From: Oscillospiraceae bacterium
Lineage (GTDB): Bacteria > Bacillota > Clostridia > Oscillospirales > Oscillospiraceae
Length of the DNA: 34,388 nt
Assembly (NCBI GenBank): GCA_017445875.1
Contig: JAFSRZ010000047.1
Coordinates: forward strand, 1-34,388
Direction: 5' to 3'
The translations under genes were made by a program, and so were the position numbers. Positions 1 to 34,388 of this stretch are shown here, piece by piece. Positions within the stretch are counted from its first letter, which is position 1, and every line of letters begins with the position of its first letter. Under the pieces are notes generated by a model. That model was not told the origin of the DNA and ran no database searches. It saw only the letters and a program-made list of their open reading frames with translations.

Positions 1-822
1 CTGAATGTAGTTTGCGTCAAGGCTCCGGGATTCGGCGACCGCCGCAAGGAGATGTTGCAGGATATCGCCATTCTGACGGGCGGCACGGTTGTCAGTGAAG
101 AAGTCGGCCTCACGCTCAAGGAAAGCACCATCGACGACTTAGGCCGCGCCCGTCAGGTCAAGGTCACGAAGGAGAACACGACCATTGTCGACGGCGCGGG
201 CGACGCCAAGGCCATTAAAGACCGCGTGGCGCAGATTCGTTCCCAGATTGCCAACACCACCAGCGACTATGACAAGGAAAAGTTGCAGGAACGTCTGGCG
301 AAGCTGTCGGGCGGCGTGGCGGTCATCAAGGCGGGCGCGTCCACCGAGACCGAAATGAAAGAAAAGAAAATGCGTATCGAGGACGCCCTGAACGCCACAC
401 GCGCCGCTGTGGAAGAAGGCGTTGTCGCGGGCGGCGGTACGATTTTCGTCAACGTGATTCCCGCCGTGCTGGCGCTCACCGACACCGTAGAGGGCGACGA
501 AAAGACGGGTGTGCAGATTGTCGCCCGTGCGCTGGAAGCTCCCATTCGTCAGATTGCCGCCAACGCCGGTCTTGACGGCTCCGTGATTCTGGAGAAAGTC
601 CGCACGTCCGGCAAAGACGGCTACGGCTTCGACGCCTACAAAGAGGAATACTGCGACATGGTCGCGTCGGGCATTATCGACCCGGCGAAAGTGACGCGTT
701 CCGCACTCGAAAACGCGGCGTCCGTGGCGGCTATGGTTCTCACGACGGAATCTCTGGTAGCCGACAAGCCCGAACCCCCCGCGCCGGTGCCTCCCTCTCC
801 CGACATGGGCGGCATGTATTGA
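1..822 (+). CDS. groL: GroEL chaperonin, C-terminal half (5' partial)
   Basis: The large chaperonin subunit; in the cytosol it forms the double ring that refolds proteins with GroES and ATP. The reading frame is open from base 1, so the start lies upstream and about 273 of the usual ~540 residues are present. Visible family motifs are [13 protein letters not shown] in the apical domain, [10 protein letters not shown] in the intermediate domain, and DGYGFDAY followed by [20 protein letters not shown] in the equatorial domain. The tail is a short [15 protein letters not shown], a reduced form of the Gly-Met-rich GroEL tail. groES would be expected upstream, outside the window. A hairpin follows at 845-874. 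Confidence 0.98.
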
Positions 823-844
823 TTCCCGCAAGATAATAATCACG

Positions 845-874
845 GGAGACGCTTCCTGTACAGGGGGCGTCTCC
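845..874 (+). terminator. Hairpin after groEL
   Basis: GGAGACGC pairs with GCGTCTCC, and the interior CCTGTACAGG is itself self-complementary. It lies 22 bases after the groEL stop. The T-tract is weak, so this is a probable rather than textbook Rho-independent terminator. Confidence 0.6.
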
Positions 875-889
875 TGTTCGCGTTTCCTC

Positions 890-918
890 TTGCAAATCCG
901 CGCCGGATGTGGTAGCAT
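890..918 (+). promoter_or_regulatory. Sigma-A-type promoter for the DUF4160 module
   Basis: TTGCAA (890-895), a 17-nt spacer, then TAGCAT (913-918). It sits between the groEL hairpin and the small gene at 944. The ATG at 917 overlaps the -10 box, which rules that ATG out as the start of the downstream gene. Confidence 0.55.
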
Positions 919-943
919 GGAGGCCGTAAAGGAGGCGTTGAAA

Positions 944-1189
944 ATGCGGCGTCATTATGTCACGCTCTGCGTACACGGCAACACGGTCGTGACCTACACG
1001 CGCACGGAAAGCGGCGTCGAGGTTACGTTTGAACAGGCGAAACACAAGGGCTTCAATACGGTGGTCATGGACTTGGACGGCGGGATTATCCGTAACGACG
1101 GCTTTCCCCCCGCCGAAGTGGATTACTTCCAGCGTTTCTTGCGCCGCAACCGCGACGCCATTGCCGAAGGAGCGGCGGAAGATGCCTAA
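944..1189 (+). CDS. Small hypothetical protein paired with DUF4160 protein
   Basis: An 81-residue soluble protein that I do not recognise. The start is the ATG at 944, eight bases after GGAGG (931-935); ATGs further upstream in the frame lie in or before the -10 box. The N-terminal half reads as short beta strands (HYVTLCVHGNTVVTYTRTES), and the C-terminal third is a charged helix (AEVDYFQRFLRRNRDAIAEG). Its last eight bases overlap the start of the DUF4160 gene, so the two are translationally coupled. DUF4160 genes often sit beside a small partner (commonly DUF2442), in modules suspected to act as toxin-antitoxin pairs. This partner does not look like DUF2442 by eye. A role as the partner of the DUF4160 protein is inferred from position only. 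Confidence 0.7.
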   Translation: MRRHYVTLCVHGNTVVTYTRTESGVEVTFEQAKHKGFNTVVMDLDGGIIRNDGFPPAEVDYFQRFLRRNRDAIAEGAAEDA

Positions 1190-1454
1190 GCTGTATGAAT
1201 TGTTCGGCTTTCAAATCAGCATTTGGAGTTTTGAGAACGGAGAGCCAATCCATGTGCATATCTCAAAACGCCGTCCGGGCGCGAACTCCACGAAAATCTG
1301 GCTTCTTTCGGACGGTACTTTTGAACTGGCGCATAACGCCTCCCGGATTTCCCGGAGCGACTTAAACAAGATTATGCGCTTTCTGAACGAAAACGCCGAC
1401 GAAATCCGTGATTTCTGGATTGCGTATCACGGGTATGAAAAATACATCAGATAA
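1182..1454 (+). CDS. DUF4160 family protein
   Basis: A 90-residue protein that starts inside the end of the upstream gene. The family pattern is clear: an N-terminal strand (YELFGFQISIWSFENGEP), the IHVHISK histidine motif (HVHV/HVHI in the family), a Lys-Trp-Leu stretch, FELAHNASRIS, and a C-terminal helix with LNKIMRFLNENADEI followed by a Trp near the end. DUF4160 proteins are widespread and uncharacterised; they usually occur in two-gene cassettes that behave like accessory or toxin-antitoxin modules. No nuclease motif beyond HVH is visible. A hairpin follows at 1476-1516. Confidence 0.85.
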   Translation: MPKLYELFGFQISIWSFENGEPIHVHISKRRPGANSTKIWLLSDGTFELAHNASRISRSDLNKIMRFLNENADEIRDFWIAYHGYEKYIR

Positions 1455-1475
1455 GAAACCGTGTTGCGCAATGCG

Positions 1476-1516
1476 GCGGCGTGGGTAAACTGGAAATTGC
1501 CATCAACCCGCGCCGC
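1476..1516 (+). terminator. Hairpin after DUF4160 gene, no T-tract
   Basis: GCGGCGTGGGT (1476-1486) pairs with ACCCGCGCCGC (1506-1516) with one G-U pair and a 19-nt loop. It is followed by TAACCCATA, so it is not a standard intrinsic terminator. The rest of 1517-1611 is AT-rich and shows no gene. Confidence 0.4.
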
Positions 1517-1611
1517 TAACCCATATCAAACTGCTGTAAGATGATAGATAATCATAACAACGAACATAATAGCGATTATAAGAAGCATTGTCCAAGGTCA
1601 AGAGGAAATAT

Positions 1612-1638
1612 AAAAATCCCCCGCAATGCAGGGGATTT
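1612..1638 (-). terminator. Terminator of the asd-dapA operon
   Basis: On the minus strand AAATCCCC and GGGGATTT form a hairpin directly after dapA, followed by TTTTTATATTT. This is a standard Rho-independent terminator. Confidence 0.85.
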
Positions 1639-1650
1639 GGGCGTTAAAAT

Positions 1651-2541
1651 TTAGCCCTGTAACAGTCCGTATTCCCGCAACACGTCGCGGATACGCTCCA
1701 GATTTGCGGGGGACGGGTCGCACATCGGCAGACGGTACTCCCCGGCGGACAGTCCCATCAGGTTCATGGCGGCCTTGACTGGTACCGGGTTCACCTCGCA
1801 GAACATCGCGTCACAGAGACGCTTCAAGGACACCTGAATCTTTCCGGCGGCGGCGTAATCGTTGCGCTTGCACAGTTCCGTCATACGGCGCATTTCGGAC
1901 GGGTAGACGTTCGCCACGACGGAAATCACGCCCTGTCCGCCTAACGCGCAAATCGGCACCGTTTCGTCGTCGTTGCCCGACCAGACGAAGAAATCTTCCG
2001 GACACAGGTTGAAAATATTCTGTACGGCGCTGAGATTCCCGGACGCCTCTTTGATACCGTGAATGTTGGGATGTTCGGCGAGTTTGGCGCAGGTCTCCGG
2101 GGCGATACTCACGCCCGTGCGCGACGGGACGTTATACAGAATACAGGGACGTTCCACGGCGTCCAAAATCCGCTGATAGTGCAGGATGAGGCCTGTTTGT
2201 GTGGCCTTGTTATAGTAGGGCGTGACAAGCAAGAGGGCGTCGGCACCGGCTTTCTGTGCGTCGCGGGAAAGTTCGACGGCGTGGGCGGTGTCGTTGGTGC
2301 CGCTCCCGGCGATAACCGGAACACGTCCGTTGACGCGCTCCACACAGTAGGCGATAGTCCGCAGACGTTCGGCGTTGGACATGGTCGCGGATTCGCCGGT
2401 CGTGCCGCAGACTACAATGGCGTCCGTGCCGCTGTCAATCTGCCAGTCGATGATTTTGCCGAAGGCGTCCAAGTCCACGGCGTCATTGCGGAACGGCGTC
2501 ACAATCGCCACGCCGCACCCGGTAAAAATGGGGCTTTTCAT
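1651..2541 (-). CDS. dapA: 4-hydroxy-tetrahydrodipicolinate synthase
   Basis: Condenses aspartate semialdehyde with pyruvate in the first committed step to meso-diaminopimelate and lysine. The product is 296 residues, normal for the family, and a single TIM barrel. Key sites are visible: GTTGES (46-51) with the pyruvate-binding Thr pair, LYNVPSRTG with the catalytic Tyr136 and the substrate-binding Arg141, and GIKEASGN with the Schiff-base Lys164. The start ATG at 2541 has GGAGG eight bases upstream. It lies 27 bases downstream of asd, whose product is its substrate, so the two form an operon ending at the 1612-1638 terminator. No allosteric lysine riboswitch is seen. Confidence 0.97.
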   Translation of the reverse strand: MKSPIFTGCGVAIVTPFRNDAVDLDAFGKIIDWQIDSGTDAIVVCGTTGESATMSNAERLRTIAYCVERVNGRVPVIAGSGTNDTAHAVELSRDAQKAGADALLLVTPYYNKATQTGLILHYQRILDAVERPCILYNVPSRTGVSIAPETCAKLAEHPNIHGIKEASGNLSAVQNIFNLCPEDFFVWSGNDDETVPICALGGQGVISVVANVYPSEMRRMTELCKRNDYAAAGKIQVSLKRLCDAMFCEVNPVPVKAAMNLMGLSAGEYRLPMCDPSPANLERIRDVLREYGLLQG

Positions 2542-2568
2542 GATGAATCCTCCATTTCCTGATGATGA

Positions 2569-3654
2569 TTAGTCCATATAGCCTTTCGCGCAGAGGAGTT
2601 CGGCGAGCAGGACGCCGCCACCCGCCGCGCCGCGTAATGTGTTGTGGCTCAGTCCGGCAAACTTGTAATCGTACTGGGTATCGGGGCGGAGACGGCCTAA
2701 CGAAATTGCCATACCGTGTTCGAGATTGCGGTCAAGGCGTGTCTGGGGGCGGTCGGGTTCCTCGAAGTAGTGCAGGAACTGTTTCGGCGCGGACGGAAGC
2801 TGTAACTCCTGCGCGACGCCCCGGAAATTCGCCCAATCGTCGCGGATTTGTTCCATAGTAGGCTTGTGACCGTCGGCGAACTTCACGAACACCGCCGCCA
2901 TGTGTCCGTCGAGACAGGCCACGCGGAAACACTGCGCGGTAATCGACGGCTTCTCCGCTGTGACAATGCGTCCGCCCTCGACGCGTCCCCAGAGTTTGAG
3001 CGGCTCCTGTTCGCTTTTCTCCTCCTCGCCGCCGATGTACGGGATACAGTTATCAACCATTTCAGGCCAGCGCTCGAAGGTCTTGCCAGCGCCGGAAATC
3101 GCCTGATACGTACACACTAACACGCGTTCGAGACCGTATTTCCGCAACGGGTGCAACGCCGGAACGTAACTTTGCAGGGAACAATTCGACTTCACGGCGA
3201 TAAAGCCGCGTTTAGTGCCGAGACGCTGTTTCTGTGCCTCGATAACGGCTAAATGTTCGGCGTTGATTTCGGGTACGACCATCGGGACATCGGGTGTCCA
3301 GCGGTTGGCGGAGTTGTTGGAGACAACCGGACATTCGAGTTTCGCGTAACGTTCCTCCAAGGCGCGGATTGCGTCCTTTTTCATGTCGACGGCGCAGAAA
3401 CAGAAGTCGACTTGCGCGGCGAGACATTCGGCGTCGGCGTCGGCGTCCAGAATTGTCAGATTTTTGGCGGCGTCGGGAATGGGTTCCGACATCGCCCAGC
3501 GGTTCGACACCGCTTCCTCGTACGTTTTCCCGGCGCTTCGACCGCTCGCGGCGACCGCCGTTAGCTTGAACCAAGGATGAGATTCCAACAACGTCACAAA
3601 ACGCTGTCCGACCATGCCTGTAGCGCCGATAACGCCTACTCTATATTCTCTCAT
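2569..3654 (-). CDS. asd: Aspartate-semialdehyde dehydrogenase (archaeal/fungal-type)
   Basis: Reduces aspartyl phosphate to aspartate semialdehyde with NADPH, feeding dapA. The 361-residue product has the Rossmann motif GATGMVGQ (10-17), then LLESHPWFKL, which is typical of the archaeal/fungal-type branch rather than of E. coli Asd. The catalytic Cys158 lies in VKSNCSLQSY, ISGAGKTFERWPE follows at about 186, and the likely catalytic His is in CLDGH. The ATG at 3654 has GGGAG about ten bases upstream. Transcription probably starts from the promoter at 3716-3744, giving a leader of about 55 bases. Recognition of the family is firm; the subtype assignment is by motif. Confidence 0.95.
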   Translation of the reverse strand: MREYRVGVIGATGMVGQRFVTLLESHPWFKLTAVAASGRSAGKTYEEAVSNRWAMSEPIPDAAKNLTILDADADAECLAAQVDFCFCAVDMKKDAIRALEERYAKLECPVVSNNSANRWTPDVPMVVPEINAEHLAVIEAQKQRLGTKRGFIAVKSNCSLQSYVPALHPLRKYGLERVLVCTYQAISGAGKTFERWPEMVDNCIPYIGGEEEKSEQEPLKLWGRVEGGRIVTAEKPSITAQCFRVACLDGHMAAVFVKFADGHKPTMEQIRDDWANFRGVAQELQLPSAPKQFLHYFEEPDRPQTRLDRNLEHGMAISLGRLRPDTQYDYKFAGLSHNTLRGAAGGGVLLAELLCAKGYMD

Positions 3655-3715
3655 ATGGATTCACTCCCAACGCGTTTCACACGCGGATTCTCCCGCCCGG
3701 CGGGAAAGCGGAGAA

Positions 3716-3744
3716 ATACTATCACGCTTCCGGCGCATTGTCAA
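3716..3744 (-). promoter_or_regulatory. Sigma-A promoter of asd-dapA
   Basis: Read leftward: TTGACA (3739-3744), a 17-nt spacer, TAGTAT (3716-3721). It is a near-consensus promoter just upstream of asd. It lies only 33 bases before queA on the other strand, so the queA promoter must overlap it; I could not pick one out. Confidence 0.8.
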
Positions 3745-3776
3745 GAACGGAAGCGGCGACAAAGGACGGATTCCCC

Positions 3777-4802
3777 ATGAAAACCAGTGACTTTTCCTAC
3801 GAACTCCCGCCGGAACTGATAGCCCAACACCCGTCGGAACGGCGCGACGCCTCCCGCCTCATGACGCTCAACCGCGCCACGGGCGAAATCGGACACTATC
3901 ATTTCTATGATTTGCCGCGCTTTCTATGCCCCGGAGACTGTATGATTTTGAACAACTCCCGCGTGATTCCGGCGCGGCTTTTGGGACAGCGTCAGCCGGG
4001 CGGCGGCGTCAGTGAAATTTTACTCTTGACGGAACGCGGGGACGGCGTGTGGGAATGCCTTGTCCGTCCGGGGCGGAAACTGCGTCCGGGAACTGTTGTC
4101 ACGTTCGGGAACGGCGAACTGTCGGCGGAAATTCTGGAACGTCTCGACAACGGAAACCGTCTCGTGAAATTCACGTGGGACGGTATTTTTCTGGAAGTGC
4201 TGGAACGCCTCGGAGAAATGCCCCTGCCGCCGTATATCCGCGAGAAACTCCGTGACCGTGACCGTTATCAGACGGTGTACGCGAAAATCAACGGAAGCGC
4301 GGCGGCACCGACGGCCGGACTGCATTTCACGGAAGAACTGCTGTCGGAAATCCGTCAGCGCGGCGTGGAAATCGGCTCCGTGACACTGCATGTCGGCTTG
4401 GGGACATTCCGCCCGGTGCGGGAAGAAAATCCACTTGACCATGAAATGCACAAGGAATACTGTGTTGTGCCGTCGGAGACCGCCGAATTAGTCAACCGTA
4501 CCCGCGCCCGTGGCGGACGCTGTGTGTGCGTGGGTACGACCTCCTGCCGGACGCTCGAAACGTGGGCGGACGATAACGGGAAACTGCGTTCCGGCGCGGA
4601 TTGGACGGGCATTTATATTTATCCCGGCTACCAATTCAAGGTCACGGACGCGCTTGTGACGAATTTCCACCTGCCGGAAAGCACACTCTTAATGTTGGTG
4701 TCTGCCTTCGCGGGACGCGAACGCGTTTTGAACGCCTACCGGGAGGCGGTCAAAGAACGCTACCGCTTTTTCTCGTTTGGCGACGCTATGTTGCTGATTT
4801 AA
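3777..4802 (+). CDS. queA: S-adenosylmethionine:tRNA ribosyltransferase-isomerase
   Basis: Transfers and isomerises the ribosyl part of SAM to preQ1 at tRNA position 34, making epoxyqueuosine. The product is 341 residues from the ATG at 3777, which has AAAGGACGG upstream; an in-frame ATG at 3738 would add 13 unrelated residues. Family signatures include FSYELPPELIAQHP, ASRLMTLNR, ILNNSRVIPARLLG, PLPPYIREKL, the AAPTAGLHFTEELL block, VTLHVGLGTFRPV, and TNFHLPESTLLMLVSAFAG near the C-terminus. It appears monocistronic here; tgt is not adjacent. A hairpin at 4861-4903 follows. Confidence 0.97.
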   Translation: MKTSDFSYELPPELIAQHPSERRDASRLMTLNRATGEIGHYHFYDLPRFLCPGDCMILNNSRVIPARLLGQRQPGGGVSEILLLTERGDGVWECLVRPGRKLRPGTVVTFGNGELSAEILERLDNGNRLVKFTWDGIFLEVLERLGEMPLPPYIREKLRDRDRYQTVYAKINGSAAAPTAGLHFTEELLSEIRQRGVEIGSVTLHVGLGTFRPVREENPLDHEMHKEYCVVPSETAELVNRTRARGGRCVCVGTTSCRTLETWADDNGKLRSGADWTGIYIYPGYQFKVTDALVTNFHLPESTLLMLVSAFAGRERVLNAYREAVKERYRFFSFGDAMLLI

Positions 4803-4860
4803 CCTGATTCCGTACAAAAGCACCGTAAAAGCACACCGTAAAGTTGTGCGGTGAGAATGT

Positions 4861-4903
4861 AAAGCGACACTGAGAGCCTTGCGGTGTTTTCAGTGTTGCT
4901 TTT
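4861..4903 (+). terminator. Terminator after queA
   Basis: AAAGCGACACTGA (4861-4873) pairs with TCAGTGTTGCTTT (4890-4902), 13 pairs with one G-U, ending in a short T-run. Confidence 0.7.
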
Positions 4904-4933
4904 AATTGCGCCGCGTAAATCCTGAATTGCCAT

Positions 4934-5071
4934 ATGACAAATTCCAAAATTCGTTCTTCCATTTCACGACAAACAGAGGTCAAAATTGCCCAATACGAAG
5001 CGGTTCAGACTGAAATTACAGCGCATGAAACCGCCATCCGTAAATGGGAAAAAGGGAAGCGCAAAGCGTGA
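4934..5071 (+). CDS. Candidate 45-residue helical small protein
   Basis: ATG at 4934, TGA at 5069-5071. The predicted peptide begins MTNSKIRSSISRQTE, continues as an uninterrupted hydrophilic helix (VKIAQYEAVQTEITAHE) and ends in a basic tail (RKWEKGKRKA). The composition looks like coding sequence and differs from the surrounding noise. No convincing ribosome site precedes it, and its last codons form the left arm of the terminator at 5050-5093. It could be a real small basic protein, or the surviving C-terminus of a decayed gene. No function can be named. Confidence 0.35.
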   Translation: MTNSKIRSSISRQTEVKIAQYEAVQTEITAHETAIRKWEKGKRKA

Positions 5072-5093
5072 CGACGCTCCGCGCTTCCCTTTT
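5050..5093. terminator. Two-way terminator between facing small ORFs
   Basis: AAAAGGGAAGCGC (5050-5062) pairs perfectly with GCGCTTCCCTTTT (5081-5093), and an inner AGCG/CGCT pair extends the stem. T-runs flank it on both strands (TTTT rightward, TTTTT leftward), so it can stop transcription from either side. Confidence 0.8.
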
Positions 5094-5145
5094 GGCGTCC
5101 GCGCCGGATACGGCGCGGGTTCGTCATTTCATTTCGCCGCGCCGG

Positions 5146-5247
5146 TTACGGAACGGCGTTTCCGGAGGATTTGCGCCGCGCCCAACAGACAGTCAGCCCC
5201 GCCGCGACATCGCCTAGAATCAAGAGTTTTTGCCATGGGGAAATCAT
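5146..5247 (-). CDS. Candidate 33-residue membrane peptide
   Basis: Minus-strand ATG at 5245-5247, stop at 5146-5148. The peptide begins MISPWQKLLILGDVAAGLTV, followed by CWARR and a short polar tail: one hydrophobic segment ending in positive charges, as in many small membrane proteins. It lies between the deaminase promoter and the two-way terminator, which would end its transcript. A GGGG lies too far upstream (about 17 bases) to be a good ribosome site. Support is composition and position only. Apart from the two candidate ORFs and the hairpins, 4803-5252 shows nothing I can assign. Confidence 0.25.
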   Translation of the reverse strand: MISPWQKLLILGDVAAGLTVCWARRKSSGNAVP

Positions 5248-5252
5248 GTGTA

Positions 5253-5281
5253 TTGACATTTCCCCGTGCGCGTGTTATAAA
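5253..5281 (+). promoter_or_regulatory. Consensus sigma-A promoter of deaminase gene
   Basis: TTGACA (5253-5258), a 17-nt spacer, TATAAA (5276-5281). It is a perfect -35 box with a near-perfect -10 box, 24 bases before the start codon, so the leader is very short and expression is probably strong and simple. Confidence 0.85.
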
Positions 5282-5304
5282 AAGCCGAAAAGGAGGCGTT
5301 GACT

Positions 5305-5751
5305 ATGCCTAACCCCTATATGAAGTTGGCGATTGAGGAGGCGGAAACCGGCATTCACGCCGGACACGGCGGCTCTTTTGGGTGCGTGATTGTCAAGGAC
5401 GGCACGGTAATCGGCAGGGGACACAATGAGGTCTTGAAGCGGAACGACCCCACCTGTCACGGGGAAATGATGGCTATCCGGGAGGCGTGCAGGGCAGTCG
5501 GCACTTACGATTTGGGCGGATGTGAACTGTATACGACCGCCGCGCCGTGTCCCATGTGTTTCGGGGCGATTCAGTGGGCGAACATCCGAAAAGTCTACTA
5601 TGGGTGTTCGGTCTCTGACACCGGCAAAATAGGCTTCCGTGACGAGGAATTTTATAACGCCGCGCACGACTTTTCCGAGGAGTTGAACCGCCCGGAGTGC
5701 CTGAAACTCTTTGAGGAATACAGCGGCTTGCAGGATAAGGCGCTTTACTGA
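5305..5751 (+). CDS. Guanine deaminase-like zinc cytidine/deoxycytidylate deaminase family protein
   Basis: A 148-residue member of the zinc-dependent deaminase fold. The zinc and catalytic residues are visible in CHGE (His52, proton-shuttle Glu54) and PCPMC (Cys82, Cys85). GGSFGCVIVKDG at the N-terminus, NDPT before the His and the GFRDEEFYNA segment after the core match the GuaD branch (guanine to xanthine) better than tRNA-specific TadA, which usually lacks that segment. The ATG at 5305 is eight bases after AGGAGG (5291-5296); the in-frame TTG at 5299 is too close to the ribosome site. It is single-gene, with its own promoter and terminator. Substrate could be guanine or another nucleobase. 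Confidence 0.85.
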   Translation: MPNPYMKLAIEEAETGIHAGHGGSFGCVIVKDGTVIGRGHNEVLKRNDPTCHGEMMAIREACRAVGTYDLGGCELYTTAAPCPMCFGAIQWANIRKVYYGCSVSDTGKIGFRDEEFYNAAHDFSEELNRPECLKLFEEYSGLQDKALY

Positions 5752-5758
5752 CCGTGTG

Positions 5759-5791
5759 AAAAGCCGCTCCACGAATGGGGCGGCTTTTTTA
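5759..5791. terminator. Two-way terminator, deaminase versus leftward operon
   Basis: AAAAGCCGCTCC pairs with GGGGCGGCTTTT (one G-U) followed by TTTTTTA on the plus strand; the minus strand also ends in TTTT. It serves the deaminase gene and the converging gamma-carbonic-anhydrase gene, which stops at 5802. Confidence 0.88.
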
Positions 5792-5801
5792 CGCGGTTCT
5801 G

Positions 5802-6287
5802 TCAAGTTTGGGAATCGCGGCAGGCTTGCGCGGCTTGCAGGTATTTCCGCGCCGAAGCGCGGTTGTGTTCGATTTCGGCGGCGGTCAGCGGACGCGTGAC
5901 TTTCGCCGGACTGCCCAGTATCATGGAACCGTCGGGGGCGTCGGTCTTGCCCGTGACCACCGCGCCCGCGCCGATAATACAGTCACTGCCGATTTTCGCG
6001 CCGTTGAGAATGACTGCCCCCATGCCGACAAGTGTATTGTCGCCCACGGTGCAGCCGTGGACAATCGCGCCGTGTCCGATAGTACACCCCCGCCCGACGC
6101 TCGTTTCCTCGTGCAAAACGGCGCAGTCCTGAATATTGGTGCCGTCGCCGACGATAATCGCGCCGTCGTCGCCGCGTATGACCGCGTTGTACCACACACT
6201 CACGCCCTTGCCTAATGTCACGTCGCCCGTGACTTTCGCGCCGTCGCAAATCAACACATTTTCGTCTGTCTGACGCAGTTTATACAT
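5802..6287 (-). CDS. Gamma carbonic anhydrase family protein (hexapeptide repeat)
   Basis: A 161-residue left-handed beta-helix of repeated [LIV]GxxxV hexapeptides (residues about 12-120) ending in a helix. It has the three histidines expected to bind the trimer-interface metal: His59 (AVLHEE), His72 and His77 (GHGAIVHGC). The family includes YrdA, PaaY and CaiE; many members are active or latent gamma carbonic anhydrases, others have no known substrate. The ribosome site AAAGGAG is close upstream, and the gap to the aminopeptidase gene is 21 bases. It is the last gene of the leftward run. Confidence 0.93.
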   Translation of the reverse strand: MYKLRQTDENVLICDGAKVTGDVTLGKGVSVWYNAVIRGDDGAIIVGDGTNIQDCAVLHEETSVGRGCTIGHGAIVHGCTVGDNTLVGMGAVILNGAKIGSDCIIGAGAVVTGKTDAPDGSMILGSPAKVTRPLTAAEIEHNRASARKYLQAAQACRDSQT

Positions 6288-6308
6288 ATTCCGGCTCCTT
6301 TCGGCGCG

Positions 6309-7550
6309 TCAGGACAGCTCCGGGGAGAAATTGCCGTCCACAAAGACCGGAATTTCCCGCCCGTCCGCTGTCGTGCCGATGATACTTAAATCCGGCGTGC
6401 CTACCATGAAATCAACGTGCGTGATGGAATCATTCAGGCCTTGCGCGGTCAACTCCGCTTTCGACATCTCCCGTCCGCCCTCAATGCACGGGTACGCCTC
6501 CCCGAACGCAATGTGACAAGCCGCGTTTTCGTCAAACAGCGTCTCGTAATAGAGCAGTCTCTGATTGGAAATCGGGCTGTCATACGGCACTAACGCCACT
6601 TCCCCGAAGTACGACGCGCCCTCGTCTACGGAAATGGCGGCTTTCAACTCGGCCTCGCCGCGCTCGGCGTGTGCCTCCACGATTTTCCCGTCACGGACAA
6701 CAAAATGGAACCCGTCAATAATATTGCCCTCGTGTACAAGCGGCATGGCGGCGTAAATTACGCCGTTGGCACTGTTGCGCAGTGGCGCGGTGAAAATTTC
6801 CTCGGTGGGCATGTTGGCAATGAAATTCTGTCCGGCGGGGGTGCAGTCCTCGCCAGACTCCCAGAAATGGCGCGCAGGCAGTCCAATTGTAAAATCGGTG
6901 CCTAACGCGTTGGAGTAGCGCAGGGAACGGAAACGCATGGCGTTGAGTTTCTCCGTACGGCGGCGGAGTGTGTCCAGATGTTCGCGCCAGCGGTCAACGG
7001 CGTGTCCGTCGCCCTGAATGCGGATTGCGTGGAAAATGGCGTCCCAGAGGGCGTCCATCGCCTGTTCCGGGGACAGTTCCGGGAACACCTTCCCCGCCCA
7101 ACTCGGAATGGGTATCGACGCGATACACCACGGAAACGCACTCGACATTTGCAGACGGTCGAACTCCTCCAGCGCCTTCCCCGACGCCCGTTGACTTCTT
7201 ACAAGTCGGTTGGGGTCGACGCCGCGCAGGTTTTCGGGGTCTGTGGCGGCAATCACGAGATAGGCCGCGCCTTCCCGTGCGTGGTCATTATAGAAGTGTT
7301 CGCGCCACGCCGGAACGGTGTCAAACACATCGTCGGCGGCGCGGAGATACTTCATACGTGTCAAGGCGTCGTCGCACCAGTTCATGACGACCTCTTTGCA
7401 ATTGGCGTCGTAGGCCTCGCGGGCGCACATCCGGGCGAAGTACGCACACTCCACCGGCGCGGAAATCACGAGCCGCTGTCCCTCGCGCACATCCAGCCCG
7501 ACACGTACCAGTAAGCGGGCATATTCCTGTAATCTGCTGTCATTTTTCAA
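6309..7550 (-). CDS. M29 family aminopeptidase
   Basis: A cytosolic metallo-aminopeptidase of the AmpS/PepS/aminopeptidase T family, which removes N-terminal residues from peptides. The product is 413 residues from the TTG at 7548-7550, usual for the family; TTG is chosen because AGGAGGA sits eight bases upstream and the conserved N-terminus (LQEYARLLVRVGLDVREGQR) begins right after it. The open frame continues 102 codons upstream into the neighbouring gene but has no family similarity there. Conserved blocks include ALGTDFTIGLP, GFHFVVRDGKI and HIAFGEAYPC, with the C-terminal ITHVDFMVGTPDL. It lies in an operon with the nucleotidyltransferase. Confidence 0.93.
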   Translation of the reverse strand: MKNDSRLQEYARLLVRVGLDVREGQRLVISAPVECAYFARMCAREAYDANCKEVVMNWCDDALTRMKYLRAADDVFDTVPAWREHFYNDHAREGAAYLVIAATDPENLRGVDPNRLVRSQRASGKALEEFDRLQMSSAFPWCIASIPIPSWAGKVFPELSPEQAMDALWDAIFHAIRIQGDGHAVDRWREHLDTLRRRTEKLNAMRFRSLRYSNALGTDFTIGLPARHFWESGEDCTPAGQNFIANMPTEEIFTAPLRNSANGVIYAAMPLVHEGNIIDGFHFVVRDGKIVEAHAERGEAELKAAISVDEGASYFGEVALVPYDSPISNQRLLYYETLFDENAACHIAFGEAYPCIEGGREMSKAELTAQGLNDSITHVDFMVGTPDLSIIGTTADGREIPVFVDGNFSPELS

Positions 7551-7591
7551 TGGAAAGTTCCTCCTGTGGCGTTTTGGATAGTATGCCCGCT

Positions 7592-8506
7592 TTACGGCAA
7601 AAGCGTTTCGGGATAGAGGCCGGACGCGTGCAGGGCGCGGAGACTTTCCGCCACGGTCGCGCTGTCCTCCTGATAAGTCATGCCGAACCACTGCGCGGAC
7701 GATTTCAGTACATGGACGGTCAGATTTCCGGCGGCGCGTTCGGCGTCGACGACGGACGGAAGGTAACATTCGGCTTTGGGATTGTCCCCGGCGGTACGCA
7801 AAAAGGCCTCGAAATTGCGTTTGAGCGCCGGGAATATCGACGGCGCGAAGCCCCACATATTCATAGACGCGATATCATCCGGGGACAATTTCACGCCGCT
7901 GTCCTCGTCCCAGAGGCCGCCCGACGGACACGCCCCGATTTTCAGGCGTTCCGTAATGCCCTGTAACACGCCGTTGTCTACGGCACAGATTCCCCGCGAC
8001 ACGGTGCCGCTTTCGGAGAGCGTGTTTTTGAGGATGTAGCCGACCATGAGCGCGGCACCGTCGGCGGGCAGACGCGTCAGGGCGTCGTGCATGACGCGGT
8101 AGGCGTCCGCGCCGTAATAATCATCGGCGTTGATGACGCAGAACGGTTCCCGCACGGCGTCGGCGGCGCACAGAAGCGCGTGGGCGGTGCCGAAGGGCTT
8201 TTTCCGTTCGGGCGGAATGTGGTAAAAACTTGGAACGCTGGAAAAGTCCTGAAACGCGTACGCCACTTCTATGGCGTCGCCGTTTTGGGCGTGGAAGCGG
8301 GAGAGGCGTTTTCCGAACAGTTCTTCTATGACGGCTTTGGATTCCGGGCGGATGATAAAGACGACTTTCCGGAATCCGGCGCGGATTGCGTCATAGATGG
8401 AGTATTCCATAAGCGGCTCGCCGTGGGGGCCGATACCGGTTGTCTGTTTGTCGCCGCCGTAACGGGAACCCAGTCCCGCCGCCATAATCACAAGCGTTGT
8501 TTTCAT
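7592..8506 (-). CDS. Sugar-phosphate nucleotidyltransferase-like protein
   Basis: A 304-residue single-domain nucleotidyltransferase. GLGSRYGG (11-18) is the NTP-binding loop; GTAHA (106-110) and NADDYYG (126-132) mark the base-contacting and metal-binding Asp motifs. It resembles the family annotated as NTP transferases acting on sugar-1-phosphates, but the exact sugar or cofactor cannot be told. The start is the ATG at 8506 with GGAGGA upstream; six more in-frame codons upstream overlap that ribosome site. It lies in the leftward run after the cyclophilin and 41 bases before the aminopeptidase. Confidence 0.85.
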   Translation of the reverse strand: MKTTLVIMAAGLGSRYGGDKQTTGIGPHGEPLMEYSIYDAIRAGFRKVVFIIRPESKAVIEELFGKRLSRFHAQNGDAIEVAYAFQDFSSVPSFYHIPPERKKPFGTAHALLCAADAVREPFCVINADDYYGADAYRVMHDALTRLPADGAALMVGYILKNTLSESGTVSRGICAVDNGVLQGITERLKIGACPSGGLWDEDSGVKLSPDDIASMNMWGFAPSIFPALKRNFEAFLRTAGDNPKAECYLPSVVDAERAAGNLTVHVLKSSAQWFGMTYQEDSATVAESLRALHASGLYPETLLP

Positions 8507-8530
8507 AGTATGTTCCTCCAACATAGGGAA

Positions 8531-8561
8531 CCGCGCCGGAGCGGTACTGTCTCCGGCGCGG
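8531..8561 (-). terminator. Perfect hairpin after cyclophilin gene
   Basis: CCGCGCCGGAG (8531-8541) pairs perfectly with CTCCGGCGCGG (8551-8561), just below the cyclophilin stop. There is no T-tract, so it may stabilise the upstream mRNA or terminate partially inside the operon. Confidence 0.55.
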
Positions 8562-8569
8562 CGTGTGGA

Positions 8570-9760
8570 TTACTTGTCCCGGATGGTAATGGATTCGATA
8601 ATGGGCTGTTCGTCGGGAGCAATGGAGCCGTTGTTGTCGGTAGGCTTGGCATCCTTGCACATCTGGTCTACAACTTCCATGCCCTCCGTGACATGTCCGA
8701 AAGCGGCGTAGTCGCCATCAAGGAAAGTGCTGTCACTCTGGACGATGAAAAATTGTGAGCTTGCGCTGTTCTTGTCGCCGGAAGCACGCGCCATGGAAAT
8801 CGTGCCGCGTGTGTGGGACAAATTATTGGTGTAGCCGTTGGAAGAGAACTCGCCGACAATATTCTTGTCTGCGCCGCCGGTGCCGTTGCCCAAGGGGTCG
8901 CCGCCCTGCGCCATGAAACCGTCCATAATACGGTGGAACGTCAGACCGTTATAGAAGCCGCTTTCGGCAAGGTCAACGAAATTCTGTACGGTAAGCGGCG
9001 CGGCGGAAGCGTCCAATTCCACGGTAATCTTGCCGTAATCCTGCACCATGATGTCGGCGTACTGTACGGCGGCGGTGGCGTCGGCGTTGGTTGTCGTCGC
9101 GGCGTTATCAGTCGTTGCCGCGGCGGACGGTTCGGAGTTGCCGCTATCAGATGTGGCGGCGGTGGCGTCCGTTGTCGTGGTAGCGCTACTGTCGGTGGTT
9201 GTCGCGGCGCTGTCCGTAGTTGTCGCGGCGCTGTCGGTTGTTGTCGTGGTATCGTCCGTGGTCGCCGTGGCGTTATCGGTCTTGCCGCTGTCGGCGTCGG
9301 TTTCGGTACTCTTGTCGGTGTCGGTATCGCTGTCGGCGTCCGTGTCAGTGTTGGCGTCGGTACTGCTGTCGGCGTCCGTGTCGGTGTCGGTACTGCTGTC
9401 GGCCTCGGTTTCCGTGCCGCTTTCGGCGTCAGTGTCGGCAGCGCTTTCGGCGTTCCCGGCGGCGTCGCCCACTTCCTCCACGGTCTCGGCGTCCGACGAC
9501 GCGGGCGCGGTGTCCTTGTTGCCCTTGTTGGTGAATTGCGCAATCAGCAACAGTAACAGGAATACGCCCACCGCAACGGCAACGGCAATCCACATCTGTT
9601 TCTGACGGTTGGGGTCAGCGGCGGCGGGTTTGGCACTGCTGCCGCCACTCTTCGCGGGCTGTGTACGCGCTACGCTGTTCTGCTTCTTCTGTTGCTGTTG
9701 CGGGGCGCGGTTGGGATTCTTTTTCTTCTTGTACTTCTTCTTGCTTCTGCTCTTCGGCAT
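8570..9760 (-). CDS. Membrane-anchored cyclophilin-type peptidyl-prolyl isomerase
   Basis: A 396-residue protein. Residues 1-55 are a Lys/Gln-rich cytoplasmic tail, 56-77 one membrane helix, 82-232 an acidic Asp/Thr/Ser/Ala low-complexity linker, and 236-396 the cyclophilin domain. [14 protein letters not shown] (275-288) contains the catalytic Arg277, and SQFFIV and FGHVTEGM are further cyclophilin marks. The topology puts the isomerase outside the membrane, on a long flexible stalk, where it could help fold exported proteins. ATG at 9760 is eight bases after GAGGAG; an in-frame GTG at 9769 overlaps the trmD stop and is too close. It is in the rimM-trmD run, which is not a usual place for it. 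Confidence 0.95.
9065..9517 (-). repeat. Low-complexity repeat region coding the cyclophilin linker
   Basis: Short imperfect tandem repeats of GTCGGCGTC/GTCGGTGTC type code Asp-Thr-Asp-Ala-Asp-Ser and Thr-Thr-Thr-Asp-Ser-Ala-Ala runs (linker residues 82-232). Such tracts are prone to slippage, so length variation between strains is expected. Confidence 0.85.
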
Positions 9761-9765
9761 GATGT

Positions 9766-10578
9766 TCACTCCTCATTTTGTTGTTGTGTACTGCCCCCGT
9801 CGCCGGGAGCCGGAACGGATTCCGACAGGGCGCGGACTTCGTCCTTGGCCTCCTGTAAGACCCGTTTTTCCGCTTTGGTGGTCAATCTGGTTTCGTCGAA
9901 CCGTGCGAACAGGTCCGGACGGCGCAACATCGTTCGTTTGTAACTCTCTTTCCGACGCCATTCGGCGACTTTCGCGTGATGTCCGGACAGCAGAACGTCC
10001 GGCACGGCGCGTCCGTGCCAGACCGCCGGACGGCTGTACTGCGGATACTCCAACAGTCCGTCCCAGTGGGATTCCTCCTCAAAACATTCCGGGGCGGGCA
10101 GAACCCCCGGCACCATGCGGCATACGGCGTCCGTGAGCGCCATTGCCGGGATTTCGCCGCCTGTTAAGACGTAATCGCCCACGGAAATTTCCTCGTCCAC
10201 GCATTCCTCCAAGAAACGCTCGTCCACGCCTTCATAGTGTCCGCACACAAGAATTAAGTGTTCGTAACGCTCTTTGAGTTCCCGCGCCACGGCCTGTGTA
10301 AAGGTTCGCCCGCACGGGGACAAAAATATCGTGTGTCCGGCACCGTGATTTTGCGTGACGGCCTCCCAGCAACGGTAAAGCGGGTCAGCCTGCATGACGG
10401 CACCGCGTCCGCCGCCGTACGGGTAATCGTCTACCTGCATTTGACGGTTAGTTGTGTAGGCGCGGATTTGGTGTGTGCGAATCGTGATGAACCCGCGTTC
10501 CCGCGCACGTCCCAGAATGCTGACACCTAACATCGCCTCGACGGCCTCCGGGAACAGGGTCATAATGTCAATCCACAT
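9766..10578 (-). CDS. trmD: tRNA (guanine-N1-)-methyltransferase TrmD
   Basis: Methylates G37 next to the anticodon in several tRNAs with SAM, preventing frameshifts. The 270-residue product has the SPOUT knot: the N-terminal [42 protein letters not shown] and [17 protein letters not shown], followed by the C-terminal domain with [20 protein letters not shown]. The start at 10578 overlaps the end of rimM by 11 bases, as is common for this pair. The C-terminal tail after about residue 245 is longer than in E. coli TrmD and variable. Confidence 0.98.
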
Positions 10579-11068
10579 CCTGCGCCAATCCTTCCCACAC
10601 CCGAACGTCCATGCGGTTCCCGTCCACGTCCACGGACAAGATGAACGCGTCCGGGACGGCGGGTATCAGGTACGTATGCTCCCCGCGTACGGTGTACACC
10701 TTGCTTGCCGGGTAGGCCTCGACTTTCGTCAAGGTGCCGATACATTCCCCCGTCGCGGCGTCAAAAACTTCCATACCGGGCAGTTCGTCATCGAAAAACG
10801 GCACGTCCGCCGCGTCGGCGCGGTCAATGGACAGTTCCCGGCCTTTGAGTGCCTGCGCGGCGTCCATGTCGTTGACGCCCGCGAGACGTAGCAAGGCACA
10901 TCCTTTGTGAACCCGCGCCGCCTCCACGGTCACGGGTACGCCGTCCATGTACAACGTGTGGAAGCGGGTCAGAAACGCGGGGTCTCCGTCACGCGGCAGA
11001 ACCCGGACTTCCCCCCGAATCCCATGCGTATTGACAATCCGTCCAACGGGAACTTGGTGCAGTCTCAT
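10568..11068 (-). CDS. rimM: Ribosome maturation factor RimM
   Basis: Binds ribosomal protein S19 and assists 30S head assembly. The 166-residue product has the N-terminal RimM domain (VPVGRIVNTHGIRGEVRVLP) and a C-terminal PRC barrel (IGTLTKVEAYPASKVYTV, then IPAVPDAFILSVDVDG). The ATG at 11068 has AAGGAG six bases before it; the frame stays open 28 codons upstream without similarity and across the -10 box. It heads the leftward operon and is coupled to trmD; rpsP, often upstream, is absent here. Confidence 0.96.
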   Translation of the reverse strand: MRLHQVPVGRIVNTHGIRGEVRVLPRDGDPAFLTRFHTLYMDGVPVTVEAARVHKGCALLRLAGVNDMDAAQALKGRELSIDRADAADVPFFDDELPGMEVFDAATGECIGTLTKVEAYPASKVYTVRGEHTYLIPAVPDAFILSVDVDGNRMDVRVWEGLAQDVD

Positions 11069-11123
11069 GAAAAAACTCCTTACCCGGAAAGCGGTGCTTC
11101 GCGGCGAAAACCGCGACAGAGTA

Positions 11124-11152
11124 AGTATACCTCTTTTCCGCCCAAAACGCAA
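11124..11152 (-). promoter_or_regulatory. Promoter of the rimM operon
   Basis: Leftward TTGCGT (11147-11152), a 17-nt spacer, TATACT (11124-11129), about 55 bases before rimM. Confidence 0.72.
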
Positions 11153-11178
11153 GAAGCGCGGAATTTTTATTTTCGCCC

Positions 11179-11207
11179 TTGCGGTACGGGGTGCGGGGTG
11201 CTATACT
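11179..11207 (+). promoter_or_regulatory. Promoter of mgtC and the antiporter cluster
   Basis: TTGCGG (11179-11184), a 17-nt spacer, TATACT (11202-11207), 53 bases before mgtC. The -35 boxes of this promoter and the rimM promoter face away from each other across 26 bases and have nearly the same hexamers. No other promoter was found between here and 21616, so the cluster may be one transcript. Confidence 0.72.
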
Positions 11208-11260
11208 AAGCACTTGCGCGGACTTCCACCGCCCGCGCCAACCAACAAGGGGGAATTTGC

Positions 11261-11989
11261 ATGACTTTGGCAACATATTTACAATCGCAGTTCAGCACCG
11301 CCCAAGAACTGGAATTTCTGCTCCGGCTGCTGGCGGCGGGACTGTGCGGCGGTATCATCGGACTGGAACGGAGCAGGCGTCTGAAAGAGGCCGGACTTCG
11401 GACACATGTCATTGTCTGCTGTACGGCGGCGCTCATGATGATTATTTCCAAGTACGGCTTCGCGGACTTGCGTACCGTCGACGGGCTGGACTTCAGCGGA
11501 ATCAAGGGTGCCGACTCCGCCCGTATTGCGGCGCAAGTCGTCAGCGGAGTCAGCTTTCTGGGCGCGGGTGCCATTTTCAAGAGCGGCAACACTATCAAAG
11601 GTCTGACGACGGCGGCGGGTATCTGGGCAACGTCGGGAATCGGGCTGGCACTCGGCGCGGGAATGTACGTGTTAGGCATTGCCGCGACGCTCATTATCAT
11701 TGTTTTTCAGACACTCATGCACAAATTCACCTTCGGCGCGGAATCCATGGAGGCGCACTATCTCTCGTTCACGATGTCGGCCGACCGGAGTTTCCGCGAC
11801 GTGTTCAACCAGTACATGGAGGAACACCGGATACAGGTCACGGACAGCGACTTGACCTATACCAGTGACGGCCTCGTGACCTGTAACATGATTGTCAAAA
11901 TGCCGCAGACGTTCTCCATTTACGACGTTGACCAGTTCCTACACGAACACTGTGACATTAAAAAGCTCAGCTATTCCAACTTCGCGTGA
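11261..11989 (+). CDS. MgtC/SapB family membrane protein
   Basis: A 242-residue protein with an N-terminal membrane domain of about four to five helices (residues 18-160) and a soluble C-terminal ACT-like domain. Hallmarks are GGIIGLERSRRLKEAGLRTH, with the conserved Glu-Arg pair, SGVSFLGAGAIFK, and GLTTAAGIWATSGIGLALG. Family members have been linked to magnesium adaptation, acid tolerance and inhibition of the F-type ATP synthase. Being first in the same transcript as the Mrp-like genes, 22 bases before MnhE, suggests a shared role in ion or membrane-potential balance; that is inference. AAGGGGG precedes the ATG. Confidence 0.94.
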   Translation: MTLATYLQSQFSTAQELEFLLRLLAAGLCGGIIGLERSRRLKEAGLRTHVIVCCTAALMMIISKYGFADLRTVDGLDFSGIKGADSARIAAQVVSGVSFLGAGAIFKSGNTIKGLTTAAGIWATSGIGLALGAGMYVLGIAATLIIIVFQTLMHKFTFGAESMEAHYLSFTMSADRSFRDVFNQYMEEHRIQVTDSDLTYTSDGLVTCNMIVKMPQTFSIYDVDQFLHEHCDIKKLSYSNFA

Positions 11990-12011
11990 CACGCGGCGGA
12001 AAGGGACTTTT

Positions 12012-12467
12012 ATGTCAATTCTGTTGTTTCTGCTCTGGCTCCTGCTCAACGGGCGTCTGACACTGGAAATTGTTGTCATTGGCGCGGGCGTCACGGCGTT
12101 GCTGATAGCCTTTATGTCGCGCTTCATGGGCTGGTCTCCCCGGCGGGAACGCGATATTCTCCGGTGTCTGCCGCTGTTCCTGCTCTACCTGCTCAACCTG
12201 CTTTGGGAGACGGTCAAGGCCGCCGCTACGGTGTTACTTGTGGCGCTGACGCCCTCCATGCACCCGGAACCCGTGCTTGTCGAGTTTCATTCGGGACTGC
12301 CCCGCGAGTATCAAAACGTCATTCTGGCGAACTCCATCACGCTGACACCCGGTACTATCACGGTGTTTCAGGAGGGAGACCATTTTCTGGTACACGCCTT
12401 GCGCCGGGAGTACGCGGAAGGCCTGAACCGTTCGTCATTCGTGCTGTTGTTGCGGAAATTTCCTTGA
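12012..12467 (+). CDS. mnhE: Mrp/Mnh antiporter subunit E (MbhA-like)
   Basis: A 151-residue membrane protein with an N-terminal pair of helices (LLFLLWLLLNGRLTLEIVVIG) and the MnhE C-terminal domain with FHSGLPREYQNVILANSITLTPGT and the closing VLLLRKFP. Subunit E is a small structural part of Mrp-type Na+/H+ antiporters and of the matching arm of membrane-bound hydrogenases. The ATG at 12012 has AAGGGAC upstream. It is the first of ten consecutive rightward genes with short or overlapping junctions. Confidence 0.93.
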   Translation: MSILLFLLWLLLNGRLTLEIVVIGAGVTALLIAFMSRFMGWSPRRERDILRCLPLFLLYLLNLLWETVKAAATVLLVALTPSMHPEPVLVEFHSGLPREYQNVILANSITLTPGTITVFQEGDHFLVHALRREYAEGLNRSSFVLLLRKFP

Positions 12468-12490
12468 ATGTCCGAAAGGAGACTGTTCTT

Positions 12491-12814
12491 GTGGACGTGC
12501 AAAAGGCTTATGAACTGCTCTATACATTCGTGCTGACGGGAATCGCGCTGTTGCTGTTCGTGATGCTGTTCCGTTCGGTCAGGGGTCCCGGTGTCACGGA
12601 CTGTCTTGTGTCCATTAACATGGTCGGGACACTGGTTATCGCGGCAATCGTGATTTTGTCGCGGCTCTTGGGGGAGGCATGGCTGTTGGACGTGGCGCTT
12701 ATTTATACGATGATTAGTCTTGTGTCCGTGCTGATTCTGGCGCGGGTGCTGATTCCGCCGAAACCGTCCCGGAAACGTTTCCGCGACGAGAAGGGGGGCG
12801 GCGCACATGTCTGA
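12491..12814 (+). CDS. mnhF: Mrp/Mnh antiporter subunit F
   Basis: A 107-residue protein with three membrane helices. The family block is LFRSVRGPGVTDCLVSINMVGTL followed by WLLDVALIYTMISLVSVLILAR. The start is the GTG at 12491, eight bases after AAAGGAGA; no ATG lies before the conserved first helix. It ends in a basic tail that overlaps the start of subunit G by eight bases. Confidence 0.92.
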   Translation: MDVQKAYELLYTFVLTGIALLLFVMLFRSVRGPGVTDCLVSINMVGTLVIAAIVILSRLLGEAWLLDVALIYTMISLVSVLILARVLIPPKPSRKRFRDEKGGGAHV

Positions 12815-13124
12815 ATGGGTACGCTTCTGGCTGACTGCGGTTATCCTGTGTACCGGACTTCTGTTTTTCGCGGGGGCGGTACTCGGAAACTGCCGCTTTG
12901 CCTACGTCATGAACCGGGTTCACGCCGCCGGAATCGGGGATACCATGGGACTGTTTTATGTCGTGCTGGCTGTGGCGCTCAACGCCTCCGGACTGCTGGA
13001 AGCGCTCAAATGTTTCCTGCCGCTGGTATTTCTGTGGGTCTGCTCCCCGGTCTCGTCACACCTTATCGCGCAAATCGAATACTACACCAATCAGCACCTT
13101 TACGACCACATGACAAGACTGTGA
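12807..13124 (+). CDS. mnhG: Mrp/Mnh antiporter subunit G
   Basis: A 105-residue protein with three membrane helices. It shows the MnhG pattern: a first helix ending GAVLGNCRF, then YVMNRVHAAGIGDTMG with the conserved His-Ala-x-x-x-x-Asp-Thr motif, and a third helix followed by VSSHLIAQIEY. The start overlaps subunit F. AAGGGGGGCG just upstream is the ribosome site. Confidence 0.93.
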   Translation: MSEWVRFWLTAVILCTGLLFFAGAVLGNCRFAYVMNRVHAAGIGDTMGLFYVVLAVALNASGLLEALKCFLPLVFLWVCSPVSSHLIAQIEYYTNQHLYDHMTRL

Positions 13125-13137
13125 GAGGCGAACCGGC

Positions 13138-13554
13138 ATGAATTTTCAGGAAGTCTACAAAATTGCGCTTGTCGTGCTGTTGATTGTCTGCGCGGTGTCG
13201 GTGAATCTGACGCGAAGCCTGTTACGGTCGGTTATTATTTTCATGTCCTACAGTTCGATAATGTGTCTGCTGTGGATACTGATGGAGTCGCCGGACTTGG
13301 CGATTACGGAAGCGGCAGTCGGCGCGGGAATCAGCGGGTATTTGTTCCTTGTGACGCTCAAAAAACTGCGTCAGATAGACGGCATGGACGACCGCCAGCG
13401 CGAGGACGGCGCGTGGACGGATACCGCCCCCGAAATGGAACCGTCACCGGAAACTTTCCCGGACGGCGGCGTGTCGCAACAGAGAACAGACAGCGCCTCC
13501 GGCGTCGTCAAAAAGAAACGGCGTCGGGCGAAACGGAAAGAAGGCCGATTATGA
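13138..13554 (+). CDS. MbhD-like subunit (DUF4040, MrpA C-terminal module)
   Basis: A 138-residue protein. Residues 1-80 form three membrane helices with LLRSVIIFMSYSSIMCLLWILMESPDLAITEAAVG, the signature of the domain that is MbhD in membrane-bound hydrogenases and part of the MrpA tail in Mrp antiporters. Residues 81-138 are a polar cytoplasmic tail ending in a strongly basic KKKRRRAKRKEGR cluster, which is unusual for the family. GAGAGGCG precedes the ATG. Its stop overlaps the next start as ATGA. Confidence 0.9.
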   Translation: MNFQEVYKIALVVLLIVCAVSVNLTRSLLRSVIIFMSYSSIMCLLWILMESPDLAITEAAVGAGISGYLFLVTLKKLRQIDGMDDRQREDGAWTDTAPEMEPSPETFPDGGVSQQRTDSASGVVKKKRRRAKRKEGRL

Positions 13555-14531
13555 ACGCGGACAAATTCCGCCGCTGGCTCAACGGCGAAACGGATATCAT
13601 GGGGCATATTCTGGACACGCAAACAGGCCATGACCTGCCCCGGCAAGACCAAAGGCGTCTGCAACACGAGGCCGAAGAAGTGGCGATAGTCCGCATGGGG
13701 CGCGTGATACACTCGGAACGGCGTCTGTTTTCGGCGTGGTACCGCGTGGCGGCTGTGCTGTGCTGTCTGACACTGATGGCGGTGTTTCTGTACATGGTGG
13801 CGCATATCACGCGGTACGGCGCGGAAAATCCACGCGTCGCGGAAGTCGCGGAACGCTACGTCGAACACGGTTTAGAGGAAACCGGGGCAACGAACATTGT
13901 CGCGGGTATGATACTCGATTACCGCGCCTTTGACACGCTGGGGGAATCCCATGTACTTTTTACGGCGCTGATTTGCGTCATGATTCTGTTACGGCGCGAC
14001 CGAAAGAACATGCGCACGGCCTACGAGGACTATTACCGCATTCAGGACGAGGACTATTTTCCAACGAACCAAGACCCGATAGCGCGGCGCGTCGGCGGAA
14101 TTTTGGTGCCGTGTATCCTGCTGTTCGGCGTCTATATCCTGCTCAATGGGCAGATTTCACCGGGCGGCGGCTTTTCGGGCGGCGCTGTACTGGGTGCCGG
14201 ACTGGTGATTTTCGCGTCCACACGCGGGGACAGTGTTGTTGACAAGTTCCTGACAAAGCGCGTGTTTCAGTGGGCGGCGTTCTGTGCGCTCTCGTTCTAC
14301 AGTCTCGCTAAGGGCTATGTCTTTTTCACGGGTGCCAACGGGCTGGAAAATCACATTCCGAAGGGCGTGCCGGGGGCGATACTCTCCGGCGGACTCATTC
14401 TCCCGCTTGATATCGCCGTCGGACTGGTCGTGGCCTGTACTATGTTCGGCTTTTACAGTCTGTTCCGGCGCGGGATTATCGGCGGCGACGACGCGCCGCG
14501 TGTCACCGGAACCGGGGGAAAGGAAGCGTAA
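13551..14531 (+). CDS. Fused MbhE-MnhB subunit
   Basis: A 326-residue protein joining two modules. After a polar N-terminus (1-60) and a membrane helix at about 65-87 comes the MbhE motif NIVAGMILDYRAFDTLGES (115-133). MnhB follows from about residue 180, with the signature GQISPGGGFSGG (200-211) and three further helices; a short polar tail ends it. In Mrp antiporters the MbhE part is the end of MrpA; in Mbh hydrogenases MbhE and MbhF (MrpB) are separate genes. The ATG at 13551 overlaps the previous stop. Confidence 0.92.
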   Translation: MNADKFRRWLNGETDIMGHILDTQTGHDLPRQDQRRLQHEAEEVAIVRMGRVIHSERRLFSAWYRVAAVLCCLTLMAVFLYMVAHITRYGAENPRVAEVAERYVEHGLEETGATNIVAGMILDYRAFDTLGESHVLFTALICVMILLRRDRKNMRTAYEDYYRIQDEDYFPTNQDPIARRVGGILVPCILLFGVYILLNGQISPGGGFSGGAVLGAGLVIFASTRGDSVVDKFLTKRVFQWAAFCALSFYSLAKGYVFFTGANGLENHIPKGVPGAILSGGLILPLDIAVGLVVACTMFGFYSLFRRGIIGGDDAPRVTGTGGKEA

Positions 14532-14533
14532 CC

Positions 14534-14923
14534 ATGCAAGAAACCATTTCGGCGTTACTGGCGAATTACGAGGAGGCCGCCGCTATTATTCTGTTTGTGA
14601 TTGGGCTGTCCATGCTTCTTTTCCACGGGAACCTGATTAAGAAACTTATCGGCATGAACATCATGGACACGGGCAGTTTTCTGTTTCTGGCGAGTATGGG
14701 CTATATCGAGAACCGCAAAGCCCCGATTTTAGTCGACGGCCTGCGGGAGTTCGAGGACTATATCAACCCCGTTCCCGCCGGACTGGTGCTGACTGGAATC
14801 GTGGTATCCGTGTCCGTGACTGCGGTCATGCTGTCGCTTTCTATCCGGCTCTACAGGCGCTATCATACGCTGAACGTGGACGAGGTCTATCTTCTCTCCC
14901 GGCACCAGTTGGAGGACAGATGA
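14534..14923 (+). CDS. mnhC: Mrp/Mnh antiporter subunit C (NuoK-like)
   Basis: A 129-residue NuoK homologue with three membrane helices. The pattern GLSMLLFHGNLIKKLIGMNIMDTGSFLF is the NuoK/MnhC core, and PVPAGLVLTGIVVSVSVTAVMLSLSIRLYRRY is the third helix. The GGGGGAAAGGA upstream is the ribosome site. It starts two bases after the MnhB module and ends one base before the first antiporter-like subunit. Confidence 0.93.
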   Translation: MQETISALLANYEEAAAIILFVIGLSMLLFHGNLIKKLIGMNIMDTGSFLFLASMGYIENRKAPILVDGLREFEDYINPVPAGLVLTGIVVSVSVTAVMLSLSIRLYRRYHTLNVDEVYLLSRHQLEDR

Positions 14924-14924
14924 C

Positions 14925-16487
14925 ATGGACTTTATCCGTAATTTCCCGCTGTTTACCATTATATTGAGCCTGTTTTCCAGTGTCCTTTGCATGCTCTTGG
15001 ACGGGCGCAAGGCCAAGCGTTACACGGTCTGCTATGCGTGCGTCCTGATTGCGCTTGCAAGCGCGGTGCTGTGGTACGTCTCCGCGACGGGCGAGCCGTT
15101 CACGTACGTCATGGGCGAGTTTCCCGCGCCGTGGGGGAACGAAATCCGCGCCGGTGTGCTGGAAGCCCTGCTGGCTGTCGTGTTCCTGACAGTCCTGCTC
15201 TGTTCGGTACTGGGCGGCTGGCGCTTCCTGCTCATCGACGTGGAACACAGTAAAATCAACCTCTATTTCACGCTTATCAACCTGTTGACTGCCGCGCTCA
15301 TGGCGCTTATCTGGACAAACGATATTTTTACCGGGTACGTCTTTCTGGAAATCCTCACGCTTTCCTCCTGCGGGATTCTGATTGTACGCGAAATCGGGCG
15401 TACCACGCTTGCGGCTGTCCGCTACATGGTGCTGAATCTGTTGGGGTCAGGACTGTTCCTGCTGGGCGTGGTTCTGCTGTACTCCCTCACGGGACACCTG
15501 CTCATGGTACCCATGCGGGCGGCAATTTCGGAAATCGTCGCGGCGGAAGGCGGCGTCACGACGATTACATTTTCTCTGGCGGTGCTGACTATCGGACTGG
15601 GCATTAAAAGCGGCCTGTTCCCGTTCTACTTCTGGATGCCCGACACCTACGGCACCGCTACCCCCACGTCCGCCGCGATTCTCTCCGCGCTGGCCTCGAA
15701 AGCCTATATTATCCTGCTGTTCAAAATCTATTGGCGGGTCGTCGGTATCGAAGTATTCCAGCAACTTCCGATTCACTGGTTACTGTTCTGTCTGGGCATT
15801 CCGGGCATGATATTCGGCTCGGTGTCGGCAATCCGGGAGAACAATATTCACAGAATGATAGCGTTTTCATCGGCGGCGCAGACCGGGTATATTTACATGG
15901 GTCTCGGCATGGGAAGTCCGTTAGGATATGTCGCGGCGCTGTTTCAGCTCATCGCCCACGCGGTCACGAAGTCGCTTTTGTTTCTGACGACGCCGCGTCT
16001 GGCGCGGGTGTCCGGGGACAGTCTGCTGTTCCAGAACCTGCAAGGAAGCGGTATCCGGGACAGAAGCGCCGGATTCTTTTTCACGCTCTGCGCGTTGTCG
16101 ATGGTCGGGATACCGGTTTTCGCCGGATTTTCCGCGAAACTGTTCTTTGCTGTCGCGGCGGTGGATACCGGGAAATTGGGTGTGCTGTTCCCTACCATGC
16201 TGGCCTTAGCCGTCAGCGCCGTACTGAACGCGCTGTACTTTATCCGCACCGTGATTCGGATTTACACCGCCGGACGCGGCGGGGCGGATATCTCCGCGCC
16301 GCGCATTTACGCCGAGGAACACAACGACGCCGATTCCGGCGAACCTCTGCCCATGTCAGAGACGCGTTCCGAACGGCGTTCGTACTGGGTGTCGGCGCTG
16401 ATTCTGACGGGAATGAATCTGTTTTTGGGGCTGTTCTCGTGGATTACGGTGGATTTCATCCGGCTGGGTCTCGACATGTTCGCGTGA
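14925..16487 (+). CDS. Antiporter-like subunit 1 (MrpD/MbhH/NuoN family)
   Basis: A 520-residue membrane protein of about 14 helices, family PF00361. Proton-path residues are present: Glu142 in helix 5 (VFLEILTLSSCG), Lys228 in helix 7 (GLGIKSGLFPFYFWMPD), Lys259 in helix 8 (LASKAYIILL), and a Lys in helix 12 (HAVTKSLLFL). By position it matches MrpD or MbhH, directly after subunit C. A polar loop with many acidic and basic residues (about 445-485) precedes the last helix. It is the first of four such subunits in a row. Confidence 0.93.
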   Translation: MDFIRNFPLFTIILSLFSSVLCMLLDGRKAKRYTVCYACVLIALASAVLWYVSATGEPFTYVMGEFPAPWGNEIRAGVLEALLAVVFLTVLLCSVLGGWRFLLIDVEHSKINLYFTLINLLTAALMALIWTNDIFTGYVFLEILTLSSCGILIVREIGRTTLAAVRYMVLNLLGSGLFLLGVVLLYSLTGHLLMVPMRAAISEIVAAEGGVTTITFSLAVLTIGLGIKSGLFPFYFWMPDTYGTATPTSAAILSALASKAYIILLFKIYWRVVGIEVFQQLPIHWLLFCLGIPGMIFGSVSAIRENNIHRMIAFSSAAQTGYIYMGLGMGSPLGYVAALFQLIAHAVTKSLLFLTTPRLARVSGDSLLFQNLQGSGIRDRSAGFFFTLCALSMVGIPVFAGFSAKLFFAVAAVDTGKLGVLFPTMLALAVSAVLNALYFIRTVIRIYTAGRGGADISAPRIYAEEHNDADSGEPLPMSETRSERRSYWVSALILTGMNLFLGLFSWITVDFIRLGLDMFA

Positions 16488-16502
16488 CTGGAGGAATTGT
16501 CA

Positions 16503-18041
16503 ATGCTCTTGTTTACCATACTGTTCCCGATACTGGCGGGTGTGGCGGTGTCGGTACGCCCCATGCCGCGCCGGACGCGTCTGCAATGGTACGCCGCTGT
16601 CATGCTTCTGACGGACGTTTTCGCGGTCTGGTGTATGTTGTACGCGCCGCCCGTGCGGCTGTTCGCGCTGACGGAAACACTTGACTTTCACTTTGCTTTG
16701 GACACAATCGGACGCGTGTTTCTGTCGGTGGTACTGTTCGTGTACACCGCCGCGTGTTTCTACGCGTTCGAGTACATGTCCGGGGAGGAACGGGAGGAAG
16801 CGTTTTTCACGTTTTATTTCGCCTCGCTGGGCGCGGTGATGTCCGCCTGCATGACCGGAAACCTCGTGACGTTCTATTTCTGCTTTGAACTCGCTACGCT
16901 AAGCTCCATGCCGCTTGTCCTGCATGAAGGGACAAAAGAGGCGATTTCCGCCGCGCTGAAATATCTCTTTTACTCTATCGGCGGCGCGTTACTCGGACTG
17001 CTGGCGGTGGTGTGCCTGTTCTGGTACGGCGCGGACGCGAATCAGTTCGCGGCGGGCGGCTTCCTCGACGCCGCACGTGTCGCCGGACATGAATCCATGT
17101 TACGCGCTGTCGTGCTGTGCGGAATTGTCGGCTTCGGCGCGAAAGCCGGTATGTACCCGTTGCACGGCTGGCTTCCCGCCGCGCACCCTATCGCGCCCGC
17201 GCCCGCGTCGGCACTGCTGTCGGGCATTATCGCAAAAATGGGCGTGCTGGGCGTGATACGCCTCGTGTACTTCTCCGCCGGGGCGGCGCTCATTCGCGGA
17301 ACTTGGGTACAATATACGTGGATGTGTCTGGCAATGGGAACGATTTTCATGGGTTCCATGATGGCTTTCCGCGAAAAGGTCATGAAAAAACGCCTTGCCT
17401 ACTCGTCAATCAGCCAGATTTCGTATATTATGCTGGGGCTGTCGCTGTTGAACGCGGGCGGCCTCACGGGCGGACTGCTCCATTTCGCGGCGCACGCGGT
17501 CTCTAAGGGGACACTGTTCCTTTGCGCGGGCGTGTTCATTCACAAGCTCGGACGCCGGGAGGCGTCGCAACTGCGCGGTGTCGGACAACTCATGCCCGTG
17601 ACCATGTGGTGTTTCCTGATAGCGTCGCTGTCACTGGTGGGTATTCCGCCGCTGGGAGGCTTTGCCAGTAAATGGTATTTGTCGGTGTCGGCGATTGCGG
17701 GCGGAATGGGCGTGTTCTCGATTCTGCCGCCCGTGATACTGTTGGTGTCGGCGTTCCTGACGGCTGGATACCTGTTGCCGGTAGCCGTCGACGCGTTTTT
17801 TCCGGGGCGTGACTTCTCCGTGAAGCAAGCCTTCGGAGACTGCCCCGACGTACAGAAACGGCTCCCGGCGTCCACCGGCAAGACCAAAAAACAAAAGGCG
17901 GTATCGTTGACCGGCGCGGCGGAACCGTCCGCGTTAATGACTGTGCCGCTTGTGGCACTGTGCGCGGCGGCGCTGTGCGTCGGACTGTTCGGGGCGTGGT
18001 TCGCGGAAGCGCTCGGCGGCGTGATACGGGGGCTGGTGTAA
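16503..18041 (+). CDS. Antiporter-like subunit 2 (NuoM/NuoN/MrpD family)
   Basis: A 512-residue, roughly 14-helix protein. Key residues are Glu129 (FCFELATLSSMP), Lys214 (FGAKAGMYPLHGWLPAAHPIAP), Lys245 (IIAKMGVLG) and the helix 12 Lys in HAVSKGTLFL. The ATG at 16503 is eight bases after GGAGG (16490-16494); an in-frame TTG at 16497 is too close. The stop TAA shares one base with the next ATG (TAATG). A cytoplasmic loop at about 430-475 is rich in Lys and Asp. Its proton-conducting role is inferred from the residues. Confidence 0.93.
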   Translation: MLLFTILFPILAGVAVSVRPMPRRTRLQWYAAVMLLTDVFAVWCMLYAPPVRLFALTETLDFHFALDTIGRVFLSVVLFVYTAACFYAFEYMSGEEREEAFFTFYFASLGAVMSACMTGNLVTFYFCFELATLSSMPLVLHEGTKEAISAALKYLFYSIGGALLGLLAVVCLFWYGADANQFAAGGFLDAARVAGHESMLRAVVLCGIVGFGAKAGMYPLHGWLPAAHPIAPAPASALLSGIIAKMGVLGVIRLVYFSAGAALIRGTWVQYTWMCLAMGTIFMGSMMAFREKVMKKRLAYSSISQISYIMLGLSLLNAGGLTGGLLHFAAHAVSKGTLFLCAGVFIHKLGRREASQLRGVGQLMPVTMWCFLIASLSLVGIPPLGGFASKWYLSVSAIAGGMGVFSILPPVILLVSAFLTAGYLLPVAVDAFFPGRDFSVKQAFGDCPDVQKRLPASTGKTKKQKAVSLTGAAEPSALMTVPLVALCAAALCVGLFGAWFAEALGGVIRGLV

Positions 18042-19528
18042 TGCTCATTATGGAATGGAACCCGCTCCTGTTACTCGTCCCGATTCTCCTGCCGATACTG
18101 TGCGGCGGCTGGCTGTTGCTCGGTCGGCGCATGGACAGCAAAAACCGGGAACTGTTTACAGAAGTAGCGGCCTGTTTCACCAGTACGGCGGTCTTTCTGT
18201 CGCTGTCGAACATCCGGCGCGGAAGCGTGGCGACGGTCTACACCTTCATCGACGGCTTTTCCGTGGGGTTCATGATGGACGGTCCGGGTATGTTGTTCGC
18301 GGGTATGGTCGCGGTCATGTGGCCTCTGGCGTTGCTCTACGCCTTCTCCTACATGGAACGCGCCCCCCGGCAAAACAGTTTCTTTGCCTTCTACCTCATG
18401 ACGTACGGTGTCACGCTGGCGGTCGCGTTCTCGGCGAATCTGGTCACGATGTACGTCTGCTTTGAACTGCTGACACTGGTCACAATTCCGCTTGTGGCGC
18501 ACTCGCAGAATACGGACAGCACCTACGCCGGGTACTTGTACGCGGCCTACTGTATCGCGGGGGCGGCGCTGGCACTCGTGGCGGTCGTACTCGGCACACT
18601 GGACGGCTCCGGTACGTTTCACTTCGGCGGCAATCTGGCGAATGAGTACCCGTCCGCGCTCATGCGTACGGTGTACCTGTTCGGATTTATCGGTTTCGGC
18701 ACGAAAGCCGCTGTTTTCCCGCTCTATATCTGGCTCCCGAAAGCGTCCGTAGCCCCGACGCCCGTCACGGCCTTACTGCATGCCGTGGCGGTGGTCAATA
18801 GCGGCGTGTTCGCGGTCACGCGCCTGACTTGGTACGCCTTCGGCCCCAATTTACTATCCGAAAGCGCGGTACGGACATTCTGTGTCCTGCTTTCGTCGTT
18901 CTCGATGGTGTTCGCGGCGGTAATGGCGCTCAAAGAACGCCACTTCAAGCGGCGTCTGGCCTACTCCACGATGAGTAATCTTTCCTATATGCTCTTCGGC
19001 GTCAGTCTCATGACAGGACACGGATTGACGGGCGCTCTGTCCCATATGCTCTTTCACGGCGTGATTAAAATGTCCCTGTTCCTCTGCGCGGGGGCGTTCA
19101 TGCACGTGACCGGGAAAGAGTACCTGTACGAAATCAACGGACAGGGCTGGCGCATGCCGTACACGTTCACGGCGTACACACTCGGCGCGTTGTCGCTGAC
19201 GGGGATTCCGCTGTTCTGCGGGTTCGTGTCGAAATGGCGACTGCTGACGGCGGGTGTCGCCGCCGGGACTTGGGCGGATATGGTCGGCGTGGCGGCACTG
19301 CTGTTGTCGGCGTTCCTGTGTGCCATGTACACGTTATCGGTCAGCGTGCGGGCGTTTCTGCCGCGTACGCCCGATTCCGGCGCGGCGGAACTCCCCGCCG
19401 GGATTCAAGAGGCGGACTGGCGGATGTTGGTACCGATTGGATTTTTCACGGCGGCAAATATCGCCTTTGGCGTGTGGTCGAAACCTGTCATGACGTTTCT
19501 GGAAGCGGTTTCCCGCGGTGTGCTGTGA
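18041..19528 (+). CDS. Antiporter-like subunit 3 (NuoL/MrpA-like)
   Basis: A 495-residue membrane protein. It has Glu142 (YVCFELLTLVTIPLV), Lys222 (FGTKAAVFPLYIWLPKASVAPTPV) and, in helix 8, His247 (LLHAVAVVNSGVF) where subunits 1, 2 and 4 have Lys. The His form is typical of NuoL and of the N-terminal part of MrpA, so this may be the MrpA-type member of the set, without its C-terminal MbhD/MbhE parts, which are encoded upstream. Helix 12 has FHGVIKMSLFLCAG with the expected Lys. The start overlaps the previous stop; a second in-frame ATG lies at 18050. Confidence 0.92.
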   Translation: MLIMEWNPLLLLVPILLPILCGGWLLLGRRMDSKNRELFTEVAACFTSTAVFLSLSNIRRGSVATVYTFIDGFSVGFMMDGPGMLFAGMVAVMWPLALLYAFSYMERAPRQNSFFAFYLMTYGVTLAVAFSANLVTMYVCFELLTLVTIPLVAHSQNTDSTYAGYLYAAYCIAGAALALVAVVLGTLDGSGTFHFGGNLANEYPSALMRTVYLFGFIGFGTKAAVFPLYIWLPKASVAPTPVTALLHAVAVVNSGVFAVTRLTWYAFGPNLLSESAVRTFCVLLSSFSMVFAAVMALKERHFKRRLAYSTMSNLSYMLFGVSLMTGHGLTGALSHMLFHGVIKMSLFLCAGAFMHVTGKEYLYEINGQGWRMPYTFTAYTLGALSLTGIPLFCGFVSKWRLLTAGVAAGTWADMVGVAALLLSAFLCAMYTLSVSVRAFLPRTPDSGAAELPAGIQEADWRMLVPIGFFTAANIAFGVWSKPVMTFLEAVSRGVL

Positions 19529-19549
19529 CGGAAGGGGGCTTGTGTCAAA

Positions 19550-21616
19550 ATGCGGATTGCGTTATTAGTATTTGTTCCCCTGCTGTGCGGCGTCGCGGCG
19601 TACGCTCTCGGACGCCGTGACGAACGCTGGCGCGACTGCGCGGTGTTACTGTGTACGGCGCTGTGCATGGGACTGTCGGTGTCGCTGACACTCTCTGCCT
19701 TGCGCGGGGAAATTGTCGCGCTGACGATTCCCCATGTGCTTGTCAACGGGCTTGCCTTTACGGCAACCGGTTTCCGCGCCCTCTACAGTCTGGTCACGTC
19801 GCTGATGTGGCTGTTTACGGCGCTGTTCTCGCGGGAATACTTCTCGCACGAGCCGGAAGGCCTCAACGCCTACTATCTGTTCACACTCATGACGCTTGGC
19901 GCGACACAGGGTGTCATGCTCTCGGCGGACTTTATGACGACATTCGTTTTCTTCGAGGTTCTGTCGCTGACTTCCTTTACTTGGGTCATGCACGAACAGT
20001 CCAAAGAAGCGATACACGCCGGATATACGTACTTGTTCGTGGCGGTGTTCGGCGGACTGGTTCTGCTGATGGGACTGTTTCTGCTTTCCGATGCCTGCGG
20101 CACACTGACATTTTCCGCGCTCCCCGACACCGTACGCAACGCGAACAGAACGCAAGTTTTCGCGGCGTCGGTCTGTATTCTGTTTGGCTTCGGCGCGAAA
20201 GCGGGTATGTTCCCGCTGCACATCTGGCTACCCATGGCGCACCCGGTCGCGCCGTCCCCGGCGTCGGCACTGCTGTCGGGCGTCCTGACGAAAGTCGGCG
20301 TCTACGGCGTCCTCATGACCGCTTTGCAACTGATGTACGGCAACCCTACTTTCGGACTGCTCCTGTTGACACTGGCACTCGTGACTATGTTCCTTGGCGC
20401 GTTACTGGCGCTGTTCTCGGTGAACCTCAAACGGACGCTCGCGTGTTCGTCCATGTCGCAAATTGGCTTCATCCTCACGGGACTGGCGTCTATGATACTC
20501 TGCGGCGTACAGACCGGCGCGGGTACGCTCTCCGACACCGGCGCGGCACTGGCAATCTCCGGGACTGTCCTGCACATGCTCAACCACTCTATGTTGAAAT
20601 TGCTCTTGTTCATGGCGGCGGGCGTCGTGCTGATGAACGTCCACGCGCTGACACTCGACGATATCCGGGGCTGGGGACGCAACAAAACCGCGTTAAAAAT
20701 CGCCTTCGCGGTCGGCGGACTGGGTATCAGCGGCGTGCCGCTCCTCAACGGCTACCTGTCAAAGTCCATGATTCACGAGGGCTTGGTACACCTCATCGAA
20801 AGTTCGGAGGAAACCGGATTCTTTATCGGGCGGACGCTCCGCTACTTCCACGCGGCGGAATGGGTGTTCCTGATTTCGGGCGGCCTGACATTCGCCTATA
20901 TGCTGAAACTGTTCCTGTGTGTGTTCGTAGAACGCAACGCGGACGCCGACAAACAGGCGTTATATGACAGTGACCCGGACTGCATGGACACGCTTTCCAC
21001 AACGGTTGTCACGCTGTCGGCGCTCCTGCTCGTGACACTCGGTCAACCGTGGATTGTGACACGTGTCGCGGCGTTCGTGGTACAGTCCTTCGGCGTCACC
21101 GAAAGCGCCCCGCATTTCGCCGCGTTCGCGTGGGAGAATCTCAAAGGCGGCCTGATTTCGCTGTCCGTTGGCGCGACGGTCTATCTGTTGTTCGTACGTC
21201 CCGTACTCCGTCCGCGTGGAGTGTACGTCAACCGCTGGCCTTCGGCGTGGAATCTGGAACAGAAACTTTATACGCCGCTGTTCACGCGCTGGCTCCCGAC
21301 ATTATTTGGCAACGTGGCGCGGCTGTTCGCCGAAAATCGTATCCTGCGGCGCGTGTGTCGTGGACTGCTGTTCGCGGCATCGGTACTGGCAACCGCGATG
21401 AATGACAGTTTGGACGCGCTGATTGTGCTGTCACGCCGGACGGTCGTCCGGGAAGTCAAAGTACGCGACGAGCGCGAGGCCGTACACATCGGACGCCTGC
21501 GGGCGTTCCGGCGCGCTACCGCCACCGCGCTGGAATCGTTCAATTTCTCCTTCGCGCTTCTCATGACCTGTCTGGGCGTCATTGTGATTCTCGGCCTTCT
21601 GCTGGTTCTGCTCTGA
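19550..21616 (+). CDS. Antiporter-like subunit 4 with long C-terminal extension
   Basis: A 688-residue protein, the last of the cluster. The antiporter core (about 1-460) keeps Glu136 (FVFFEVLSLTSF), Lys217 (FGAKAGMFPLHIWLPMAHPVAP), Lys248 (VLTKVGVYG) and Lys350 (LNHSMLKLLLFM). After two more helices (about 483-500 and 532-549), residues 565-660 are a long charged, mostly helical stretch without membrane helices, and 668-688 is a final membrane helix. This layout recalls the lateral helix plus terminal anchor of NuoL. A GAAGGGGG ribosome site lies upstream. A hairpin follows at 21621. Confidence 0.92.
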   Translation: MRIALLVFVPLLCGVAAYALGRRDERWRDCAVLLCTALCMGLSVSLTLSALRGEIVALTIPHVLVNGLAFTATGFRALYSLVTSLMWLFTALFSREYFSHEPEGLNAYYLFTLMTLGATQGVMLSADFMTTFVFFEVLSLTSFTWVMHEQSKEAIHAGYTYLFVAVFGGLVLLMGLFLLSDACGTLTFSALPDTVRNANRTQVFAASVCILFGFGAKAGMFPLHIWLPMAHPVAPSPASALLSGVLTKVGVYGVLMTALQLMYGNPTFGLLLLTLALVTMFLGALLALFSVNLKRTLACSSMSQIGFILTGLASMILCGVQTGAGTLSDTGAALAISGTVLHMLNHSMLKLLLFMAAGVVLMNVHALTLDDIRGWGRNKTALKIAFAVGGLGISGVPLLNGYLSKSMIHEGLVHLIESSEETGFFIGRTLRYFHAAEWVFLISGGLTFAYMLKLFLCVFVERNADADKQALYDSDPDCMDTLSTTVVTLSALLLVTLGQPWIVTRVAAFVVQSFGVTESAPHFAAFAWENLKGGLISLSVGATVYLLFVRPVLRPRGVYVNRWPSAWNLEQKLYTPLFTRWLPTLFGNVARLFAENRILRRVCRGLLFAASVLATAMNDSLDALIVLSRRTVVREVKVRDEREAVHIGRLRAFRRATATALESFNFSFALLMTCLGVIVILGLLLVLL

Positions 21617-21620
21617 CACG

Positions 21621-21656
21621 GAAACGCTCTCCCCGTCATAAATGGGAGGGCGTTTC
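21621..21656 (+). terminator. Hairpin ending the antiporter cluster
   Basis: GAAACGCTCTCCC (21621-21633) pairs with GGGAGGGCGTTTC (21644-21656), 13 pairs with one G-U. No T-run follows, as with several other gene-end hairpins in this window. Confidence 0.6.
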
Positions 21657-21677
21657 ACAATTCCCGCATTTCCACTC

Positions 21678-21707
21678 TTGACTTTTGCCACACCCTATGA
21701 AATAATG
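21678..21707 (+). promoter_or_regulatory. Probable promoter and leader of the Na/Pi symporter gene
   Basis: TTGACT (21678-21683), an 18-nt spacer, ATAATG (21702-21707). The leader of about 100 bases contains a short stem CAGCT/AGCTG near 21724-21739 and a GCCGGG/CCCGGC stem at 21763-21780. No recognisable Pho box or riboswitch was found. Confidence 0.5.
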
Positions 21708-21811
21708 ATAGTGTCCAAAATGACAGCTCCTGTAAGCTGATAACATAGTAACTCCACACGCCGCCGGGGTTAGTCCCGGCCTGTACGATTGCAAATAGAA
21801 GGGGGAGTTTC

Positions 21812-23611
21812 ATGGATGTTTCTAACGTGATTTCACTGTTAAGCGGCGTGGCGCTGTTTCTGTTCGGCATGTCCCTCATGGGGGACGGTCTCAAACGCGT
21901 CGCCGGAAACCGTCTGGAAGGTCTGCTGTACAAGCTCACCAACACAAAGTTGAAAGGTATCCTGTTAGGCACCGGTATCACCGCCGTGATACAGTCGTCC
22001 TCGGCGACTTCCGTCATGGTCGTGGGCTTCGTCAACTCCGGTATGATGAAGTTTGAACAGGCAATCAGTATCATACTGGGCGCGATTCTCGGCACAAGCG
22101 TCACGGGCTGGGTCATCTGCCTGTCGGACATCAGCGGCGGAAGCGGCTGGGTGTCGCTCCTGTCCACGAGTACGCTTACGGGACTGATTGCCGTGACCGG
22201 TATCATCATCCGGACTGTCGCCAAACGCGCCACTCACCGACACGTCGGCGATATCATGATGGGTTTCGCCGTGCTGATGTTCGGCATGAGTACCATGAGC
22301 GGCGCTGTCGCCCCGTTGAAGGAAATGCCCGCGTTCGTGGCGCTGTTGACTTCGTTCTCGAATCCGCTGTTAGGCTTTTTAGCGGGCGTCGCGTTCACGG
22401 CGATTCTCCAAAGCGCGTCGGCGGCTGTCGGTATCCTGCAAGCCCTCGCCATTACCGGGGCTGTCACATTCGCAACCGCGTTCCCGCTGTTAATGGGTAT
22501 CGGCGTCGGCGCGGCGCTTCCGGTTCTGATGGCCGCCGCCGGAGCTTCTGTCGACGCCCGCCGCAGTGCCGTTGTGTACCTGTTGAGCCAGACTATCGGC
22601 GCGGCACTGCTCGGAACTGTTTTCTATGTTGCGAATGCCGTCGTACACTTCCCGTTTATGACCATGGTATTGACGACTGTCCACATTGCCGCCCTGAATA
22701 CGCTTTACCGCCTCCTGTGCGTGCTGATTCTCGCGCCGCAGACGGGTTTACTTGCCAAACTGACTTGCGCTATCGTCAAAGAGGAAGTGTCGCCCGAAGG
22801 CGAAGAGGACAAGGGTCCCGTATTCGAGGAACGTTTCCTGCCGTTCCCGCCTCTTGCGCTGGAACAGTGCCGGGCGGAAATTAACAAAATGGCGGATATC
22901 ACACAGCAAAGCGTCATTGTCGCGCTGGAAACTATCGCGCACTATAACGAGGAAAAGGCCAAACGCGTGGTCAAACTCGAAAAAGCCACTGACCGTTACG
23001 AGGACGCGCTGGGTACGTATATCCTGAAAGCCTCCAAGCGCGAACTCAACACCGAACAGAATCAGCAGTTCACGCGCTTTCTGCACACCATTACCGACTT
23101 TGAGCGTATCGGCGACCACGCCCTGAACATTGTGGAAGTCATGGAACACATGCACGAACAGGACAGCTCTTTCACGGGCAACGCCCTCGCGGAACTCGAA
23201 GTCATGAAAAACGCCTTGACGGAAGTTCTGTCCATGACTGTCCAGTCCTTCCAGAACGACGATTCGGCGCTTGCCGAAAAGGTCGAACCGCTGGAACAGG
23301 TTATCAACGGCTTACAGGACAGTATCAAGAGCCGTCATGTCGAGCGCATGAAAGCCGGAATCTGCACCATGACGCAGGGAATCTCCCTGAACGACCTTTT
23401 GACCGATTTGGAGCGCATTTCCGACCACTGTTCCAATATCGCGCTGGCGACTATCGAACTGCGTCAAAATGTGTTCCTGACGCACCCGGATTTGTACCAC
23501 AACGCGAATCAGGCCGAAAATGTCCACATGTTCGAGGATTACAGCCGCCGTTTCGCGTTGCCGGAGCCGTCCAAAGCCCCCGACGCCGCCCCCGCCCCCT
23601 CCGAAGCCTGA
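21812..23611 (+). CDS. Na/Pi cotransporter family protein with PhoU domain
   Basis: A 599-residue protein. The N-terminal 320 residues are two Na_Pi_cotrans repeats with the inverted QSSSATS (61-67) and QSASAA (200-205) motifs that form the substrate pore in type II sodium-phosphate symporters. The C-terminal 340-570 is a soluble four-helix PhoU-like bundle with FERIGDHALNIVE and LERISDHCSNIALA, which usually bind metal or regulate transport. The tail is Pro/Ala-rich. AGGGGGAG precedes the ATG at 21812. It is predicted to import phosphate using sodium. It lies next to a putative sodium/proton antiporter, which could restore the sodium gradient it uses, though it has its own promoter. Confidence 0.95.
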   Translation: MDVSNVISLLSGVALFLFGMSLMGDGLKRVAGNRLEGLLYKLTNTKLKGILLGTGITAVIQSSSATSVMVVGFVNSGMMKFEQAISIILGAILGTSVTGWVICLSDISGGSGWVSLLSTSTLTGLIAVTGIIIRTVAKRATHRHVGDIMMGFAVLMFGMSTMSGAVAPLKEMPAFVALLTSFSNPLLGFLAGVAFTAILQSASAAVGILQALAITGAVTFATAFPLLMGIGVGAALPVLMAAAGASVDARRSAVVYLLSQTIGAALLGTVFYVANAVVHFPFMTMVLTTVHIAALNTLYRLLCVLILAPQTGLLAKLTCAIVKEEVSPEGEEDKGPVFEERFLPFPPLALEQCRAEINKMADITQQSVIVALETIAHYNEEKAKRVVKLEKATDRYEDALGTYILKASKRELNTEQNQQFTRFLHTITDFERIGDHALNIVEVMEHMHEQDSSFTGNALAELEVMKNALTEVLSMTVQSFQNDDSALAEKVEPLEQVINGLQDSIKSRHVERMKAGICTMTQGISLNDLLTDLERISDHCSNIALATIELRQNVFLTHPDLYHNANQAENVHMFEDYSRRFALPEPSKAPDAAPAPSEA

Positions 23612-23612
23612 C

Positions 23613-23656
23613 AAAAAAGCGTCCTGTCCTCTCAACGGGGGCAGGACACTTTTTTG
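23613..23656. terminator. Two-way terminator between Na/Pi and sdpI-like genes
   Basis: AAAAAAGCGTCCTG (23613-23626) pairs with CAGGACACTTTTTT (23642-23655) with one mismatch, with T-runs on both strands. Confidence 0.88.
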
Positions 23657-23721
23657 TTGCGCCGGGTGTGGACAATTTCGGACAGTGTTTCCACTTCACG
23701 ATAACGCGACGGAAAGGGCGG

Positions 23722-24354
23722 TTATCGCTTCTTGTTCGTGACGTACAGCGCGGCGGAATACACTATCGGCACGACCGCAAGCAGTGTTGTCACGCCGATG
23801 AATACATACATTTGTCCGAACTGTACAAAGGCGTCCAGAATCATCAGGAGGCCGCCCGCAACCCATAACGCCCCCGCCATGCGGTGTGTACGGTTCCAGT
23901 TGTCCTCGTCGGCGAGCGTCCACGGGAGTTTGATTCCGACTGTGTAATTTTGTCGGCACTTGGGCAGATAGTTTCCCACGACCACGAACAGTACCCCCGT
24001 CAGAAGCATTCCGGACAACGTGACATTTATCGAATACCCCAGCGCGTTCGGGTACACCAGCGCCGCCACAAACAGCGACACCGCCGGACATATCCACAGT
24101 ACCAGAACACGTATTTTGTCGCTGACGTTCCCGGATTTCGGGTCGTGGAACACGGCAAACGCACAAAGCCAATGTACCGCCAGCAGAAACAGCGGCATTC
24201 CGAATACCGCGAACGCCTTGCCGCTCCAGCCGTCGGGGGTGCCGGAGAAATCGAAATGCGTCGGGACGCGTTCGGGCAGTCGCCCCCAGAGCGCGATTCC
24301 CGCGCACACCGGAAGCAGGATACAGACAGATGTCAGCAGAAGATTACGTTTCAT
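23722..24354 (-). CDS. SdpI-like membrane protein (DUF1648/SdpI)
   Basis: A 210-residue protein with six or so membrane helices. The N-terminal DUF1648 part has LPERVPTHFDFSGTPDGWSGK, and the SdpI part has YTVGIKLPWTLADEDNWNRTHRMAGALWVAGG, the most conserved stretch of the family. In Bacillus subtilis SdpI protects cells from the SdpC killing factor and passes the signal to SdpR; many homologues have no toxin nearby and an unknown role. The start overlaps the end of the ArsR-type gene by 11 bases. Confidence 0.92.
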   Translation of the reverse strand: MKRNLLLTSVCILLPVCAGIALWGRLPERVPTHFDFSGTPDGWSGKAFAVFGMPLFLLAVHWLCAFAVFHDPKSGNVSDKIRVLVLWICPAVSLFVAALVYPNALGYSINVTLSGMLLTGVLFVVVGNYLPKCRQNYTVGIKLPWTLADEDNWNRTHRMAGALWVAGGLLMILDAFVQFGQMYVFIGVTTLLAVVPIVYSAALYVTNKKR

Positions 24355-24622
24355 GTGTCGCGTCTCCTTTCAAGTCCGCAATCCAGCACAGCACGTCCTC
24401 CAATACGGACGTATTCAACTGGTAATAGATGTAATTCTTGTCGCGTGTCTCGAACACGAGTTCCGCCTGTTTCAGGACGCCCAAATGATGGGAAATTGTG
24501 GCTCCCGTGAGGTCAAAGCGCGTGGCGATTTCCCCGGCGGAGAGTTGCCCGTTCTTCAAGAGCGTGAGGATTTCGCGCCGTACCGGGTTCGACAGCGCCT
24601 TGAATGTCGCGCCAAATCCCAT
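24344..24622 (-). CDS. SdpR-like ArsR-family repressor
   Basis: A 92-residue winged-helix repressor. ALSNPVRREILTLLKNGQLSAGEIA is the first half of the ArsR/SdpR domain, and LTGATISHHLGVLKQAELV is the recognition helix region, followed by the wing (RDKNYIYYQL). No metal-binding ELCVCDL motif is present, which separates it from arsenic and cadmium sensors and fits SdpR. AAAGGAG lies upstream. It likely represses its own operon through the two 24-base operators that bracket the promoter at 24661-24689. Confidence 0.93.
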   Translation of the reverse strand: MGFGATFKALSNPVRREILTLLKNGQLSAGEIATRFDLTGATISHHLGVLKQAELVFETRDKNYIYYQLNTSVLEDVLCWIADLKGDATHET

Positions 24623-24636
24623 GACACCGCTCCTTT

Positions 24637-24660
24637 CTATTTAGAAGTTTGTCTAAATAG
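24637..24660. promoter_or_regulatory. Operator O1 for the SdpR-like repressor
   Basis: CTATTTAGA, 6 nt, TCTAAATAG: a perfect inverted repeat directly after the -10 box, covering the transcription start. Bound repressor would block initiation. Confidence 0.82.
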
Positions 24661-24689
24661 AAGATAGCACGGAATCCGGCGTTTGTCAA
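24661..24689 (-). promoter_or_regulatory. Promoter of the sdpR-sdpI-like operon
   Basis: Leftward TTGACA (24684-24689), a 17-nt spacer, TATCTT (24661-24666). Operators flank it on both sides. Confidence 0.85.
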
Positions 24690-24692
24690 GAG

Positions 24693-24716
24693 GTATTTTG
24701 AAATTTTTCTAAATAC
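24693..24716. promoter_or_regulatory. Operator O2 for the SdpR-like repressor
   Basis: GTATTTTGA, 6 nt, TCTAAATAC: the same layout as O1 with one mismatch between arms, just upstream of the -35 box. Centre-to-centre distance from O1 is 56 bases, about five helical turns. Confidence 0.68.
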
Positions 24717-24800
24717 TGATAATGAATATTTTATCGACTGTTTCGGACAGGTTCGCTTGTTCCGTGCGAGTGTGGTTTTTGTGTTGCGGAAAGTATCCTT

Positions 24801-24816
24801 GTCGCCGTCAGGCGAC
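24801..24816. repeat. Short palindrome GTCGCC-N4-GGCGAC, copy 1
   Basis: GTCGCC GTCA GGCGAC, followed by AGAGGG. A near-identical copy lies at 32999-33014 and related stems occur at 28033 and 34141. It is upstream of the spoIIE promoter and in no gene. Confidence 0.55.
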
Positions 24817-24859
24817 AGAGGGTGGCAAATTCGCAAATTCGCGGTGTCGTTCGTGTGGG

Positions 24860-24893
24860 TTCGACAAAAATTTCAGGACGGCGGGGTTACAAT
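24860..24893 (+). promoter_or_regulatory. Spo0A-type promoter of spoIIE
   Basis: TCGACA (24861-24866) and TACAAT (24888-24893) are 21 bases apart, too far for ordinary sigma-A use. The -35 overlaps TTCGACAAAA (24860-24869), which on the other strand is TTTTGTCGAA, a match to the Spo0A box. A weaker TGTCGTTC lies at 24845-24852. Bacillus subtilis spoIIE and spoIIG promoters have this architecture, with 21-22-base spacing and Spo0A boxes at the -35. Confidence 0.75.
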
Positions 24894-24925
24894 ATCTGGC
24901 AGAAGAAATACAGGGGGGACAGGCC

Positions 24926-26962
24926 TTGAAACAGAAAAGAAGAACGCGACGAAAAGAACAGACCATCGCGCCGCTGTTGTCGTACGGAATCCGGTTTTTC
25001 CTCACGGCGGCACTGACCGGGAATCAGATTTTAGGCGGGGTCGCGCCGTTCGCGCTGGGGTGTGTGGCGGCGTCGGGACAGGGTATCGGGGCGTTAGCGG
25101 CACTGTGCGGCGCGGGGCTGGGCGCGTTCTTCCTGATGGACTTCGCCGACGCGCTCCCGTTCATGGCGGCCTGTACGCTGATTGTGGCGGCGTCGACGGC
25201 GTTTCGCGGCAATCGCATTCTGACGGGGGCGCGGGTGATGAGTGTTACGGGGGCGCTGTTGTTCCTGTCGGTGGGCATGATATACGTTTTCGACGCCGAG
25301 CGCCCGTCCGAGGCCTTGACCATGTGCGCGGCGGCGGCGGGACTGGTCGGCGCGAGTACATGGTTTTTCTGGCCTCTGTTCCACACGGATGAGGGCAGAA
25401 GTCCGGCGGAGGGCGTGCTGTTCCTGACGGCGACACTGTTACTGTCAACGCAAGGCCTGAATTTCGCGGGCATTTCGCCGGGACGCATGCTGTTGAGTGT
25501 GCTACTGGCCTGTACGGCGTTCGCGCACGGTTCCGCGACGGGTACGGCGGTCGGACTGGGAATCGGCCTCACGGCGGACTTGTGCGCCGGAAACGGGAAT
25601 TGTGTCCTGACAGCGGCTTTCGGACTGGGTTCGCTGTTGTGCGGGCGTCAGGCACGCGGACAGCGCTGGCGCGGCGCGTTATGCTTCTTGGGCGGCGTGT
25701 GCGCGATTTTGTTGACAACGCGTGACCCGGCGTCAAATCCGTTGCTGGTCGAGTGCGGGACTGGTATGTTACTGTTTTTACTGTTGCCGGACAAGCTGTT
25801 TCAGCCGAGGCGGCGGGCGTTGCCGAAACCGCCGAAACCGGAGAGCGCTAAACGCCTCAAAGAACGCCTGAACCGTGCGGCGTCGGCGTTGCGCGACTTG
25901 TACGACAATTGCGCCCTTGACACGATTGTGACCGAGGAAAACCCGGCGATTATCTTTGACCGTGCCGCCGAACGCGCTTGCCGGAACTGCGCCCGCTGTG
26001 AACGCTGTTGGCAGGACGAGTACGGCACGACGTTTCAGGCGTTGAACAACGCGACACCGGCGATTTTAGACCGCGGACGGGCGTTGATGGGAGATTTCCC
26101 GCAGGCGTTCGCGGGGCGCTGTGTCCGGTTACGGGAATTTCTGGCGGCGGTCAACGCGGAGGTGTCGGCGTATCTGTTGCGGGAGCGCTACCGGCGGCAG
26201 TTGGACGAGACCCGCAAGGCGGCACGGAGACAGTACGCGCAACTGTCGGAACTGCTGTCGGCGACCGCCGCCGCCGCCGAGGAGGCCTTGCCCGCGTCGC
26301 AACACGAACAACCGCTTTGCCGGTTCGGAACGGCGTTGCGTCCGAAGCGCGGGGAGAGTGTGTGCGGAGACACGGCGCTGTCGTTCCGCACGGAGAACGG
26401 TTTGTGGTGCCTGTTGCTTGCCGACGGCATGGGGAGCGGCGAGGAGGCCAAAGAGGAATCATCGTTGACGTGTCGACTGTTGCGGCAGTTTCTGGAAGCG
26501 GGCATTCGTCCGGAATCGGCGCTGCGGACACTCAATTCCGCAATGGCGTTGCGCGGAGAGGTCACGGGCAGTTTCACGACCATGGACTTGTGCATGTTCA
26601 ACGCGCTTTCCGGGGACGCGGCGTTTTACAAGTACGGAGCCGCGCCAAGTTACCTGAAAAAAGGGAACGTTGTCCGGCGCATTACGGGAATCAGTCTGCC
26701 CGTGGGACTTCGGGACACCGGCACAGAACCCGATGTCACGCACGTACACTTAGACCCCGGCAGTTTCGCCGTGATGATTAGCGACGGCGTTGCCGACCCT
26801 TCACAAGACCAATGGCTACAAAGTCTGTTAGCGGGCTGGGACAGCGACGAGCCGCAGGAATTAGCCAAGGCCATTATGATGGAGAGTATCCGGCGGCAGA
26901 GTTCGCTTGACGACCGCGGCGTACAAATTCTCTACTGGCCCGCCGGAAAGTTTCCCGTCTGA
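24926..26962 (+). CDS. spoIIE: Stage II sporulation protein E, PP2C-type phosphatase
   Basis: Membrane serine phosphatase that dephosphorylates SpoIIAA to release sigma-F in the forespore and helps polar septation. The product is 678 residues from the TTG at 24926 (GGGGGG seven bases upstream); the ATG at 24722 in the same frame lies upstream of the Spo0A-type promoter. Residues 15-290 form about ten membrane helices. The middle region has the cysteine cluster CRNCARCERCW (352-362), and 465-670 is the PP2C domain with LADGMGSGEEA (Asp500), TTMDLCMFN and MISDGVAD (Asp620). The last metal motif reads LDDRGVQIL instead of the common DDMTV. It is shorter than Bacillus SpoIIE (about 827 residues), as in many clostridia. 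Confidence 0.95.
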   Translation: MKQKRRTRRKEQTIAPLLSYGIRFFLTAALTGNQILGGVAPFALGCVAASGQGIGALAALCGAGLGAFFLMDFADALPFMAACTLIVAASTAFRGNRILTGARVMSVTGALLFLSVGMIYVFDAERPSEALTMCAAAAGLVGASTWFFWPLFHTDEGRSPAEGVLFLTATLLLSTQGLNFAGISPGRMLLSVLLACTAFAHGSATGTAVGLGIGLTADLCAGNGNCVLTAAFGLGSLLCGRQARGQRWRGALCFLGGVCAILLTTRDPASNPLLVECGTGMLLFLLLPDKLFQPRRRALPKPPKPESAKRLKERLNRAASALRDLYDNCALDTIVTEENPAIIFDRAAERACRNCARCERCWQDEYGTTFQALNNATPAILDRGRALMGDFPQAFAGRCVRLREFLAAVNAEVSAYLLRERYRRQLDETRKAARRQYAQLSELLSATAAAAEEALPASQHEQPLCRFGTALRPKRGESVCGDTALSFRTENGLWCLLLADGMGSGEEAKEESSLTCRLLRQFLEAGIRPESALRTLNSAMALRGEVTGSFTTMDLCMFNALSGDAAFYKYGAAPSYLKKGNVVRRITGISLPVGLRDTGTEPDVTHVHLDPGSFAVMISDGVADPSQDQWLQSLLAGWDSDEPQELAKAIMMESIRRQSSLDDRGVQILYWPAGKFPV

Positions 26963-26975
26963 ACGATGAACTGTA

Positions 26976-27010
26976 CCCCTGTCCGGGATGTCGCGCCGGA
27001 CAGGGGCTTT
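26976..27010 (+). terminator. Terminator after spoIIE
   Basis: CCCCTGTCCGG (26976-26986) pairs perfectly with CCGGACAGGGG (26996-27006), followed by CTTT. Confidence 0.75.
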
Positions 27011-27037
27011 GTCAGCGGAAATTTTACGCGTACACCC

Positions 27038-27066
27038 TTGACACGGACGCGGACTTCCGGTAATAT
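27038..27066 (+). promoter_or_regulatory. Promoter of the cysE T-box transcript
   Basis: TTGACA (27038-27043), a 17-nt spacer, TAATAT (27061-27066). The RNA would begin near 27073. Confidence 0.82.
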
Positions 27067-27072
27067 ACTGTC

Positions 27073-27300
27073 ATAAGGTCATAGCGCGGTGAACGGAAAG
27101 AGTACCGGACATCCCAACGGACAGAGAGCGCCCGTCAGCAGGCTGGAAGCGGACGCACTGCGGGAGCCGGGAACGTGCGTCCGGGAGCGCGGGGCGTCCA
27201 GTCCCCGGAACTGGACTTCGTTTGAGTGAGAAATGAGAGTGGAACCGCGGTTCACGCCGCCTCTCGTACGTACGCCGTACGGGAGGCGGCTTTTTCGCGG
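27073..27300 (+). ncRNA. T-box leader, cysteine-type
   Basis: A tRNA-sensing leader of about 225 bases before cysE. GAACGGAAAGAGTA at 27091-27104 gives the 5' side of the stem I internal loop, with the AGTA of the loop E motif. CAGAGAGCG and GGCTGGAAG are conserved stem I blocks, and GGGAACGTGCG at 27169-27179 is the specifier strand with TGC (Cys) at 27176-27178. The T-box sequence GAGAGTGGAACCGCGG is at 27235-27250. The competing terminator is GCCGCCTC...GAGGCGGC then TTTTT (27256-27295). Uncharged tRNA-Cys should stabilise the antiterminator and turn on cysE and the genes behind it. The 27159 TGC is an alternative specifier but lies outside the GAAC context. Confidence 0.92.
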
Positions 27301-27321
27301 ACATAAAGGAGAATCTGTGTC

Positions 27322-28011
27322 ATGAACAAACGCGTAACACGTCTTGGCGGACTGCTCGCGGCGTACCAGCGCCGTGACCCCGCCGCAAGAAGCAAATTAG
27401 AAATTTTTCTGCTGTACCCCGGCGTACACGCCATTCTGTGGCACCGCCTCGCCCACTGGCTCTACATGCACGATTTACGCTTTTTAGCGCGTTGCGTGTC
27501 GCAGTGGTCGCGCTTCTGGACGGGTATCGAAATCCACCCCGGCGCGGTCATCGGACACCGCCTCGTCATTGACCACGGCATGGGCGTCGTAATCGGCGAG
27601 ACAACCGAAATCGGCGACGACTGCCTCTTGTATCAGGGCGTGACACTCGGCGGCACCGGCAAGGACAAGGGCAAACGTCACCCCACACTCGGCGACAATG
27701 TGCTTGTGGGCTGTGGGGCGAAAATACTGGGTCCCTTCCGCGTCGGCGACAATGCCCGTATCGCGGGCGGAGCGGTCGTTGTCCGGGAGGTGCCGCCGAA
27801 CTGTACCGCCGTCGGCGTACCCGCGCAGATTGTACGCCGCGCCGGGGAACCCGTGTTCTACGCCGACGACGTTGACCATACCAGTGTCAGGAATCCGACA
27901 CTGGACAGAATCGCCGCGTTAGCGGCGCGTGTCGCTGACCTTGAAAAGAAACTCGACATGCACACCGCCCCCATGCACTCCGTTGACGAATACGACGATT
28001 ATGTGATATAA
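27322..28011 (+). CDS. cysE: Serine O-acetyltransferase
   Basis: Acetylates serine with acetyl-CoA, giving O-acetylserine for cysteine synthesis. The 229-residue product has a helical N-terminus (1-68) and a left-handed beta helix (about 70-180). The active-site IDHGMG holds Asp84 and His85, and GETTEIGDDC and GVTLGGTGKDKGKRHPTLG follow. The C-terminal 35 residues form a helix and an acidic tail ending DDYVI; the Ile end is typical of CysE proteins that bind cysteine synthase. The ATG at 27322 has AAGGAGA upstream, just after the T-box terminator. Confidence 0.96.
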   Translation: MNKRVTRLGGLLAAYQRRDPAARSKLEIFLLYPGVHAILWHRLAHWLYMHDLRFLARCVSQWSRFWTGIEIHPGAVIGHRLVIDHGMGVVIGETTEIGDDCLLYQGVTLGGTGKDKGKRHPTLGDNVLVGCGAKILGPFRVGDNARIAGGAVVVREVPPNCTAVGVPAQIVRRAGEPVFYADDVDHTSVRNPTLDRIAALAARVADLEKKLDMHTAPMHSVDEYDDYVI

Positions 28012-28032
28012 TACCCCATAGAAAATACCGCT

Positions 28033-28060
28033 CCTGTCGCTCTCTTCGTGGAGTGACAGG
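28033..28060 (+). terminator. Hairpin between cysE and the BspA-like gene
   Basis: CCTGTCGCTC (28033-28042) pairs with GAGTGACAGG (28051-28060) with one G-U. No T-run follows, so read-through from the T-box transcript is possible. No promoter is seen between here and 28095. Confidence 0.5.
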
Positions 28061-28094
28061 GGGGCAACCACCGATATCTAAGGAGGCACACAAC

Positions 28095-29645
28095 ATGAAG
28101 AAGCATTTCCTGAGCGTATGCGCGGCGCTGTTCGCGCTGATGGTACTGTGTTCCGTAACGACACGCGCCGCCGACAACGTGTACGCGATACTCTACGATG
28201 ACGGCACACTTGTTTTCCAGCACGGCAACACCCCCGAATCCGGCAGGACTGTTATCAAAACGTATGAGGTTGATTTGAACGCGGTCTATGTGGACGGTAA
28301 CACAGTATATGATAATCGTGTACCATGGCACAGTGAGCGGGAATCCGTGCGCGTTGTGAACTTCGCGGATAAAATCAGTCCGACCGCTACCACGGCATGG
28401 TTTTTTAATTGTACAAATCTGGAACGCGTGGACAATATCCAAAATCTGGATACCGCAAATGTTACAAATATGTGTTGTTTGTTTTACGGCTGTAGCAAAT
28501 TGACGGCGCTGGATGTGTCCCACTTCGATACCGCTAATGTTACGGATATGCGCTGGATGTTTCATTCCTGTAGCGGACTGACGACACTGGATGTATCCCA
28601 CTTCGACACCGCAAATGTCACGAATATGGCCTGTATGTTTCAAGTCTGTAGCGGGTTGACAACGCTGGATGTGTCCCACTTTGATACCGCCAAAGTTACA
28701 TCTATGGCCTATATGTTTCTCAATTGTAGCAAACTGACGACGCTGAATGTATCCCACTTCAATACCGCAAACGTCCAATCTATGCGTTACATGTTTCATG
28801 GGTGTAGTGGGCTGATGACGCTGGATGTGTCCCCTTTGGATACCGCCAACGTCACAACGATGTCCTACATGTTTGCTTACTGTTACAGACTGGCAGTGCT
28901 GGACATTTCAAATTTCGATACTGCCAAGGTCAAGAACATGGAATGTATGTTTTCCAACTGCTCCAATCTGCAATCAATCTTTACCTCTGACAGGTTCATA
29001 ACCGCGTCCATACCGGAGACTGAAGATTATAACAGTCGAAACATGTTTGAGAATTGCACAGCGCTTGTCGGCGGGAATGGTACCGGGTACGACAGCGAAC
29101 ACGTTGACAAGGAGTATGCCCGGATTGATACACCGTCCACGCCCGGTTATTTTATACTTGGATACACGCCGGAAACGTATGTTATCACGGCATACGCGGG
29201 GGAGGGCGGCACCGTCACACCCGCCGGGGATACCCGTATCAGTGCCGGAGGCACACAGAAATATGTCATGACCCCGAATCCCGGTTATCGTGTGCTGTCC
29301 GTGCGTATTGACGGCGTGGAAGTCGGCGCGTTGTCCGAGTACGTGTTTCAGAATGTCGTGACAGGTCACAATCTTGTGGTGTCCTTTGAACGTCTGCCGC
29401 GCTACGCGATAACCGCCGCCGTCAGCAGTGGCGACGAACTCTCCGTGACGCTCGAAAATTCCGGTGCCGTGACCGTGGTCGTGTGGTACGCCGACAGAAA
29501 CGGACAATTCCTGTCCGCCGACATGCAAACGGTATCCGCCAACGCCGGAACCGTGACATTTCCGCTCCCGTTCGCGTACAAGGCGCGTGTCACGCTGTTG
29601 GATTCCCGCTACGCGCCCTTGTGCGACCCCGTGGCGGTTCGCTGA
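28095..29645 (+). CDS. Secreted BspA-type leucine-rich repeat protein
   Basis: A 516-residue exported protein. Residues 1-25 are a signal peptide (MKKHFLSVCAALFALMVLCS, likely cut after TRA). Residues 118-299 are seven repeats of exactly 26 residues, pattern FDTANVTxMxxMFxxCSxLTTLDVSH (DUF285/BspA family). Residues 362-432 resemble a divergent InlB B-repeat (AGEGGTVTPAG). The last 80 residues are beta-rich. There is no LPXTG, membrane anchor or cell-wall-binding repeat, so how it stays on the surface is unclear. BspA-like proteins bind host or bacterial surfaces. The ATG at 28095 follows AAGGAGG. It interrupts the cysE-cysS pair, and its codon use is more AT-rich than the neighbours, suggesting later insertion. 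Confidence 0.9.
   Translation: MKKHFLSVCAALFALMVLCSVTTRAADNVYAILYDDGTLVFQHGNTPESGRTVIKTYEVDLNAVYVDGNTVYDNRVPWHSERESVRVVNFADKISPTATTAWFFNCTNLERVDNIQNLDTANVTNMCCLFYGCSKLTALDVSHFDTANVTDMRWMFHSCSGLTTLDVSHFDTANVTNMACMFQVCSGLTTLDVSHFDTAKVTSMAYMFLNCSKLTTLNVSHFNTANVQSMRYMFHGCSGLMTLDVSPLDTANVTTMSYMFAYCYRLAVLDISNFDTAKVKNMECMFSNCSNLQSIFTSDRFITASIPETEDYNSRNMFENCTALVGGNGTGYDSEHVDKEYARIDTPSTPGYFILGYTPETYVITAYAGEGGTVTPAGDTRISAGGTQKYVMTPNPGYRVLSVRIDGVEVGALSEYVFQNVVTGHNLVVSFERLPRYAITAAVSSGDELSVTLENSGAVTVVVWYADRNGQFLSADMQTVSANAGTVTFPLPFAYKARVTLLDSRYAPLCDPVAVR
28446..28991 (+). repeat. Seven 78-base tandem repeats in the BspA-like gene
   Basis: Units of 78 bases coding 26 residues each. A Cys recurs at residues 133, 159, 185, 211, 237, 263 and 289, exactly every 26 residues, with further Cys at 106, 127, 128, 180, 284 and 321. 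Confidence 0.9.
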
Positions 29646-29671
29646 CTGAAATTTCAGGAGGAAATATCATT

Positions 29672-31123
29672 ATGTATCTCTACAACTCCGCGACACACCG
29701 CAAGGCCGAGTTTACGACCCACACCCCCGGACATGTCGAAATGTACACCTGCGGCCCCACGGTGTACCACTTCGCGCACATCGGGAATTTGCGTTCGTAT
29801 CTCTGCGAGGACGTGCTGGAAAAGTTTTTCCGTTACGCGGGTTACAGCGTCAACCGGGTTATGAACATCACCGATGTGGGGCATTTGACTTCCGACGCCG
29901 ACGAGGGCGAGGATAAAATGTTAAAGGGTGCGCGCCGCGAACACAAAACCGTCATGGAAATTGCCCGGTTCTACACCGACTGTTTCTTTGACGACTGCCG
30001 CAAGCTCAATATCAAGCGTCCCGACACCGTACAGCCCGCGACGGGGTGCATTGATGAGTATATCAAGATTATCACGCGCCTGATGGACACCGGGTACGCC
30101 TACTCTGCCGGGGGCAACGTCTACTTCGACACGTCCAAACTCCCGCGCTACTACGTGTTCAACGCCCACGACAAGGACGCGTTGGAAGTCGGCGTACGTG
30201 ACGGCGTGGAGGCCGACGCCAACAAGCGTAACAGTAACGATTTTGTGTTGTGGTTCACAAAGTCGAAATTTGAGGACCAAGCCTTGAAATGGGATTCCCC
30301 GTGGGGTACGGGGTATCCCGGATGGCATATTGAATGCTCCGGAATCTCGTTGAAGTACAACGGCGAATTTCTTGACCTGCACTGTGGCGGCGTCGACAAC
30401 GCGTTTCCGCACCATACGAACGAAATCGCGCAGTCCGAAAGTTATTTGGGACATGCGTGGTGTCCGTGGTGGTTCCACGTCGCGCACCTGAACACGTCCG
30501 ACGGCAAAATGAGCAAGTCCGCCGGGGAATTTCTGACGGTCTCCCTGCTTGAGGAAAAGGGCTATGACCCGCTGGACTACCGTTTCTTCTGTCTGCAAAG
30601 CCACTACCGGAAAATGTTGGTGTTCACGTGGGAGAACCTCGACAACGCCCGCGGCGCGTACAGGAAACTTGTCAAGCGTATCGCGGCACTGAATCCCGAA
30701 GGCGGCGCGGTCGACGATTCCACGGTAGCGGCATTCCGGGAGAAGTTCATTCAGATTGTGGGCAACGACTTGAACACGGCGTCGGGACTTTCGGCGGTGT
30801 ACGACGCGCTGAAAGCCGACGCCAGCGACGCCACGAAACTTGCCATTATCGGCGGATATGACAGCGTTTTGGGCTTGTCCCTGCTCGACAAGGCCGACGC
30901 CATCCGGCGACAGGAACGCCAAAGCGCGTCGGCGTCGCACGGAGACTATACGATTACCGGCGAAAACGGCGCGGATACGGACATTGAAGCGTTGATTTTG
31001 TCGCGGTACGAGGCGAAGAAGGCGAAGAATTTCGCGGAGGCCGACCGTATCCGGGCGGCGTTGCGGGAAAAGGGTGTCGAACTGACGGACGTACCCGGCG
31101 GCGTGGTCTGGAAACGCGTCTGA
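29672..31123 (+). CDS. cysS: Cysteinyl-tRNA synthetase
   Basis: Charges tRNA-Cys with cysteine. The 483-residue class I enzyme has MYTCGPTVYHFAHIGN with zinc-ligand Cys27 and the HIGH-type motif HIGN (36-39). It also has the zinc/substrate region GWHIECSG and HCGGVDNAFPHHTNEIAQSE, and KMSKS (279-283). The C-terminal DALR and anticodon-binding region ends with RIRAALREKGVELTDVPGG. The ATG at 29672 follows AGGAGGAAA. Placement after cysE and the Cys T-box fits regulation by its own uncharged tRNA. It meets the M50 gene end to end with only ten bases between stops and no clear terminator. Confidence 0.97.
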   Translation: MYLYNSATHRKAEFTTHTPGHVEMYTCGPTVYHFAHIGNLRSYLCEDVLEKFFRYAGYSVNRVMNITDVGHLTSDADEGEDKMLKGARREHKTVMEIARFYTDCFFDDCRKLNIKRPDTVQPATGCIDEYIKIITRLMDTGYAYSAGGNVYFDTSKLPRYYVFNAHDKDALEVGVRDGVEADANKRNSNDFVLWFTKSKFEDQALKWDSPWGTGYPGWHIECSGISLKYNGEFLDLHCGGVDNAFPHHTNEIAQSESYLGHAWCPWWFHVAHLNTSDGKMSKSAGEFLTVSLLEEKGYDPLDYRFFCLQSHYRKMLVFTWENLDNARGAYRKLVKRIAALNPEGGAVDDSTVAAFREKFIQIVGNDLNTASGLSAVYDALKADASDATKLAIIGGYDSVLGLSLLDKADAIRRQERQSASASHGDYTITGENGADTDIEALILSRYEAKKAKNFAEADRIRAALREKGVELTDVPGGVVWKRV

Positions 31124-31133
31124 GCGCGACTTG

Positions 31134-31715
31134 TCACGCCCGCCCGACGCATTCCCGCACGGATACGGCGAGCAGTCCGAACATGGCGGGCAACAGCCAC
31201 AGACTTCCGCCGCTTCCGTGCATGACATAGGCCAGTCCCGACGCCAGCGCGAGCGCGCCCGCCGCGCTGACCCAACGCGCCGCGTACTCTCCGGCGGCGG
31301 GACCCGCCGCCCATGATAGAAGCAGTTCCAGCGCCCGGCCGCCGTCGAGGGGGCGCACGGGCAACAGGTTGAACGCGCAGAGAATCAAATTTGCTCCGGT
31401 GAAAGCGGGGTACGGATTTCCGGCCGCCGCGCAGAGTACCGCCGCCAGCAGATTGGCACCCGCCCCCGCGAGGACGCAAAACAGTTCGTCGGCGTAGGAG
31501 AGCCGGGAGCAGTTACTGTCCAGCACGGCACCGCAGACGCCCAGCCGGAATCCGGTCACACGCGCCCCGCAACGGCGAAGCGCGGCGAAGTGTCCGCACT
31601 CGTGGACGAGTGCCGCCGAAAGCACCGTCAGAAGCGGGCGCAAGCCGTTGACCGCCGCGAACCATACCAGAAGAATGTAGAATGCCGGAGAAGCCTTCAC
31701 GCGTACCCGTGCCAT
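31134..31715 (-). CDS. M50 intramembrane metalloprotease, SpoIVFB-like
   Basis: A 193-residue membrane protease of the site-2 family. HECGH (38-42) is the zinc motif in the first membrane segment group, and NLLPVRPLDGGR carries the third ligand Asp124. The protein is small, with no PDZ or CBS domain, comparable to the core of SpoIVFB, which cleaves pro-sigma-K in the mother cell. It follows a membrane-anchored M23 protein, as spoIVFB follows spoIVFA. AAAGGAG precedes the ATG. It could instead be an M50 enzyme with another substrate; the pairing makes SpoIVFB the best guess. Confidence 0.85.
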   Translation of the reverse strand: MARVRVKASPAFYILLVWFAAVNGLRPLLTVLSAALVHECGHFAALRRCGARVTGFRLGVCGAVLDSNCSRLSYADELFCVLAGAGANLLAAVLCAAAGNPYPAFTGANLILCAFNLLPVRPLDGGRALELLLSWAAGPAAGEYAARWVSAAGALALASGLAYVMHGSGGSLWLLPAMFGLLAVSVRECVGRA

Positions 31716-31740
31716 AATTTGAAACTCCTTTCGTAAACGG

Positions 31741-31814
31741 GCGGTTATCCCGCCGGACAGTAACCCGTAGACGGGCGGTTATCCCGCCGGACAGTGATTT
31801 GGTTATCCCGCCAG
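31741..31814. repeat. Triplicated gene-end sequence between the M23 and M50 genes
   Basis: TTATCCCGCC followed by GGACAGT or AGATAGT occurs at 31745, 31779 and 31803. The third copy is the last codons and stop of the M23 gene; the other two lie behind it, with ACGGGCGG before each, which can form small GGCGG/CCGCC hairpins. It looks like local duplication of the gene's 3' end. Confidence 0.75.
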
Positions 31815-32924
31815 ATAGTAAACGGGATTCAGATAGACGCCCTCCCGCTGTAAGGCGAAATGTAAATGAGGCCCCGTGGCCTGTCCGGTCGCGCCGACTT
31901 CCGCAAGTTTGTCGCCCTTGTGAACCGTCGCGCCGGATGTCGCCGTGACGCGGTTGCAGTGCGCGTACAGGGTCGTGAAGCCGCCGCCGTGTTCGACGGT
32001 GCAGTATTTGCCGAAACTGGTACTCTCCCCGGTGGCGGTCACAACGCCGTCGGCGAAACAGACGATATCGGTACCCGTTTCGGCGGCGATGTCGACGCCG
32101 TAATGAAAGCGTTCCACGCCGTCAATCGGGTGTTTCCGGTAGCCGAAACCGGATGTCATTTCCCCGTGTACGGGGCATTGATAGTCGAAGTTCAAAAGAA
32201 CCTGCTCCATGCCGACATTCTGGGGCAAATTCTGTCCCGTGTAGAGGAAAGAAGCCTGTCCTTCCGGGCGGGTGTCGTCGGAGGACGCTTCCGGGCGGGT
32301 GTCGTCGGAGGCACTGCTGTCAGAGGACGGTTCCGGGATGACCGCCGCGCCGGATGTCTCAGGCCAAGGTTCCGACAAAGACGTGAACGCCGTACTGTTG
32401 CCGAAAGTCTCCGTCCACTGGTGCCGCGTGAGGGTGTCCGGGCTTTCGGATGTGTCCCCGGAACGTACTTGCGGCGCGTCGCCGGAACTGGTTTGCGGCA
32501 CGTTTTCGGAACTGGTTTGCGGCACGTTTTCGGGAACATCTCCGGCGGGAGGTTCCGCCGCGTCCCCGGAAAGCGTCTCCGAAATCAGGCCGGAGAGCGT
32601 TTCCGTGACAGTCTGTCCGGTTTCCGCGTCAGTGTCCGACGGGAGAAAGACCGCGTTCCAGACTTCCCGCAAGCCCTCGGCGGGTGCGTTCTCTCCGGCG
32701 AATGTACGCCCCACACTTGCGAATACCTCTTGAATGTCCATATTTCTGTCCATGGCTTGGCTGATAGCGCGGCGGAGTGTGGCGGCGTGTCGCGGACTGT
32801 AGAGTTTCGCCGCGACCAGCGCCACGAACACCGTACCGCATATCATGAACTGCCAAAACTGCCGCTGTCGCCGCTTGTGTCTGTGCTGTGCCGGACGCTT
32901 GCCGTACCTGTGAACCGTTGTCAT
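31803..32924 (-). CDS. Membrane-anchored M23 peptidase, SpoIVFA/SpoIIQ-like
   Basis: A 373-residue protein. Residues 1-22 are basic and cytoplasmic, 23-40 one membrane helix, and about 60-235 a polar, repeat-containing linker (ENVPQTSS twice, SDDTRPE twice). Residues 245-373 are the LytM/M23 domain. Metal and catalytic residues look intact: HYGVD (His274, Asp278), YAH (His322) and HLHF (His353, His355). The order before an M50 protease matches spoIVFA-spoIVFB, where SpoIVFA holds SpoIVFB inactive until cleaved; as I recall, Bacillus SpoIVFA has a degenerate M23 domain, so an intact one is notable. GGGGAGG precedes the ATG. Confidence 0.87.
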   Translation of the reverse strand: MTTVHRYGKRPAQHRHKRRQRQFWQFMICGTVFVALVAAKLYSPRHAATLRRAISQAMDRNMDIQEVFASVGRTFAGENAPAEGLREVWNAVFLPSDTDAETGQTVTETLSGLISETLSGDAAEPPAGDVPENVPQTSSENVPQTSSGDAPQVRSGDTSESPDTLTRHQWTETFGNSTAFTSLSEPWPETSGAAVIPEPSSDSSASDDTRPEASSDDTRPEGQASFLYTGQNLPQNVGMEQVLLNFDYQCPVHGEMTSGFGYRKHPIDGVERFHYGVDIAAETGTDIVCFADGVVTATGESTSFGKYCTVEHGGGFTTLYAHCNRVTATSGATVHKGDKLAEVGATGQATGPHLHFALQREGVYLNPVYYLAG

Positions 32925-32975
32925 AATGTCCGCCTCCCCGCGCCGTTTCCAACACTCTATGCGCCGATGTGGGAA

Positions 32976-33003
32976 ATTATACCCCCTCTGGGGGACATGT
33001 CGC
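32976..33003 (-). promoter_or_regulatory. Probable promoter of the M23-M50 operon
   Basis: Leftward TATAAT (32976-32981) is perfect; GCGACA (32998-33003) is a partial -35 box at 16 nt spacing. The -35 lies within the palindrome at 32999-33014. If the pair is SpoIVF, a sigma-E promoter would be expected instead, and I did not find a good one. Confidence 0.45.
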
Positions 33004-33014
33004 CGTAAGGCGAC
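32999..33014. repeat. Short palindrome GTCGCC-N4-GGCGAC, copy 2
   Basis: GTCGCC GTAA GGCGAC followed by AAAAGGGG; differs from the copy at 24801-24816 by one base in the loop. Confidence 0.55.
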
Positions 33015-33075
33015 AAAAGGGGAAAATTACACTTTGCCAAGAATGCGTGTACACATACTTTCCCTGTTTTCATGC

Positions 33076-33104
33076 TTGCTTTCCGGTCAGACGTGTGATA
33101 TTAT
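33076..33104 (+). promoter_or_regulatory. Promoter of the RelB-like gene
   Basis: TTGCTT (33076-33081), a 17-nt spacer, TATTAT (33099-33104), 23 bases before the ATG. Confidence 0.7.
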
Positions 33105-33127
33105 CGGGAACAAGAGGGGGAATTTTC

Positions 33128-33376
33128 ATGTACAGTATCGCAATTGACCCGGCGCTGGCGCGGGAGGCGCAGACTGTTTTAGGCGGACACGGTATCGACT
33201 TGGGCGACGCCGTTTCCACCTTTTTGCGGAACTCCATCCGGGAACTCAAAAGCGCGGACGCAATGACCGGAGACGAACTCATGGCAAAGCATATGCGCGG
33301 CTTGGCGGAAATCGACGCGGGAGGCGGCGTCCGTAAGACATTGGCGGAATTAGAGGCTATGGCGGACGATGAATGA
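33128..33376 (+). CDS. RelB/DinJ-family antitoxin-like protein, no toxin beside it
   Basis: An 82-residue protein. The N-terminal part (YSIAIDPALAREAQTVL, then GIDLGDAVSTFLRNSI) is the ribbon-helix-helix DNA-binding pattern of RelB/DinJ antitoxins; the rest is helical and acidic, as in toxin-binding tails. GAGGGGGA precedes the ATG at 33128; upstream in-frame ATGs lie before the promoter. The usual RelE/YafQ toxin gene is missing: the next 190 bases hold only an inverted repeat and the bioY control region. It may be an orphan regulator or a remnant of a toxin-antitoxin pair. Confidence 0.82.
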   Translation: MYSIAIDPALAREAQTVLGGHGIDLGDAVSTFLRNSIRELKSADAMTGDELMAKHMRGLAEIDAGGGVRKTLAELEAMADDE

Positions 33377-33392
33377 ACTGCTGTTTTCTTCG

Positions 33393-33473
33393 GTCACTAT
33401 GATGATTAAAGTGTCACGACAAAGCGGGGAAACGCGTTTCGGCGCGTTTCCCTTGTTTTCTCATCATGGTGAC
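33393..33473. repeat. Nested 81-base inverted repeat
   Basis: Outer arms GTCACTATGATGA (33393-33405) and TCATCATGGTGAC (33461-33473) pair with one G-U. The inner hairpin GGGAAACGCG/CGCGTTTCCC (33427-33436, 33443-33452) is followed by TTGTTTTC and probably terminates the RelB-like transcript. The outer arms are not needed for a terminator. Confidence 0.8.
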
Positions 33474-33484
33474 AGCGTAATTTT

Positions 33485-33518
33485 ATTGTCAACCTTTATA
33501 AAAGATACAGTTGACAAT
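33485..33518. promoter_or_regulatory. BirA (biotin repressor) operator
   Basis: ATTGTCAAC, 16 nt, GTTGACAAT: a perfect inverted repeat matching the BirA consensus TTGTTAACC-N14/15-GGTTGACAA. It overlaps the -35 box of the bioY promoter. Confidence 0.92.
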
Positions 33519-33539
33519 TCATTCGGCTTGTGATATCAT
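33511..33539 (+). promoter_or_regulatory. Promoter of bioY
   Basis: TTGACA (33511-33516), a 17-nt spacer, TATCAT (33534-33539). The -35 box is inside the right arm of the BirA operator, so BirA with biotinyl-AMP would block it. Confidence 0.85.
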
Positions 33540-33573
33540 GACGCGCAAATCCATTCCGAAAGGTGGCCTTGTT

Positions 33574-34134
33574 ATGTCACAGTCTGTCTCTGCCGCGTCG
33601 GCGCGTATGCGTACGCTCGACCTCGCTTATACCGCGCTGTTCTCGGTACTTATCGCGGTATGCGCGTGGGTGTCGATTCCCATGCCGAGACCGCTTGTCC
33701 CGTTCACTATGCAGACGTTCGCCGTGTTTGTGAGTATGATGTGTCTGGGCGGGCGGCGCGGTCTCTATAGCGTGACTGTCTATCTGCTGTTAGGTGCCGC
33801 CGGGGTGCCGGTGTTCACGGGCTTTCGGGGCGGCCTCGGCGTACTGCTGGACACTACCGGCGGCTATCTCCTCGGATTTGTGGCGCTGGCGCTTGTCTAC
33901 TGGTTCCTGACCGCCCGTTTCGGCGACGCCCTGCCCGTACAAATTGCCGCCTGTGCCGCCGGACTTGTCATGTGCTATACGTTCGGGACGGCGTGGTTTT
34001 TGTGCCTCTACGCGTCGGAAATCCGTGTCTGGGACGCGCTGTGCTGGTGCGTGTTCCCGTTCCTGATTCCCGACGCGGTGAAACTGTCCTTAGCGGTGCT
34101 TCTGAGCCGCCGCGTGTCCGGGATGATGAAATAG
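33574..34134 (+). CDS. bioY: Biotin transporter BioY (ECF S component)
   Basis: A 186-residue membrane protein that binds biotin for uptake, usually with the shared EcfA/EcfT energy module encoded elsewhere. Six helices are visible. The family motifs are SIPMPRPLVPFTMQTFAVFV, then VYLLLGAAGVPVFTGFRGG and GGYLLGF, and PFLIPDAVKLSLAVLLSRR at the end. The ATG at 33574 has AAAGGTGG upstream; earlier in-frame ATGs lie in the operator/promoter. The gene stands alone, without bioM/bioN or biotin synthesis genes, and is under BirA control, which suggests the organism takes up biotin. Confidence 0.95.
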   Translation: MSQSVSAASARMRTLDLAYTALFSVLIAVCAWVSIPMPRPLVPFTMQTFAVFVSMMCLGGRRGLYSVTVYLLLGAAGVPVFTGFRGGLGVLLDTTGGYLLGFVALALVYWFLTARFGDALPVQIAACAAGLVMCYTFGTAWFLCLYASEIRVWDALCWCVFPFLIPDAVKLSLAVLLSRRVSGMMK

Positions 34135-34140
34135 TCCCAT

Positions 34141-34179
34141 GAATCGCTCTCTGTCGCCCCGTGTGACAGGGGGCGATTC
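34141..34179 (+). terminator. Hairpin after bioY
   Basis: GAATCGCTCTCTGTC (34141-34155) pairs with GACAGGGGGCGATTC (34165-34179), 15 pairs with two G-U. No T-run follows. The arms resemble those at 21621-21656 (GAAACGCTCTCCC). From 34180 to 34350 I see only AT-rich sequence with a TATACT at 34228-34233 and no convincing -35 box. Confidence 0.6.
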
Positions 34180-34359
34180 ACATTCGCGGAGGCCGATAGG
34201 ATACACGCATCAATTTTCCAATAAAGTTATACTGTCGGATTCAGGTTCCTTTGTCGGCATAACTTTTTACTATGAAACATTGTCTCCGAGAAATCGCTGT
34301 TTGGGCATAACACCCCCTTACCCCCAAAAACAGACGTTTGCGGGCAGGAGATGGAGAGT

Positions 34360-34388
34360 ATGAAATCAAAAGTCAAACTGGCGCAACA
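34360..34388 (+). CDS. Start of an unidentified gene (3' partial)
   Basis: ATG at 34360 preceded by GGAGATGGAGAG, with nine complete codons (MKSKVKLAQ) before the window ends. An in-frame ATG at 34351 is possible but overlaps the ribosome site. The basic start could lead into a signal peptide or membrane helix. Nothing more can be said. Confidence 0.45.

Follow-up and report, generated by a model that had tools for sequence, protein, structure and literature searches.

MBS, the membrane-bound sulfane sulfur reductase of Pyrococcus furiosus (PDB: 6u8y), combines two antiporter-like subunits with a redox module, and it also has fused MbhE and MbhF, as stated in the relevant part of PMC8415708. 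MBH carries a redox module as well. Mrp antiporters of groups 1–3 (Anoxybacillus, Bacillus, Dietzia; PDB: 6z16, 7qru, 7d3u) are stand-alone complexes with Lys-TM12 and two antiporter-like subunits (MrpA-N and MrpD); in groups 1 and 2 MrpA is a single chain that includes the MbhD/MbhE-like C-terminal domain. A stoichiometry of 2H+/Na+ was proposed for Mrp, the matter being described as unsettled in the section of PMC9568556 used here.

The stand-alone group 3 Mrp of P. furiosus (mrpEFGBB'CD) is redox-free and begins with E-F-G. It possesses one antiporter-like subunit, although in group 3 mrpD is found "sometimes with multiple copies" according to the passage on this group in PMC8415708. Two extra mrpA/mrpD-like genes behind mrpD were reported for the group 3 Mrp of Candidatus Nitrospira alkalitolerans (excerpt of PMC7784846), a member of another phylum whose locus is likened to the present one by its published description alone. 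Four or five antiporter-like subunits have been described for the 2M, green and Manganitrophaceae variants of complex I (excerpt of PMC9040806), all of which carry a redox arm; the preliminary description of the DNA studied here, which gave three for complex I, thus needs to be amended for some variants. A three-subunit type with no redox match in the stretch occurs in Clostridia (plasmid of Peptoclostridium acidaminophilum, L193), with the order E F G MbhD MbhE MnhB C N1 N3-like N4, where N denotes antiporter-like subunits numbered as in Table 1.

Composition and distribution of the operon

The window, i.e., the whole analysed stretch of 34,388 nucleotides from an Oscillospiraceae bacterium, contains at 12012–21616 of the forward strand a ten-gene, all-membrane operon with MnhE, MrpF, MnhG, MbhD, fused MbhE-MnhB, MnhC and four tandem PF00361 subunits (Table 1). 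The Pfam scan covered all ten proteins and produced a match for each, so the preliminary description was right about the ten genes and their place; the four lengths that it gave for the antiporter-like subunits are all correct, and the tight packing it reported corresponds to overlaps of at most 8 bases and gaps of at most 23 bases. N1–N4 are the sole PF00361 matches in the source assembly (G000, 76.94% complete). A V-type ATPase c subunit of the same assembly contains IPGTQ, AQGR and VEFYAIL stretches, which presumably resemble those of the Na+ type.

Table 1. Genes of the operon, with their best-supported matches (PF00361, Proton_antipo_M; N2 is counted from the ATG at 16503, the Pfam scan having begun at 16500).
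Subunit	Length (aa)	Position	Strand	Pfam match	PDB match	Remarks
MrpE/MnhE-like	151	12012..12467	+	PF01899 (MNHE) 1.6e-27	top: MBS chain 6u8y_A 3.2e-13	
MrpF-like	107	12491..12814	+	PF04066 (MrpF_PhaF) 1.3e-8	top: 6cfw_B (MBH) 1.1e-6	
MrpG/MnhG-like	105	12807..13124	+	PF03334 (PhaG_MnhG_YufB) 7.5e-19	top: 6z16_G (Mrp) 2.9e-6	
MbhD-like (MrpA C-terminal part)	138	13138..13554	+	PF13244 1.3e-19	6u8y_D 1.5e-8, 6cfw_D 2.8e-6	
Fused MbhE + MnhB (MbsE-like)	326	13551..14531	+	PF20501 3.1e-11 + PF04039 4e-19	top: MbsE 6u8y_E 6.6e-16	single chain
MrpC/MnhC-like	129	14534..14923	+	PF00420 (Oxidored_q2) 3.8e-22	6u8y_G 1.2e-23	
N1, proximal antiporter-like	520	14925..16487	+	PF00361 1.1e-38	6u8y_H 2.7e-42	tree: MbsH/MbhH side
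N2, second antiporter-like	512	16503..18041	+	PF00361 6.1e-55	top: MbhH 6cfw_H 6.7e-47	TM8-Lys type
N3, third antiporter-like	495	18041..19528	+	PF00361 6.7e-50	top: complex I L subunit 8e9g_L, MrpA 6z16_A	
N4, distal antiporter-like	688	19550..21616	+	PF00361 7.8e-48	top: MbhH 6cfw_H 3.3e-44	top NCBIfam: hydrogenase 4 subunit B

Homologues of all MrpA–G parts are found in this one cluster, the C-terminal part of MrpA being represented by MbhD and MbhE. N4 has no MbhD/MbhE Pfam match, and both domains lie in separate genes. Since MrpA is split, unlike the single chain of groups 1 and 2, only a loose group 3 assignment fits; the P. furiosus representative differs from the operon in its B fusion and in having one antiporter-like subunit instead of four. 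The Mbh order ascribed to the first seven genes in the preliminary description is nearer that of MBS, since the fusion of MbhE with MnhB is also seen in MbsE. The best PDB match is an MBS chain for E, MbhD, MbhE-MnhB, C and N1, whereas it is an MBH chain for F and an Mrp chain for G. MBS differs in its two antiporter-like subunits and its redox module, and Mrp in having two such subunits. Compared with the three-subunit Clostridia type, in which MbhE and MnhB are separate, the operon has N2 in addition.

The survey of gene neighbourhoods proposed in the preliminary description revealed the exact ten-gene order in 71 of 101 sources (80 of them chosen by N4 similarity), with another 19 interrupted by contig ends. 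Of 20 class-level loci, chosen from genomes with several PF00361 matches, four (L199, L208, L209, L210) show it too. An identical gene order in other genera indicates that the operon is more than a chance arrangement. Its distribution is patchy: a fused MbhE-MnhB above 200 bits is present in 42 of 250 family genomes, and two genomes of the same genus lack any match, so the arm is not essential. The preliminary description had considered that the layout might already be known. Group 3 operons with multiple mrpD copies and the Nitrospira locus are indeed in print, but no published description of the ten-gene layout itself was recognised in the open-licence PMC literature.

Several irregular loci were inspected individually. 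In L111 MbhE-MnhB and N1 lie too close together to accommodate MnhC. Among four loci with an apparent five subunits (L060, L086, L124, L154) only L060 was upheld: in L086 and L124 N1 is broken in two, and in L154 the additional N3 is a 158-aa reading nested within the first one. Gene swaps in L071, L089 and L150 proved to be an artefact of sorting stop-to-stop frames.

Residues of the cation module and of the antiporter-like subunits

Alignment with E. coli NuoL/M/N, HyfB and PDB chains places Glu-TM5 at E142, E130, E142 and E136 of N1–N4, respectively, Lys-TM7 at K228, K215, K222 and K217, the TM8 position at K259, K246, H247 (with N253) and K248, and Lys-TM12 at K405, K391, K398 and K405. 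E. coli NuoM has Glu-TM12, whereas all four subunits have Lys. These residues are conserved in all or all-but-one of the 79–96 rows per subunit, counted with the short rows, L062 and L076 excluded: the four positions of N1 in 79/79, of N2 in 86/86 and of N4 in 96/96 rows, and H247 of N3 in 94/94. The Glu of helix 5 and the Lys of helices 7 and 12 had been noted in all four proteins, which the alignment confirms; for helix 8, Lys in three and His in one is correct, but the His belongs to the third gene and not to the long distal fourth. By motif comparison, only N3 has the TM8 His of the NuoL/MrpA type. One such subunit per arm is the rule, to which L216, with no TM8-His subunit among its three, is an exception. 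All statements on helices and on the complex are derived from sequence.

In the cation module, the residues of the putative cation path, MbhD E58, MbhE D128/E132 and MrpF D37/D67, are invariant in 79–80 rows. E58 of the MbhD-like subunit, whose C-terminal tail is charged, corresponds to MbhD Glu69 (80/80 rows). D128 and E132 lie approximately at the places of the Mrp cation-exit residues MrpA Asp792 and Glu796 (80/80), a pairing based on the 6z16_A match range (54 vs 56 residues) and the 6cfw_E and 7d3u_A alignments. PDB alignments equate D37, N43 and D67 of the MrpF-like subunit with MrpF Asp29, Asp35 and Asp59, and each is present in 79/79 rows. H39 of the MnhG-like subunit is aligned to MrpG His42 (77/79), and MnhE H128 is retained in 76/78 rows of the alignment.

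Two positions depart from Mrp. Asn43 occupies the place of MrpF Asp35, which is Asp in MBS and whose replacement by Leu abolishes Mrp activity (excerpt of PMC7419157). In the MnhC-like subunit D45-T46...F49 stand where MrpC has Ser36-His37...His40, so that the His37/His40 pair is missing; D45 is found in 79/80 rows. A coupling site of the MbhD Glu69/MbhG Asp37 type is present as E58 and D45, with Phe/Tyr at the position of MbhG His41. The three-subunit Clostridia type shares Asn43 and Asp45. Given the MrpF Asn and the missing MrpC histidines, the ion and the coupling could differ from those of Mrp.

Proposed mode of operation and alternatives

The operon probably encodes a stand-alone Mrp-type cation/proton antiporter (CPA3, group 3-like) made up wholly of membrane subunits, in which an MBS-like cation module is joined to a four-subunit proton arm. 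An independent ion translocator with an extended proton arm had been suggested in the preliminary description, and the conserved cassette, the lack of a redox neighbour and the absence of redox families from 18 of 20 genomes (see below) support it. We infer assembly as one complex, the direction of transport, the transported ion and the stoichiometry. MnhE, F, G, MbhD, MbhE-MnhB and MnhC would form the cation module, adjoined by N1, then N2 and N3, with N4 at the distal end. Following the published model of Mrp and its extension to more subunits (relevant part of PMC7419157), protons would enter via each subunit down the membrane potential, and electrostatic coupling from subunit to subunit would drive out a cation, either Na+ or K+, where N1, MnhC and MbhD meet. 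Since four residue sets are intact, up to four H+ per cation would be allowed, as against about two proposed for Mrp. With a higher H+/cation ratio a fermenter whose proton-motive force is weak could maintain a steeper cation gradient.

Rather unlikely, although of some weight, is function as an ordinary Mrp, with the extra subunits structural or partly redundant and ~2 H+ transported per cation. The stoichiometry of Mrp is itself debated, and the cation module is otherwise Mrp/MBH-like. However, all four subunits keep the full set of channel residues, and the distinct TM8 residues of N2 (Lys) and N3 (His), each without exception in its rows, would be surprising in passive spacers.

It is improbable that the operon gives rise to two smaller complexes, e.g., an MBS-type module with N1 and a separate N2–N4 proton channel. 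L074 (G107) does contain N2–N4, with no N1 found in the 2.9 kb upstream. Against this, the gene order is fixed: N1 adjoins MnhC and the long N4 closes the row, just as in the three-subunit type. This order mirrors the one in which the subunits of Mrp and complex I are physically arranged (excerpt of PMC7419157).

Coupling to a non-homologous or transient partner, such as Rnf, a ferredoxin-linked flavoprotein or an upstream thioredoxin-like protein, has a similarly small probability. A thioredoxin-like gene (WCGPC motif, recognised by eye) precedes the operon by 34–75 bases in six of the 100 sources compared, but it is limited to some Lachnospiraceae. No neighbour gene is shared by more than 10 of the 100 sources compared; the largest cluster, found in 10 at variable distances, was ruled out as a conserved partner. 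The Rnf/Nqr-type protein PF03116 occurs in 17 of 20 arm genomes, yet it is equally common (18 of 20) in searched family genomes with no PF00361 match, and hence gives no co-occurrence signal. Its presence in arm genomes suggests an independent primary ion pump.

A redox-driven pump, in which a soluble Nuo- or NiFe-hydrogenase-like module encoded elsewhere docks on the arm, is very improbable, despite the best matches of five of the seven proximal proteins to MBS chains and of F to an MBH chain, the redox modules of MBS and MBH and the incompleteness of the source assembly. No Nuo or hydrogenase matches, including NiFe- or NuoD/B-like redox subunits, were detected among 719 neighbour ORFs of 92 sources, while the positive control worked. 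The search for unlinked redox genes proposed in the preliminary description, carried out with three families (PF00346, PF01058 and the NuoH-like connector PF00146), found none of them in 18 of 20 genomes of the family that bear the arm or much of it, nor in seven of the nine that are at least 90% complete; PF00146 is absent from the source assembly. The two exceptions (G046, G094) have a separate Ech-type cluster on another contig, adjoining its own PF00361 gene. In addition, five of the 20 class-level loci have redox-linked arms (L204, L205, L207, L212, L213), and none of these shows an E-F-G module in the fetched stretch. Docking of the arm on a Nuo- or NiFe-hydrogenase-type module, the second option of the preliminary description, is therefore disfavoured.

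Putative lengthening of the proton arm and its significance

The PF00361 tree suggested in the preliminary description places N1 beside MbsH/MbhH (91/79) and N4 near MbsH'/MrpA, the latter at only 91/91 with long branches involved. In the same, densely sampled tree N2 and N3 are sisters (99/100), and the pair is close to the middle subunit of the three-subunit stand-alone type at only 80/78. In a 41-row tree this middle protein groups with N3 (98/91) and not outside N2 + N3, although a forced N2 + N3 grouping was not rejected (AU p 0.113). Another four-subunit layout and the single locus with five subunits seem to have been lengthened separately.

The C-terminal extension of N4, with a linker (R550–F668) of 118 residues ahead of the final hydrophobic segment, may, as far as its sequence indicates, be the lateral helix of MrpA/NuoL. 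Linker length was considered as a ruler of arm length. Distal medians were 115.5 for three subunits (n = 10) and 129 for four (n = 21; Mann-Whitney p 0.23), or 127 and 129 without L062 and L216 (p 0.71), the p values being a guide only as the rows are related. The single five-subunit locus (181) and L197/L198 (162, 180) against L206 (141) lie in the expected direction. As four-subunit arms do not have a clearly longer distal linker, neither the ruler nor a brace of the whole arm is supported.

A wider reading, put forward tentatively and with less than even confidence, is that gut Clostridia possess a family of stand-alone Mrp-type antiporters whose proton arm was lengthened several times independently, with the number of H+ per cation increasing at every addition; the arm would then represent a redox-free natural gear-box for ion exchange. 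According to this reading, a duplicated middle subunit could have turned three-subunit arms into four-subunit ones, the other four-subunit layout would have arisen by insertion on the opposite side of the TM8-His subunit, and five would have been reached in one genome.

The redox arm complicates the question of how charge travels from one antiporter-like subunit of complex I to the next. Natural redox-free arms with three, four and five subunits offer a direct test of it: if one proton passes per subunit per cycle, the H+/cation ratio would step with subunit number. No description was found in the open-licence PMC literature searched of this ion-exchange machine of gut Lachnospiraceae and Oscillospiraceae relatives, bacteria whose Na+ and H+ circuits are of interest.

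The ten-gene operon and its occurrence

The four antiporter-like subunits of the window, designated N1 (proximal) to N4 (distal), close a membrane operon whose ten genes overlap shortly or are separated by at most 23 bases. Its Pfam order is MNHE, MrpF, MnhG, MbhD, MbhE + MnhB (one chain), Oxidored_q2 and four Proton_antipo_M (PF00361). No other PF00361 matches are present in the assembly (G000; 1.41 Mb, 49 contigs, 76.94% complete), of which the window is one entire contig of 34,388 bases (C30). The best named match of N4, among the matches listed, where very near records are possibly omitted, is an Oscillibacter sp. sheep-rumen MAG (locus L077, 77% identity), which makes an Oscillospiraceae-like bacterium of the gut the probable source. 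Neither the MgtC-family gene nor the Na/Pi cotransporter gene flanking the operon had a blastp match beside the cassette in the stretches L057–L076.

Features of the window around the antiporter operon
Feature	Position	Strand	Comment
MgtC-family gene	11261–11989	same as operon	22 bases upstream of operon; promoter-like match near gene start
Ten-gene operon	12012–21616	+	
Extended -10 promoter-like site	21678–21706		precedes Na+/Pi cotransporter gene
Na/Pi cotransporter with PhoU domain	21812–23611		195 bases downstream of operon
DUF285/LRR-type surface-like protein	28053–29645		near-identical repeats (DVSHFDTANVT)

PF00361 is present in 32 of 120 genomes of the same family, the window's own included, and at least four consecutive matches on one contig occur in 16 of these. 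The arm lies in pieces on different contigs in G016, G025 and G106. Genome G107 retains three subunits, N2–N4 (locus L074, contig C261, - strand), with neither N1 nor an earlier arm gene found in the 2.9 kb upstream of 11421. These 20 genomes, which carry the whole arm or much of it, are referred to below as the arm genomes. Among 250 family genomes, 42 have a fused MbhE–MnhB chain scoring above 200 bits (next score 68 bits), as do two of 299 phylum-wide genomes, including the window's (next score 149 bits); two genomes of the same genus gave no match to it.

Subunit HMMs derived from 14 loci and the window served to annotate the window itself and 100 loci (L057–L156), 80 of which are the best 80 of at least 582 confirmed N4 matches, which enriches the sample for this layout. 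In the HMM reading, the exact order MnhE, MrpF, MnhG, MbhD, MbhE–MnhB, MnhC, N1, N2, N3, N4 is found in 71 of 101 sources. Contig ends cut 19 of the others, one is L074, two (L062, L076) are of other types, and eight deviate by frame sorting, split genes, missing MnhC (L111) or a true fifth subunit (L060). The MnhC gene has no space between MbhE–MnhB and N1 in L111 (about 4256–4274), which may reflect loss, fusion or assembly error. By title, the N4-similar loci belong mostly to Lachnospiraceae, and also to Oscillibacter/Oscillospiraceae, Blautia, Erysipelotrichaceae, Peptostreptococcaceae and unplaced Clostridia; the majority are MAGs, and a few are not so marked, e.g., Parablautia muri (L137).

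Twenty class-level loci were taken from multi-PF00361 genomes among the matches listed (68 of 293 class genomes had a match). The window's layout recurs in L199, L208, L209 and L210, with a cut version in L200. A stand-alone three-subunit arm is found in eight of the 20: seven (L201, L202, L203, L206, L211, L214, L215) have the order MnhE, MrpF, MnhG, MbhD, MbhE, MnhB, MnhC, N1, N3-like, N4, shared by a plasmid locus of Peptoclostridium acidaminophilum (L193), and L216 has N1 N4 N4. Two genomes of another family (L197, L198) also have four subunits, in a different layout where MbhE and MnhB are not fused; five loci are redox-linked.

Search for a redox partner

The preliminary description had noted no redox module, and this holds for the neighbourhoods: 63 query proteins drawn from stretches encoding hydrogenase 3/4, Rhizobium Nuo and local Ech gave no match (blastp, 1e-4) among 719 ORFs from 92 of 100 sources, within flanks of limited length (for the loci chosen by N4 similarity, at most about 2.5 kb on the upstream side and 10 kb on the downstream side). 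As a positive control, the E. coli and Rhizobium queries recovered Ech loci. In the redox-linked class-level arms (L204, L205, L207, L212, L213), no MnhE-MrpF-MnhG genes were found within the fetched stretch.

The alternative, an arm docking on a Nuo- or hydrogenase-type redox module encoded elsewhere, fares poorly. No match to PF00346, PF01058 or PF00146 was found in 18 of the 20 arm genomes, among them the incomplete G000, and all three families are absent from seven of the nine that are at least 90% complete. In G046 and G094, the only positives, the matches lie on C111 and C73, each of which has just one PF00361 gene; the arm is on C104 and C14.

In six Lachnospiraceae-type loci (L124, L133, L137, L141, L148, L153), a gene that by eye is thioredoxin-like lies 34–75 bases upstream of MnhE, and a trmB-resembling gene, also by eye, stands further upstream in several of them.

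Proton-channel residues and the cation module

Channel residues were placed by alignment with E. coli NuoL/M/N, HyfB and Mrp, MBH and MBS chains. As first read from the window, Glu-TM5, Lys-TM7 and Lys-TM12 are present in all four subunits. The TM8 residue is Lys in N1, N2 and N4 and a NuoL/MrpA-type His in N3. In family rows (below-length-limit rows, L062 and L076 excluded) these residues are conserved in 79/79 (N1), 86/86 (N2), 93 or 94/94 (N3) and 96/96 (N4), with no NuoM-type Glu-TM12. The TM8-His motif is found in 8/8 middle subunits (L193, L201, L202, L203, L206, L211, L215 and Rhizobium MrpD1); it is missing from N2, and L216 has no TM8-His subunit.

MrpF Asp29 and Asp59 are retained as D37 and D67 (79/79). 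The Asp35 position, Asp in all four PDB chains compared, is Asn43 in 79/79 family rows and Asn in 17 of 18 other clostridial loci, with Phe in L062 (L060 belongs to both counts). MrpC Ser36-His37-His40 corresponds to D45-T46-F49, closer to MBH Asp37 and MBS Glu; MbhD E58 equals MBH Glu69, and MbhE D128/E132 stand approximately at the Asp792/Glu796 positions. Because of this residue pattern, the cation module is MBH/MBS-like rather than Mrp-like, with a mark of its own. Replacement of Asp35 by Leu inactivates Mrp, according to PMC7419157.

The window's genome encodes a V-type rotor subunit as well as an F-type c-like protein (contigs C35 and C17; L168, L189). The ligand stretches of the former presumably resemble the Na+ type.

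Descent and proposed coupling of the lengthened arm

The proposed tree against known PF00361 subunits (77 rows, LG+C20; bootstrap/SH-aLRT) places the N1 clade (100/98) beside MbsH/MbhH (91/79) and joins the N4 clade (100/99) to MbsH' and MrpA (91/91, with long branches). N2 and N3 are sisters (99/100) adjoining the three-subunit middle proteins (80/78) inside a middle-subunit clade (100/99); a smaller tree left their order unsettled (AU p 0.113). The fourth subunit of L197/L198, distal to the His subunit, forms its own lineage (100/100). The five-subunit stand-alone arm L060 (G018:C44, 4354–15498 of the locus, -) has, between N1 and N2, one more full-length N1-like protein of 491 aa. This pattern suggests that arms were lengthened several times independently.

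Published work describes several mrpD copies in group 3 Mrp (PMC8415708), cyanobacterial clusters that carry mrpD twice (PMC5703873), a Nitrospira Mrp extended by two genes (PMC7784846), complex I variants whose antiporter-like subunits number four or five (PMC9040806) and Natranaerobius nt-Nha outside any Mrp operon (PMC2764116). No description of the ten-gene clostridial layout was recognised in the open-licence PMC literature searched. A clearly longer distal linker, the expected anatomical correlate of a lengthened arm, was not found; that of L060 (181 residues) is the longest of 32 compared, and one in another set of 96 reaches 196.

For Mrp, two H+ in per Na+ out was proposed, with a unit that in complex I-like enzymes can grow to three or four subunits (PMC7419157); PMC9568556 calls the stoichiometry unknown, with 2 H+/Na+ supported. 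If the Mrp logic is extended to four intact subunits, the arm could translocate up to four H+ per cation.
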